64,000 bases of DNA, from positions 12,097,412-12,161,411 of the forward strand of contig JAKZAN010000006.1 of assembly GCA_023053545.1 (NCBI GenBank), read 5' to 3'. Source of the DNA: Lepidurus packardi. Its lineage: Eukaryota > Arthropoda > Branchiopoda > Notostraca > Triopsidae. The translations under genes were made by a program, and so were the position numbers. Below the pieces are notes generated by a model. The model searched no databases. It was given only the letters and a program-made list of their open reading frames with translations, and had not been told where the DNA came from. Of this stretch, positions 1 through 64,000 are shown piece after piece; within the stretch, counting starts at the first letter, position 1; the number at the start of each line of letters is the position of its first letter.

Positions 1-2919
1 GTTTTGCGTCATGTTCGAGGCTACTGTTTTTTAAACGTCCGCCGATACGCAAAATGTGGTCTTCATCGAGAAATGGAGCTAACTTAACGATGCTGGACTC
101 TTTGAATGTTGAGCCATTTTTCACGATTGCGCGGATTTCCTTGTGAAACTCTTGCTCTTGAGCAGACCGAACGCAAACTTGCATTGATTTTTTTAATTCA
201 TTCGCCGTTAAATATTTAGGACGCGCAGAATTTATGGTCGTTTCTCGTTTAGACGCCTGTTTGACTCGGTCTATGAAACGTAACACGAAAGCGATGACAC
301 GAAGTGTCTTCGTGATGCTGGAATAACGCTCCAGTAAAGGCGTGATTATGCTTTGTTCGCTATGTTCGATTGTTCCAATCCACGGATCAACGTTTATTTC
401 ATCGTCTTCCGGTTCCGCAAACTCAAAGTTTGAAGGCCAGTCTTCACTATCCCTTAACAAAAATTTCGGTCCAGTAAACCATGTTTGAAATTCGGGAGAG
501 TCGGCCGAAGATCCTCGACTACAGATGTCCGCGGGGTTGAAAGTTCCAGGAACATGTCTCCATTGTGTAGCGTTGGTTGATTCCAAAATTTCGCTAACGC
601 GATTTCCGACAAACGCTTTAAACTTGCGTTTCGTACTATAGATCCATTGTAAAGTCGTTTTGGAGTCCGACCAGAAGGTGACTCGATTGAGGGCTACGCC
701 AACGGCGGGACAAATCAAACATGCCAGTCGTACGCTAAGGACTGCTCCGCAAAGTTCGAGACGAGGAATAGTCACATGTTTTATCGGTGCCACGCGGGTC
801 TTACTTATTACAAAACGAACTTCGGGTTGTTCAGTGAGGTGAGTTGTTCGAAGATAAGCCACAGCGCCATACCCGTCTTCGGAGGCGTCCGAAAATATAT
901 GCAGTTGGAGAGAGGTGGGTTTTCCATTGCAACGTAAACAACGTGGAATTTTAAGTTGGTCCAATGATTGTAAAGATCGACGCCAATTGTCCCAATCATC
1001 AAGGATTTGTGGAGGTGGTTCTTCATCCCAATTGGTTCCATGTCGCCATAAGGATTGAAGAATTATCTTTGCAAGTAAACACAGCGGTGCGAGGAAACCG
1101 AATGGGTCGTATATGCTTGAGACGTGGCTAAGGATTTCGCGCTTGGTTTTGGCCGGTTTGGTCGAATTTACTTTGAAAACGAAGGTATCATCTTCGCAAT
1201 TCCATAAAACACCTAGTGTTCTTTCAGTTGGTAGGTCGTCATTGTTTAAATTCAATTCTGGATTGATCCAGTCGCCGGGATCGATGGTTTTCAGGACTTC
1301 GCGTGAATTTGACGTCCACTTAGTCAAGGTAAATCCTCCTTTGGATAATAGTTCGGTAATTTCTCGGGAGGCATCCACCGCTTCGGTTGTCGTGTCAAAG
1401 GAATCTAAATAATTATCAACGTAGAAGTTAGAGAAAATTTTGTCTGCGGTTTTCGGATAAAGTTGACGATTGTCCGTTGCAGTTCGTTGGAGTGCGTACA
1501 TGCACGTTGCTGGGCTTGACACCGCGCCGAATACGTGGACTCGCATTTGGAAAATTTCGGGTTTGTTCTCGGAACCAGGTTTCTTCCATATAAATCGAAG
1601 GGCGGATTTGTCTTCATCGGGTACGCGCACTTGGTGGTACATTTTTGCAATATCAGCTGACACTGCAACTGGTCGTGAGCGAAATAACAGGAAAGGTTGG
1701 AGTAAAGTGTTGAGGAAGTCCGGACCTTTGAGTAGAAAATCGTTTAGGCAGCTTCCTTTGAATTTGGCAGAGGCATCAAATACGACACGAACTTTCCCAG
1801 GTTTGTTAGGATTTACGACAGCATGGTGTGGAAGGTACCAAATTCTTCCTGAGGCTTCGTTAAGCGGTTCAGCTCTTTCCGCGTAACCGGCATCGAGGTA
1901 TTCCTTTATCGTTTTCTCGTACTGCTGGCAGAGGTTGGTATCTCGAATGAGACGTTTTTCCAAAGAAGAGAAGCGGTCTAACGCGTAAGCGTAGTTGTTT
2001 AGCAGCATTGGAGGGTTATTCTTCCACATGAGACCAATCTCGTAACGATCGCCGATATTTTTGGTTGTTTCTTGAAGTGATTTTATGGCCTTTTCTTCGT
2101 CAACAGGGAGAAGCGAATGTTTAACAGTGCCGGACGTTTCAATTTCCCAGAAGCGTTGAAGAGAGTTATGAATAGAGGAGTCGTCATCGTAGCTGAAATG
2201 AACGTGAAAGACGGATATTTCATCTCGTGATTTCTTGGATTTCATAGGGTAGTCATCTACGACGCACCAACCAAAGGGCGTTAGTATTGCTTTCGGTCCT
2301 TGCTTTCCTTTCGGGGGTTTTCGTTTATCAAAAACGTCGTGAGCGTCGCCAACATTTCTTCCTATGATGACCATTACTTTACTAGCGTCTAACGGGGGAA
2401 TTTCGAGATCGGCAATGTGTTGCCATTGAAGCTTTTCTTTTGGCCAATAGATTCTGTCACGGGTGCCTTGGAGGACGGGGACACTTAAGGCGGTGACATT
2501 GTCGAAACGGGTACTCATGTCTCTGGACTGTATCGAAAGCTTGACTATTTCGCCGTGAAAAACGGGATCTTTTCCGTGGAAAGTACCGGGACGGAGAAGT
2601 CGTGGTTCGCCCTTTAGGCCGAGGAGTTTTGCGGCTTCTTGTTTGATTAATGTTGATTGACAGCCGGAATCCAGCAAGGCGTACGTTTGGAGGGTTTTGT
2701 CGTTATTTACTAGGGTAATTGGTACGACGGCCAGAAGTATTCTTTCCTTTACTTCTTGGGATATGTGGCCAACATGAGGTGAAGCTTCTTTTGGGGTGTT
2801 GTCGGTAGGAGGGCTGTTATTCGGGTTGTTGCCGTAAACGCGAGGGGCACCATGAAGCAATGGATTATGGCGTCCTTTACAACCGTCTTGATTGCAGGTT
2901 TTCGTTTGCTTACAATCCT
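1..2919 (-). CDS. BEL/Pao retrotransposon pol, partial (protease, RT, RNase H, start of integrase)
   Basis: Open minus-strand frame continuing the gag at 5553-7116 and running off the left edge. In order: a CCHC/Cys-His segment near 2870-2910; an aspartic protease with LLDSGCQSTLI near 2670; reverse transcriptase with motif A SADIAKMY and catalytic box FYVDNYLDS near 1400; then RNase H (HIFSDASEDGYGAVAY near 880) and the integrase zinc-binding start (LAPFLDEDHILRIGGRL near 50). This is the BEL/Pao order, and the element would copy its RNA into DNA inside gag particles. The catalytic box reads YVDN where the family has YVDD, so the second metal-binding Asp is missing and RT activity is doubtful. 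I read no stop codon in this frame by hand translation. The remaining integrase would lie outside the window. Confidence 0.85.
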
Positions 2920-2921
2920 TA

Positions 2922-2946
2922 GGGGAGAAGGGGGCGATACCGAACG
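2922..2946 (+). repeat. Left terminal inverted repeat of the Tigger element
   Basis: Twenty-five bases that are the exact reverse complement of 5528-5552. The GGGGCGATACCGAACG part recurs in variant form at 3286 and 3309 and, inverted, at about 5312 and 5334. Confidence 0.95.
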
Positions 2947-3613
2947 GGGGCGAGACCGTTTTTTTCACTTTCTTGCTGTATGGCAAGTTGCATAATTCTT
3001 ACAAAAATACCACTAGATGGGTGAAGCGTGCTTGTTGTTTGTCCAAAGTTTGAGCTTCGTGAAAAGCCGACTGTAAGAGCCAAAAAATTATAAAGTTTTA
3101 GTGTAGCTGCTGGAAATTTGACAGCCCAAGGTCGGTGACGTATATCTGCATAAGTATGCTAGTTAAAAATTCCATGTTTACAAGAACTTAAACTATAGTT
3201 TCAAACCTAAAAGTAGTGTATGTTCCATGTTGATAGTTCAACTGGTTAAGAAGTAACCTCCATTTTGCTCCCGTCGGTCTGAACGGGGCGATCCCGAACA
3301 ACGATGGCGGGGCTATACCGAACGCGTTCTGAGCGATCGGTAGGCCTATAGCCCGTGGTGCAGAACTAAAGCAATGTTAACGTTTCTCCCTCAATCTTAA
3401 TGTTGGATAATGTTTTAATTTGTAACTAACGCCATGGCGTCTGAAGCTGGGCTTGAGAAACCCCTCTATAAATGAGTGTATATCTTTAGTAGGCTATGTT
3501 TATCTATATTGAACAAAATAATGATACCACCTTTGCCTTGTTCTTATTGATAATCTGTTAATAGCCTACTTAACATTTCTGTTATATTTTTGCCTAGTCT
3601 ATATTTCTTGCAA

Positions 3614-5146
3614 ATGGTCCGATTCTACAAAAGAACCAATGGTCGAAGCAGCCCTGATCAAGTTATTTTGAGGGATGCTGTTCGAAATGTGGTGGAAAAT
3701 AACTTAAAATTCGGGAAAACAGCCATTGAATCTGGCTTGAAGAAAACGACACTGTATGATGCAGTTCAACGAGTACGAAGGCGTGTATCTCAACTTGAGA
3801 ATGACGGTTTAGAAAGCTCAAATGCACGAGAGTTGGCACTATCGGAGATTGGCGCTCCTATCAGAACAGTTTTTAGTCAGGAGCAGGAAAAAGAGCTTGG
3901 CTTTTACCTTAAAAGGTGTAGCTTGATGAACCACGGCCTCACAACTAAATCTCTGCGTAAACTAGCCCTCGATTGGGCAGTCATGATGGAAATAGATTTT
4001 CCCAAAACTTGGAAAAGAGATGAGATGGCTGGGCTAGATTGGCTTAGGGGTTTCATGAAACGGAATCCCGATCTTTCAATTAGAACTCCAGAAAATACCA
4101 GCCAGGCAAGAGCAGCTGGATTCAATGCTGTGGTTGTGGGGCAGTTCTTCAGTAACTTGAAGTCTTTGTATGAGAGGCACAACTTCCAGCCAAGTAGAAT
4201 TTGGAACTGTGATGAAACGGGAGTTCCTACTGTTTTACAGGCTCCTCGTGTCGTCGCGCCAAAAGGAACCAAGCAAGTTTGCCAAACTGTTTCAGCCGAA
4301 AGAGGGGAAAACGTAACAATGCTGTGCTTCATTAGCGCCAGTGGACAAACAATTTCACCTGTCTATGTTTTTCCCCGTGCGAAAGTCCCGGAAAGGATGA
4401 TAAGGGATGGTCCACCTGGGTGCAAGGGTTTGCACCATCGAAGTGGATGGATGACCGCTGAAAATTTCCTTGTCTCCATGAAGCATTTTCAAAAAGAAGT
4501 CAATGCAACCGTTGAAAACCCTGTCCTAATGCTGTTGGACAATCATGGGAGCCATATTTCCATCGAAGTAATCAATTTTTGCAGGCAAAACGGGATTAAG
4601 CTTCTCACTTTCCCTCCACATTGCTCGCACCGTCTCCAACCGCTTGACGTCTCTGTGTATGGTCCTTTTAAGCATGCCATTAAAGAGTCGTACGATTCCT
4701 GGCTGAATCTCCATCCTGGTCAGAGAATCTCTATTCACGAAGTGGCCATGCTAACGAAAAATCCGTTCATTAAGAAGCTAAATCCTCAGAATATAACTGC
4801 AGGATTTTCCAAGACTGGAATATGGCCACTCAATATAGACGTGTTTACGGAATCAGACTTTCTGCCGGCAAGCGTAACAGAAAGATCGGAATCTGTTACG
4901 CCGGTAGAAGAATCTCCCGCACAAGAGGACTGCGACGCCGCTTCACCACTTGCAACGCAACGGACACAGACACCAGAGGCGGTGCGCCCGTACCCTCATG
5001 TTGCTGTTCCACGTAAGAAACAAAGCTCAAGAAAACGAGGGAAGACACGAATCCTTACTGATACGCCAGAAAAGAATGAAATTGAAGCTGCTGCAAAGAA
5101 ACCAAAGGCTAGGCCCAAAAAGTTGTCTTTAAAGAAAGTGAATTGA
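3614..5146 (+). CDS. Tigger/pogo-family transposase
   Basis: A 510-residue DDE_1 transposase, the usual Tigger/Jerky length, which would bind the element's ends and move it by cut and paste into TA. I chose the ATG at 3614 (MVRFYKRTNG); the open frame upstream begins only with non-ATG codons. The N-terminal 60 residues look like a pipsqueak/CENP-B helix-turn-helix (ARNVVENNLKFGKTA region, ending in SGLKKTTLYDAVQRV), followed by a second DNA-binding segment (WLRGFMKRNPDLSIRTPE). The catalytic core has the first Asp in WNCDETGV and the second in LLDNHGSH, then FPPHCSHRLQPLDVSVYGPFK and SKTGIWPLN. The C-terminal 80 residues are basic and low in complexity. No stop or frameshift interrupts it, so it may still work. 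Confidence 0.92.
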   Translation: MVRFYKRTNGRSSPDQVILRDAVRNVVENNLKFGKTAIESGLKKTTLYDAVQRVRRRVSQLENDGLESSNARELALSEIGAPIRTVFSQEQEKELGFYLKRCSLMNHGLTTKSLRKLALDWAVMMEIDFPKTWKRDEMAGLDWLRGFMKRNPDLSIRTPENTSQARAAGFNAVVVGQFFSNLKSLYERHNFQPSRIWNCDETGVPTVLQAPRVVAPKGTKQVCQTVSAERGENVTMLCFISASGQTISPVYVFPRAKVPERMIRDGPPGCKGLHHRSGWMTAENFLVSMKHFQKEVNATVENPVLMLLDNHGSHISIEVINFCRQNGIKLLTFPPHCSHRLQPLDVSVYGPFKHAIKESYDSWLNLHPGQRISIHEVAMLTKNPFIKKLNPQNITAGFSKTGIWPLNIDVFTESDFLPASVTERSESVTPVEESPAQEDCDAASPLATQRTQTPEAVRPYPHVAVPRKKQSSRKRGKTRILTDTPEKNEIEAAAKKPKARPKKLSLKKVN

Positions 5147-5527
5147 CGCTGAAGTACAATAAGTATTTTTGCTTTCGTATTTGTGTTCTTAAATCTGAAT
5201 TCATCCGTTTTATCTCATCCGTTTTATCTAATCCGTTTATCTCAATCCGTTTTATCTCATAATTCATAACATAATAAGTTTTAGTGCAAAAATACACGAA
5301 ATTTGAATAAGTTCGGTTTAGCCCCATGCCCGTTCGGTTTCGCCCCATGGGTGGGGCGATTTCGTCACATGAGACGTGACTGCCTCGAGCTAGTTTAAGG
5401 GCAGAATGACTAGTTTTTTTTTTTACAAAAAATAGTCGTAATAAGTGAATAACTATTCTTTCATGTGCCGAAGAAACCAACTCGGTTGGCCTAATACCTT
5501 TTCCCCTGCGGTCAAAAATGTCAAAAT

Positions 5528-5552
5528 CGTTCGGTATCGCCCCCTTCTCCCC
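5528..5552 (-). repeat. Right terminal inverted repeat of the Tigger element
   Basis: Exact inverse of the left end at 2922-2946, followed directly by the duplicated TA. Confidence 0.95.
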
Positions 5553-7116
5553 TACTTATGTGGCTTGGACTCAAGCATCTGAAACAGCATTTCTTAGTTT
5601 TGGCTAATTCGATTCGTTTGTCTACGGTCATGTTACGTAGTGTTGGGCATGAAGAATTTTTGTGAGCGTTGTCGCAGAACGAACAAGTAAGAGCTTGGGA
5701 AGCATCTATCGTAGTTGTTAAGACGAGTCCTTTGTCTTTGACGTGGGATTTCTTTTGATCAGTCTGCTTCGTAGCTTCACGTGACGAGTTATCGCGCTGG
5801 GGTTTTGTAATGGGAGGACAAAACTTGCTTCCCATAACCATGTCGTCGAGCCAAGCGTCCAAGTCGCGGAGACCAGGCCTTTTGGGCTGCATGTACATAG
5901 TTTTCTTTCCCCATTTGTTTCGTAAATTGTTAGGTAATTTCGTAAGGATTTGCTCCAGAGTTGCTGTGGAATCAACGTCATTGGTATATCCGTCGTCTTC
6001 CAACATCGAAACTGCGCCGTGTAACTCGGTGGCAAACGTTTTGAGGGACTGAAAGTCGTTAGCTTTTACGTACGGTAAATTCAAAAGGGTTTTGATATAT
6101 TCTCCGCAAATTAGTTGGGGATTACCGTAGCGTCTACGCAGATCTTGGAGTGCCTTATGATAATGCGAAGGATTGGTTAGACAGTGTGCGATGCTTTTAC
6201 GGACGTCAGGGGCTAACAATTCCCGCAGGTAAGCTATACGTTGGTCGTCTGTTGGGAGTACGTCGTGAATCATACTTTTAAAGTTCGCAATAAATAAGGG
6301 CCAATCCTTTGGATCGCCTGAGAATGGTTTAATGTCGACTTTAGACAGCTGACCGTTGCAGCAGTTCGAGGCGTGTCCGCGCCCGGTATGGGTTTGTTCG
6401 AAAATTCAAGAATCGGGATAAGTCCTTGTAGCGTTTTTACTACTGGCTTCGCTGACCTCGGATGCGGAAAATAATCTAAATTGTCGTGGTGCGGATTCGA
6501 AGTTTGGTGGGGTGCGGTTAGGAGCATGGTAATTTTCTTGCGCATATGGATCTGGTTGACGTGAGTGGCTGATCAGAAGCCTTTCAAAGCGTGTTAGGAG
6601 TTTACTTTCCATCTCTTGGAATTTCTTATCGCAAATTTTTTCGATATCTACGTTAGGGCGTCGTTTTGAAGGGCGTGGCAGCTGGAATTGGGCTTCACTG
6701 CCGGAACTATCGTCGTCGCCACTTTCGTCGTCAGATGCTGACTTTTGGGAATTTCGAGATTCTCCGGAGGATGGTGCGTCAGTTTGATAGTTTTGAAAGT
6801 ATTCTCCGATTTTGTCGAAGTACGATTGAGCGGTTTTCTCGATGGTGGCGTAGTATAGGTTAGCCGTTTTAATTTGTTGAGCGTTTAAATTAGCGGCTTC
6901 GATATATTTCGAATTGAAGCTTTTGCAGTCGTCCAATTTGGCTTGCAGTTGTTTCTGTAGCACTCGAAGGGCACTGCGACTTTTGCGACGGTCGATGTGA
7001 CTTTGAATTTCGTCGGTGAGTTGAAGGAGATTTTGTTTACTGACGGTTCGAAGTCGTTTCAATAACTTCGGGTCGTCCATCATTTCGGTTTCGAGTTCTG
7101 AATCGTCGCCGGACAT
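5553..7116 (-). pseudogene. BEL/Pao gag (DUF1759-type) with one in-frame stop, interrupted by Tigger
   Basis: Minus-strand frame from ATG at 7116. Residues 1-130 are charged and coil-like (KLLKRLRTVSKQNLLQLTDEI), then comes an acidic serine-rich stretch. After it lies the DUF1759 gag region typical of BEL (IHDVLPTDDQRIAYLRELL, then LQDLRRRYGNPQLICGEYIK), and a zinc knuckle begins with CCFRCLSPSHIS. The two ORFs 7116-6406 and 6273-5553 share one frame, separated only by a TGA at 6406-6408 and by open sequence reading into the gag core. After 5553 the frame enters Tigger; the rest of the knuckle continues at 2919. Gag would assemble particles around the element RNA. The TGA probably marks decay; readthrough cannot be excluded. 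Confidence 0.85.
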
Positions 7117-7272
7117 TTTGTTGAACGAGAATGGCTTAAATCGAGAGGTATGCGAGAGTTTTCGCTATCGAAATAAGAGCTTACGATTTACGTTATCAGG
7201 GTTGGTAACGTTCTTGCGTTGTAGACTTTTCGACATACGAGATTTGATTGTTATACGAAGAAACGCTTTGAT

Positions 7273-7290
7273 TTCCCGGTCGATGCACCA
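7273..7290 (-). other. Primer binding site, tRNA-Gly type
   Basis: Read on the minus strand this is TGGTGCATCGACCGGGAA. It matches the complement of the 3' end of metazoan tRNA-Gly (…GATGCACCA) with one mismatch over about 17 bases. It lies between the gag start and the LTR edge, where a retrotransposon primer site belongs. Confidence 0.75.
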
Positions 7291-7294
7291 GAAA

Positions 7295-7860
7295 TTGTTC
7301 GCGATAGTTTACGAGCCACGGGTATTTAAACGAAGTCGAAGATTTGGTTATTTAACTTTATTTCACTAGACTAAAAACACTACACTACACATATCGGGTT
7401 TCGTCGAAGTCGTGCTACGGTAAGGAAAACGGGCTGTCGATACTGTCTATGTCTGTTTGTTGTTCGTTTTATCACTAGTTTCATGCAAGAATATATAGGT
7501 AGAAAGAAAGGTCGAGAAACAACGTTGATTTGTCTAGAGAAACCAGAAATGTCTGGAAGAAGAACCTTTCTCGGAAAGAAGTTGAGTCATGTCAAGGGAG
7601 GTTAAGAGGTCAGAAATATTTGTCGTAGTTACGGTCAGGAACAGAGGTACTCACGGGGATTTTTTTTCTTCCTCTTGAAATGGCCCGAATTTCTCTTAGA
7701 ACCCATCTCAGAATAAATAGAAAAACCAAGTCACATGCGTTTTCGCGTACTGACGAATAAAGATTGTTTAGGCAAGAGATTCTTTTGATAAAACCCTTTC
7801 CTATATAACGCGTCTGTCCTCGCCTTTGTAGTTTACCCATTCTTTTATTGCCTGACGGGG
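7295..7860 (-). repeat. Probable 5' LTR of the BEL element (outer edge uncertain)
   Basis: On the minus strand the LTR would end ...CGCGAACA just before the primer site. A TATA-like TTATATAGG lies at about 7800. The partner LTR is outside the window, so the right boundary is a guess anywhere between about 7.85 and 8.0 kb. Confidence 0.5.
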
Positions 7861-8126
7861 AGAAAAGACTAGTGAAAGAATAAATGGATAAATAGTAATA
7901 AAAGGGTCATCGAGTTGACGGTATTTGGCTTGACCTCAGGTTACAAGGGAGAGTCATTTTCTGTAAGTAGCCGAAATAAAGTTACCCATTACATTAGCAG
8001 GCTACGCGCAGTCTAGCAGTGACTACTTAGCGTCAGTGTTTTTTTAATTATCTTCATTGATTATTGGTACGTAATTTTCATTATGTTTAGTTTAGTGAAA
8101 TTATTTTAGAGTATTTATCAATAGGG

Positions 8127-8657
8127 ATGGATCCGTTTATGCGGCAGTTTGCAGAAAATCTAATGGGTAACGCCAGATTGCTGCTAATTCGGGAGGAAGA
8201 AGAGCGAGGAAGAAGCGGAGTAAGCAGAGGCCGCAGTATTCAGGGTTATGTAAATTACCGTGATCGACGCGATTTTACGCACCCCTATAATGGCCGTGCT
8301 CGGGTATCGCAGCACGGCAGAATCAGGCCGGAGGTACCGCAGGCTACAAACTTTGCACCGCGAGGCGCGAATCCGCGTTTCTTGGAGGAAAATGACAATA
8401 CTAGGGCTTATACAAGGAACCAAAGAAGACGCGAGAGACGTCAACAAGTAGATGTTGGCATGGAAAACTTCTTCAGGGATCTAGGTCGCCATATCTCTGA
8501 CGGAAACATTGATTTGCCTGACAACATTCGCTCTTTTTACATGTTGCAAGCGCATCTCACTCCCGAAAACGGAAGCAACGGCGTAAGAGCTCCTCCTGAT
8601 CAGGAATTTCGACAGATGTCCATTAACGAGAATGAAGAACAAAAGAAAATGGAATAA
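8127..8657 (+). CDS. Unrecognised protein, 176 aa, arginine-rich
   Basis: ATG at 8127 to TAA at 8655-8657. I do not recognise the family. Residues 25-110 are rich in Arg and Gly/Asn (REEEERGRSGVSRGRS, RNQRRRERRQQ) and look disordered. A short hydrophobic segment, VGMENFFRDLGRHISDGNI, is followed by an acidic tail. No signal peptide or membrane segment is visible. AATAAA occurs 125 nt downstream (8782-8787). It lies just beyond the BEL LTR, so it may be a small host gene, a terminal exon, or ORF1 of an unknown element. The long open frame and codon-like texture favour coding, but only weakly. Confidence 0.45.
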   Translation: MDPFMRQFAENLMGNARLLLIREEEERGRSGVSRGRSIQGYVNYRDRRDFTHPYNGRARVSQHGRIRPEVPQATNFAPRGANPRFLEENDNTRAYTRNQRRRERRQQVDVGMENFFRDLGRHISDGNIDLPDNIRSFYMLQAHLTPENGSNGVRAPPDQEFRQMSINENEEQKKME

Positions 8658-9783
8658 CAATTCAATTGTACTCAGAAAAATAATCTTCTGAAGTGGTGGA
8701 ATACAAGTAGATTAGATGGGATAAATCGTTGTTTTGTTGAAGAAACTACTGTTTTTAGAACACCCAGAAACTTATTTATTCAATAAATTAAGCAAGGGGA
8801 CGCTCTAAAGTATGCTTCCTCATGCAAGTATAATTAATTGTTTAGCCAACAAGTTCAGGTTCTTTTATTACTCAATAATATAAACTTGAAAAATCATATA
8901 ACTGGTTAATAGATATAAAATTGATAACAGAAAAGGAAAGAAAGTACCATGTATTTAGTATAAACATAAATATCCGTAATAAAATCATTATTTCATGTCA
9001 TGTTTACGCTTTTTTCCGCTACTGCAGCAAACCGTATGGTAATATCTGATATAAAATGCAAGGGGGCGTAGCCTTCATACGGGGTTTCTATTTGACTAGT
9101 ACGCCATCTGTTGTTAGCCACGCTAACATTGCCTATCCTCTAGGGAAGCAGCGGTGTCCCCATCTATTATCGGAAAAAATCCTGGAACATGTGTATACCG
9201 GGGCCTTAACAAATCCATTCTTTTTGAGACTTAATATTTTTTTCAGAATACATTTTTGTTTGCACAATTACTTAATCCAATATCATGCGCGATACTTTTC
9301 AGCGCGTTCTCTCGTACGTTCACGTCTTTGAAGCTTCGAGTTAAAAAGCACGGAGTACTTGCAATACGCGTTAATAAAAACTTCATCCGAAACATTTGGA
9401 TTTGACATTTCCACTCCGTTCGATTGTTTTTACACCATTAAAAGACGAACACCAAATGAACGTTGCATGCTTGTTTGAGCTTCAGCCGGATTTGGGGAAA
9501 GTCAATTGTTTACAATAACATTTCTTGGAAAAATGGTGCTTTTTAAAAATCGGAAAAAGGTTACAGTTGTTTGCTCACAACTAGCTACACGTATTAGGTA
9601 TTTGTTTACAATACCTTTCATAACTTGCTCAACCCCCTTCTTTAGCCCAACCCCTTTCTGTCGGTGAAGCTATGGAAGTTAGCTGAAACCCTTGAAAGTC
9701 TATAGTTCACCTTTCCCTTCCTTGTGCCTCGCTTATGCAGCTGTTATGCTCTTATGCGCTAAGTGGGAATAGGCCCTTCCTCT
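8658..9783. other. AT-rich sequence without a recognisable gene
   Basis: Contains AATAAA at 8782-8787 and scattered short ORFs. I see no domain, tRNA or transposon end here. Confidence 0.6.
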
Positions 9784-9946
9784 GCTTTCCTGGCTTTGAG
9801 CAACTTGGCGGCTTCTTTGATGGGCAAAAGGGCCTCCAGGATGCCTACTGCCGGTTCTGGTTCCTGGACATGGCCGGCAGCACTGATCCAGGACAGGTTG
9901 AGCCCAACCTGCACGCCAGTGGCATAGGTCTTTCCGGAGTAGCAAA
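9784..9946 (-). pseudogene. Short coding-like fragment shared with 25071-25162
   Basis: On the minus strand one frame reads GKTYATGVQVGLNLSW through PAVGILEALLPIKEAAKL to a stop. About 65 bp of it recur, with few changes, at 25071-25162 on the plus strand in the same frame (ETLLPIIEAAKLLKARKAEE). The helical Ala/Leu/Lys-rich segment is preserved while codons differ, which suggests an old coding exon or the end of a mobile element rather than chance. I cannot name the protein. Confidence 0.4.
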
Positions 9947-10127
9947 GTAGTCAGCGATGACGTGTTTGCGAAGTAAAAGAGCTGTACAATACAAGACTGA
10001 GACAATTAATACGGTTTGGGGAAGAATGCGGTTAAGCTGGGGTTTTTATCTTTTTACTTGTCTGAAAACTTGCGCGATTACGGGCGGATCAGAAGCCGAA
10101 TGGCTAATAGCGGGTAAATTGGCACGG

Positions 10128-10650
10128 TTATTCGTCTTGATGATGCTCAGAACATTTCGCACATGTATGTGGGTTCTTTACAGTGAAAGGCAGCGTGACC
10201 GTAACATTGGCAGTTAAAGCATTGGAGTAGGTTTTCTTTTCGACCTGTACCCTTCTGCTGAAGGCGAAGAGAAAGCGTTGGTTAAGGAGTCGTGCTTTAG
10301 TTTCGGCGGAAGTGCAGGAGAGACGTACAGATCCGAAGGCCTTTGTGCTTGATGGGTTTAACCATTTGATGCGTTCAGTGATTTCTGGCTCCAGACTTTC
10401 TTTTTTAAATCTCGTCGATTCTTTGCTGTAAGGATACAATTTGGTTTTTGAGGCCTTTTGAGGCTCTCGAACGTTAAGAGGCTCCTCTTCGAATTTGTCT
10501 TGCGGGCCATGGTGGGAACGATGGGGTGCAGTTTGTTAACCGTCTCCTTTAGAGATTTAATCTCTGCTAGTAGCTTAGGGATGGCGTTGGTTTGCTTTTG
10601 GATTTGGTCTAATTTGGAGCTCGTTTGGATGATTAGCTGATTTGATTCGA
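10128..10650 (-). pseudogene. Retrotransposon ORF1/gag relic with CCHC zinc knuckle
   Basis: A minus-strand relic in two frames. The N-terminal part is coiled-coil-like (KLLAEIKSLKETVNKL near 10570). A middle part reads EITERIKWLNPSSTKAFGSV, and a knuckle CFNCQCYGHAAFHC (CX2CX4HX4C) follows near 10190 in the neighbouring frame, so at least one frameshift has occurred. Coiled coil, RRM-like middle and CCHC knuckle are usual for ORF1 of non-LTR retrotransposons, where ORF1 protein binds the element RNA. No reverse transcriptase is found nearby on this strand. Confidence 0.55.
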
Positions 10651-11104
10651 GAGCTGATTTGGTCTAATTTGGATAATTCCTCCCTCGGGAGGAGGACCGA
10701 GAAAACCTACGGTGAAGGACGTACAAAAATAAAATGCAAAAATACAATAATTACAGAAATTACAAGCTTTATGACTATGAAGGACAGAATTTGTGTAAGC
10801 AGTTTAAGTGACTAAGGATACTGGGGTAAATTACGAAAGCAAAAGGAAAGCGAAACAAGAAAAACCGATAAAAAAAATTTCCTGACGCCTTTCAAATCCT
10901 CTTTTTGAACATAATCCGATAGCATATAGCCAAAACCCAACCTGTACAAACCAGGATAGGGGAAATAGCATGGGGAAAGTTCTTACAGCGTTGCCACTTG
11001 ATGACAAAATTGGTGCTTATAAGAGTAAGGCCTTTAGTGTGCTAAGATTATTATGCTTTTCACCAAGTTTCTCCTTTCCAAGTGACTATACTCTCACAGC
11101 TCAA
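10651..11104. other. Sequence without a recognisable feature
   Basis: A-rich near 10860-10880. Nothing coding or repetitive is evident. Confidence 0.5.
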
Positions 11105-11875
11105 CTAGGTTACGTAGGTGTCTCGAGACTCAGCAATCCAAATTGATGCATTCTCCTGGCTACTCGAAGCGTCTTCCGCTGAGAAAGTGGGAGAGGTAAT
11201 AGCTGTATTTTCGGAATCAGTGGATAATTCATCATTGACATCTCGTCGCTCACATAAACCCAGGAAAAAATCAAACGGCGGACACTTATCTGCAGGGATG
11301 TTATCAAGACCGACTTTCTCGAGACCGCGACAAGACCGAGACCAGAAAAAGTTCCCGAGACCGAGACAATACCAAGACCGCAAGTTTCAAGACCAAGACC
11401 AAGACAATACCGATCAAAAACCATCGAGACCAAAGACCGGTCTCGAGACCAAGACCGGTCTCGAAATTCTAATCTGTGTTGCACTTGTTTCGGACAAGAA
11501 AAAACAAAAGATTTTTAGCCTTAAAGTTATTATATTAGTAATTGTAACGGAATGAAGGAACAGCGTTGTGGTCTTGTGCAGGAAAAACGTTGCACGTGTA
11601 TTGCTCACAGGAAACTCGGTTACAACCATACGAGACTTTGACATTGACTTGACTGGCGCTCAGGTACACCAAAAGCCCCTTCGCGAGCACGTGCAGCCGG
11701 GGGCGATCTAGGGCCCGTCGCACAACCATATTCCTTCTTTCGTATTCTCCTGTTCCATCCGGAACAGTAATTATTAAAACATTATCAACATTTCGTGTCG
11801 TCCTCGATAACTACGTTCACTATGAGTTTTACCTAACTAACTACTATGAGTTTTATTAGCACAAATATTACTATT

Positions 11876-12080
11876 TTACTTATTTACCGATGCAATCATT
11901 AACATTGATAAAGTTCCGTCAGACATTTGAGCTCTGTTTGGTCTCATCAATAATCCGCTTCTGCTAAATATTCTTTCAACTGGGGCAGATGTCGCAGGAA
12001 CGGAATAAACTCTCTCGAACATAGGCTTAAGCGCTGGGGTTTCCTTCACTGCAGTCTCAAGATCTGACGTGAAAATAGCT
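11876..12080 (-). pseudogene. hAT transposase C-terminal dimerisation domain fragment
   Basis: A minus-strand frame ending at TAA (11876-11878) contains VYSVPATSAPVERIFSRSGL followed by RPNRAQMSDGTL, the standard hAT C-terminal dimerisation signature, including the acidic residue of the catalytic triad in APVER. It starts without a full catalytic domain: the first and second Asp regions are absent from the element, so this is a leftover after internal deletion. An upstream hairpin (12077-12111) lies where the deleted part would join. Confidence 0.8.
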
Positions 12081-12111
12081 ATGCCGTGAAAATAGCTTTC
12101 ACGGCATAGCT
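12077..12111. repeat. Perfect 15-bp stem hairpin inside the hAT element
   Basis: AGCTATGCCGTGAAA, a 5-nt loop, then its exact inverse. Function unknown; it may mark a deletion junction. Confidence 0.8.
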
Positions 12112-12417
12112 CTAAATCCGTTCAAAATGAACACCCCGTTTGAAGTCGTAGGATTAGAAAGGTAGAAAGGGCCACTTTGGCCTTGCAAAACGGAACTAAA
12201 TTATTTTGAAATTACAGTGAGTTCCGCTTACATAAAAATTTCACTCATCGTTTAAAATCGAGACCAAGACATCGATACCAAGACCAAGACCGGGTAATTT
12301 TTTTAAGACCAAGACCGACACTAAGATCAGAAAAAAAAAATCGAAACAAGACCGAGACCTACCTGGCCTCGAGAACGGTCTTAAGAGCAAGACCGGGTCT
12401 CGAGAACACAACCCTGC

Positions 12418-13177
12418 TTATCTGCAAGAACATTGCTTCAACAATTCGGCAGCACCCAACTGTCCGTCACTGTACTTTACAAATAGCTGCTCCAACTTCG
12501 CATCTACCTCCTGCTGGTGCTTCTTCTGAACCCTCGATAGGCGGTCTTCTGTAATCAGCTGCACGCTAATTTTGACGATCTCTGCCTCCCTTTTCAGTAG
12601 CTTGAGGAGCATGTAAAGGTTGAGACCCTTCTTTTGTGCTTTCCGATTAAGCCTAGCGTGCCAAGATTCGAGGTCGTTGTTTGTCCTGATGGCACGGCCG
12701 AACGCCGACAGGGACTGCGGTGGCCAGATCGTGGAATCGACCCAGGTACGTTTTACATACTGACAAACTTGACCAACAAGCGAATTCTCATTTTGTCTCG
12801 TTAGACTATCCAGGGCGGGAGGGATGTGCTCTGCCGGCAAGAACTGGAGGGCTAGTATCATCCTAAATGATAGGAGTATTAGTATGTATATAGTGAAGAT
12901 TTCGACATAACGACATTACCGGCAAAAGCTGTGGATCGTTTCTTCGTTCCTGTACTGTCGTTGGAGTCCTACTTCCTGGATCTTTTGATATAACACTTGG
13001 CTCCAGTGGAACGAGCAGCCGCGCAGAGTCACGTGTAGCATACCGAACTTCGCTGTTTGCCAAATGGCTGCTTCGAAATCCATTACTATGTTTGAAACAC
13101 GTGGCAAGTGCGGACAGCGGCGGACTATGGCTAGTAAGACATCTTTGTAATCCTGCACCGTTTTGCCAGACATCAAG
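12418..13177 (-). CDS. Mutator-like (MULE) transposase gene, C-terminal exons
   Basis: Two minus-strand exons, 13177-12920 and 12862-12418, joined by a 57-nt GT..AG intron (12863-12919) that keeps frame across SFCR/MILALQFLP. Visible MULE signatures are LMSGKTVQDYKDVLL, the second catalytic Asp in IVMDFEAAI, the Cys-His box GCSFHWSQVLYQK, and the third acidic residue in TNNDLESWHARLNRK. The first catalytic Asp and the DNA-binding N-terminus are missing; upstream the frame passes an apparent acceptor (CTTCAG before 13177) into the tandem array. It may be a truncated element or a gene whose 5' end was replaced. The stop TAA overlaps the target duplication of the hAT element at 12417-12424. No inverted repeats of its own were found. 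Confidence 0.75.
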
Positions 13178-13235
13178 CTGAAGTATCAAGCTAATGTATC
13201 GGATCAAGCTAATGTATCGGATATAGGTGTAATTT

Positions 13236-13433
13236 CTACCTTTCTGCTAACAAATCCGGGGAAACGGAACCATTTCGTTGTCCCTGATCTGCCGCTGACT
13301 CCTGTATGCCTATTAACATGCCTGAAACGATAGTTTCTTCCTCTTCGGGTGGTAATATCACCACAGGAGTGACGTGACTGCTTAGTTCACTAGCGAATCC
13401 TTGGAGGGCTGACCCCTCCCTTGTTCCACTCAT
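13236..13433 (-). CDS. 65-codon exon/ORF, array copy 1
   Basis: ATG at 13433, reading MSGTREGSALQGFASELSSH, a Pro-Glu stretch PPEEEETIV, and ending SPDLLAE/R at a possible splice donor (AG/GTAGAA). The predicted protein is acidic and unlikely to fold alone. It could be a 5' exon spliced to the MULE exon starting at 13177, since the donor phase would keep the frame; that is inference. It differs from copies 2 and 3 at F/L, P/L and V/G positions, and none has a stop. I do not recognise a domain. Confidence 0.45.
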   Translation of the reverse strand: MSGTREGSALQGFASELSSHVTPVVILPPEEEETIVSGMLIGIQESAADQGQRNGSVSPDLLAER

Positions 13434-14033
13434 GATCTGGAATGAATTGTCATGGTTATATTAGCGTTGGTATTTTGTCATGGCAAAAACATGATATGAA
13501 CATGAGATGACCCTAATTCTGCGACGGCGTTTGCAATGATCCATTTCTCCATGGCTTTCAATGATGTAATTTCCTATTGTGGATTTTTTGTGACTCATTC
13601 ATGATCTCTTTGCACAGTGAAAATTGTCTCCTGTCTGTTCATGCTTCATTATTTCATGTAAGATTTTTCAATACCTGTTTCTGTCCTTTTATGTTATTAT
13701 TTTTATATAGAATATTACGTTATATAATAAATATCTACAAATCTCTGAGCGACGAAACTATTATATCCATCTCCAATACGATAGTACACCAATATTTGCT
13801 AAATAAAACACGAAAGTCTGCTGGGCACAATTATAAGTACAATTCTATGGGCTACGGAATTGCATATAGAAGAAAGTCTGATATTGATTGGTTATTTTAT
13901 TACAGAAGGCTATAGTTTGGAGAGAAGCTGTAATATTGCATCGAAACAGTTGGACAACGTGGTAAAAATCGACCCGGCAGTAGAACTGCAGTTAATGTAT
14001 CGCTAATTAGTGTATCGGATATAGGTGTAATTT

Positions 14034-14231
14034 CTACCTTTCTGCTAACAAATCCGGGGAAACGGAACCATTTCGTTGTCCCTGATCTGCCGCTGACTCC
14101 TGTATGCCTATTAACATGCCTGAAACGATAGTTTCTTCCTCTTCGGGTGGTAATATCCCCACAAGAGTGACGTGACTGCTTAGTTCACTAGCCAATCCTT
14201 GGAGGGCTGACCCCTCCCTTGTTCCACTCAT
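14034..14231 (-). CDS. 65-codon exon/ORF, array copy 2
   Basis: Second copy of the ORF at 13236-13433, with LASELSSHVTLVGILPP in place of FASELSSHVTPVVILPP. It has the same start and the same putative donor but no MULE exon directly downstream, so if it is spliced it would have to skip past copy 1. Identical in protein to copy 3. Confidence 0.35.
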   Translation of the reverse strand: MSGTREGSALQGLASELSSHVTLVGILPPEEEETIVSGMLIGIQESAADQGQRNGSVSPDLLAER

Positions 14232-14499
14232 GATCTGGAATGAATTGTCATGGTTATATTAGCGTTGGTATTTTGTCATGGCAAAAACATGATATGAACA
14301 TGAGATGACCCTAATTCTGCGACGGCGTTTGCAATGATGCATTTCTCCATGGCTTTCAATGATGTAATTTCCTATTGTGGATTTTTTGTGACTCATTCAT
14401 GATCTCTTTGCACAGTGAAAATTGTCTCCTGTCTGTTCATGCTTCATTATTTCATGTAAGATTTTTCAATACCTGTTTCTGTCCTTTTATGTTATTATT

Positions 14500-14796
14500 G
14501 TCACGGATGGTTTTTTCAATGCTGTATTTCTTTGCTTGGTCTAAAACCCAACTGCCTCGTCTGTACATTGGCGTATCTTTTTATACCACTTCCATGAACA
14601 AAAATGCTTCCTTCAACCTTGGTCCTCTGACCTCGACTAACTAAGAATGCAATTAAGTCAACCTTGGTCCTCTGACCTCGACCTTCTCTTAAGAGTCTTC
14701 CACTAACTAAGAATGCAACTAAGAATGTAATGAAGGCCTCTAAGAATAACACTAAGAATCTAAAGAAGGCTAAGTCTAGAAAAGGTCATCCGCAAC
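14500..14796. mobile_element. 297-bp MITE-like insert, copy 1
   Basis: Starts GTCACGGATGG and ends ...TCATCCGCAAC, an imperfect inverted pair, with direct ATTATT on both sides (14494-14499, 14797-14802). It is absent from array unit 1, where the undisturbed target is visible. Internally it repeats TCAACCTTGGTCCTCTGACC and CTAACTAAGAATGCAA. The superfamily is not clear from ends this degenerate. Confidence 0.7.
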
Positions 14797-15134
14797 ATTA
14801 TTTTTATATAGAATATTACGTTATATAATAAATATCTACAAATCTCTGAGCGACGAAACTATTATATCCATCTCCAATACGATAGTACACCAATATTTGC
14901 TAAATAAAACACGAAAGTCTGCTGGGCACAATTATAAGTACAATTCTATGGGCTATGGAATTGCATATAGAAGAAAGTCTGATATTGATTGGTTATTTTA
15001 TTACAGAAGGCTATAGTTTGGAGAGAAGCTGTAATATTGCATCGAAACAGTTGGACAACGTGGTAAAAATCGACCCGGCAGTAGAACTGCAGTTAATGTA
15101 TCGCTAATTAGTGTATCGGATATAGGTGTAATTT

Positions 15135-15332
15135 CTACCTTTCTGCTAACAAATCCGGGGAAACGGAACCATTTCGTTGTCCCTGATCTGCCGCTGACTC
15201 CTGTATGCCTATTAACATGCCTGAAACGATAGTTTCTTCCTCTTCGGGTGGTAATATCCCCACAAGAGTGACGTGACTGCTTAGTTCACTAGCCAATCCT
15301 TGGAGGGCTGACCCCTCCCTTGTTCCACTCAT
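15135..15332 (-). CDS. 65-codon exon/ORF, array copy 3
   Basis: Third copy, identical in translation to copy 2 (14034-14231). Open, with the same putative donor. Located at the outer end of the array. Confidence 0.35.
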   Translation of the reverse strand: MSGTREGSALQGLASELSSHVTLVGILPPEEEETIVSGMLIGIQESAADQGQRNGSVSPDLLAER

Positions 15333-15600
15333 GATCTGGAATGAATTGTCATGGTTATGTTAGCGTTGGTATTTTGTCATGGCAAAAACATGATATGAAC
15401 ATGAGATGACCCTAATTCTGCGACGGCATTTGCAATGATGCATTTCTCCATGGCTTTCAATGATGTAATTTCCTATTGTGGATTTTTTGTGACTCATTCA
15501 TGATCTCTTTGCACAGTGAAAATTGTCTCCTGTCTGTTCATGCTTCATTATTTCATGTAAGATTTTTCAATACCTGTTTCTGTCCTTTTATGTTATTATT

Positions 15601-15897
15601 GTCACGGATGGTTTTTTCAATGCTGTATTTCTTTGCTTGGTCTAAAACCCAACTGCCTCGTCTGTACATTGGCGTATCTTTTTATACCACTTCCATGAAC
15701 AAAAATGCTTCCTTCAACCTTGGTCCTCTGACCTCGACTAACTAAGAATGCAATTAAGTCAACCTTGGTCCTCTGACCTCGACCTTCTCTTAAGAGTCTT
15801 CCACTAACTAAGAATGCAACTAAGAATGTAATGAAGGCCTCTAAGAATAACACTAAGAATCTAAAGAAGGCTAAGTCTAGAAAAGGTCATCCGCAAC
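15601..15897. mobile_element. 297-bp MITE-like insert, copy 2
   Basis: Same sequence and same position in the unit as 14500-14796, exactly 1101 bp further on. It was therefore copied with the unit and not inserted independently. Confidence 0.7.
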
Positions 15898-16447
15898 ATT
15901 ATTTTTATATAGAATATTACGTTATATAATAAATATCTACAAATCTCTGAGCGACGAAACTATTATATCCATCTCCAATACGATAGTACACCAATATTTG
16001 CTAAATAAAACACGAAAGTCTGCTGGGCACAATTATAAGTACAATTCTATGGGCTATGGAATTGCATATAGAAGAAAGTCTGATATTGATTGGTTATTTT
16101 ATTACAGAAGGCTATAGTTTGGAGAGAAGCTGTAATATTGCATCGAAACAGTTGGACAACGTGGTAAAAATCGACCCGGCAGTAGAACTGCAGTGATAAT
16201 TTGGCGCCAATAACTAAAATCAGGGCAACAAACATCCTGTGTGGTAATAATACTGTGATGGCCGAGACGAAAGTCACGATATGCAGTACTGCGTATTCAC
16301 GATGCGACGTGAAATTCAACAACCATGTGAAATTGTGCATTTTGTGACATTACTTCGTTCATTGACATCTGTGCCAAAACAAGTGATGATAATAAGCGTC
16401 ATACCAAGTCCTTGAAAATTGGATTCTATAATGCGGCTGATTCTGTT

Positions 16448-16556
16448 GCGACCCAAGTTCGATATCTGCCCGAGTTCGAGCTCGGGCAGCCCAAGTTCGT
16501 ACTTGGGTAGACACTGAACTTGGGATGCGAGGCATCTGCCCAAGTTCGATGCTTAA
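16448..16556. repeat. Cluster of CCCAAGTTCG / CCCGAGTTCG hairpins
   Basis: Contains CTGCCCGAG...CTCGGGCAG and CCCAAGT...ACTTGGG inverted pairs plus further single motifs. Related to the palindrome at 17635-17697. Not coding. Confidence 0.7.
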
Positions 16557-17119
16557 AAGTATGAACTTTATATTTGACGTGACACATTTTGCAGAGGCGT
16601 GGCATTTTCCAAAAGAAGGGTGTAGCTTTGGGTGTGACTTTATCTACTTGCAAACATGATCCGTTGGAGTCGCTGTTAATTGTATTTTCTCTCCAGTATA
16701 AAGCTTATTAAAATTGTTATTCTTTCTTTATTCAATCCGTGAACAAAAATATAAACAAATGGTATCTCTTTTAACGGAAAAGATTTAGTGAACTTATGTG
16801 AAGTTACTTAACTTAGACGGACACAGATTCATTTAAAATCTATTTTGTATTTATATATTTCATAGAAATCGAAGGATGCTTAAAACTTCTCATTCGACAT
16901 CCAAACATAGACCTTCGTTGTGTCAAATCTCCTACTTTCTATTCAAGTTTGTACTTGTGAATGTAACCCTTTCTTAGTGATTACACCGTTGCGTTTCATG
17001 TATTGTTCATGCAGTTAAAATAGTGAATAAAGTGTTAATAAATTTTTTTGTTGTTGTTAAGAAAAGGAGACCGCGTTGCTCGGTCTCTTTGTATTCGCGT
17101 ATTAAATAAAATCGATACA
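16557..17119. other. AT-rich sequence without a gene
   Basis: No domain-like ORF or transposon end seen. Confidence 0.5.
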
Positions 17120-17900
17120 TATGATAGAATAATAAACTTGATGAAATTAATTAACTGGTTTCTTTTTGTTCTGAAAATGCGATGGAAAAAGTGCTCTCTC
17201 TACATAATACTGAACTTGAGCTACCCAGCATAAATTCGAACTATTGGGTAAACATATAGCTCAAGAATTTCCCATAAGCGTCATGTTTTGAGAGAGTTTT
17301 TATAAGATTTAATAGCACACTTAACCTGTTGATGTAATAAATTAAGTGGTTTATCTTTGTTCTGTGAACATGCTATGAGAAGGGTCTTTTTCTACACAAT
17401 ACCGAACTCGGGTTCCCAAAACTTAGAACTCTATCGGTAATAGCCCTATATTGTTCAAGAATTGAGACAATATTGTAAAATTTGATTGAATAAAAATCTT
17501 GCTTATGATTTTGAAAAGTTTGAGAGACCTTTCGTAAAATTGTATAAAATAATAAGCTTGTCGATGTAATAAATTAAGTGGTTTCTCTTTTTGTCGTGAA
17601 CTAGCTGTGAATAGTCCTTTCTCTACGCAATACTGAACTTGGGCTCCCCAAGTTCGAACTCGGGTAACCCGAGTTCGAACTCGGGGAGCCCAAGTTCAAG
17701 AAATCCCCATAAGCGTCCTATTTTGAGAGAGTTTGTATAAGATTTAATAGCACACTTAACCTGTTGATGTAATAAATTAAGTGGTTTATCTTTGTGCTGT
17801 GAACATGCTATGAGAAAGGGCTTTTTCTACACAATACCGAACTCAGGTTCCCAACTTTGAACTCTATCGGTTGCCCTATGTTCAAGAATTGCCTGCAAAT
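17120..17900. repeat. Four-unit repeat with two-unit higher order (period about 435 bp)
   Basis: Units begin near TTAA(G/C)TGGTTTCTCTTT/ATCTTTG at about 17150, 17343, 17575 and 17787. Unit 1 resembles unit 3 (CCCATAAGCGTC, TTTAATAGCACACTTAACC) and unit 2 resembles unit 4 (GAACTC.GGTTCCCAA, GAACTCTATCGGT). This is a dimeric higher-order pattern, as in satellite DNA. Each unit contains a TTCGAA-type motif. Confidence 0.75.
17635..17697. repeat. 63-bp near-perfect palindrome
   Basis: Arms of about 30 bp, starting GAACTTGGGCTCCCC, pair with a single mismatch and almost no loop. It lies in repeat unit 3 and is much longer than the matching element in the other units. Confidence 0.85.
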
Positions 17901-18354
17901 GTCTTTTTTTAATATAATGGTGCAATATATACCAAATGTGTGTATATTTTCAAAAGTTTGGTTCACTCGGGTATGTTCACTAAATGGAATGCCTATATTT
18001 ATTAAAATTTTAATTGAACTTATGTAGCAGACAAAGCAAATAAATGCTTAGCATCGAAATTGAAAATATAATATTCGTATATGTGATGTAAAGGGAAGGG
18101 AAGTTAAGGGGATTCGTAAATGTGAAGAGTGCGCAGTGCATTTAAGGACAAGGATTTCCCCTATTGGTCGGAATATAACAATATAAGTACAGTCTATATA
18201 TTCAATATAAGTACTTGGGATGACCGTGTGCCCCTCCACTTCTCATTTTACTGTGGTCTTACTAAGAGCGCGAAGCTTGTTTACCATGGAAGGTATATCC
18301 TCCCATCTCCTGTGAAGGCGTTTGCTACCAATTTCGTTTTTTCTTTTCTTACAG

Positions 18355-18678
18355 GAAAATGCAATTTAATTGATAATTGTGAAGAGTGTCTTGGTGATGG
18401 CGACTGTGCCTTCATGGTTGGACCCAACGACGGGGACATCGTCTGTTTCAACGAAGATACGGGGCACCCGCTGGCACCCTACTATGCTCGTATTGAGCAT
18501 TGCGGTAGTAATACATTTTCTTTTAATAGAATATGCTGAATTCGATTATTTAGATGAAAGTACCTACATTCGAGTGGCTACAAGCCTCGTCGTTCTTGCA
18601 GTTTGTGTAATTTGCGTACTTGGAGTTATGGTTTACTGGTACGCTCTGAAATGCTTTAATTACAAAACTTTATCCTAA
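18355..18678 (+). CDS. PSI-like domain plus transmembrane segment, 3' part of a membrane protein gene
   Basis: The exon after a clear acceptor (TTCTTACAG, 18354) encodes GKCNLIDNCEECLGDGDCAF...VCFNEDTG...EHC, a Cys pattern like a PSI/plexin repeat. A frame change then leads to SLVVLAVCVICVLGVMVYW, a strong single-pass membrane helix, with the short tail ALKCFNYKTLS before TAA. Joining at GT (18505) to AG (18529) restores frame but implies a 25-nt intron, far shorter than usual; an indel in a decayed gene is the alternative. Type I topology would put the PSI outside the cell and a 12-residue tail inside. Upstream exons are probably needed; the preceding open frame (18129 on) does not look conserved. 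Likely a host gene or a recent fragment of one. Confidence 0.55.
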
Positions 18679-19211
18679 TGATTTGTCGTTATAGTAAACG
18701 ACGGCGTAATCGACGGAATGAAATAGTATAGGAAAATGCTTTTGATCCTCTTCATGCTTTTGTGTTTCCGGTTTTTGTAATCCAGTTTACGATTTGTAGT
18801 TTAATCGGACATTGTATGCTTTTGATTTTTTCAATGGTTTTTATTGTGCTTTTATCATATTTTGTGATTTTTTTTCAATTTTTATGTCTAAAAACTTTGA
18901 ATACATAAGTTAACCTTGTTTTTATCTATCTTGTCTGTTCGGTGAAATGTTTTAACAATTTACGCAGCTCCTTTTCCGAAATAAATTTTCCGTTTTTTTA
19001 CTCTTTTCGTTACCTCCTGACAACACAAATTTTACACGTTTTCCGAAGGTTTTGCCTTCGAAAGGCTTGGAAAGATACGGTCCGAAAGGGTTGGAAAGCT
19101 ATGGTATATCGGTTCTTCCGTCCCCCAGCAACCATCGTCGCATCCCAGCACTCAACCATCGTCGTTCTGATTTGAGGTCACACAGTGCAAACATTGTCGG
19201 CTTTTCAAAAT
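18679..19211. other. Non-coding AT-rich stretch
   Basis: No feature recognised, apart from two overlapping short ORFs on the plus strand that look like shadows. Confidence 0.5.
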
Positions 19212-19796
19212 TTAGTTTTCGTCGCTGTTTCCACAAGTTCCACAAAACCAGTCTTTATCCTTGTTCTCCGCCATGTGAAAATTCGTTGCACAAAGGTAAT
19301 GAAACCATGACAAGCATCGGTTACACTGTACAGTTTTGTTTTTCGCCGGTAGACTGCATGCAGGACAGCAAAATAGCTTTTTCCCGCGCTTTTCTGCGAT
19401 GAGCTTTTTTACGGTAATCTTGGCTTGCGGTGTGAGGTACGTATATACTCGGTTAAATTGTTTGTTAACCCGCTGGTCAAGAACTCCATCCGAGATAGCC
19501 CGGGAATCTAATTTTAGATCGCTATTGTCGGCCTTTTCTAGTTTTTTAATTCCTTTGTCCAGACTCGATTCCTTCAGAAGCCACGATAACACTAAGTGCG
19601 TCTTTTCTGTAGGCAGCATGTTTTCAAACTTTAGTGGTGCGGCTCGCAATTTTCTCGACGCCGGAACCGAAGGAAGTTTAAAACTGGTCGCACGTACCGT
19701 TGTGCGATTGCCTTGTTCCTTTTGTCTTACGGCCCAATTTAGGGCAGTTGTAGCATGAGACGACTGCTGCTTCCCAGCCTTGGATTTGGAATCCAT
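19212..19796 (-). CDS. PHD-finger protein, 194 aa
   Basis: ATG at 19796. The N-terminal 70 residues are basic and Ser/Ala-rich. A middle part (THLVLSWLLKESSLDKGIKK, then FNRVYTYLTPQAKITVKKLI) has no known domain. The C-terminal 50 residues form a PHD zinc finger: CCPAC, then CNRCLSWFHYLC, then WFCGTC (C4HC3). PHD fingers usually read histone H3 tails or pack against other domains, and this type is common in arthropod repeat-derived genes. It lies just downstream of the cysteine-rich gene on the same strand. The ORF is intact and single-exon. It could be a host gene or part of an unrecognised mobile element. Confidence 0.6.
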   Translation of the reverse strand: MDSKSKAGKQQSSHATTALNWAVRQKEQGNRTTVRATSFKLPSVPASRKLRAAPLKFENMLPTEKTHLVLSWLLKESSLDKGIKKLEKADNSDLKLDSRAISDGVLDQRVNKQFNRVYTYLTPQAKITVKKLIAEKRGKKLFCCPACSLPAKNKTVQCNRCLSWFHYLCATNFHMAENKDKDWFCGTCGNSDEN

Positions 19797-19830
19797 CGCT
19801 AGCTGCCGAAAAGTAATGGTTTAGGTTAGG

Positions 19831-21330
19831 TTATAGCAGAGATGTCTTGTTTTCTACCTGATACTCGAGCAATTTGTATGGACTTCGGTAAATCGAAGCT
19901 TCAATTGTCACAGCATTGGAAGCCCAAAGAAGACAGATCTTTGCATCGCGCAGAATTTCTAAATCATCCGGGGTGTGAGCAATAATTCTATAGCGGTACC
20001 AGTAATCATCCAAATCACGATCCAGGATTACAGTGGGGTAATCCACGGCACCCGTTTCCTTAATACGCTTTTCCATTTTGTTGTTTAATTTCCATTTTTG
20101 TTCCAACTATAAAAGGAATTTTAGGGTGAGGAATTTGTGCCATTGAATACCTTACGTAGGGGATGGTAACATGCTCCTCAAAGTGATGCATGTTTGCCTG
20201 AATCCATGCATATGCAGCATATAACGACGGTAGCACCGTGCGTAAATGCTTGAGTTTCGTGGAATCAAAAAGCGTCTCCAACTTATTAGTAACTGTCGAG
20301 CAAAAAGTAATTAAATCTTAATCGGGTAAGTTTGAATTCTTCAATAAAATTACCTTTTCGTACAACTTGGTTTGAACATAATCGTCCTCTATGACATGTC
20401 GTGCTGCATCGGAGAGATTTTATTGTACGGGAGAGGTCAGTTGGATCCAGCAAATTAACGGTCGTTCGACAAGGACAGAATTTTGGTGCGCAATAATTAT
20501 CTTTGCATTGGCAGTTGAATTTTTTAAATAAATCATCCTCAGTTAAGGGCGGTGGTTCGTCTTCCATAGGGATAGCCTCCTCGTTGACTGCTTAAATGAT
20601 TGAAAAGTAAAAAACAATCAGCAATTTAGGAGGAAGAATCAAAATGCGTACCCATGTCTGCATCAGTGAATTGTGGTTCAGCGGACTGAATCGCTGACTG
20701 GTCATCGCGTGGTCCCGCTTGTGTTTCTGTTTTGAATAATTAGAGTAGTCATCTTCGCGTTTTTCTTTGCAGCAGTATGGTAATAAACTTACCCATGTTC
20801 TCATCGATAAGATCGCAAGTCCTTCCGTTATGGCACAAAGCCGACCAACACGGAATGTCAGCCTTCTTGCATTCACATTCCTTACTGTTTATACATGACT
20901 CCGTGCAGTCACACATGATTCGGTTATTCTGGGTTGGGAGGCCTTTCCCTACATGTAATTATATATTGTTGTATGGAACGGGATTAAATGATATATTCAC
21001 AAAATTGATTTACTTTTTTAACAGTTCTTGCTGCAAGTGCATTTTATATCACAGAATGCTCGACAGGAACAATCTTCTGCCACATCGCAGCCTTCAATGC
21101 AGTCACACCCTTTCGAAGATTTTTTTGCTTTATGTTCTGTACCGCAGAATAAGTTTGACATTGTTATATTCATTTGCAACTCACTTAATTCTCGTGCTTC
21201 GGCATTGTTGCAAGCTTGTTCGCCATGGCAAAGTTCGGTACATCTCCGTGAGGCCTGCATGCACTTGCCAAATTTTATCAAACACATCTTACGGCAGCTA
21301 CAAGAAGTCGCATCTGGATCATAAATAAAT
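19831..21330 (-). pseudogene. Cysteine-rich multi-exon gene, damaged
   Basis: Minus-strand exon blocks joined by short in-phase introns: about 20955-20792 (CDCTESCINSKECECKKADI...), 20734-20654, 20587-20354 (CQCKDNYCAPKFCPCR, RCSTTCHRGRLCSNQVVRKG) and from about 20303. The CSTTCHRGRLCSNQ part resembles a pre-SET/AWS-type zinc cluster; other blocks resemble CXC repeats. The next block reads TIPYVRYSMAQIPHPKIPF and then shifts frame near 20070 into RIKETGAVDYPTVILDRDLD. The upstream block 21287-21018 (RRCTELCHGEQACNN, CDCIEGCDVAEDCSCRAFC) ends in a stop. Function unknown; the Cys clusters suggest zinc binding in the nucleus. The frameshift and stop point to decay. The left end of the hAT element lies 26 bp beyond. 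Confidence 0.5.
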
Positions 21331-21355
21331 AAGTCGGGACTTTAAGCCTTGTATC

Positions 21356-24300
21356 CAGGCCCGTACCCAGGGGGGGGGGGGGGTTCGGGGGGTTTAACCC
21401 CCCCCCCCCCCCCCGAAATGTTTCCGCAAATGAAAAATATACGTTTTTCTAGCATATGGTACTTGAGAAGTTTATTTCGAATGGAGCTTTGGTTTTGTTT
21501 GACTGTTTTGAAGCTCGAACAACGCGATAACTTTTCTCCTTTTTCGTATCCCCCTTTGCCCTTTCCTTACCGGAAAGCTGTGCAAAGGAAGGCGAGCTGG
21601 AGAAACCTTCATATGTTCTTTTTGCGTTGCGTTCCTTCGGGCCTTCGCTGTTTCTCCCCCACAAGTAACATTTTTGTAACTTTTTCTTTCCCCCGTGTTA
21701 TCCCCTTCCTGTCTTGCAGAAAGGAGTGGAAAGGAAAACACGGGAGTTTTTAAACGTGGTCGAAGTCAAGCTAGCTCAGTTTCATATCTGAGACTTCCCA
21801 GACAACAAGCTTAGCGTGTTAGGTCGTATTCGCTAGTTTCTCGATTCGTTACCTCAGTTTAGGTCTGTGATCATTTCACAGGTTGAGTTATGAAGCGCAA
21901 AGTAGACATCAAATCTTACTTCCTACCTAAGGCAGTAAAGGTGGAAAATTCTGTAACACCTGGACCTGGGTGTTCAACTACTCGAGAGGACTTAGCAGCT
22001 ACCCAGCAAGAGGCCACAGGCGATTCCAATGGATCGCAACCAGGTACTTCTCTGCTGCCCGCAGAGAATAATATTAGTGTTTCACCTATTTCTTTCGTGT
22101 CCATAGAGACCTTGCTAGCAAATACTTCTGAAGAAGTAAAAAAGCAGTATTGCACGTCAGGTAGCTCGTCCACTTCTCGGGTTTCCGCTTTTCCAAACGA
22201 CATAGGAAAATTTGTTAGCATGTCCTCTGAGCTAGACTCCACTATGAAACTTAACTTACTTAAATCTCCATGGGTACCTGATTTTTCTTACCGTTTCCCC
22301 GTTACGGGACCAAGAAACCTAAAATTTCAAATTGCCTGGCTTAGCCGTTTCTCGTGGCTTTCCTATTCTCCGTCTGAAGACGGAACATTCTGTAGGCCCT
22401 GTGATTTCTTCGCGGCAGAAACAGGGGGTAAGAGTTCGCATCAAAAACTGTCTCTATTTGTTTCTAAGCCTTTTAATAATTGAGAAAAAGCGCTCGGAGA
22501 ATTCAAACGCCATAGTGAAGCGCAGTTTCATCGAGATTCTATGGTTTGCGCAGAAAACTTTGCTTATGTTTGCGAAAACTGTCAGGGTAGTATTATCGAG
22601 CAGCTGGACAGAGCTAGGAGAACATAAGTCCAAGAAAACCGACAAAGGCTAAAACCTATTGTCGAGACGATTATTTTCTGTGGACGGCAACAACTTGCCC
22701 TTCGAGGCTCGAACGATTCCGGTCCTATTTTGATTGACGAGCCGGAACCTCTTATTAATGACGGCAATTTCCGCGCTCTCCTCAGAATGCGCGCTAAAAG
22801 CGGCGACGAGATTCTTAAGGAACACCTCCGTTCTGCTTCTGCAAACGCTATGTATATTTCACCGAGAATCCAGAACGGGTTAATAGCGGTGTGCGGAGAG
22901 TTGATCCAGCAGGCTATGGTCAGGAACATTAGCGCAAGCCCTTGCTTCTCTATTCTTGCTGACGAAACAGCGGACATAACTAACATTGAACAGCTTTCAA
23001 TTTGTGTTCGTTACTTAGCAAGTGGCAATCTGCAAGAGGATTTTCTAGGCTTTGTTCACGTTGATGACTTAACAGGGCAGGGTCTTGCTAATACTATCCT
23101 CCACTTAGAAAATCTCGGATTAGAAATGCATAAGCTTGTCGGACAGGGCTACGATGGGGCTGCCTCAATGAGTGGCCATCTCAGGGGTGTCCAAGCTATC
23201 ATACGCGAGAAGTACAAAAAAGCAACTTATCTGCACTACAGTGCACACAGCTTAAATTTAGTTATATCTTCAGCCTGCTCGATCGCAGCTATTAAACAAT
23301 GCTTTGGAACGTTGTCACTTATCTGTAATTTTTTCGGCTCCTCGCCGCTTCGTACTCAAGTCCTGAGACAGAAAATTCAGCAGTTTATGCCCGATAACCG
23401 TAAGCAAAGTCTGGTCAACCTTTGTGAAACCAAGTGGGTGGAGCGCCACGATGCCGTTATCCGCCTTCTCGAGCTTTACGAGCCTGTCCTACGATCCCTC
23501 GAATATCTAGAACAAAATGCAAGCAACGCCGAGACTTCTGCGAAAGCTGTACAGTTGTTGGATGCTATGCATCAAAGTCAATTCATCGTCACTCTTCATG
23601 TCGCTAGAGAACTCTTTTCTCTTACGCTTCCTCTTTGTAAAGTTCTCCTGTCTACTGACTGTGACTTAGCGGATGCTTGCAAACACGTTGAAACGGTCTT
23701 GAGCAGGGTCAAGGAAATGCGACAGAATGCAGACACCTCTTTCACTTCGATCCTTAGCGATTCGAAGAGTTTAGCTGCGAAGTTAGGCATTGAAATGACT
23801 CATCCGTGTACAAGAGGCAAGTTAAGTACAGACAATGACTCAAGCTTAAATGATTTCTACAGAAGAACGGTTTTCATTCCGTTCCTTGATCATTTTATAG
23901 GCGAGCTTGAACGACGATTTATTGTTCATCAGAGTCTCCTTTCTTCGCTTAGCTCGATAATCCCCTCAAAAATTACAGGAGCAGAAATCGCGCAACTTGA
24001 TACGAAATCTTTAGAAGATTTGTATGGTGACATTCTTCCCGAAGCAGATTGCTTAAAGCAAGAGATTGCTCTCTGGCGTTCAAAGTGGGAAAATATTCCA
24101 CAAGTCGATAGGCCATCTTCTGCATTGACTGCACTTCAGGCATGTAATCCGGCATACTTTCCGAATGTTTCTCTTTTGCTTGCAGTTATCGCCACATGGC
24201 CGGTTAGTACGGCGACAGCGGAAAGAAGTTTTTCGAGCCTGAGAAGGCTAAAAACATGGTTGAGAAGCTCAACCGGAGAGGACAGACTAACAGGCCTAGC

Positions 24301-25019
24301 TCTTCTGTCTGTACACAGAACTGTTCCTCTCTGTTCTGAAGAAGTTATAAATGTATTTGCAGGGAAGAAAAATCGTCGTTTAGATTTCGTCTTGTAACTT
24401 TCTTTTTGAGAATCAACAATAGCTTTTGCAGATGGCTCTTTTATTTTGACATTCTATTTATAATATGTATTACTTAGTATGGTATTTTAGCATAACAGTA
24501 CTAGAAGCTTCATATTTCTCGTTAGTAGTAATTTATGGCAAATAATTATATTGGTAACATTACTTAGTTATCGTTATTAAACTACTTTCATAATTTTCTG
24601 CATTTTTTATTTTGTTTATGACAATTTATACTTTTATTTAAATTTATATGTTTATATTAATATTATGTTTTTGCAAAATAGTGCACTTCATGTTTATAAA
24701 TGTTACACTCATTAGCAAGTTAATTTTATTTAAATTTATTGCCGCTGACGTCGACTCCTCCTAGTGGTGGCGGTGGGAAACACCTCTGCGACACGGGTTA
24801 AATACGATGAAACCAACCGGATATTACCTCCGTAAGGTGTAACATGAACCAACGTCACAGTGGCAGGCTAAACGTCGACAAAAAAACTCTCGCTAGTTTG
24901 AATGTGAAAATTAACTTTATGTGTATATAGTTATCGTCTAACTCTCTACATTCTATATGGAAAACTTGATAGATTAAGATGGTATACGAAAAAAATAGGA
25001 TTTCAAGTTCTCGGGTTAA

Positions 25020-25053
<34 letters not shown>

Positions 25054-25070
25054 TCCTGGGTACGGGCCTG
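21356..25070 (+). mobile_element. Full-length hAT element with G/C-run termini
   Basis: A 3715-bp element with 16-bp perfect inverted ends CAGGCCCGTACCCAGG and CCTGGGTACGGGCCTG. Next to each end are long G or C runs and GGGTTAACCC-type sequence. Inside is one hAT transposase frame. The expected 8-bp duplication is not present: the left flank is CTTGTATC and the right flank CGTCCTGG. The flanks may therefore have been rearranged after insertion. Confidence 0.88.
21890..24397 (+). pseudogene. hAT transposase (ZMYM1/DUF4371-type), two in-frame stops
   Basis: A single 835-codon frame broken by TGA at 22481-22483 (after SKPFNN, where Trp is expected) and TAA at 22625-22627. Domains in order: N-terminal KRKVDIKSYFLP; a TTF-type zinc finger with FCRPCDFFA and HRDSM; the DUF4371 catalytic region with the first Asp in ILADETADI, GQGYDGAASMSG, and YLHYSAHSLNLVIS; then a long helical insert. 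Last comes the C-terminal dimerisation domain (WPVSTATAERSFSSLRRLKT) with the catalytic Glu. The length and every domain are typical of this hAT branch. Both lesions are single codons, so the copy died recently. It would cut and paste the surrounding element. Confidence 0.92.
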
Positions 25071-25162
25071 CGTCCTGGAGACCCTTTTGCCCATCATAGA
25101 AGCCGCCAAGTTGCTCAAAGCCAGGAAAGCAGAGGAAGACACAACAGATACATAACGTGCAC
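25071..25162 (+). pseudogene. Second copy of the EAAKLLKARKAEE fragment
   Basis: Reads ETLLPIIEAAKLLKARKAEE and a stop, matching the minus-strand fragment at 9784-9946. The hAT right end (25070) lies exactly at its 5' break. Confidence 0.4.
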
Positions 25163-25373
25163 TGAGACAGCAATACAGTTCGGGGTAAAAAAAAACGGCG
25201 ACGGAGAGTGCAGTCCTGTTTTTCCTGTGCTCCCATTTTTCAAATCTTTTTCGTGCTAAAATAGTGACAAAAACCTCCTTGCAGATCAATAACTCTTTCA
25301 TTATACAGCTTCTTTAAAGAGGGAAAATTGACCATGCCCTTTAATATATAATTTGTGCCAAAGTTGACCTAAA

Positions 25374-26343
25374 GTGCATGGTATTGAAAATTCTGTACAC
25401 ACGTTCGGCGATGACACGAAACTTCCACAAGCTGCCCTATCAATTCGTGAACTTCTCCGGCATTCTTGGAAAAGATGGAAACAAGAGTATTTAACCGCAC
25501 TGCGTCAACGTCATGGATATTTTTCAACTCGTAATTCATCCAAGATCCAAGTTGGAGATCTCGTACATATCCACGATGAATGAAAAAGGCTGTTTTGGAG
25601 ACTAGGGGTGCGTTCCAATTGGCGGCTCAACCCGGGTTGAAGGGGGTTTTCAACCCGGGTTCCAGAACTCAGCCTGTTTCAATTGGCCAAACTCGGGTTC
25701 AAAGCGGAGTTTTGGGAAGGGTTGTTCGACCCCAGTTTGGATCAGGGTTGAACACAGCAGAAGCGAGTTGGGGGACGTTTCGCGTCTGGGTGCTAGGTGG
25801 AGTCGTGGTTCCATGTAAACAAAACAAAGCTTTTCAAGCATTTTCACTCTTTTCGTTTACAGTTATATTATCTAGTTGTATCGTCACAAAAAGGTATTTT
25901 TTAGAAATATTATCCTTTCCTTAAATTTTCACTTTTAAATTTTAAATGAAGTAGTATTGTATCATTGAGTGCAATACAGCGATTCATTGTCTCTGATTAC
26001 AAGTTAGATCGATTCCAACCATAACCCGATTGAATAGTACATATGCCTATTGGGACGCGGGTTTGCTCAGCCCGAGTCCGGAAAACTCAACTCCCTAGTC
26101 GAGTTCGCAATTGGAACGCACCCTAGGGGTAATCACCAAACTCCTCCCGGGTAGAGATGGATTAACCCGAGCCGTTGAATTGAGGACTACAGGCGGAATC
26201 ACTAACAGACCGATCACAAAGCTATACCCCTTCGAAGTCGGACCGTCCGCGGAACGAGAGGAAGTGGAAAACCCAACAGATGTACGTCCCATAAGAAAGC
26301 CAGCCCAAAAAGCGCGACCACGCATGGAGGTTGAACTACCGTG
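25374..26343 (+). pseudogene. BEL/Pao pol C-terminal (DUF5641) relic, split by a Harbinger MITE
   Basis: The left part encodes LSIRELLRHSWKRWKQEYLT and then IQVGDLVHIHDE, followed by an in-frame TGA (25581-25583) and RLFWRLG. The right part resumes at 26127 as VITKLLPGRDGLTRAVELRT, then NRPITKLYPFEV, ending at TGA near 26343. These are the tell-tale motifs of the DUF5641 tail after BEL integrase. The two halves are one frame once the 518-bp MITE and one TAG are ignored. Nothing upstream of 25374 on this strand is recognisable BEL, so it is a fragment. It differs from the DUF5641 at 62292-62756. Confidence 0.8.
25606..26123 (-). mobile_element. PIF/Harbinger-derived MITE, 518 bp
   Basis: Inverted ends GGGTGCGTTCCAATTG and its complement, flanked by TAG (25603-25605, 26124-26126), the 3-bp duplication of Harbinger elements. 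Its left 230 bp match the right end of the element at 49761-52324, and its right 170 bp match that element's left end. It is therefore an internally deleted copy of the same family in opposite orientation. Confidence 0.92.
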
Positions 26344-28740
26344 AGGAGAGGTTGGACTACCGTGAGACGAGTGGAAATCAATGAAATTCAGAGGAATCGG
26401 CGGAGAATGAAAATGATTGGCGAAAAAGTACTCCAAGGGTATTGAAATTGTGTATAGTGTTGGGGGTTTAGGAGAGTTCCTGCACAAAAGGAGGGACTTT
26501 CCATTTGGGGGCGTGCTCTGTTCCAATCACTAACACTGACCGGAGACCCCCTAACGCCGGATTAGGATACTATCGAGCTGCACCTGGAAAGTACGGTATT
26601 AAGATGCTTTGCACCGAAGCAGCCGAGACACAAGTCACGCACCTGCTAGGAGAGCAAGGTGCCTACTGTCGACCGCCTGGACAGGTATACACCTACAAGC
26701 CAAGCAGAAGCCCTGAAATGGATCAAGGAAGCAGTAACGAAAAGTGGAAAACTCGAAACAATTGAGAACCCTTTACAAGACCTATACATCTCCTACAAAT
26801 TTTGTGGAAAAACCGTTTACACTGTAGCACTTAACAATTCCGTCAAATCTCACAATAATCCCACATACCACAGCCTTTTTGGATTTAATAAAAAAAAAAA
26901 AACTCCCGGACGCCATTATACATTCCGTCACCTCTCCCAATCCAGGCCCTGAACTTTACACAATGTCGAAAATGTCACAATTAAAACGAAAAGTACCCTT
27001 GAGCAAAGGAACGGCCTTCCTTATATGGAAATGTTCAAAGCCATAAACACTATGTGACGTAATAACAATGAAATTTCAATAAAAGTAGCTGTCAATAGCC
27101 GAGGCCTAAGATGGCATTTAAATGAAAAAAAACACATAAGTCAGAAACCACCAATAACCTCAAAAACCCTGATCCATTCTTACTACAACACCTAGTAATA
27201 GCTGACTTCGACGTTAAATGCTTCGACGAAAAGAATAACTCGAATGTTTTAGCAGCAGCTGAAAAAACCTCGTGTCAAGACACGAACACACTCTCAGCTA
27301 AAACAAACTTTGAAGAATCCAGACAAACTCAACAAAAGTACAACGCAGAGAAGAACCCAGATGGCTGCAAAAAGGCTGATGGTTCACTGCAAAGTTAGCT
27401 GCCCTGGGCGGTACCTATTTGCCAAGAGAAACAAAAACTCTATGAAAACAATTATTGATATCTTATTACCAAATTAAAGCTAGCATGCATTGTACGAATA
27501 ATGTTTAAATAGCATTAAATTTAATAGTATTAAATGGAAATCAAACCAATCTACCAATAAAAAATGGCAATGAAACTGGAAAGTACTGACGTTTTTCCAC
27601 TATCGTGCTGAAAAATTCCACACAAAAGTGAACGCTTACCACGTGCAGTTTATTACGCCAATTTCAACGCGCCACTCTATCCCATTGTATGCTAGTAAGC
27701 TCTCCGTACGTTAAATAGAAAAGAAAGTAAAAATACAAAAATCCTTCATTTTTCTAAACATTTCGTTTGTTTAGAAAAATCTAAACGTTGTCTAAACCTT
27801 GGAGTGTGGAGACAACGGACAACCTGTTATCGCTCTTAAAAATGGCAAGAACGGGCTTAAATGGCATACTTAGAGGTTAAACTTGGTACATTAATTAAGT
27901 CTAAGTGAATATGAGTATTCTCCACTTGTTTCTTACCTCCAAAACTTCCAAAAAGTTCCACTTATTCTGACAAAACACGCTAAACGACAACAGGAGAGGC
28001 TTCCTTGGGGGCTGCCACCCAGCCACAGCTGCGTTCTGATAGCGTAATACGACCTGAGCGCCATTATGAGAGCTTTTGGGCATTAACGGTGCAAACAGAA
28101 CTAGTTAGTTTTGAAATATTTCACTTTTCCTAACTCAGTTCTTCAATAATGACAATCAACTGTTTAATTTAACTGCGCTCTCTGAAATGGATGGGAATGG
28201 GAGGAGATTTTAAATGAAATGAAAAAAATTGTAGAGAAATTGTAGAAAAATTAATTGTAGGGAGCTAATTGAAATAACTAAATTAACTAACGATTAGCCA
28301 AGAAAGAAATAAACTGATTCCCAACTACACGTAAAAATGGTATTTTAGCAACAGGTCTAACTCAGGCCATTTCATTATGTACTGGTAATTAATCCTTAGC
28401 GATTCTAAATGAATAATAAATTGATCAAAACGACGGATTACTTGCGTGTAGTGCGTCATAGAGGTGGCACGATTTCTTCCGAAACGTTGACTATATCCTC
28501 GACTTGCTGCTGTAAATTGTCGACTAGCAAAAAAATCCAATAAATAACTTTTTGGCTTTGGCAGCGGACACTCATTTATTTGATAGTTTTTTTACATTCT
28601 AATCCGTCAGTGTTTGATCTTTCGACGCAAACCGGTATGTAAACCGTAAATCTAGTAAATTGAGAGGAATTCAATTGTATTCTAATAATACCGAAACAAG
28701 CAAGTTCCTCAAGAAAACAACCAGTTAAACGTAGAATGTT
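26344..28740. other. Long stretch without a recognised gene
   Basis: Plus-strand ORFs at 26505-26952 (e.g. LETIENPLQDLYISYKFCGK) have protein-like texture but no family I know; they may be a relic of a retrotransposon ORF. The rest is AT-rich and closed in all frames I read. Confidence 0.4.
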
Positions 28741-28749
28741 TTCACGCCG

Positions 28750-29215
28750 GGGCGTTTCTTGTTGGGTTGAGAAGTGCTACGCTTATGCCTGACTAGTGCT
28801 CCGCTATTTCCCGGTTCATCATTCACTTTTTACTACGACCAATGTTTTGTATACAATGCGTGCGTGCGTCCGTAGAGCGAGTAAATCAAGTAAATTGCAT
28901 AGAGTTCAAGTAACTCAAGTGCTTCAAAGGATTCCAAAGGAAAAACTATGCAAAATCAACACTAAATCCATTAGCACAACACAAAACGGTTGTCTTGAAC
29001 GTCATGTGTATTCTCCTGCTTGCCTTTGTCTTTTGTTTACTTAAAATTTACTTTCTTTAGATTCCAGTCGATTTGTAAATACTAAATCCTAAGTAGGATT
29101 TGTAAAAAACTTTCTTAAATAGTTAGACCTACATTACTGTCGCGGTAGTTTTTGAAGTTTTGAACGTTCGATTCGAGCGATTTTTATTTTGCTTCTAGCA
29201 GATTTGTTTACAGTC
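28750..29215. repeat. Dispersed repeat, copy 1 (order A-B)
   Basis: Segment A (about 28757-28803, TTGAGAAGTGCTACGCTTA) is followed by segment B (about 28884-29110, containing ATTCCAAAGGAAAAACTATG). Both recur at 37985-38450, but in order B-A. Confidence 0.75.
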
Positions 29216-30162
29216 ACAGAGAGAAAACACAAAGAGAAAAACTTTCTTAAATAGTTAACGCCCACTAACTCAAGATTTACCTAGAATATTATTGGATACA
29301 GTTTTGTCATTGGCTTATTCAAGTAGCACGGACAAGTTTAGTATAGGCGTTTCCTGTCATTTTAGTCTATGTTATTTTCATTGGATTAATATGTTGCATT
29401 TTAAAATGGATGGAAGAAATTTTTAAGAAAGATTAAATTATACTATGACCGAAGTGATTTTTGTCACATTTTTTAAAATCTAATTTCCATGGCCAAGTCT
29501 TTTATTGATTAAAATTATTGTAAACAAATCATTTCAAATCAAATCATTTCAACAAACCATTGCTGAATCTAATCATACCACTTATCGAGTACATGTTTTT
29601 TTAAAAAATAAAAATTGTTTTGTGGTACATTCAATAAGGAATGATAAATGAATTGCAAGCAGTAGAACAATGATGTAAAAACTATTTTGAGGATTGAACA
29701 CAATAAGACGGCAAAACCTATGAAATGAAAAAGGAAATCACTACAGGCGACTGTACAGAGCTAAAAGTATTAGAACTCATTACGTCTGGAATGGCAAGGT
29801 AAAGTGGATTACCTTCGTGATCGCGACAAATGCTATAATTGAAATATATACGTTTACTCAAACCAAAAATTATAAGGAAACCAATTCCATGAATATCGTA
29901 TATTACTGCGTTAAAATATGTTGTTACTTTTTAATTCACTGGGCATATATCTCTATAAACAAACATTCTCAGAATTTAGCATGACGTCATCATCATAGCG
30001 GAAGATCTCAATGAAGTCAATTGTAAAAAGGCTGAAAATTGATCATTGAACATAATTAATTTAATTAATTAATTAAATTTATTTCAATAATTTAATTGAA
30101 TGAATTTTTGATAATTAACTGATCATATAGAACAGCTCGTATTAGGCGATAAAGATTATACC
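29216..30162. other. AT-rich non-coding sequence
   Basis: Nothing recognised apart from TTAATTAA runs near 30058. The last five bases, ATACC, are the left target duplication of the Gypsy element. Confidence 0.5.
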
Positions 30163-30383
30163 TGTTATGAAGCAGAGTCAGCAGTATAGTAGTCGTAAAG
30201 TAAAGGGGTAAGCCAAGTAGAGTGCAGGGAAGTCAATTTGAGAGAAAGTGAGGCAAGCAGTAAACTGATAGTACGTAGGTTGAAGGTTCAATGCTGACTG
30301 TGTGTATTGACAGGGTGCACCGGCTCCATACTGTCTAACAAAGCCATCTGTTACAGGGTACAACTTATAATGGAAACATAACA
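30163..30383 (-). repeat. Gypsy 3' LTR
   Basis: 221 bp, TG...CA, 218 of 221 positions equal to 36937-37157. Next to it at 30384-30400 is the polypurine tract (GGGGGAGGAATT on the minus strand). Confidence 0.97.
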
Positions 30384-30452
30384 AATTCCTCCCCCGTAAC
30401 TGAAAAACCCCCAAATGATACACCCACGACCGTTTACAAAACAACACATCAT

Positions 30453-32297
30453 TTAAGTGTAATCTAGCTTCTTCGAGCTGTTCTTCAATCGTTCCGAACG
30501 TCTGGGTTCCACCGGATTGTTAGGCAACCGGATGCGGGGAACGGGCGCCTCTGGTGACTTCTGCTGCGACTGAGGCTCAACTGGAACCGCAGGCGGACCA
30601 TCAAACACCTTCTCAGGGGCCGCCACCTGGTCTGCTTGAGGAGCAACCTGTTCAAACAAAGGCTTATTAGTATGCGGAGCTGAAGGCTGGACGGCTTGGG
30701 GAAATGGTGGACGGAACACTTCGACGACCGCTTCGTCCAGCTCGTTTCCTTCGTCGCTTCTTCTTATCTGGTCCCAATGGCGCTTCACAAGCGAGTCTCC
30801 TACTCGGACTTCGTAAAGGTACTTTCCGAGACGCCGGGCAATCATGGCCTGTTGCCACTTGGGGTAACCTTTGCGGAAATCCCGAACCATGACCGGGTCT
30901 CCTTGGGAATATTCGGCGCTAGACGTAGGAGAGGGAACGTCGAAAGCAGTGGGTTTGCTTGGCAGAAGTAGGTCCAGCTTGGTTCTGGGGGAATAGCCCA
31001 ACAAAACTTCTGCTGGACATTTCCCCGTGGAAGCGTGCTGTGTTGTGCGATAACCGAAGAGAAATCTTGACAGTTTCGCTTGCAGTGACAAGGAATCTTG
31101 GCTAGCTTTGCGTAGGCTGGTTTTTAGGGATTGGACGAAACGTTCGGCTAGCCCATTCGTCTGGGGATGGTAAGGCGCCCCCATCAAATGGCTAATCCCA
31201 TTCTGCTTGACAAAAACCGCCATTTCCTCTGACGTAAACTGAGGCCCGTTATCGGTCACGAGCTCGGAAGGCAGCCCAAAACGCGCAAAAATGGAGCGCA
31301 AGATTTCAATCGTCGCTTCCGTTGTAGTAGTGTGGACCACAAAGGCTTCTGGCCATTTGGTGTAAGCGTCCATGAGCAAAAATATCATTTTTCCCTCTAT
31401 AGGGCCCGCAAAGTCTGCGTGTAAACGTTGCCATGGTCCTTTGGGAGTTGGCCAAGCAGCATCTTTGAGTTGGTTTGGGGATCGCACTGCTACCTTGCAT
31501 TGAGGACATTTTCCAACCAACCTAGTTATCTCTTGATCCATTGCAGGCCACCAAAATTTACTCCGTGCCATGGATTTGGTGCGTGCAATACCAGTATGTC
31601 CTTCGTGCAATAAGGTAAGGACATCGTTACGTAACGTTGAAGGAACTGCGACACGACGTCCCCAGAGGATGGCGTCGTTTTCCAGCGACAACTCAAAACG
31701 CCGCATGTGAAACGGTTTTAATTCAACAGGAATCTTACCGGTCTTCCAACCACTCTTAACGAAACCTTGAACTTGGCCGAGTAGTGGATCCTGCTTTTGT
31801 TCTCGCAATAATTTTTCGAACGTAAGGGGTAAGCCCTCCAAAATTCCTAGGTTACAACAACTGGCAGCCATGGCCGCATAATCCACGGAGGTGTAGGGTA
31901 ATGGTGATCTTGAGAGGGCATCCGCATTTGCGTTCTCTTCCGACCGACGAAATTCCATTTCGTACGTGTAGGCCGTCAGTTTTAAAGCCCAACGTTGCAT
32001 ACGTGCTGCAGCAATTGCGGAAACTCCGGATTTGGGACCCAAGATCGAGAGCAACGGTTTATGGTCCGTGGCCAGTGTAAAACTCCTCCCGAACAAATAG
32101 TCGTGGAATCGCGAAACCCCAAAAATGATGGCAAGAGCTTCGCGCTCGATTTGGGAGTAGTTTCTCTCAGCTTTCGACAGTGTTTTGGAGGCATACGCAA
32201 CAGGACGCTCGTCTCCATTTGGGAACCGATGTGACAAGACAGCAGCGACTCCTACGGACGACGCGTCACATTCTAAGCGAATCGGCAAAGTCGGGTC
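30453..32297 (-). CDS. Gypsy pol, 3' half: RNase H and integrase
   Basis: Minus-strand frame that enters from the ISL2EU left end. RNase H: RLECDASSVGVAAVLSHRF and LATDHKPLLSIL. The integrase zinc domain is HEGHTGIARTKSMARSKFWW with CPQCK. The catalytic core has Asp in LHADFAGPIEGK, Asp in LVTDNGPQFTSEE and Glu in TNGLAERFVQSLK. The C-terminal chromatin/DNA-binding region (KGYPKWQQAMIARRLGKYLY) and a proline-rich tail follow. All catalytic residues are present. Integrase would insert the DNA copy into the genome. The open frame continues upstream into transposon sequence only by chance; the true continuation is at 34440. Confidence 0.95.
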   Translation of the reverse strand, partial: DPTLPIRLECDASSVGVAAVLSHRFPNGDERPVAYASKTLSKAERNYSQIEREALAIIFGVSRFHDYLFGRSFTLATDHKPLLSILGPKSGVSAIAAARMQRWALKLTAYTYEMEFRRSEENANADALSRSPLPYTSVDYAAMAASCCNLGILEGLPLTFEKLLREQKQDPLLGQVQGFVKSGWKTGKIPVELKPFHMRRFELSLENDAILWGRRVAVPSTLRNDVLTLLHEGHTGIARTKSMARSKFWWPAMDQEITRLVGKCPQCKVAVRSPNQLKDAAWPTPKGPWQRLHADFAGPIEGKMIFLLMDAYTKWPEAFVVHTTTTEATIEILRSIFARFGLPSELVTDNGPQFTSEEMAVFVKQNGISHLMGAPYHPQTNGLAERFVQSLKTSLRKASQDSLSLQAKLSRFLFGYRTTQHASTGKCPAEVLLGYSPRTKLDLLLPSKPTAFDVPSPTSSAEYSQGDPVMVRDFRKGYPKWQQAMIARRLGKYLYEVRVGDSLVKRHWDQIRRSDEGNELDEAVVEVFRPPFPQAVQPSAPHTNKPLFEQVAPQADQVAAPEKVFDGPPAVPVEPQSQQKSPEAPVPRIRLPNNPVEPRRSERLKNSSKKLDYT

Positions 32298-32537
32298 ATA
32301 GGGCTTATTCCACGAGCAGTTTCCTGGGTTAATCCACCAGATGCGACACTGTAGAAACCGTACGGCGGTGGCTACCGTGAGAACTAGGGAAAAGCAGCCA
32401 TTTCTTGAGAGTTTATATTTACGTTGGCCACTGTCACTAGAATACCAGTGGCGGGAATTCACTATTTACCCATTTAGTCTGTGATACACATGAAAGAGAC
32501 CCAGTGCGATTCATTCTGTGTTGTTATTTTTTGTAAT

Positions 32538-32745
32538 ATGGAACTAAATAAAAATTCAGATTGGACAACTTGCCTGACTTACGTTCCTTTTCTTAGTGAG
32601 AGTGTAATTAAGGAATACTTTAATCAGTGCACTGAAGGAAAAAGGCATTATAGGAGAAGCGAAACATTCCAAAAAGAACAGTATATTAGTAAGGTCGAAA
32701 CTTCGCAGACAGAAGATAACTGTATTCAGGTACGAGCTAAATGCT
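32538..32745 (+). pseudogene. N-terminal fragment of ISL2EU second protein (SWIM/YqaJ-type)
   Basis: ATG at 32538. MELNKNSDWTTCLTYVPFLS, then FNQCTEGKRHYRRSETFQKE and IQVRAKC. I recall this pattern from the N-terminus of the SWIM/YqaJ recombinase-like proteins encoded as second ORF by ISL2EU elements. After RAKC the frame becomes unrelated (FSWNRVGDTY), which is the deletion junction. The nuclease part is absent. The family call is from memory of motif texture and would need a profile search. Confidence 0.5.
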
Positions 32746-33600
32746 TTTCATGGAACCGAGTCGGAGATACATATACTGAATCCAACTTATTAACGTACGG
32801 CTAACAGTTGATTGACTAATGCCAAATCTGTGAGCTAGGTCTTGCTCGCATAAGTTGAGACGAAGGCGACATAAAACGACGAGAAGTTGATCTTTCCCGC
32901 TTAATTTTCTTTTCCCGATCCTGGGCGGCGAAAGAATTTCCTTAGACTCGGCATCACCACGCCACATGAAAACATTTTCGCCGTTTTCTCCAGCGCCTAG
33001 ATACTCATAAAGTGCGTTAAACTCTTCTACTTGTTCCATCCCTGCATAAAACTTGAGGAGGTTCGGGTCATCCTTAATATCGTTGAAACTTAATCTGCAC
33101 AGTGATAAAGTTTTAAGGCTTGCTTCAATGTCTGCTGTGAGTTTTTGCTCATTTGTCTTGAGGTCTGTAAGCTCCGCAACCAAATCCTGCTTCTCATTTT
33201 GCTCCTTTGCTAGTTCTATTTCTCCTTCTAACACCCGATGATCAAAGCGTAGATTTGCCACTTCAAGTTGAAACTTTAAATTTTCCCTTTCTTTTTTAAC
33301 TAGCTGAATGTTCGCCTGTGCGCTTTTCAATTTGGACTTCAGTTCCGCAATTTTGATTTTTGACATGGAAATCTTCGTTTTCGTACGGACTAGATCTTCA
33401 CGGATTTTCAGCATGTCGATAGACCGTTTCTCTAGGAGTGCTTCGTATTCAAGGTTTCTTTTCCTTTCTTCGTCAAGTTCTTTTTCGAGGCGAGCGATTG
33501 TGGCATTGTGCTGCAGTTCAATGGAGGTTATTGTTCCACAAGCAGTCTCGTCGAGTCTACTCTGTGAGTCTAAAGCACTCACGGTTTCAAGCTGCTGTTC
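32740..33600 (-). pseudogene. ISL2EU transposase, coiled coil plus HTH_Tnp_4, truncated
   Basis: Residues about 20-170 form a long heptad-rich coiled coil (ARLEKELDEERKRNLEYEAL). It is followed by KLSGKDQLLVVLCRLRLNLC and RFGISQSTVSRTLISWIQYM, the helix-turn-helix that precedes the DDE_4 nuclease in ISL2EU/Harbinger-like transposases. The frame ends at RLGSMKSI. The catalytic domain that should follow is deleted. It belongs to the same minus-strand gene as 33626-33862 and the THAP exon 33992-34210. Confidence 0.75.
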
Positions 33601-33625
33601 GTTGGAATCTAACTAGAATTTAATA

Positions 33626-33862
33626 CTATTTACATTTAAACGAATTACTGTCAGTACCCTGAACGTCGGCTTCAACTTCCCCGTCATAATAATCTGACTG
33701 CATTCCAGTAGCCTGTATTCCTGCTGCACAGGTTTCTTTTTCAGGTTCACGACAAGCTTGATTTATAGATAATAAGTCAAGACTCTTTTTGTTACTACAA
33801 TCCCGATTATCTAAATCAGGGACATTATCTATATCTAAATCAGGGACATTACTTTTGGACAT
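33626..33862 (-). pseudogene. Linker exon of ISL2EU transposase
   Basis: Acidic, low-complexity exon between the THAP exon and the coiled coil. It has a small internal repeat, NVPDLDI/DNVPDLDN. No domain; placed by position and strand. Confidence 0.45.
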
Positions 33863-33991
33863 TTAGGATTTTCACTTGGTTTGTTCTGAAACACTTGGCA
33901 AAACTTTAGGTTTTAGCTGTCGCCTGCCTATTGACGCATAAAAATCCTCGTCCTTGTAATGAAGGGAACAAATATGTGTGTGTCTTGGGCC

Positions 33992-34210
33992 CTACATGTA
34001 AGCATATTTTATAGTTGTGTTATTCAAGGAAACTTTATTTACGTGACAGTGCGGACCAATCTCTCGCTCGATTCTTCTACAGAACTCCTCTAATAACACA
34101 TAATCTTTCGGAACTTCATGAAACGATATCTTTAGTCCCGTGTCCTTCATAAACTTGGACAGCTTCTTTCCGAACTCCGACTTACATCCAGGTACACAGC
34201 ACCTCGTCAT
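33992..34210 (-). pseudogene. THAP zinc-finger exon of ISL2EU transposase
   Basis: MTRCCVPGCKSEFGKKLSKF and then SFHEVPKD match the start of a THAP domain: C-X-C-X3-5-C spacing, and a Pro after the first strand. THAP binds the transposon ends. The exon ends in a stop at YAYM, before the last Cys/His pair would be expected, so an exon junction or decay cuts it. It sits next to the right inverted repeat, as the N-terminal exon should. Confidence 0.65.
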
Positions 34211-34439
34211 TCTCCAAATTCATCACAGTTTAACTTTAAAATAATATCAACTGTTGTTTACAATACAATGACTTGTCTGACGAAGCGTCAGCGGTATCCT
34301 AGTAACAACTGGGAACCCAAATATAAACTCTCAAGAAATGGCGGCCTCAGCCTGGTTCCCTGCTATGCTAGCGCCGTACGGTTGCTACAGTGTCGCATCT
34401 GGTGGATTAACCCAGGAAACTGCTCGTGGAATAAGCCCT

Positions 34440-36710
34440 ATAGTGACACAGAACCTGCTGGGAGCTGAGATTCTGCTTCAGTCTTTTCCAAGCTTCTTCT
34501 TGAGGATGTCCCCAATGAAAACTACAACCTTGTCGGGTCAGTGCGGTCAATGGTTCCGCCAGTGTGGCTAAGTTTTTTATAAACTTCCCATAATACTGAA
34601 CCAAGCCCAGGAAGGATTTGATGTCTTTTGCATTCTTGGGCTTGGGCGCTTCTGAAACGGCACGTACTTTCGACGGGTCTGTTTTCAATCCGTCCGCAGA
34701 AACAATGATCCCCAGATATGGTACTTCAGTCCGTCCGAAAAAGCATTTGGACAAATCTAATCTAACATTGGCCTCTTGCAGCCGTTTAAGAACTTCCTCT
34801 GCCCGTTTTTTGTGTTCTTCCTTCGTAGTCCCGGATACAAGTATGTCATCCAGGTAGCATTTAACAAAGGGCAGGTCACGAAGTAATTCATCCATGAATT
34901 TTTGGAACTTCGCTGGAGCAGAAGCAATTCCGAATGGTAATCTGCAGTATTGATGTAAACCCCACTGGGTGTTGATTGTTGTCAACGGTTGGGATTCAGT
35001 GGCAAGGGAAAGCTGTAAATAAGCTTGCGAAAGATCCAACTTACTAAAGAAGGCTCCGCCTTCTAAAGTAGCGAAAAGATCCGCTGGTTTTGGTAGAGGA
35101 TACTGGTCGATTAAGAGTTCGGGGTTTACGGACATTTTGTAATCTCGGCAGATACGAAAATGACCATTAGGTTTTGGGACTACTACGATTGGTGCAGCCC
35201 AATCGCTATAATCGACTTTCTTTATTATTCCGTCAGCTTCTAACCGATCAAGTTCCTTTTTTACTGGTTCACATAAGGCATAAGGAAGGGAACGCGGTCT
35301 GTTAAAGCGAGGAATAGCCGAAGGCTTCAAATCTAATTTGACCTCCGCAATTGGTGTTGTTCGAAAGTCCAACGATTCAAACAACGGAGCGTATTGCGCA
35401 CGGAGGCGCTCCGGAGAACAAAGCTGTCCTGGAAACTCCAGGGTGTTAACGCGGGCAGAAGCAAATAAGCTTCCGATCTCGGCGTCAATTCCGAACTGTT
35501 TAAGGATGTCACGACCCAGCACCGGATCCCGCGGCAGGTCAACCACTCCGAGGTCGACTGCCAATGTAGTGCCCTGAAGGCTTAAAGGCATATTGACTTT
35601 GCCGATAATTGGTACACCATGACCAGTGAACGCATTTACCCTAACTTCGGGAGCCTGTAGTGACGGAGATCCCAATTGTCTCCATGTAGCTTTAGGTATT
35701 AGGGAAACGGATGAGCCTGTATCCAACTCCATTTTAACGGGTTGCCCAGCGATGCAAACGTCAATCCAATAGGGTTCTGAGTGGCCCATTTTGGATAAAA
35801 AAACAGAGCGGAGAGAGTAAAGCCTTTCGCTATAATCTTCATTGTCCGATTCTTCTTGAAGATAATGAGATTTAGCCCTGTTATCGTTTTGACTCTTCTG
35901 ATTACCAGGGAAACTAATCCTTGATTCTGATGGCAACGTTGACCGACTGCGACAGACCGCCGCAAAATGTCCCTTCTTATGGCAGGCTTTGCAGACTTGG
36001 TTTAAGGCAGGACAGTTCTTGCTGTTAGCTTTATGAGCACTGTTGCCACACAGGAAACAAGATCCCGGGGATCCAGGCCTACTCTTCTGTAGAGCGTTAA
36101 CTGCGCCCGCTAAAGACATTTGCTGGGCTTTCGACTTAGCGTTTTCAAGAGACGCAGCCAATTGAAATGCCCTGTTCAACGTTAAATCCGATTCTGAGAG
36201 AAGCTTGCCTTGGACATTTACGTCATGAAGGACTACAACGAAAGCATCTCGCAACGCGGACTCCACGAAACTGCCAAAATTGCAGTCGCGAGACAACATG
36301 CGTAGCTCGGCAAGAAAATCCTTGAGCGATTCCCCTTGCTTCTGAGTTCTCTTATAAAAATTGAAACGTTCTGCTATTTCTATTGTCGATTCGACGAAAT
36401 GTGAATTTAAGATATCGCAAATCTCTTCGAAAGATTTCGAGGTTGGCTCAGCAGGTGAACATAACTTCCAAAGCGTTTGACAAGCGAAGTCGCCAACCAA
36501 TGGAAAAAAACAAGCCCTCTTTTGCTCAGGGTCAACAATGCCGTTGGCGATATAAAACTGGCAGAGTCTGCTTAAGTATATACGCCAGTTGCTATCTTGT
36601 ACATAAGGCTCGATACTTCCCAAAACCCGACCAGCAGAAACCGCAGACGAAGCTGGGTTGGTTCTTGCAGCTGCGACGGATGTAGCCATGACGTCAACAG
36701 GTAACGGCAA
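34440..36710 (-). CDS. Gypsy gag-pol, 5' half: gag, protease, reverse transcriptase
   Basis: ATG at 36710 (MPLPVDVMATSV; a second Met follows at residue 8). Gag capsid region: FACQTLWKLCSPAEPTSKSF and FNFYKRTQKQGESLKDFLAE. Two knuckles are CFLCGNSAHKANSKNC, which has unusual spacing, and CKACHKKGHFAAVC. Protease: VKMELDTGSSVSLIP. The RT has SKLDLSQAYLQL, LPFGIASAPAKFQKF and YLDDILVSG with both catalytic Asp residues. It runs up to the ISL2EU insertion at 34440, after which the frame continues at 32297. Gag and pol are in one frame with no shift. Nothing else is broken, so before the nested insertion this was a potentially active element. Confidence 0.95.
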
Positions 36711-36913
36711 GTCGCGAAAACGAAAAGGGAATGGAACAAAACAAAAAGAACGAGCTCACCCGAGATGAACTGGCACAGGTGAACGGCGCAGTTGAAGTTG
36801 CCTCCGGCAAGGTAGGGCAAGGAACTCAGGTGACTGCGTAGTTCGATCAGCCTCGTCAAAGCAAATCCACATGCAAAAGTCCCCAGATGACAACCGACAC
36901 TGTCAAAAAAAAT

Positions 36914-36931
36914 CCCATCCTCGTCGCCAAA
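36914..36931 (-). other. Gypsy primer binding site
   Basis: Minus strand TGGCGACGAGGATGGGA, a few bases inside the 5' LTR. This primer-site form is common in animal Gypsy elements; I do not assign the tRNA. Confidence 0.6.
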
Positions 36932-36936
36932 ATACT

Positions 36937-37157
36937 TGTTATGAAGCAGAGTCAGCAGTATAGTAGTCGCAAAGTAAAGGGGTAAGCCAAGTAGAGTGCA
37001 GGGAAGTCAATATGAGAGAAAGTGAGGCAAGCAGTAAACTGATAGTACGTAGGTTGAAGGTTCAATGCTGACTGTGTGTATTGACAGGGTGCACCGGCTC
37101 CATACTGTCTAACAGAGCCATCTGTTACAGGGTACAACTTATAATGGAAACATAACA
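36937..37157 (-). repeat. Gypsy 5' LTR
   Basis: 221 bp, paired with 30163-30383. The three differences I count are C/T in TCG(C/T)AAAG, A/T in CAAT(A/T)TGAG and G/A in AACA(G/A)AGCC. It should hold the element promoter, but I see no convincing TATA box. Confidence 0.97.
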
Positions 37158-37162
37158 ATACC

Positions 37163-37984
37163 ATTGTCACGATTGACTTATAGAATAGCCATTCTATGTT
37201 AAGCTATTTTCCTTATAACACGGGGCACAGTTAGCCGGAGAGCTAGCCAAAGAAACGGTTAAATACTTGGGCTCATCTATACGATATTAAATAAAACTGG
37301 CAAAATGACACCAAGTACCAAGCTACCCTTTTACGACAATATAGTTGCCACAAACTACACTTGAACCCCGAAACTTGTCCAGCTGTTTGCAAGTTTTTTC
37401 AAGGAAGCTAAAAACATGATTTAGCATTAACATGGTTAAACTAACTTCCCTACATGATATATTTACATCATGAGCTTAAAAGCGCTATGTAAAAATAGAC
37501 CTTTAATAAAGAACACCAACAACAGGCGAAAGCCTACGTTGGTATTAGATTTAAAAAAAATTTAATTTTATTCTTACTTTTTTGAAAAAACGCGTAATTT
37601 AATATTATTATTATTTTTTATTAAAATGTACTTTAATGTGCGAGTGGTCCGACTTTAATGCGCGAGTGGCCCGACTTGGCTTCCTTTTTATACAGTCGGG
37701 TACCACTGGTGCTTATACCCTCGGATTTTCTCCGCCGTGGACTTACAAAGTTCTTCTGGACACAACACAACTTCTACCAAGCCATCTCTAGACCCCTACC
37801 AGAAGAACTTGTCCACGTCAGAGAAAGGCCCGGGGTATCTTCACATTTGTGTATCCCAACAACTGGTTCACGTTCCTTGTTTAAAGGGAGAGTCAGGTTT
37901 GAAAAAGAAAAAATATTTGTTATAGAAGAGACCAAGCTACATGTTCTGGCTGAAGAACATGAAAAACTACATGTTCTGGCGTGG
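37163..37984. other. Non-coding, AT-rich
   Basis: Local repeat of CTACATGTTCTGGC at about 37937 and 37971 and of GCGAGTGG..CCGACTT at about 37639 and 37661. No gene seen. Confidence 0.5.
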
Positions 37985-38450
37985 AGCAAGTAAATCAAGT
38001 AAATTGCAAGGAGTTCAACAAACTTAAGTGCTTCAAAGGATTCCAAAGGAAAAACTATGCAAAATCAACACTAAATCCATAAGCACAACACAAAACGGTT
38101 GTCTTGAACGTCACGGGTATTCTCGTGCTTGCCTTTTTCTTTTGTTTACTTAAAATTTACTTTCTTTAGATTCCAGTGGATTTGTAAATACTAAATCGTA
38201 AGTAGGATTTGTAAGGAACAGTGACACAGCTTTGTTAAAATAATGTCACATACATTACTTCAAGTTACTGTGATAAATCCAAATCCGACGATTTTTCTTT
38301 GGCGTCCAGCAATACGTGTATGAATACGTGCAGTGTAGCAATACAGTAGCTTGAATACGTGTGCTAGTATGATACAGAAGAGAATGCGCGGTTGACATTT
38401 CTTGTTTGGTTGAGAAGTGCTACGCTTAGGCCTGACTAGTGCTCCGCGTT
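37985..38450. repeat. Dispersed repeat, copy 2 (order B-A)
   Basis: Matches 28884-29110 (segment B) and then 28757-28803 (segment A) in the same orientation but with segment order reversed. Confidence 0.75.
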
Positions 38451-38617
38451 CTAACATATCAAATAATGCGCGCTTCTACAGACTACAAGGTATTAGGCGA
38501 AGCCTCGCATTTGTAATAATCCACGAAAAGGCGAATGGTATAAACATTGTACACCAGCCTTGTTCATATCTTTTATTTATACAAAGTATAGAACATGCTC
38601 AAAGTAATCCTGTAGCC

Positions 38618-38752
38618 TAATGAAGAGTGACACCACTTGGCCTGCAGTATTTTGAAAATGACTCGCGCAATGGAAACTAGATGGCGCTCCTTATAATGTT
38701 TACTGTTGTAGCCGTTGTGAAGAATGACACCACTTGGCCTGCAGTATTTTCT
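38618..38752. repeat. Short direct duplication
   Basis: TGACACCACTTGGCCTGCAG plus flanking bases occurs near 38625 and again about 99 bp on, near 38724. Confidence 0.7.
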
Positions 38753-38970
38753 GGTTCCTAAGCAACTGAGGTTGATATTTACTATATTGTGTTCCATTTA
38801 CGCTATTCATTACTTGGTCCTGTTTTGTGCCCCAGTAGAAATAAAACGTTACCGTTTTTCTTTACCAAGCAGATAATCGGAGTGTTGACAATGGCTACTA
38901 ATTCTGACGAATAATGACTCATGCATATGCTCTATTGTTCTTTAGCTACTTCAGTAAATATGCTTACTTC

Positions 38971-39162
38971 AAAATAAGAAGAAGACGCCGAGAGTATCAC
39001 TCTGTGGGCCGACAGAAACTTTCCCTCTGCTGCTAAATTTTGGCCTTCTGGTGCACTATGGCAGGGCATACAAATCGATTGCTTCTCGCCGAGCAACGGC
39101 ACACAGTAATTCCCGATCTTAAAGTGTGTTTTTTGGTATATCTGCAGTTCTAACCTAACCAT
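38971..39162 (-). pseudogene. BTB/POZ-domain exon fragment
   Basis: Minus-strand segment NLAAEGKFLSAHRVILSASS followed by SYFE and a donor GTAAGC. The pattern A-E-G-x-x-x-x-A-H-R-V-x-L-x-x-x-S-x-Y-F is the BTB core. The conserved DV(T/S) preceding it is lost and the upstream residues do not fit, so it is probably a displaced or decayed exon. BTB proteins dimerise and often carry zinc fingers or MATH domains; none is nearby. Confidence 0.5.
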
Positions 39163-39368
39163 CCGTCTCTAAACTGATATTTAATAAAGTGATAAAGGTA
39201 TTAAGCGGGGAGAGATTCTCCTCTCTGTTTTGACCATGTCGGAGAGCACCATGTCATTGCAGCCCATGGCTACTGGCTTGATGGAGAGGTAATGCATTAC
39301 GAGGCCTTCGGTTTAAAAGTCATTCTATTTGAACATGCCTTTTAAAAAAAATCTCCTCCAGATACCGT

Positions 39369-40515
39369 CGAGCAGGAGAAGCAGTGCCGATCCTTCTCTA
39401 CAGTGACAGCGACTGCTGCACAGCAGAGGGCTCACGGTCGAAATACCAGCTTCTTTTCGAACAGTGGACGGGTCTCCAAGTTCGCCTTGACATCTGGCGT
39501 TTTATGCGGCGTCTGGCCGTGGGATGTACCGGCGAGTCCCAGCCTCTGTATGGCACCTTCATGACCAGATTGTCGTCCTGCATATTCGAATGGGATGCCA
39601 CGGATCTCGATGCCTTGCGAGCTGCCAAGAAGAGGGAAGTGGAGATGGAGGGGCTTTCCAATCCTTGTGTCGCGGCGGTCAACAAGGCCATCAGCAAATC
39701 CGAGATGACACGCCATTGTCGTCGGCGTACTCGTGGTACCCAAGAGACGAGGGACCACATCGCAGCCCTGATTCTTTCGTTGACTTTGGCCACGGATTCG
39801 CTGGGAGTTCCGTTGCTCAAGGAAGACATGAAGGAAACCTGGGACTTTGAGAGGAAACACGTCAAGTGTATCCAAGATCCCCAGCTCTACACGATAACTG
39901 GAACATTGACCAAGGGAGGCCTCAGTTTACCGGTGTGCTCGTGGCTCCACCTCCCTTGAGTCTTTCCATTTGCACTTGGCTCGCTTTATTCCGGGTAAGG
40001 CATTACATTGTATGACTTTGGTTGAATAACGTTTGATACATAATTTATTTAGTATCGTAGGAACCAGCTTCCAGGCGTACAAGTTCCAGGCGTACCTTTT
40101 GGATGACGTCACACGCTTTAACGCTGCGAGAGCTTCTGCAGCCGTTGCCAACTCTCGACCCTTGCGTTGCTTCGACGCCAAGTTGATGCAGCGAGTCAAC
40201 ACGCTGTATGAGCAAGTACTGTGCCATCCATTGTTGCCAGAGCATCGCGCTCCAGGCCAGTATACAGGGGAGCTGCTGGGAGTGGAATTCCTCTACCAGC
40301 AAACTGGCTGGACCCTTCCCACGGATAACACTGCAGTCGATGAGGGGATTGACGAGGGTGTTCAGGACATGGATCTCTTTTTGGAACCCGATTCCCTCAC
40401 CGTGCTGCAGGAGCCGGAAGAGCTGGACGCCACCATTCCGGGGAATCCGGTGGAAACTGAAGAACGACGACAGGGACTGCGAGCTGACTGTGGAAGCAAT
40501 GCCGGAACCAACTGA
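39369..40515 (+). pseudogene. Relic of a large repeat-derived gene family (KDZ/Zisupton-like, uncertain)
   Basis: Exon 1 (acceptor near 39366) reads LRRLAVGC-type text: RLDIWRFMRRLAVGCTGESQ, then RHCRRRTRGTQETRDHIAAL and DSLGVPLLKEDMKETW. A frame change near 39922 leads into RCARGSTSLESFHLHLARF and a donor GTAAGG. Exon 2 from 40059 reads TSFQAYKFQAYLLDDVTRFN and [17 protein letters not shown], then an acidic tail ending at 40515. I recall this order from expanded uncharacterised proteins in fish and invertebrate genomes, possibly the nuclease part of a KDZ-type transposon. One frameshift and a 14-bp duplication (TTCCAGGCGTAC repeated) indicate decay. The intron is about 68 nt. Confidence 0.5.
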
Positions 40516-40634
40516 AGAAGCCTTGGATTACCGATTGATCGGTGGCTGGGGCAAGGTGGATCAGTTGGCAGCGGCGTTGATCAAGACAGAAGGCCTTGCT
40601 GTCAGCAAAAGGCCTTGCTGTCGGCCCCCATCTA

Positions 40635-40734
40635 TCCAATCAGCGGTCGCACAGTTCTTTGCCGTGTTCGAGGAGGAGGTGCCTGGACTATATATATTTG
40701 GGTCAGTGAATTGTGACTCGAACAGCGGTGCACA
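40635..40734 (+). promoter_or_regulatory. Histone H2B promoter elements
   Basis: CCAAT within ATCCAATCAGCGG at about 40636-40648 and a TATATATA box at about 40689-40697, 40-46 bp before the ATG. This is the usual compact layout of replication-dependent histone genes. Confidence 0.7.
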
Positions 40735-41107
40735 ATGCCTCCCAAGACAAGCGGTAAAGCAGCCAAGAAGGCGGGGCAAGGCCCAGAAGAACATTTCCAA
40801 GACCGACAAGAAGAAGAAGCGCCGCAGGAAGGAGAGCTATGCTATCTACATTTACAAAGTGCTCAAACAAGTTCACCCTGACACCGGCGTTTCCAGCAAA
40901 GCCATGAGTATCATGAACAGCTTTGTCAATGACATTTTTGAGCGCATTGCGGCCGAAGCTTCCCGTTTGGCCCACTACAACAAACGCTCGACCATAACCA
41001 GTCGGGAAATCCAGACGGCCGTTCGTCTGCTCCTGCCCGGTGAGTTGGCTAAGCATGCCGTCAGTGAAGGCACTAAAGCCGTCACCAAGTACACTAGCTC
41101 CAAGTAA
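40735..41107 (+). pseudogene. H2B: Histone H2B with a 1-nt frameshift
   Basis: ATG at 40735 gives [14 protein letters not shown], the insect/crustacean H2B start. One extra base in the GGGG run at 40773-40776 shifts the frame. From about 40777 the neighbouring frame reads [20 protein letters not shown], then [20 protein letters not shown] and the rest of the histone fold to [10 protein letters not shown] and TAA at 41105. Length without the extra base would be 123 residues, standard for H2B, which pairs with H2A in the nucleosome. Promoter and 3' stem-loop are intact, so it is either a very fresh pseudogene or a base-calling error in a homopolymer. Confidence 0.95.
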
Positions 41108-41132
41108 GAGCTTTCGCCTGGAAGAAAAACTC

Positions 41133-41148
41133 AACGGCCCTTTTCAGG
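41133..41148 (+). terminator. Histone mRNA 3' stem-loop
   Basis: GGCCCTTTTCAGGGCC, an exact 6-bp stem with TTTC-type loop, 26 nt after the H2B stop. It is the processing signal of replication-dependent histone mRNAs. Confidence 0.95.
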
Positions 41149-41834
41149 GCCAACCAATTTCTTGATGAAAGTTCAAACTGCTTGCTTTTTCTTATGTCTT
41201 TTCGAACAGATAATTTTAAGGTTGCTGTTTTAAATATCGACTCTTGAGAGATTTTGAATACACACACATTTGACTATTCCGTACGCTACTTTACTCCCAA
41301 GTTTCGTCATGTCTGAGAACCCGAAAAGCGTTCTTGGTGGACGGGTTAGGCCGAAGAGCGGGTCAGGCCGGGACTCATAGCATTCCTTCGGCCTGTTCAT
41401 CCATTCGTGATCGTGTTCCTTCAAGACGTAGATTTTTGAACAGTTGCAGATGATAGTCGACCATGTACAAGGGAAAAATCGAGATTGAAAACGCGTCTAT
41501 CTTTGAAACTGCTCAGTCCCTGAAGAGTCAGGGCTTAATGGGGACTGTTTGCCCAAAATAGATCGCGTTAGTAATGCGTATACCAAGATGTCATTGTATT
41601 GATTGTTGTTCACGAAGATATGATACATATGAAGCAAATAAAAATAGCCAAATACAGTAGCGAACATTTGTGTGCTGTAAGGAAATGTCAATTCAGTAGT
41701 AATTGAATAACAGTCGAATAAACTTTAAAAAATTCCAATGCCATATGGTTTGTGAGATAACGCACCGCGTCTCAGCTCAGGCATAACCGTAACACCAAGC
41801 GCGATTCTCAGTTGGCTAATGCTCTACATTAGAT
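41149..41834. other. Spacer between H2B and the 5S rRNA gene
   Basis: Short ORFs only, such as MSENPKSVLGGRVRPKSGSG at about 41310 and MYKGKIEIENASIFETAQSL at about 41465, neither recognised. No other histone gene is present. Confidence 0.5.
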
Positions 41835-41889
41835 GCCAACGGCCATACCACGCAGAATGTACCCAGACTCGTCAGCTCCTGGAAGTCAA
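41835..41889 (+). rRNA. 5S rRNA, 5' part (nt 1-55), interrupted by a LINE
   Basis: Starts GCCAACGGCCATACCACG, as metazoan 5S does. It runs to GGAAGTCAA at nt 55 and then stops at the LINE. Helix II arm ACGCAG pairs with CTGCGT in the 3' part at 49663-49669, a compensatory change from the common ACGCTG/CAGCGT. The last 14 bases (41876-41889) are the target duplication. The internal Pol III control region lies on the other side of the insert, so this half cannot be transcribed as 5S. Confidence 0.9.
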
Positions 41890-42699
41890 TTCCGATCGCT
41901 CCCGAGCAAAAGTCATTTCTAGTTCATATATTGTCACAAGAGTTAAACCCCTGTGATTGCGTGCGTTCTTGTTTTGTTGTGGTTTATTAATTATATAAGA
42001 GAATAGTGCTTTTTGGATACGGTACTAATTAAAAGTTACCTTTTTCTGTTTTCCTTTTTTTTGTTTGTTTTCGTCGCTTGGCGAAGACGTGCCCGATTCT
42101 CAAGTAATTGCGACGGCTTCCTTTGCATAATTGAAAGGTAAGCGACACATAAGTGTATAATTTTGTTATTTTCGTGCAGTTTTTGCGTGTATTTGCCAAA
42201 TTTTTCCCACTTTTCCCAACAAAATTGTCAGTAACCAGATTCCAGATACGTCTGGTTAACTCCTTTTCCGCTCTTTCCTCAGTGTTATGCAAGCACACGA
42301 AAACGTTTTAACACAAAATAACCGATCAGCTGTATTTCATTTCCACCAACAGTTGCGTAATCACTCCTCTACTCGGCGCTAGCTATTGCCCTCTTTACTT
42401 CTTTCTCCAACACACTGACAAGTCAACTCCGCTCCAACTTAACTGACTATCGCTTCTACCTTCTCTTACTCTCTCTTTCTGACTAACTCTTTCCCAACAA
42501 ACCACCACCAGAAAACCGTACAAAGAAAAGGATCAACCCTCCCCCCAACTCGATACTCTTCCATCGCCGTCCCCACACAAAAATATGTGACGTATCTACG
42601 TGCACATGACATTAGTTTCGAAACTCGCACACGTGAGGCGAGCATCCCCCATTTCCAGCTTTTTCTGGTTTTGTGTCTTTTTTGAGCCAAGAAAAAAAA

Positions 42700-44015
42700 A
42701 TGGATTCCACGGGAATTGGCCAAAAGCTAACCCGTTTGAACACTGCGTTCATTAATTTGGCTCAATTACCGTGGAACGACTTACCGTCTCACTCTTTTTT
42801 CATAAAAAATTAATGAAAGAGTATGGCGTCATGGAAGAGGACTTAGCTTGTATTGACATTGACAAGCACAATAAAACGTGGAACCTAAAATTCAAAAATG
42901 AAAGGGCACTACAAAAATTCATTGAAGCTTGTGGAGGAGAGATCCAACTTGTCCACAACAACGGCACAAAATATGACTTGCCAGTAAGCACCACAGAGTG
43001 CAAGCATATTATTCTCTTACTATCAAAACTTCCCTTTCAAATCCGGGAGGCACAAGTGCTAGACGCAATTAAGGAATACGGACGAATCATAAAATTTCGC
43101 CGTGAAATCTTCACAGGAACTAACATTTTCAAAGTGGCAAGGGAAAGGGCCACTGTTCAATTCCTAATGACAAAGGATGTACCTCCCTTTGTAGATATTT
43201 TGGGCGCATCCGTACAGATCCAATACCCTGGGCAGAAAGAAATGTGCAACTACTGCAAAAGCCTAGGTCACAACCGAAATGCATGCCCGAAGCTAGCTTC
43301 GAAGCAAAAAAGATTCGAGGAGGACTTCCCTCCATTGATTGCTGACAGTGCTGGCGCAGGGAGAACAACAGAGGAGGAGGTTCGGAGCACAGTAGCAAAC
43401 CCGGAGCCCCTCGGAGACACACCAGAGGTGGGTCAGGGTCCGACACGTCGGCCAACAGAGGGGGGTGACACGGGGAATAATGCAGAGTTAGAAGCTCAGA
43501 TAGAGCAAGAGATGGAGGTACAGGAGTGCGTCATAGAAGTACCAGTCTCAGAGGCGTCCATCTTGACAGAAGAGGCGAATACTGAGGAACTAGCAGCTTT
43601 AGAGGTCCAGAACCGTTTTGAAGTTTTAGGGACACTAGGCGTAGAGGACGAAGGGTCCAAGAAAACCGAAGAAAATCTGATAGTACAACAAGAAAATACA
43701 AATAAAATTGAGAAAACCCAAAGCCTGGAAACACCAAACCAGGCACCTAAAACAACTAAGCTGCAGCAAGCTAGGGAAAAATCAGGACACAGCTTACGCC
43801 TGAAAAAAATGCGCACAGGTGAATATGAAAATTTGAATACGCCAGAGAAATCGAAGGAAGCACAGGATAATCCAATCGAAAGCAGGGAAAGAACTGAAGA
43901 GGTACAGAAAGAACCGATGTTACTCGTACCCCAATCAACAAAGAAAAAGTGTACGCCAATAACAACTAGATCGCAGAGAGCAGCGTCGATAAGGGCAGGT
44001 AAATCCCCACGCTAA
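42700..44015 (+). pseudogene. LINE ORF1 (RRM-like, CCHC), one frameshift
   Basis: ATG at 42700 gives MDSTGIGQKLTRLNTAFINL, then LPWNDLPSHSFFIK. At the A6 run 42804-42809 the frame shifts by one and continues as LMKEYGVMEEDLACIDIDKH. The middle resembles an RRM-like or transposase-22-like fold (LLSKLPFQIREAQVLDAIKE, then YGRIIKFRREIF). A knuckle CNYCKSLGHNRNAC (CX2CX4HX4C) lies near residue 185 of the main frame. The remaining 240 residues are acidic and probably disordered. ORF1 binds the element RNA and helps reverse transcription. The frameshift lies in a homopolymer, so it may be recent or an error. It ends one base before ORF2. Confidence 0.85.
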
Positions 44016-44016
44016 A

Positions 44017-47000
44017 ATGCAAAGTTTAAATGAAGAGATTAAGTTATGTAGTCTAAATATAAGAGGTCTAAAACAACCGATGAAGCAGAAATTGTGGACA
44101 AACTTTATTGAAAAATACGAAATAGATATAGTCTGCCTTCAGGAATTCAATATAGATTTCAACCCAAATCCTGATAGATTTGATCTCATTTGTGATTTAG
44201 GACCTGCAAAACCAGGTATAGGTATTCTCTATAGAAAAGAGCTTGAATTAAAGAATTTTAAAACATCAACGACAGGTAGAATCTTACAAGCTTTTTTTAA
44301 AAACTTTATCGTGTTAAATGTCTATGGCCACCCAGGTAATCACCCAGCAGACGAGAGAAATGAGCTTTTTAATATATTTTTACCAATTTATCTATAAAAT
44401 GAAAACACACATACAGTATTAGTGGGCGATTTTAACGTTGTAATAGACGTGAAAGACGCTACCACACCGCGCATGAACGAGTTCCTAAAACGCGCAATAA
44501 AAGGCTTTGAACTAGTCGACGCATATCGCCTTCAACACGCGCTAACAACAGACTTTACCTTTCTACACCCCAAAGGAGGAGCTAGACTCGACAGAATTTA
44601 TTTGGGCAAAGGTTTGAAAAATAATTTTCATAAAATAGAGCACACAACTTTCGTGGGATCTGACCACAAAGCGGTCATAGTAACACTCAAAGGCGCCCCT
44701 GAAGACATAACAAGAGAAGAAATAAGACGGAGACCCAATAGATGGCACCTAAACCAAGACATGTTAAGCGACCCGCGCTTCGACATACACGTTAAGGAAC
44801 TAACTCAAGAGTTTACTACACGACTGGATTCAAAGAAACCTTACATAAGGTGCTGGAATAATTATAAAAAGAAAATTCAGCTATTTGCCAAGGGCCTCCA
44901 GCAAGAGATAAAGATGGAGCAAAATGTACTGAGATCGTTTTACAAGAGTTGTTTCGATGAAGCAAGTGAGAAAGTCAGTGCAAAAACAGGGGGTTGGGAG
45001 GACTTTGTGTACTATAGACAAAAATTGAGAGAAATGGAAACAAGTCAAATACAAGATGCATTATACAAAAGCCGAATAGATAGTATACAAAAAGGCGAAC
45101 AAGCAAGCCTATCTCACGTACTGGAAGAAAAAAGGAAAGCTAACCAGAGCATCTTTAAAAGTTTACGAAGAACAGATGGGGAGCTGATTCACAAGGAAGA
45201 GGACATGAGAGCTTTATTCGAAAACCATTTCCAAACTATCTACACACCGGAAGAAGAAACAGAAGAATCGGAAGTTTTTGGAACAACTTTTTTAGAGACG
45301 GCAATATCCAATGATGACCTAGAAAATTTAAATCAAACTATAATGTGCAGAGAAGTTAGAACAGCAATTAATTTATTACCTCGGAATAAATCCCCAGGAC
45401 CGGACGGGCTTAGTGTCGAATTCTATACAAGATTTGCAGAGATTTTATCACCTCTACTGGTACTTTTAGCCAATGAAGTCTTCCAGGGGGGGGGGGGGGG
45501 GGGGATCAAAGAGGGAGACAATGACAGTCTACTTAAACTTTTAGCGAAGGGAGGAGATAAAAAAAACATTCAAAACTGGAGACCAATCGCACTACTAAAC
45601 TCAGACTATAAAATTTTAGCAAAGTTGCTCGCTGAGCGAATTAAGCCATATCTAACGCAGGTAATCGTTCCTCATCAAACTGGGGCAGTGCCAGGGAGGA
45701 ACATTACGGACAACTTAACTAAAATTAGGAATGCAATAGAGTTTGCAACAGAGAGGTACAGGCAATATCCAGAAAACTTTAGTAATTATAAAATCGATTC
45801 AATTGCGAGATTAGGCGTCATCGTACTAGATCTCGAGAAAGCATACGATAGAGTAAACAGAAGCTATTTATTTAAAATCATGAAACTTTACGGCTTCCCA
45901 GACTACATCATTAATAGCAAACAAGGACTCTACGAACATGCGAGATGCAAAATCTTAATCAATAAAATATCCACCAAGCCGGTAAACTTGAATAGAGGAG
46001 TAAGACAAGGGTGTCCTTTATCTCTTTATTTATTTAGTATATATATAAACCCTTTATTAACCAAATTAGCACATGCATTGCATGGGTTTGATATCATAGG
46101 GGAAAAACAGACAGTAACGGGTTACGTGGATGATCTAACAATACTAACGGCTAAGGAGACGGATTTTAAACTTATAGAGAAAACCCTAGATGCCTTTTGT
46201 CACTCATCAGGTGCAAAAATTAACTGGGAAAAATCAGGCATTATCCCTTTTGGGGCATGGAAGGGGAGAGAAGACTGGGCCATACCAAAATTGAAATTGA
46301 AAACCAAGCAAGATTTGCAGATTCTAGGGATTATCTTCAAGCAAAACATGTCCGAAACAATTTCCAATAACTCAAAAATTATAGTACAATATGCAACTAA
46401 GAAATTCTACGTCTGGAAAACAAGATTTTTATCCATTCATCAAAAAGTTAGTTACGTCAAACTTTATATTTTACCACTTTTTTATCACCTGGCAAGAATT
46501 TTAACAATTACAAAGCCCTGCATACGATTGATGAAACAAAAAGTAGGGACCTTTGTATGGGGCGGTAGGTTGGAGAGATTAGCCTATGAAGAAATTTTAA
46601 ACGCACGTGCAGACGGGGGACTGGGCCTCGTGGACCTAGAGAGCCAGTGTAAAAGCTTCCAGTTACAGAAGCTGTGGAATGACTCACAATCAACCGACAG
46701 AGCTACGAAAAGAATTGTAACGTATTTTACGGCTATACCATGGCGTAAAATATACCAAACACCAAATGGACCCAAAGCGGAAGTTATACCCCTGTCATTA
46801 AAAGACGCGATCACAACAATGGGCGAACTCGCACATTTTTTAAAACGCGACCAAGCCTTCCCAAGAAAGGAAGTGTATCAGTTTTTAACTGCAAAAAAAT
46901 TAAAAACACCCAAGGTTATAGCTAAATACGGAGACAATGATTACCCAACTATTTGGAAAAACCTTAGCAGTAAAATTTTAACCTTGGAAGTTAAAGATCA

Positions 47001-47427
47001 CGTATTCTATCAGGTGCACGACATCCACCCTACCACGGTAAGATTAAAAAGATGTAGACGGTCAGTGACGGACGTATGCGACCAATGCCAATGCAAAGAA
47101 GATATTAATCACACTTTTTCTTGCAAAAAGCTTCAAACAGCTAATGATTGGGCAAAGAGTGTCCTAGTTCGAGTACTGCCGAATACACTCATGTCGAAGG
47201 CGTACATGCTCGATTTTCTGGTAGACGGGAGGGAGAGCCACCAAGCGAGTGTGTGGTTTATGGCCGAGTACGCATACCACCTGTGGAAAGCGAGAAAAAA
47301 AGGTGACGATGCAGCAGGCGAAATAAAAGCTAGAATGAAACATCGTTTAGAAATACAACGGAACGTAAGCCCAGCGCTGGCAACACTGAGCTGCATATTC
47401 CAGAATAAGAACTCACAAGTTGACTAA
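44017..47427 (+). pseudogene. LINE ORF2: endonuclease, reverse transcriptase, C-terminal Cys-His; one in-frame stop
   Basis: ATG at 44017 gives MQSLNEEIKLCSLNIRGL, the start of an APE-type endonuclease; CLQEF, VGDFNVVID, RLDRIYLG and GSDHKAV complete it. A TAA at 44395-44397 breaks the same frame before NENTHTVLVGDFN. RT: NKSPGPDGLSVEFY, NWRPIALLNSDYKILAKLL, LDLEKAYDRVNR, RGVRQGCPLS and GYVDDLTIL with both Asp residues. The C-terminal region has CDQCQCKEDINHTFSCKKL. A 19-G run (45486-45504) sits between RT motifs. Endonuclease would nick the 5S target and RT would copy the RNA there. Length (1136 codons) is normal for the clade. Confidence 0.93.
45486..45504 (+). repeat. G19 homopolymer in the LINE RT domain
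   Basis: Codes for six Gly in frame, between VFQ and IKEGDNDSLL, where relatives have a variable but non-glycine stretch. Confidence 0.85.
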
Positions 47428-49611
47428 GAAGAAGCGTAGAACCTTTTCTTTATATTTGCCTGCTTGGTTAAGCATATAATAAAAAAAAATAATAATAATA
47501 AAAAAATATATATATCATTGCTGTCGGTTAAAAGCATAGTGCTCTAAAACAAACCGATTGGTTCAGTAGAGGTTCAGTAAAAAAGCTGGATTTTAGATTA
47601 ATGTAGAACACCCTACCAAAAAAGATGTAGAACCTTTGGTTCCCAAGAAACTGTGTGATTCACAAGATGTTGTTTGATTAACCAGGAAACCGAACCCCCC
47701 TCAAAAAAAAAAAATAAAAAAAAATCCCCTTGTCTTTATACTTGCCAAATGTAGAACACTAGAAATGTAACACTAAACTGAAATCTAACACTTCCACATT
47801 TGAAGAAAAAAACAATGAAATGGACGCATCCACAGCAAAAACAGAGAACGGGACGTAATCAACATCTTATAGAAGCTTATACCAGGATTGCCGCTTAATA
47901 GACGAATAATAGTTTAAACCACCAAAACATAATCAACAAATGGATTTACTGCAACACATTGCAGATACGTTTTTGGATACTCAATGCAAAATTACCCCAC
48001 CACAAAGTCAAATTATACTCGTCATTGCCAGAGCGAACATGCTAATCAAGGAATAAATTGTCCAAAGGAAGCAAAACACGAGGAGGAGGAGGAAAAAAAA
48101 AGAAAAAAAAAAAAAAAAAAAAAAAGAAAAAGACTACTACTATTAACAAAATCCACATACAAAAGAAGAAAGAATTGCATACTAACCAAACGAAAACTAA
48201 CAAAATATAACACTAAACTGAAAGAACACTAACATTTAACAAGATCTAAAAAAATACAAAAAAAAAAATCTAACATTAACTGAACAGTTTATTAGACGAA
48301 AATTGTCTAAACCATCAAAACATCATCAGCAAATGCAATCATTGCAACAAATTAAAGGAGAGGGTAATTTTGGGACACCAATTGTTAGAATTACCTTACC
48401 ACAAAGTCAGCTTGGTGCGCGTCATCTACATAGCGAACAAACTCACCAAGGAAGAAGTGAGCTAAATGAAGCCAAACATCAGAGAAAGGCTGGCGAGGAA
48501 AAAAAAAAAAAAAAAAAAAAAAAAAACCCGCTTAACTACATCCGAACAGTCATGAAAGGATAACCACCAAATATTGCGGGAATACAAACTCCTGGAACGC
48601 GAATTACTTCGGAGCTGATTAAAACACAATGTGGAAGTTTTACACTATAAGAGACACGAATTTGGATACCCAAAGCAAAATCATCCAACCACAAAGTCAA
48701 ATTATACTTGACATTGCCAGAACGAACATACTCATCAAAGATTAAGAAGACCAAACAACACCCGAACAGGCGATAGCGACGAAAGTTGAGGACTACCATG
48801 ACGAAGTTAGACAACAAATGAAGCCGTACAAGTTGTCTGGAGCACAATCATAGAGGCCTACCAATACTTCTAAAAAAAAAAAAAAAAAAAAAAAAAGAAA
48901 AAAAAATACAAATAAAAAAAAAATAGCACTCTGAATATTGTCACGGTCTAATTTTGCAAGGGCATCAATCTGGCAAGGGATTAGAGTAATGTTCGGGAAA
49001 GGTGGATTTATAGAACTGTATTTGGGAAAATTACAGTGGTAAAGTTAGGAGGACAAACACTACATGAAAAACAGAGGACTAGCACATAAAACACGACTAC
49101 TCTTCAGCACCTCAACGCTCGACTCTCTGTCTCCGTCTAGCCTAGACTCCCGTCCAAGACCAATTTGCAAGGAAGCTTACTCCTCACCATTCGCCAAGCT
49201 GGGCATGCAATCCCACGTAGCTCCGGTGCTCTATCCGACACCATGTGCGTCAGCAGGATTGCAATTCAGCACATGGGTTCAGGGATCAACTTAGCTCTGT
49301 GCCAAGTTGGCTGCAAAGATTAGCAAAGCGTGAGAAAAGCAAGCAATGCGAAATGTAGCCGTGACAATATTGTGACTGTCACCAAACCCAGAACACACTC
49401 ATCGGAGTTGTCAATAAAACAAAGCAGGCAACAAATGTTGTCCCATGGGCAAGCTCAAATTCAGTGCCAAGTAGTTCGAAATATTAAGCAACCGTGCATT
49501 CCCCGTATCACAGAAAGTAACCTGTAGCGTGATAATCTCTTTAATTCCAACTATTTGTAACCCTCGCAAATGCAAAATTATTCGACTCACAATTGCAATA
49601 CAATTGTTTTA

Positions 49612-49648
<37 letters not shown>
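47428..49648 (+). repeat. LINE 3' UTR with repeated A-tailed modules
   Basis: The sequence CCACAAAGTCA...(C/A)GAACA appears near 48000, 48398 and 48688, each time followed 70-170 bp later by a poly(A) tract (48105, 48500, 48872). TTA.TAGACGAA...TCAACAAATG is shared by the first two modules. The final tail is A-rich at 49618-49648. This looks like tandem 3' end modules. Confidence 0.75.
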
Positions 49649-49651
<3 letters not shown>

Positions 49652-49725
49652 CTGGAATTCAAGCTGCGTCGGGCCCGGTCAGTACTTGGATGGGTGACCG
49701 CCTGGGAACACCGGGTGCTGTTGGC
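49649..49725 (+). rRNA. 5S rRNA, 3' part with Pol III control region
   Basis: After the duplicated CTCCTGGAATTCAA comes GCTGCGTCGGGCCCGG, then TACTTGGATGGGTGACCGCC, to GGGTGCTGTTGGC, the near-invariant 3' half of animal 5S. Box A, intermediate element and box C are all present. With the 5' part the gene would be 118 nt, the normal size. The LINE poly(A) abuts it directly. Confidence 0.95.
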
Positions 49726-49730
49726 TTTTT
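49726..49730 (+). terminator. Pol III terminator of the 5S gene
   Basis: TTTTT directly after the last 5S base, within GGCTTTTTCG. Confidence 0.85.
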
Positions 49731-50255
49731 CGTCTTCTCAGACGGAAATATTTTTGTTAAGGGTGCGTTCCAATTGCGAACTCGACTGGGGAACTGAGTT
49801 TTCCGGACTGGGGCTGAGTCAACCCGCGTCCCAAATGGCACAAACACTATTCAATCGGGTTATGGTTGGAATCGATATAATTTGTAATCAGAGACAATGA
49901 ATCGCTGTATTGCACTCAATGATACAATACAACGTCATCAAAATTGTAAACAAAAACAAAGTGTTTGGAAATATTGCAACGTGCGTTTTCTTTAAATAAA
50001 TAAACTGAATGATGGACGAAACATCTATATTTCTTTTTCTTCAAAAAATGGTTATGGACTTTTGAGTGTCGCAGCAAAGTAATACCTTTAAATTAGGAAT
50101 AGAATATGGACATACGTTAAAATATTATGTACGTTTTAGATTGCATTTCAGCAAGTTTTCCTGCTAGGCTTTCCCAACAAATAAGAGAAAATCGTGACAT
50201 TGAGCTGCTCTTGGCTCTTTCAAGCATTTCTGAAATTTGAAGGAAACGCCTGTAT

Positions 50256-51210
50256 ATGGTATTCACCCTGGCTTTAAAAATCTTGACAATAAAAGCTGCT
50301 CGTCGATCACTTCGTAAAATTCACAGGACGGAAACTTTCTGGACGGAGATCATAAACAAGACCTGGACTGACAAGGAATGGAAAACCAACATCCGTGTAA
50401 CGCGACGCACTTTCCAGTACATTTGTGATCTCCTGCGAGAAAACCTAACCAAAAAGAAAACCAACTTCTGTGTACCCATCTCTTGTGAAAAACAAGTTGC
50501 CCTCACGCTATGGCGCCTAGGAACAAATATCGAATTTCGGTCTCTGGCTACCATTTTTGGTGCAAGCAAAACAACAGCGTTCCATGAAACTCGCGACGCC
50601 CTGGTTGTTCTCCTAGGGTACTCCATAATAACAATGCCTAAAGGTGACCGGTTGCAAGAAATGATATCGAGCTTTCAGAGGGGAAAATTGCCCCAGTTGG
50701 AGCCATTGATGGTACACATATCCCTATTTTGGCACCGAAATAACACAGTTCTGACTATTACTGTGTACGAAAGGGTACGTACACGGTTGTACTTTGAGCT
50801 GTTGTGGATTTCTCAGGGCGTTTTATCAACATCAACGTTGGCTGTCCTGGCTCGGTGCACGATGCAAGAATTTTTGCAAACAGCAAATTGCACCGGCTTG
50901 GCCGGCAAAATCGTCTATTCCCCAATCTAAGAAAACTTGTGAACGGGATAAATGTCCCATGTTATATCATTGGTGACGCCGCTTATCCACTCTTATCTTG
51001 GCTTATGAAGCTTTATCCTACACATGCGATTACTGACGAGAAGGAACGTTTCAACAACATTTTGAGCAGTAATCGCATGGTAGTAGAACGGGCCTTCGGG
51101 AAACTGAAAGGTCAATGGAGATGTCTCCTGAAAAGGAATGATATAAACATTTTCCGCATTAACAGAGTTATATATGCATGTAATATATATATATATATTA
51201 TACAACATTT
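50256..51210 (+). pseudogene. Harbinger transposase (DDE_4), frameshift and stops
   Basis: The N-terminal part has RVTRRTFQYICDLLRENL and SLATIFGASKTTAFHETRD, a helix-turn-helix ahead of the nuclease. A frameshift near 50695 changes frames just before AIDGTHIPI, the first catalytic Asp. In that frame TAA and TGA follow within about 60 codons. The rest is open: VVDFSGRFININVGCPGSVH, DARIF with the second Asp, GDAAYPLLSWLMKLYP, and NRMVVERAFGKLKGQWRCL with the Glu. This is the HARBI1-like family. The C-terminus dissolves into a TA-rich stretch near 51180. At least three lesions make it non-functional. Confidence 0.88.
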
Positions 51211-51251
51211 ATATGTATATTACATTTATATGTATATTACACAACATTTGC

Positions 51252-51930
51252 GAGGACCAAGGAGACCTCTTTGATTCGTGTTCTGCTGCTCCAAAAACTG
51301 AGCATCTCGCTCAGCAAAGCCCTGCATGAGAGACTCGATTGACTTCAAATCGTCTGTCTTGCTTCTCTTTCTCGGAGGCGGCCTACCCACGACAGAACTT
51401 GAAGATTCGTTACGCGTATCTACTTTCAAGTATAATTAATTTGTGCTAGGAATAGATCAAAGTAATTACCGTCAGAATCACTTTGTAATGCTGATGTGTC
51501 ATCATCTATACGATCGTCAATTGGAGTAATGGAATAGGGTATGGAACAAGATGTGGACGGAACAGGAGACATGGAATCCAAAATTTCAACGGGATTCGAA
51601 CTTGGACGATGCCCCAATACTTTGTTCATATCTTCGAAGTATGGATTATCGTCCATATTGAAGTCACCAGCACCACTTTGTGAAATTTTCTTTAACGCTT
51701 ACCGATGATCCCTTTTGAGGTTCTTGAGTTTCTCCTTAATTTGATCCGACGAACGGACGTACTTGTACTCAAGCATTTTGTTTTCAAGTTCCTTAAATAG
51801 GGTATCCTTTCTCTTCATTCCTTCGAATTGTGTCTGCATAGCAGGGTCTCCCCATAGATTAATCAGAAACCTCGTTTCTTTTACTCCCCAGATGGATCTT
51901 TTTTATGGGGTCAGCCATAACTGCATTAAA
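51252..51930 (-). pseudogene. Harbinger Myb/SANT-like DNA-binding protein
   Basis: Minus strand. Near 51930 the ORF begins MADPIKKIHLG, then shifts frame to TRFLINLWGDPAMQTQFEGM, and further on IKEKLKNLKRDHR, a trihelix Myb_DNA-bind_4 domain. One in-frame TAA follows DHR. Then come DNPYFEDMNKVLGHRPSSNP, an approximately 50-nt intron ending near 51424, and a basic exon RPPPRKRSKTDDLKSIESLM. This protein normally brings the transposase to the element ends. Frameshift and stop match the decay of the partner gene. Confidence 0.75.
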
Positions 51931-52406
51931 ATAAACCGAACTAAAATTAACGCACTTGCCGGTAGAAAACTTTATACAAATTCACCTGTCACAAAGTGAA
52001 AAGTTAAGGAAAGGATAATATTTCTACAAAAATACCTTTTTGTATGACGATACAATAAGATAATATAACTGTAAACGAAAAGAGTGAAAATGCTTGAAAA
52101 GCTTTGTTTTGTTTACATGGAACCACGACTCCACCCAGCACCCAGACGCCAAACGTCCCCCAACTCGCTTCTGCTGTGTTCAACCCTGATCCAAAGTGGA
52201 GTCGAACAACCCTTCCTCAAACTCCGCTTTGAACCCGAGTTTGGCCACTTGAAACAGGCGAGTTCTGGAACCCGAGTTGAAAACCCACTTCAACCCGGGT
52301 TGAGTCGCCAATTGGAACGCACCCTAAGGTACAGTGAACATCTTCGGGTGTAAACAGTTCGGGGTTCATGCGTGTTGCGTATGGGGATTTCAGCACTTGA
52401 CCATCA

Positions 52407-52790
52407 TTATATTGAGATTGCTGACTGAAAGAATAAGGCTATGCCGTTGAAGAGTTTTGGTTCTGCTAGAATATTTTGGGCGTTGAAATGCATTTTTAAG
52501 GAGCTGAGTTTTCTAAGGAGCACAGCTCTTTCTTTATTCAGTCTTCTGCAGTTGAAAAGGAGATGAGGGAGGTCTTGTGTTGACTGATCTTGACAAGGGC
52601 ACACATCTGAGTCGCACCTTCCGATACGCTTAAGATAGGCTTTGGTAAGGAAGTAAGTGGTTCGCACTTGCATTATTGTAGCGATTATGCTTCTGTGTAT
52701 TTTTGTGTGGATAATTCCATGAAGTGAGGGTCCTACCTCCAAGTCATTCAGGGGACTCTTTGTTGATTCCCATCTGGCCCGCCATGTTGC
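52407..52790 (-). pseudogene. LINE ORF2 C-terminal fragment (family X, copy 1)
   Basis: Minus-strand frame with GIIHTKIHRSIIATIMQVRT, then RIGRCDSDVCPCQDQSTQDL and HLLFNCRRLNKERAVLLRKL. The CxC...H.LF.C.R pattern is the zinc-like C-terminus of several LINE clades (Jockey/R1-like). The frame is 5' truncated; an in-frame stop lies near 52798. It matches 56737-57115 in residue pattern, so two copies of one family are present. Confidence 0.7.
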
Positions 52791-53034
52791 GATAATCTAC
52801 ATGTCAATTTCCGCCAAGGTTTCCCTTAAGGTAGAAGGTCTTCCAGACTTCTATCGCCATCCATCTTGCTCGGTGTTCGCACGATGCATACATTTTATGG
52901 CTCTGGCTTTCTGCGCAGATCGGCCAATTCTGCTAGTATTTAGACGCAAAGCGCCTTAGAAGTGTTGTTTTAGCTTGAGGTCGAAGGGTATATTGCCGGT
53001 TTCGACCTCTAACGCTATGGTTGGAGGGGTAAGG

Positions 53035-53135
53035 GACTAACGGGCCCAGTTCCAAACGGGCCTAGTGCCAAAGGGGCCCACCCATTGACCAAACGGTCCC
53101 ACTCAACAGACCAAACGGGCCCACTATTTTGAAAC
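53035..53135. repeat. Degenerate CAAACGGGCCCA repeats
   Basis: Five to six variants of (C)CAAACGGGCCCA, such as CCAAACGGGCCTA, CCAAAGGGGCCCA and CCAAACGGTCCCA, in 100 bp. Just downstream of the MADF gene's stop. Confidence 0.6.
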
Positions 53136-53219
53136 ATTGTAAACACCCTGTTATGCCGTTTTCCGGACTGTTGTGCTGTTTTCCGGACAAAAAGTTGTAA
53201 TTCGCTATTCACAAAATTA

Positions 53220-54242
53220 TTATGCCGTCTGTACTGTAAGTTGGCCAATTGTGGCCAAGAAAGCAATCTCGCTCATCTTCAACATAGCCATTGCCCTGGT
53301 TGGAACATCTAATCGCTCCAGTTGTTTCGCAATGTGCTGACCAAATGCTTCTGAATCGGGCAGAGTTCGTGTTCCAGCTAAAGCAGATGCCACGGAGGCT
53401 GATAGGGCACACGCCGTTTCAGTTAGTTTCTTCGAGTTTTTTTCTGACAAAGAAACAAACCGATCTATGGTGGAAGTTGATGTAAGTTTGGCTATTTGAC
53501 CTAAAAGTGAATAATTAAAGTTTTAGATTCAGACAATGAACTGAGACTTACGCGAACCCGGTTGACTAGCAGATTCAACGTCAGCCAATGATGTAGATGG
53601 TGTACTAATCCGACTAGCAGCTATGAATAAAAAATTTTATTACATATAACAAATGAGGTTTATGACTTACAAGGCAACTCCTGATGGTCTTCCGATGAAA
53701 TAGAGCGCAAGGAAACCGGAGTTTGGCAAAACGGAACAGGAGTAAGCCAAAACGGAACAGGAGTTGTACATGCTCTGAAGTACTTTCTTCGATTTAACAT
53801 AGTTCATCCTCAAAGTTGGAAGTGGTCCTATAAAGATTAGTTTGTAAAATGGCCACCTTACTTACTTATACGTACTCCATTATACGTACTCCATGGATTG
53901 ATAGTCGTCTACGAATGATAAGAGGTTCCAAAAATATCCAAGGTTTCATTTTTGTACCAGCACTCCCACTTGGGAAGTTTTTAACAGCACGCTTAGCTCG
54001 CATATAATTGTTCCGCAAAACCTCCCACGCGGACTTGCAAGCAGGCGCTGCAATTGAACGTTTAATATAAGGAATTTGGAGGATATTATTATATGCTTAC
54101 CTGGAAAACCAACTTCATCGCTGACTTTTTCCCAGCATTTTTTTTTAACAGAAGCATCTTTGTACTCGGTACACGGAAGCCTATAAATAGCGGGATAATT
54201 CAGGACACTTTCAGTTAAGCGAAATTTGTCTGAGTCTTGCAT
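53220..54242 (-). CDS. MADF-domain (Adf-1-like) protein gene, multi-exon
   Basis: The first exon, 54242-54101, reads FRLTESVLNYPAIYRLPCTE and KKKCWEKVSDEVGF. The second, from 54047, reads ACKSAWEVLRNNYMRAKRAV. Together they form a MADF domain, a Myb-like DNA-binding fold. Further exons are about 53827-53671 (5' boundary uncertain; SISSEDHQELP), 53620-53552 and 53500-53220 (STIDRFVSLSEKNSKKLTET, then SEIAFLATIGQLTVQTA and stop). The last two introns are about 50 nt, GT..AG and in phase. The C-terminal helical region may act like a BESS interaction motif; this is a guess. MADF proteins are nuclear transcription factors, and many arthropod copies come from Harbinger-like elements. No lesion in the well-defined exons. 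Confidence 0.7.
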
Positions 54243-54508
54243 TTTGTTTTCTTCTTGCTTTTCCCGCTTTTTTTATCCCGAAAACGTGGCGTTGCCGTTG
54301 AGCGCAAGTTGTTTTGGCTGCAACATAAAACTTTAGAATATTAATTCAGTAAATCTGGATGGCTTTTTACAGTTTTATTTATTATTTAGGTGCTCAAAAA
54401 CCAAAGTTTCCTGCATGTTTTTCATACAACTTTGCTTGGCAATGTGGTAAGTCACACCAATCACAACAATCAAAGGACCCAAATTCAATCTTATTTCAAT
54501 GGCACAAG

Positions 54509-54801
54509 TCAGACCACATCAGACCAAACCACGCCCCCAGTCAGTGCTTTTCTTGATTTTGACTGGTGATTTTTTATTTTGATGGGTAGTATGAACCACC
54601 CTTTAAAGAAGTCTTCCCCCACAAAATCCTGGTTGAGCACAAAGTCCAATTCCGTGGGGTGTTTCGGGCGCTTTACCTCCCTTACGCGATTGGTCTTGCG
54701 TATCAAGGCGCGCTTGTTTGGCAATGATAAAGGCAGACCCTGTTCACCAAAGTCATCTACAAGAACCTTGTCCACGACGGCTTGCGCTGACATGTAATAG
54801 T
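54509..54801 (-). CDS. 3' exon of FLYWCH/MULE-type gene
   Basis: After an acceptor (TTGTAG, 54802-54805) the exon reads YYMSAQAVVDKVLVDDFGEQ, then LPNKRALIRKTNRVREVKRP and PTELDFVLNQDFVGEDFFKG. This is the linker that follows FLYWCH fingers in MULE-type transposases and related host genes (short helix, LP..R.L.R..NR). It then passes into unrelated sequence and stops at 54509, so the MULE nuclease is missing. The intron to the preceding exon is about 58 nt and in phase. Confidence 0.6.
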
Positions 54802-54859
54802 CTACAATAACCAGCGTGTGTAATGTATGCAAAAATTGCAATGTAATCGTTATATTTAC

Positions 54860-55245
54860 CGTCTTCGGCTGCGGATTTCATTTTCTTCTCTGCCAAAGCA
54901 ACCTTCAACCTGTTAGGGTCACTGGTTGGGCACGTGTGGCATCTAACAAGGACGAATGTATCGCCTGTTTGCTTAACCAGCCCACTGCAGTATGGTTTTC
55001 TAATGTTGCAGCGCCATTCGATGGCTTCAGATCCCAAGCGGCATTTTACTGTATTTCGTCCCATCCGAGTCGAAAAGCGCCGTAAGGTTGAAATTTGTTC
55101 CCCGCTCAACTACTGTAAAAGTTAGGGTAGGTTCACGTTCTGCAGATTGCATCGATGAATCTTCGGAAAACGAATCTTCTTCAACATCTAGCGGCTGACG
55201 AAAGGGAATCACAGGAGGCGTGATGTTCATGTCCGCAACTGTGTC
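54860..55245 (-). pseudogene. FLYWCH zinc-finger exon, one frameshift
   Basis: Begins DTVADMNITPPVIPF after an AG acceptor. An acidic stretch, VEEDSFSEDSSMQSAERE, leads to the finger: TKYSKM, then (one base out of frame near 55048) RLGSEAIEWRCNIRKPYCSG and LVRCHTC. W-x-C...C...H-x-C is the FLYWCH zinc pattern. FLYWCH fingers bind DNA or proteins in the nucleus. The single base may be decay or error. It is the last of the DT-starting exons and links the mini-exon array to the 3' exon. Confidence 0.65.
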
Positions 55246-55318
55246 CTGTTAAATAATACGAGTTAAATTTAAATAAGGAAGCAAGCAGTTAAATAATGAA
55301 GTTCAGCTTTGCGACTAC

Positions 55319-55405
55319 CTCGTCAGAAAAATGACCGTTATGGACATCTTCGTCGTTAGGCAATGGCGAGAATCGCGGTGCGAATTCGTCAGCCGTATCT
55401 GTGTC
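55319..55405 (-). CDS. Mini-exon 2 of the FLYWCH gene (29 codons)
   Basis: Starts DTDTADEFAPRFSPLPNDE and ends FSDE before GTAGTC. Phase 0 at both ends. Duplicated-exon series, see 55490-55975. Confidence 0.6.
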
Positions 55406-55489
55406 CTGACAACAATAGAAAGCATTTAAATTAAACAAATAAGTCGTCTATGTGCTATTAAAAAATTAAGTATAGCGTTGAGTTTGTAC

Positions 55490-55573
55490 CTCGTCCGAGA
55501 AATCAACGTTGGGGGCATATTCGTCACGAAACAATGGCGAGTAGAGGGCTTCACATTCGACAACCTGCATAGC
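55490..55573 (-). CDS. Mini-exon 3 of the FLYWCH gene (28 codons)
   Basis: AMQVVECEALYSPLFRDEYA...NVDFSDE before GTACAA; phase 0-0. The C-terminal FSDE is shared with mini-exon 2, and SPL-F/P-DE is in the same place. Confidence 0.6.
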
Positions 55574-55616
55574 CTAAAATACATTACACCGGCAATTAGA
55601 AAAAGCAATATGTTAC

Positions 55617-55712
55617 CTCGTTTTGTTCTTGTTGAACAGCCCATTCGCTATAGCCTTCATCGATAAATACTGGCTGGTGCGGTGGTGAAAGCATGCCATC
55701 CGTATTCGTATC
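55617..55712 (-). CDS. Mini-exon 4 of the FLYWCH gene (32 codons)
   Basis: DTNTDGMLSPPHQPVFIDEG, ending QQEQNE before GTAACA; phase 0-0. Shares DTN, L.PP..P.F and QQ.NE with mini-exons 5 and 6. Confidence 0.65.
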
Positions 55713-55764
55713 CTAGGAAAAATTGTTTAAAAATCTTTGGATGGTGGGTTGGACTACAATTTAC

Positions 55765-55845
55765 TTCGTTTTGCTGAAGCTCGTCGTCTTCGGCTTCATT
55801 TTCGAACATTGGCGGAGGTGGAAGAATGCAAATCATATTCGTATC
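55765..55845 (-). CDS. Mini-exon 5 of the FLYWCH gene (27 codons)
   Basis: DTNMICILPPPPMFENEAED, ending LQQNE before GTAAAT; phase 0-0. Closely related to mini-exon 6, also at the nucleotide level and in the flanking intron (TGAAAATCTTTTGAAGG versus TTAAAAATCTTTGGATGG). Confidence 0.7.
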
Positions 55846-55897
55846 CTAGAGAAAATCGGTTGAAAATCTTTTGAAGGTGTGCTGGGGTACAAATTAC

Positions 55898-55975
55898 CTC
55901 GTTTTGTTGGAGCTCGTATTCTGCTTGATTGTCAAATATTGTCGGGGGTGGAAGAACGCAATCCATACTCGTGTC
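55898..55975 (-). CDS. Mini-exon 6 of the FLYWCH gene (26 codons)
   Basis: DTSMDCVLPPPTIFDNQAEY, ending LQQNE before GTAATT; phase 0-0. The encoded peptides are short, acidic and proline-containing, so they are likely flexible linkers or interaction motifs. Confidence 0.7.
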
Positions 55976-56024
55976 CTATAAAAGCAGCTAAAATTGCATT
56001 CAAGCATGTAACGTTTAGCTTTAC

Positions 56025-56160
56025 TGCGTTAGATGTATCTTTCGAAAACCCATGAAATTCGGGTGACGCGGCATTACTCTTGCAAAGCGAGAAAAGCCAA
56101 GTAAAGGAGCTCTTCTTCTTCAGTATGTGATATTTCTAACCCGTTACTCCTAGTAAATAA
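56025..56160 (-). CDS. Upstream exon(s) of the FLYWCH gene, tentative
   Basis: SNGLEISHTEEEELLYLAFL after an acceptor near 56160, then ASPEFHGFSKDTSNA before a donor GTAAAG at 56024. The two parts are in different frames, so either a further small intron (GTAATG near 56080) or a frameshift separates them. Acidic/leucine helix; function unknown. Confidence 0.4.
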
Positions 56161-56227
56161 ATGCAAACAAAATGTAAGGTAAGCCTTTAGTTTGACAAAT
56201 CGTTTTTATGACATATCCTATCTTACC

Positions 56228-56335
56228 AGTTTGCAAATTCTATGCTGCCAGCAGTTGCAGTTGTCGCATGGCCCAAGCCCCTCTTGCCGTGGCCTTACTT
56301 CACACTTACAGATAACACAGAAGTAATTTTTTCGC
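56228..56335 (-). CDS. Cysteine-cluster exon of the FLYWCH gene
   Basis: Reads NYFCVICKCEVRPRQEGLGP then CDNCNCWQHRICKLV before a donor GTAAGA. C-x2-C-x-C...C-x2-C-x-C-W-x-H-x2-C is a degenerate PHD/zinc-ribbon-like cluster. It would be the 5'-most part seen of this gene. The promoter is not recognised. Confidence 0.45.
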
Positions 56336-56445
56336 GATTGTATCAATAGCTGACCTGATTTGAACTGATCTATAGCAATGAAAAATTTTTTTTACGCTGC
56401 TTGCAGGGTGAAAGCATTGCTTTAGTTATTTCCAATAGCACGAGA

Positions 56446-56552
56446 AAGTTGAAATGTGTATCTCAAAGGGGACACTTTTCCATAGTATATACGTATAGGT
56501 GATTTCTCTGGACAAATAACTTTTCACATTTTACCCTTACCAAATATATGGA
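56446..56552. repeat. Direct repeat, left copy (about 105 bp)
   Basis: TGTATCTCAAAGGGGACACTTTTCCATAGTATATACGTATAGGTGATTTC..., to ACCAAATATATGGAAA; the matching right copy is 57127-57560. Together they bracket a LINE fragment. Confidence 0.8.
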
Positions 56553-56736
56553 AACTTTTTTTTTTTTTAATTTAAATTTGGCCGCGTAGGCTTACGCCTG
56601 TTGCTGGCTTCTATTCTACTTACAGTTTTTACTAAAAGGCAGAAAGTAAACTACAGTACCAGTAGGATAAAAAACAAACAACAAACAAAAAGTGTTTGGG
56701 ATACATGTATATGGATAAGGTGGTAAGGGAGTTAGT

Positions 56737-57115
56737 TTACATCTTGACTGCTTTCTCCATAAATGTGACTATTGCTGCATAGATTTGTTGGTTGGTGAGG
56801 AGTTCTTGTGAGTTGAAATGCAAACGAAGTGTGCTCAGTTTCCTCAACAGGATTGCTCTCTCCTTGTTCAGGTTACGGCAGTGTAAAATAAGGTGTCTGA
56901 GATCTTGGTTTGATTGTTCGCGACAGGAACAAGACTCCGATTTCACTTTGCCGATGCACTTTAGGTAGGACTTTGTTGGGTTATGTGTTGACCGAATTTG
57001 AATAATCTTGAAGATGATACTTCTTCGGAGGTTGGTATCGACTATCCCTCGTTGGGAGGGGGTGATATGTAGATCTTTTACGGGGCTTTTATTTGCTATT
57101 AAGCAAATTAAGGAA
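56737..57115 (-). pseudogene. LINE ORF2 C-terminal fragment (family X, copy 2)
   Basis: Minus-strand frame: [59 protein letters not shown], then [20 protein letters not shown]. Same CxC...H...C layout as 52407-52790 and clearly the same family. It is 5' truncated at about 57115, where the flanking direct repeat begins, and followed on its 3' side by T-rich/A-rich sequence near 56555-56568. A 5'-truncated LINE insertion is the natural reading. Confidence 0.7.
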
Positions 57116-57126
57116 ACTTTATTAGG

Positions 57127-57560
<434 letters not shown>

Positions 57561-57648
57561 ATTGTCTATAAAGAATTATAACTTAGCTATAAATTACATA
57601 ACTATAACTTTGGCAAAGCATAAAAACTGTAACTTTACAAACCTATGG

Positions 57649-57735
57649 CTGGGGTCACAGTATAGAGGTTTACACAGTATGGTAACAGGGCTATCTTCCA
57701 ATGTTAAGGTTTTCTCACGACCTTCTCGGTCCCCA
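57649..57735. repeat. Inverted repeat, left copy
   Basis: GGCTGGGGTCACAGTATAGA...TTCCAATGTTAAGGTTTTCTCAC. Its inverse lies at 61308-61400, with about 85% identity by eye. Confidence 0.75.
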
Positions 57736-58298
57736 GCGTAATATTCAGCTAAAAGGCAAGAAGACGAAAGGGTAAATTCGCAAACCTCCCAGTGCAGTTC
57801 AAAAAAGGTCACGACGGTTTACAAAGCGCGTAATTTAAATCTATTGCTTTAAACTATGTGAGCTTAAAATAAAAGATGAATTAACTAGGTCAAAGCACAA
57901 CACGTATACACATTATAGACTATTTCGCGTTACCCAGGTTGCACCACGAGGAGGCAGTCTGTTTTGCAACCCATACATAGGTGTTTTATAGTATACAGGT
58001 TTAACTCCATATACTATAAAATACCCATGTATATTAATGTCTATGTGTTGTTATGACTATTTATGTCTATATACGAGTTATCCATTACATTGGTACTTTG
58101 CAACTGTTCCTAAATGTCAGAGGTGCCGATTCCCCCCTGAGCCCAAGAGGAGTTCCCCCCCCAGTCTGAGAATACCCCCCCCCCTAAATGTTGCGATTCA
58201 TTTGAAATGAATTACAGGGTTGAAAAAATGTTTAAAATTAGAAAAAGGAAGCATAACTAGTTTTATTCATCTTGGATAAGAGTATGCGTAAAAAGTTG

Positions 58299-59285
58299 TT
58301 ACGAAGAATTACCAAGGATCTCTAGCAAATATTTCGATGACAGGGCAAACCGATTAATGATTTCATCGTTGGAGATGCTGGAGATAACATCAGATTCTGA
58401 TGCCGTTATAATGCAATTAGCCATCCAGGTATCGAGCATCGTGCTTCGTAATTTGTTTTTAACTTTCTTTTGTTTGCTTAAAGCCCTTTCAGCTGAGCAA
58501 CTGGCGACCGCTAAGCTCACCAAAATCTTGTATAGGCTTGTTAAATTCGGGAATCTAGACAACTGGTTAACCAACCGAAATGGTTTTATTAAGCCTTTCT
58601 TGACCCACAATCCAACGAACGCATCTTGTTTCAGTTCTGAGACAGAGCTGCCTTCATTGGACAGAGTTTCTTCATCGACGTTGACTTCACCTTTCTCAGC
58701 TTGAACTTCACTTTCCGAGTCCTCAATATCATCCGACTTCGTAGGTTCCTTAAAATTAGTTTGCCTTCCCCGACAAACCGACGTGACTGGAAGTCCCCGC
58801 TTCTTCCGTTTCTTTGGCAGAAGGTTGTCAACAGAGATCTCTTCTTGAATAGATTGATACACGTTACGAAAGTCGCGATACTCGATCGCAACATCAACCG
58901 GGTTCAGTCCATAATACTCGCATAATGTTGCGACGCAGGTTTGAGTGACTAGGTTTTCCTTCATAAGACTGTCGTGCGTTAGGAGACTACCTTCACGGAT
59001 TATCTTCGTGTTTTCATCTGAGAATCTGTCTTCAATCTGGACTAGAAGCAGGTCGATAGCTCGAAAGACGACTACGGTTTTCAACTTGCGAAAGGGATCT
59101 TCAATCACTTCATCCAAGCCAAGCTCGTCGAAAAACTTCTTCACCCTCGGAATTCGTTTGCTCTGAGGCAACTCAATACGGTGCTTTTCTGCAAACGACC
59201 GTATTTCAAGTTTAATCTTTTCCCACTCCTCATCGCATCGCATACTTCTCAACTTATGGATTACACCGTCAATAACCCCAGTCAT
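58299..59285 (-). pseudogene. hAT transposase C-terminal half
   Basis: 328 codons. RMCDEEWEKI-type helical region, then KTVVVFRAIDLLLVQIEDRF and EYYGLNPVDVAIEYRDFRNV, a basic/acidic linker, and the dimerisation domain ILVSLAVASCSAERALSKQK with KLRSTMLDTWMANCII. SCSAERALS is the hAT Glu box. This is the DUF4371/Dimer_Tnp_hAT type, without the two Asp motifs. The ATG at 59285 follows an AG acceptor by five bases, so it is an internal exon, not a true start. The phase to the upstream zinc-finger exon does not match. Confidence 0.8.
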
Positions 59286-60043
59286 TGATCCTAGAGGAAA
59301 ATTTGCATCACGCTAAATGTACTGGGTCATAAGGAAAGACTAACACTTATAGAAATTAGCTATTGTACTGTAATGATATTATGTAATGTACCCTGACTAG
59401 CAGTCAGGGTGACAGGGTTGCCAAAGAAATTTCGAAGGCTCTTTGATGGTTGAGTTTCAGTAGTGGTTGCTTCTTGGCTACTCAAAGAATTACAAAGAAA
59501 ATAATTAATGCACAGGGCAGACAAAATTATAGCTATTACTCTGACCTATAATGGCTATAGGATACCTAACACTTTTATGGTCAAACAGGAAACATATCAG
59601 GTCATCGCACGAAATTCGTTCGATATTTAACAATATCTTTGTGTCTCTAATGATATGAGAAGTAAAATTTAATAAGTATCGAAGAGAGTTTTTTAAATAT
59701 TGCATGATACATTTTTAAATAGGAGTCGAGTTTTTGTTTCTAAAATAATTCAGAAACTGGGCTTCGAAGTGCACTGTTTTTTTAAATGAATTTAAAAGAA
59801 AATGCCATTACAATCCGACTACTAGTTTTTTATGTATGACTTGATAATTTTTTCGTGCTGAAAGCCTTCTCTTTAAAGCATACTAGCCATAGGTATCCCG
59901 TAGCCTTAAAAGGCATATTTTTTGAGTCAATATTGGGTAGTAACAAATTATAATTATTAAATTAAATTAAATCAAATTAAATTAAGTAACTATTTGGTAA
60001 TAAAAAAAAATAAGTGGAGAATTAATTAAGGTAAATAGATACT

Positions 60044-60307
60044 TTACCTTATTCCAGAAGGACTTGGACGTTTACCCTTCAGAATTCTTCTCACTTCGAT
60101 GTTGTTGAGGTACTCATATTTGTGCTTTTCTCGAAGGTGAGAAAGCCATTTGTCTTTCCGCACGCTAAAACCACATCCAGTCCCTTGACATCGATAATAT
60201 TCCGAATGTCCTTTAGGCATATTAATAGCGTTACAGGGCTCGTAAAGAGAATTGAGTTTGTAGTGTCGACCGTCACAAGAAGTGAGTTTTCTGCCTTGTG
60301 ACTTCAC
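60044..60307 (-). pseudogene. Zinc-finger N-terminal exon of the hAT transposase
   Basis: KGHSEYYRCQGTGCGFSVRK, then DKWLSHLREKHKYEYLNN: a C-x4-C-x12-H-x4-H finger of the BED/C2H2 sort that hAT transposases use to bind their ends. It ends at a donor GTAAAG within SGIR/*. Same strand as 58299-59285 and probably the first exon. Confidence 0.6.
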
Positions 60308-60748
60308 GGTTCACTCGCTTGAGTGCGACGCCCTACTGTTTACTTTTGCAGTGGCGGCATTTTGAAGAGCGGCAAATGGGTTAAAAGCCCATATGAGTTT
60401 AGCTATGGGATGTAAGTCCAATTTTTTTCCTTAAAACTGCTGTAAGCTTTTCATTGCAACAATTTGGACCATAGGGTGCAAATACAGCCCCGTCACCTCG
60501 CAACATACAGCAACTGTAAATGTGGCTTCATCGGACTACGTTCGAACTTTGTATGCAAAGAAAAACGCAACTATTATTTAAAAAAAAAACACTTGTATTT
60601 ATTTAAGATTTCAATATGGAATTTTGCTTGGGGGACATGTGAGTTTCAAGGGGCGATATGGAGTTTCAAGGGGGGGTGGGCATGGGAGTTTCGGGGGGGG
60701 GGGCATATGCATTTTTTTGAAAATTTGCTTGTTGCCTATGCTCACAAG

Positions 60749-60918
60749 CAGGGCCGTAGCCAGGATTGGGGGGGGGGTTGGAAAGCTTTGGAGGGGGTTT
60801 TCAATATGCAATCTTATTGGGCGTTTACTATTCGCATATCCTTACCATTATAAAATAAAAATTTCGGGGGGGGGGGGGGGGGCGGCTTAAAAGACCCTCC
60901 CCCCTGGCTACGGCCCTG
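60749..60918. mobile_element. 170-bp hAT MITE with 8-bp duplication CTCACAAG
   Basis: Ends CAGGGCCGTAGCCAGG / CCTGGCTACGGCCCTG, flanked by CTCACAAG on both sides (60741-60748, 60919-60926). G-rich interior. The ends resemble those of the hAT element at 21356-25070 (CAGGCCCGTACCCAGG), so the two families are related. Confidence 0.95.
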
Positions 60919-61307
60919 CTCACAAGTATAAACTTAACATCTCAGGCTCAGTTTAAACCCTTCCCCCCCTGTATTCGGCGGTATCCCCCCCCCCCCGCCA
61001 AGTGGCCAAAAGGAGTAACTCCTCATGACCCCCCCCCCCCCATCAGCACCACTGCTAAAGGTTACTAACTTTTGCAAGTTTAGTATTTTTCTTAACACTT
61101 TCAAATGCGCGCGTTGCAGGTAGGACCCTACGTCAGCCCAAAACTCCCTAGAGTGACCGAGAGAAAGGTCACCAGTCCCCGTTTTCTGAATGTTTTCTTC
61201 TCTTTTCGAACCCTTTTTCTAGTAGATTAGGAATGCCTACATGGGGGTACATGGCACAGTCTGGGAATCCATCCCCCATATAAGCCTTCGTACCCTCACA
61301 TCCTCTT

Positions 61308-61400
61308 GGGACCGAGAGATTTGTGAGAAAACCTTAACATTGGAAGGATACCCCTGTTACCATACTGTGTAAACGTCTATACTGTGGCTGGGGTCTCACG
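61308..61400. repeat. Inverted repeat, right copy
   Basis: Inverse of 57649-57735. The two copies enclose the hAT element 58118-61054. Confidence 0.75.
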
Positions 61401-61528
61401 GCCCGAAAAACTTTGGGAATTATACCCTTTTCCTTGGAAATCTATTGCTTTTCCTATCCCTGAGATAGCAATTTCCAAGGAAAAGGTTATAATTCCCTAG
61501 GTTTTTAGGGCAGTGAGACCCCGCAGCC
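61386..61528. repeat. Foldback of 60-bp arms
   Basis: GGCTGGGGTCTCAC...AATTATACCCTTTTCCTTGGAAAT pairs with 61470-61528 inverted; mismatches are few. It overlaps the right inverted repeat by 15 bp. MITE-like, but no target duplication is clear. Confidence 0.75.
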
Positions 61529-61902
61529 TTATAATTGGTAACTATATAACTATACCAAACTACAACTTAAAAATGGGGATTTGCAAAGCAAAATTCTGTA
61601 AAACCGATTAAATGGTTTTGACCTAATCAAGGTCTAAGATTCGGTAGTTATAAATTTTTCAGAAATACAGCAAACATTAAGTTACTCTGATGATAAACAC
61701 GAAAACAGTAAACCCTTATTGAAACACGCGAAAAAGAGCAAAGGCTTTTACATTAAATATAGTTTATTCTTCCTGGTATATATTAGTGTAGAATAGAAGT
61801 GCAAACGTGAAACATTTTACATTTATAGTAAGCGTAAAGCAGACATCACTAAAGATCGCCATGAGGAAAGTGGAAAATACGGAAGTACTCAATGGTAATT
61901 GT
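61529..61902. other. Non-coding sequence
   Basis: No gene or element end recognised. Confidence 0.5.
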
Positions 61903-61941
61903 TATATACGTGTAAGTCGTACAACTTGTTTCACGTATATA
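61903..61941. repeat. Hairpin at the outer end of the BEL LTR
   Basis: TATATACGTG...CACGTATATA, with an inner AAGT...ACTT pair. Confidence 0.8.
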
Positions 61942-62261
61942 GGACTTGTTCTGTATTTCACCTTATCACTCTAGACAATCAAAACCAACACCACGCAATA
62001 TAAAAACGTCACTATCAATACACACGCGAACCCAACTCCCAACTACACACTCTGCCACCGCCCCACAGCCCACTCTCCTCGTTCATTATCAACCCCTTCT
62101 CACCTACGTCTCCAGACGTTAGGGTCCGTTTTCTGTAGTTCTAATAAAAGGTAAAAAAACGTATACTTCCATTGAACTAAACGTAATTTGTCCAGAGTCG
62201 TATATGTCCCAGGGATCAAGTCATTGGTCAGTCCCTTCCGGATGCGCCTTTATCCGGAACA
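61929..62261 (-). repeat. Probable 3' LTR of the second BEL element
   Basis: On the minus strand it starts TGTTCCGGATAAAGG just after a purine-containing GGGCCGG tract and could end ...ACGTGAAACA. A TATA-like TTTTTATATTG is inside. The partner LTR is outside the window, so both limits are guesses. Confidence 0.4.
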
Positions 62262-62291
62262 TAGCCGGCCCTGTTTACGAACGTAAATAAT

Positions 62292-64000
62292 CTAGTCTTC
62301 GGGCTCAGCTATTTCCATCAAACAGAGCTTGGCTACTGGCCGGACATACTCCCCATGTTTTGTTTTGACAAGTGCCGTTCTGACGAGGCCATCAGGTCCG
62401 GGGTATACCTGAATCACTCGTGCGATTGGCCAGAGTCCTCTTGGACTGTTCTCCTCGATCAACAGCACGACGTCATCAGGTTGAAGGTTGCGGTTCGGTC
62501 GAACCCATTTCCTACGTTCAATGATGGACGGCACATACTCTCGCAGCCATCGGTGCCAGAATCGCTCGGTTATCGCTTGGGAAGCTCTCCAACGTTTACG
62601 AGCATTAAGATCTTCATCCGTCACGAGTCCAATCGGCAGGTTAGGGTTGGCTCGGCCCAGCAAGAAGTGATTCGGCGTCACCGGCTCCGGATCTTCAGGA
62701 TTCATACTGAGATGCGTCAAGGGTCTACCATTCAGCAGTGACTCCACTTCTGCCATAACGGTTGTGAAGATTTAGTCCGTTACGGTTTGATTCCGCAATG
62801 TGTATCTAAGGGCGACCTTAGCGGAGCGTACCAGACGTTCCCAGACTCCGCCAAAGTGTGGGGACGCAGGGGGGTAAAAGTGCCAACTGATTTTTCTCTG
62901 TGCCAGCTCGTCCGCAATTCGCTTCTCGTTCCAGGCTTTCAAGTTTTGCCGGAGCTCCTTCTCACCTGCACTTAGGTTAGTTACATTATCACTAAAAACG
63001 TGCACCGGATCGCCGCGACGGCTGACAAATCGTCTAAAAGACAAGATAAACGAGTCAGTATCTAGTGAGTGTGCAACTTCCAGGTGGACTGCGCGCGTGA
63101 CGAGGAAAGTGAAGAGGCAAACGTAACGTTTGGGAACTATTCGATGAATTACGACCGCGAACGGTCCAAAGTAATCCACGCCAACGTTCGTGAATGGTGG
63201 GCTATACGTATCTAGTCGTTGCAGGGGTAATGCAGCCATCAACGGGACGCACGGCTTGGCTCGATAACGGTTACAGGTGAACCAGCCGTTTACAATCTTG
63301 TTCACAGCAGCCCGACCTCCTGTCACCGAGTACTGGAGACGCAAATCGGCTAAAGTTCGGTCGGTTGACCCATGTGCTAGCCTTTCGTGTGTACTGCGGA
63401 TTAGTAATGCCGTCAGCGGGCTATCAGGGCTCAGGAGTATAGGGTGCTTGACGTTGGACGGGACGTCGGCATGTTGGATTCTTCCGCCCACCCGCATGAT
63501 ACTTTGCTCGTCCAGGAAGGGAGTCAGCTTCAGGAGTTTCGAATTGCGCGGGAGCGGTTCTTTCTTCTCCAGGGCAGCATAATCCAATCCCATGAGGCGC
63601 TTCTGTTCTACCGTGATGAACTTGAGAAGGGCATCGCTGCATTCAGCAACTGACAGGGGCCCCTTCTCCACGGAAAACTTGGACGGTCGCGCGTTCCTGG
63701 TAAAGCGAAGAGTCCAAGCCCGAATACGCTTCAAACTGTTTAGGTTAGACGTACCTCGCAGGACTTCGAGTGATTCGTCTTTGTCTACCCCTACAGAGGC
63801 AATCAGTGGTGGTAATATTTCTTGGTCAGTGTTATCGGGCTCTCTTCGGATTTGTTCAGCGGCCACTCAGAGGGCGGCTGATGGAGGAAAGTTGGCCCGT
63901 TGAGCCATCGGTTCGGTGTGACCAGAGAAGTTGCTTCTGTCGGTGGGCGACGCGTAAATAGGCGACAGCCCCAAAGGCGATTTCGGACGCGTCCGCAAAG
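62292..64000 (-). pseudogene. BEL/Pao pol, integrase half, with a frameshift and a nonsense codon
   Basis: From the right edge one frame reads RWLNGPTFLHQPPSEWP, the end of RNase H. A one-base shift near 63865 leads to AAEQIRREPDNTDQEILPPL. Then come the integrase zinc domain (LTPFLDEQSIMRVGGRI, HERLAHGSTDRTLADLRL), the catalytic core (GVDYFGPFAV, HVFSDNVTN, GGVWERLVRSAK) and, after TAA at 62772-62774 in the same frame, the DUF5641 tail from 62756 (EVESLLNGRPLTHLSMNPED; LLGRANPNLPIGLVTDEDLN). Catalytic D, D and E are visible, but SDNVTN replaces the usual SDNGTN. The two lesions inactivate it. It is a different family from the BEL at 1-7116. Confidence 0.9.

Follow-up and report, generated by a model that had tools for sequence, protein, structure and literature searches.

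Does a LINE lying inside a 5S rRNA gene record a lone accident, or does it belong to a family of retrotransposons that seeks out that gene? The question is raised by a locus in the notostracan Lepidurus packardi, in a 64,000-nt stretch of contig JAKZAN010000006.1 that we call the window. The initial annotation proposed that a 118-nt 5S gene is here split by a LINE, and comparison with the rejoined gene bears this out: both halves are present (41835-41889 and 49649-49725; Table 1), the insert between them measures 7,759 nt, and the 14-bp duplication, derived as supposed from 5S nt 42-55, stands in both flanks (CTCCTGGAAGTCAA upstream, CTCCTGGAATTCAA downstream). In the Rfam search of the window the split gene scores under the cut-off, and relaxing the threshold brings up no more than model positions 67-109, in the 3' half (E 0.0064); an uninterrupted 5S gene of the same genome is recognised as Rfam 5S with 104 bits. 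With nt 42 as the first base of the 3' copy, and with Pol III boxes placed inside 5S as in Xenopus, the internal Pol III control region would be retained entire downstream of the insert, again as proposed.

Table 1. The interrupted 5S rRNA gene and its insert, in positions of the window.
Feature	Position	Strand	Remarks
5' half of 5S rRNA gene, nt 1-55	41835..41889	+	100% in blastn against the rejoined 5S
Upstream copy of target-site duplication	41876-41889	+	last 14 nt of the 5S 5' half; duplication letters
LINE insert, 7,759 nt	41890..49648	+	begins TTCCGATCGC, ends in a poly(A) of 32 nt; 5' end shared by 21 places in the genome
Nested later repeat in LINE 5' UTR	42284..42613	.	absent from copy L028; many genome matches for the stretch alone
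ORF1 region, CCHC zinc knuckle motif	42700..44015	+	frame broken near 42.79-42.81 kb
ORF2 region with APE-type endonuclease, RT (YVDD) and a Cys/His motif at the C-terminus	44017..47427	+	
Nested later element	48935..49371	.	many genome matches for the stretch alone; absent from copy L028
Canonical LINE 3' end and poly(A)	49376..49648	+	
3' half of 5S gene, nt 42-118	49649..49725	+	one mismatch in comparison with the rejoined 5S
Downstream copy of target-site duplication	49649-49662	+	first 14 nt of the 5S 3' half

The insert had also been called full length. This holds for its two ends, which are complete, and for its poly(A) junction, where 32 A are followed by 5S nt 42, but the copy between them is, to judge from its reading frames, dead: the frame of ORF1, which opens with an ATG at 42700, shifts near 42.79-42.81 kb, ORF2 carries an in-frame stop at 44395-44397, and two later elements are nested in it. 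These elements (42284-42613 and within 48865-49375), recognised against an uninterrupted LINE copy of 6,511 nt, account for about 840 nt of the insert. By reading, the downstream one ends in short terminal inverted repeats (ATATTGTCACGG / CCGTGACAATAT), and as 48935-49371 is a separate element, we no longer take the final 0.8 kb of the insert to be wholly LINE. The RT region of ORF2 in this copy also contains a run of 19 G (45486-45504).

Across the genome, the ends of the LINE return to one and the same place. Searched as a pattern with up to 3 mismatches allowed, the 5' end has 21 matches, every one directly after 5S nt 55; 5S nt 42 comes next in 12 of the 15 canonical 3' ends and in all five ends of the most diverged type, two of which are identical. 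The initial annotation had named copies at unrelated sites as what would refute its proposal; the search for them left the proposal standing, and the three canonical 3' ends without 5S next to them all lie within 5S clusters. Both junctions are visible in eight long copies and in two very short inserts (83 and 116 nt), and the orientation of the LINE relative to 5S is constant. Patterns for the junctions themselves gave 15 matches for the 5' and 17 for the 3' junction, against 0 for either pattern reversed in the same genome, so that chance is excluded. A search of the genome found no complete LINE copy outside 5S; the site counts rest on the LINE 5' and 3' ends, beside which the genome contains five degenerate internal ORF2 fragments. 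All the marks of a 5S-specific non-LTR retrotransposon, namely RT coding, poly(A), a target-site duplication and a single 5S position, are present, and we consider it highly probable that this LINE family inserts into 5S rRNA genes with strict specificity for that site. With 103 uninterrupted 5S sites in the assembly against 21 LINE 5' junctions, the 5S genes, set among histone genes, shelter a parasite by which the majority of them are left uninterrupted.

It could be objected that one or two chance insertions into 5S were simply carried along as the 5S/histone arrays expanded, the LINE itself having no site preference. Array duplication is real: the 300-bp upstream flanks of L032 and L033 are identical, as are the ORF2 of L031 and L032, the flanks of L029 and L045, and the 3' ends at C41 and C2:1036201. 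It has multiplied some copies, and the junctions are therefore not all independent. Such passive copying is nevertheless very improbable in view of diverged subfamilies with different 3' ends, of several copies with unrelated flanks, of the search that found no complete copy outside 5S, and of the varied poly(A) lengths, the 83-nt 5'-truncated copy and the other 3' end positions, all of which occur at the same base. Less probable still is an artefact, in which collapsed 5S arrays were misjoined to a LINE, or a contaminant; the arrays do contain N gaps (L035, L043) and the assembly includes bacterial-looking contigs with an open COX1 reading, but base-exact junctions, each time the same and with a clean 14-bp duplication, are met again on five long contigs (C1-C5) as well as on shorter contigs. 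Because of the subfamilies, the truncated copies and the unrelated flanks, we read the locus as one product of repeated insertion into 5S, and as no lone accident. The subfamilies differ by about 7-12% at the nucleotide level in ORF2, which, with dN 0.050 against dS 0.408 over 896 codons, is under purifying selection. Two copies, L027 and L029, have both ORF1 and ORF2 open.

The proteins point to the L1 group. ORF2 of L029 carries an APE endonuclease (Exo_endo_phos, E 4.4e-12) and a reverse transcriptase (RVT_1, E 1.2e-33). Among solved proteins, the one nearest to ORF2 of the family is human L1 ORF2p (sequence E 3.3e-57, fold E 9.6e-48), and there is a fold match to the L1 endonuclease at TMt 0.81. 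The match to R2 or RLE-type LINEs is weaker (E 3.7e-23). Those elements likewise occupy one rRNA-gene site by target-primed reverse transcription, but the gene is a different one, and they have a restriction-like endonuclease and a single ORF, whereas the present LINE has an N-terminal APE endonuclease and two ORFs. The CCHC motif of ORF1 was seen by reading, zf-CCHC_4 (E 0.0049) falling under its cut-off, and among 120 listed homologue proteins ORF1 has no significant relative (best E 0.038). The NCBIfam matches were limited to distant RT and exonuclease entries, far under their cut-offs, and a scan of viral contigs gave no relatives.

From the label Tx1-like, then, an RT that we assign on sequence to the L1 group stands, and the Tx1 clade name is not established. 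In the unconstrained RT tree the family groups with unnamed proteins, apart from those of Branchiostoma, Pleurodeles, Xiphophorus and Muraenolepis; a constraint joining it to the vertebrate proteins of the tree, which are Tx1-like in look, goes unrejected (AU p 0.216). The family may belong to the Tx1 clade proper, in which Mutsu is placed, and share 5S targeting with that fish element by descent, a possibility that we regard with some doubt. It would agree with the unrejected constraint, with the target gene shared with Mutsu, a non-LTR retrotransposon that the available text names for the 5S rRNA genes of zebrafish (PMC3706591), and with the target specificity, the APE endonuclease and the pair of ORFs that another text describes for the Tx1 clade (PMC4640811), while the unconstrained tree, in setting the family apart, argues against it. 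The likeness to Mutsu is one of target gene, and the host of Mutsu is a fish, not a crustacean. In the available texts on the Tx1 clade (Tx1, Keno, Dewa), the endonuclease is of APE type and the elements are specific for repeats or multicopy RNA genes (PMC4640811, PMC3706591), but these three elements have targets other than 5S and find no clear union with the present family in the RT tree. Dada-5S of fish also inserts within 5S rRNA genes, according to the available text (PMC8869645), but is a DNA transposon with a DDE transposase, as against the RVT_1, APE endonuclease and poly(A) found here. In the available texts of the literature searched, outside which most subscription papers lie, the 5S-inserting elements described are zebrafish Mutsu and the Dada-5S transposons of fish, and no 5S-specific arthropod LINE was found. 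The host is an arthropod, as the initial annotation had it: a COX1 numt (98%) marks it as a Lepidurus-like notostracan, and thus a crustacean, so that 5S-gene targeting by a LINE, known before from fish, is extended to this group; if the specificity arose apart from that of Mutsu, two LINE lineages have converged on the same gene.

We suggest that the APE-type endonuclease of ORF2, which would set the site, nicks the bottom strand of 5S between nt 41 and 42, freeing a primer end that would read ...CCAGGAG-3', and that ORF2 then reverse-transcribes a polyadenylated RNA from the nicked end. The top strand would be cut between nt 55 and 56, presumably as the later of the two cuts, and cuts at these positions would yield the 14-bp duplication. 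L1 ORF2p, the nearest solved fold, uses target-primed reverse transcription. L1 goes into T-rich sites all over the genome, in contrast to the one fixed, GC-containing 5S site of this family, with its predicted primer end devoid of a T run. The proposed pathway is consistent with the exact junctions, the poly(A), the duplication, the constant orientation, the protein domains, the open copies and the purifying selection. Base-exact junctions, several subfamilies and open-ORF copies make both target choice and template choice biochemically testable, and proteins of site-specific LINEs are of interest for DNA writing at multicopy loci.

The template, we infer, is selected by its poly(A) tail and not by 3' UTR structure. 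In 5 of 17 poly(A)/5S junctions the sequence next to the poly(A) is not the canonical LINE end, and in one of these it is a 344-nt piece of host 5S/histone spacer, ending 20 nt past a spacer AATAAA. We would tentatively propose, while leaning somewhat against it, that a strict DNA target is combined with a relaxed RNA template, suitable polyadenylated RNAs, the element's own or others, being written into 5S nt 42. The insert with the spacer piece, L036, had been considered a processed gene copy, which was rejected, its last 344 nt being 5S spacer. It could be a rearrangement, since L036 has no 5S 5' half and since the part upstream of the spacer piece copies a region of C6 at 97%.

The LINE insertion inside a 5S rRNA gene is confirmed, and the proposal that the element is specific to 5S genes holds well past the single copy in the window. 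In that copy, as the initial annotation had it, a 118-nt 5S gene is split in two, with nt 42-55 present on either side (see table); the insert between the halves is 7,759 nt long, lies in the same orientation as the 5S gene, starts with TTCCGATCGC and ends in 32 A. Two later nested elements were recognized by comparing the window copy with an uninterrupted one (L028, 6,511 nt). The copy in the window is dead; its ORF2 carries an in-frame stop (44395-44397) and a 19-G run in the RT region.

Features of the window, in window coordinates
Feature	Position	Remark
Other mobile-element ORFs	3590-5146, 22730-24397, 30453-36710, 50256-51274, 62292-63866	
Histone H2B coding region, 3' stem-loop	40208-41176	Pfam Histone, E 1.7e-24
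5S 5' half, nt 1-55	41835-41889	
Later nested repeat in LINE 5' UTR	42284-42613	Versus L028; many genome copies
ORF1 of window copy	start 42700	Frame change near 42.79-42.81 kb
ORF2 ATG of window copy	44017	One base past ORF1 stop
Later nested element, short terminal inverted repeats	48935-49371 (within 48865-49375)	Versus L028; many genome copies
5S 3' half, nt 42-118	49649-49725	
Long TA dinucleotide repeat	57122-57523	Open on both strands

Across the 108.6-Mb assembly (344 contigs), a search that used the opening 23 nt of the LINE as its pattern and allowed 3 mismatches found 21 places, against none for the reversed control, and 5S ending at nt 55 directly precedes the LINE in 21/21. Fourteen of these come from the junction-pattern list, whose pattern includes 5S nt 36-55, and the rest from reading (two in loci L052 and L053, five in L056-L060); in seven of the 21 the joint includes one additional T. 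Locus L041 contains another 5' end, more diverged than these, that joins 5S at the identical point and has a short remnant of 5S upstream. At the other end, 5S nt 42 comes after poly(A) at 17 places in the genome, and the reversed pattern has no match. Canonical LINE 3' ends are followed by 5S in 12/15 places, a count of matches that reach the 3' end and that omits partial matches such as those on contigs C100, C58, C7 and C86 and at C2:38672. The other three (C4:2209970, C2:2608941, C2:2610095) are all counted as misses; one adjoins an N gap that separates 5S genes, and the remaining two lie within a single rearranged copy (L045) whose 5' end is in 5S. A third type of 3' end, with about 78% identity, lies at 5S in all five places that reach the 3' end, two of the five being identical to each other. 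Besides the copies in the junction counts, an ORF2 search that scored 46 of 406 candidates shows degenerate ORF2 fragments at C5:12450069, C2:1761505, C3:4304656, C2:1608157 and C3:748195. Uninterrupted 5S target sites number 103 (31-mer, up to 2 mismatches).

ORF2 nucleotides divide the copies into subfamily A (window, L039, L043) and subfamily B (L027, L028, L029, L031, L032, L034, L045), 88-93% identical to one another, with L030 intermediate. Both junctions are present in eight long copies (window, L027, L028, L029, L030, L031, L032, L034), and 5S also flanks very short inserts of 83 nt (L042, 5'-truncated) and 116 nt (L041) on either side. The 300-bp upstream flanks of several copies are unrelated, and the copies are not the product of one copied event. 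Array duplication also took place: flanks are common to L032/L033 and to L029/L045, and ORF2 to L031/L032.

The choice of RNA by this LINE seems loose, since five of the 17 poly(A)/5S junctions do not carry the canonical LINE end that is found in 12. Four have other LINE positions (L013, L021, L023, L024, by reading), and in one (L017/L036) a 344-nt stretch of the 5S spacer is present, its end 20 nt past an AATAAA that belongs to the spacer. In L036 (C4:13467800-13477750), near C4:13468179, this piece and 23 A stand directly before 5S nt 42; a search with the end of the piece plus its A tail gave a single exact match in the genome and a second match with 2 mismatches, and one match also came from the reversed control. 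The L036 insert may instead be a rearrangement, because the locus lacks the 5S 5' half and has in its place, upstream of the spacer piece, a 97% copy of a region of contig C6.

The joints place the cuts between 5S nt 41 and 42 on the bottom strand, presumably the first to be cut, and between nt 55 and 56 on the top strand. The 3' half starts at nt 42 and is therefore predicted to retain the internal Pol III promoter, whose boxes we take to lie downstream of that position, in keeping with the earlier suggestion that the control region stays downstream of the insert. The first cut leaves the primer end CCAGGAG-3', with which poly(A) cannot pair, unlike at the T-rich target ends with which it pairs in L1; the position of insertion must therefore be set by protein-DNA recognition. 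We infer that the recognizing protein is the endonuclease, for which the analogue would be Tx1L, as Christensen et al. 2000 reportedly described.

ORF2 is open through residue 1,122 in four of 11 compared copies (L027, L029, L034, L045), and ORF1 is open too in L027 and L029. The 1,122-aa ORF2 of L029 contains an APE endonuclease (E 4.4e-12) and RVT_1 (E 1.2e-33), with a C-terminal zinc-binding match that is weak and under its cut-off. Between L029 and L043 (896 codons), dN is 0.050 and dS 0.408 (NG86), or 0.055 and 0.301 by YN00; dN is well below dS, and the ORF2 protein has therefore been kept under selection. An AlphaFold2 model of L029 ORF2 (33 sequences, mean pLDDT 87.5, pTM 0.84) is nearest to full-length human L1 ORF2p (E 9.6e-48), then R2, its N-terminal domain matching the L1 endonuclease (TMt 0.81); searching PDB by sequence ranks the two likewise (L1, E 3.3e-57; R2, E 3.7e-23). 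Among the 52 genomic ORF2 matches listed, identity falls from at least 52% to at most 28%, and accordingly they include no other family of this kind.

In a tree of 49 rows (45 of 120 listed homologues, three copies plus a stretch of human L1), the family and proteins bearing no name make up a group of 14 rows (SH-aLRT 100), away from the Branchiostoma, Pleurodeles, Xiphophorus and Muraenolepis proteins; the AU test does not reject a constraint joining that group to a six-row set including those four (p 0.216). Human L1 covers 49% of columns, the tree includes some long branches, 35 rows have an uneven residue composition, and no row is a named Tx1, Mutsu or R1 RT. For these reasons we call the LINE L1-group and Tx1-like in habit, with clade membership unproven.

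Elements of the Tx1 clade are described as having specific targets and an APE-like endonuclease (PMC4640811), Dada-5S as fish DNA transposons (PMC8869645) and Mutsu as the zebrafish element of 5S genes (PMC3706591). The target genes of Mutsu and of the Lepidurus LINE are the same. Arthropod 5S-specific LINEs go unmentioned in the available parts of PMC3747384, PMC5753468, PMC4455052, PMC7943196 and PMC11354594. The family is worth following for its crustacean host, its open-ORF copies, its exact site and its seemingly relaxed template.

The H2B region is some 0.7 kb upstream of the interrupted 5S gene, its stem-loop (41131-41176) scoring 33.1 bits, slightly under the cut-off. Histone stem-loops also occur in intact 5S units on other contigs (L035, L044), and 5S is therefore interspersed with histone genes here. 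The translation of a COX1 copy that has one stop and lies in C6, a long nuclear contig, matches Lepidurus apus and L. couesii at 98% identity and Triops at 96-97%; this single mitochondrial insert points to a notostracan crustacean, most likely Lepidurus. COX1 copies that are broken and contain TGA codons are numerous on C1, C2, C4, C5, C6, C21 and C38 and are mitochondrial inserts in the nuclear genome. Contigs C52, C214, C43, C76, C78, C91, C135, C174 and C228 are possible contaminants, on the basis of COX1 readings open in the standard code and, on C135 and C174, of 180-bp arrays that hold a second type of 5S. The other mobile-element ORFs of the window include a DDE_1 (pogo/Tc-like) transposase and, by translation reading only, hAT-like, Gypsy-like, Harbinger-like and BEL/Pao-like ones.
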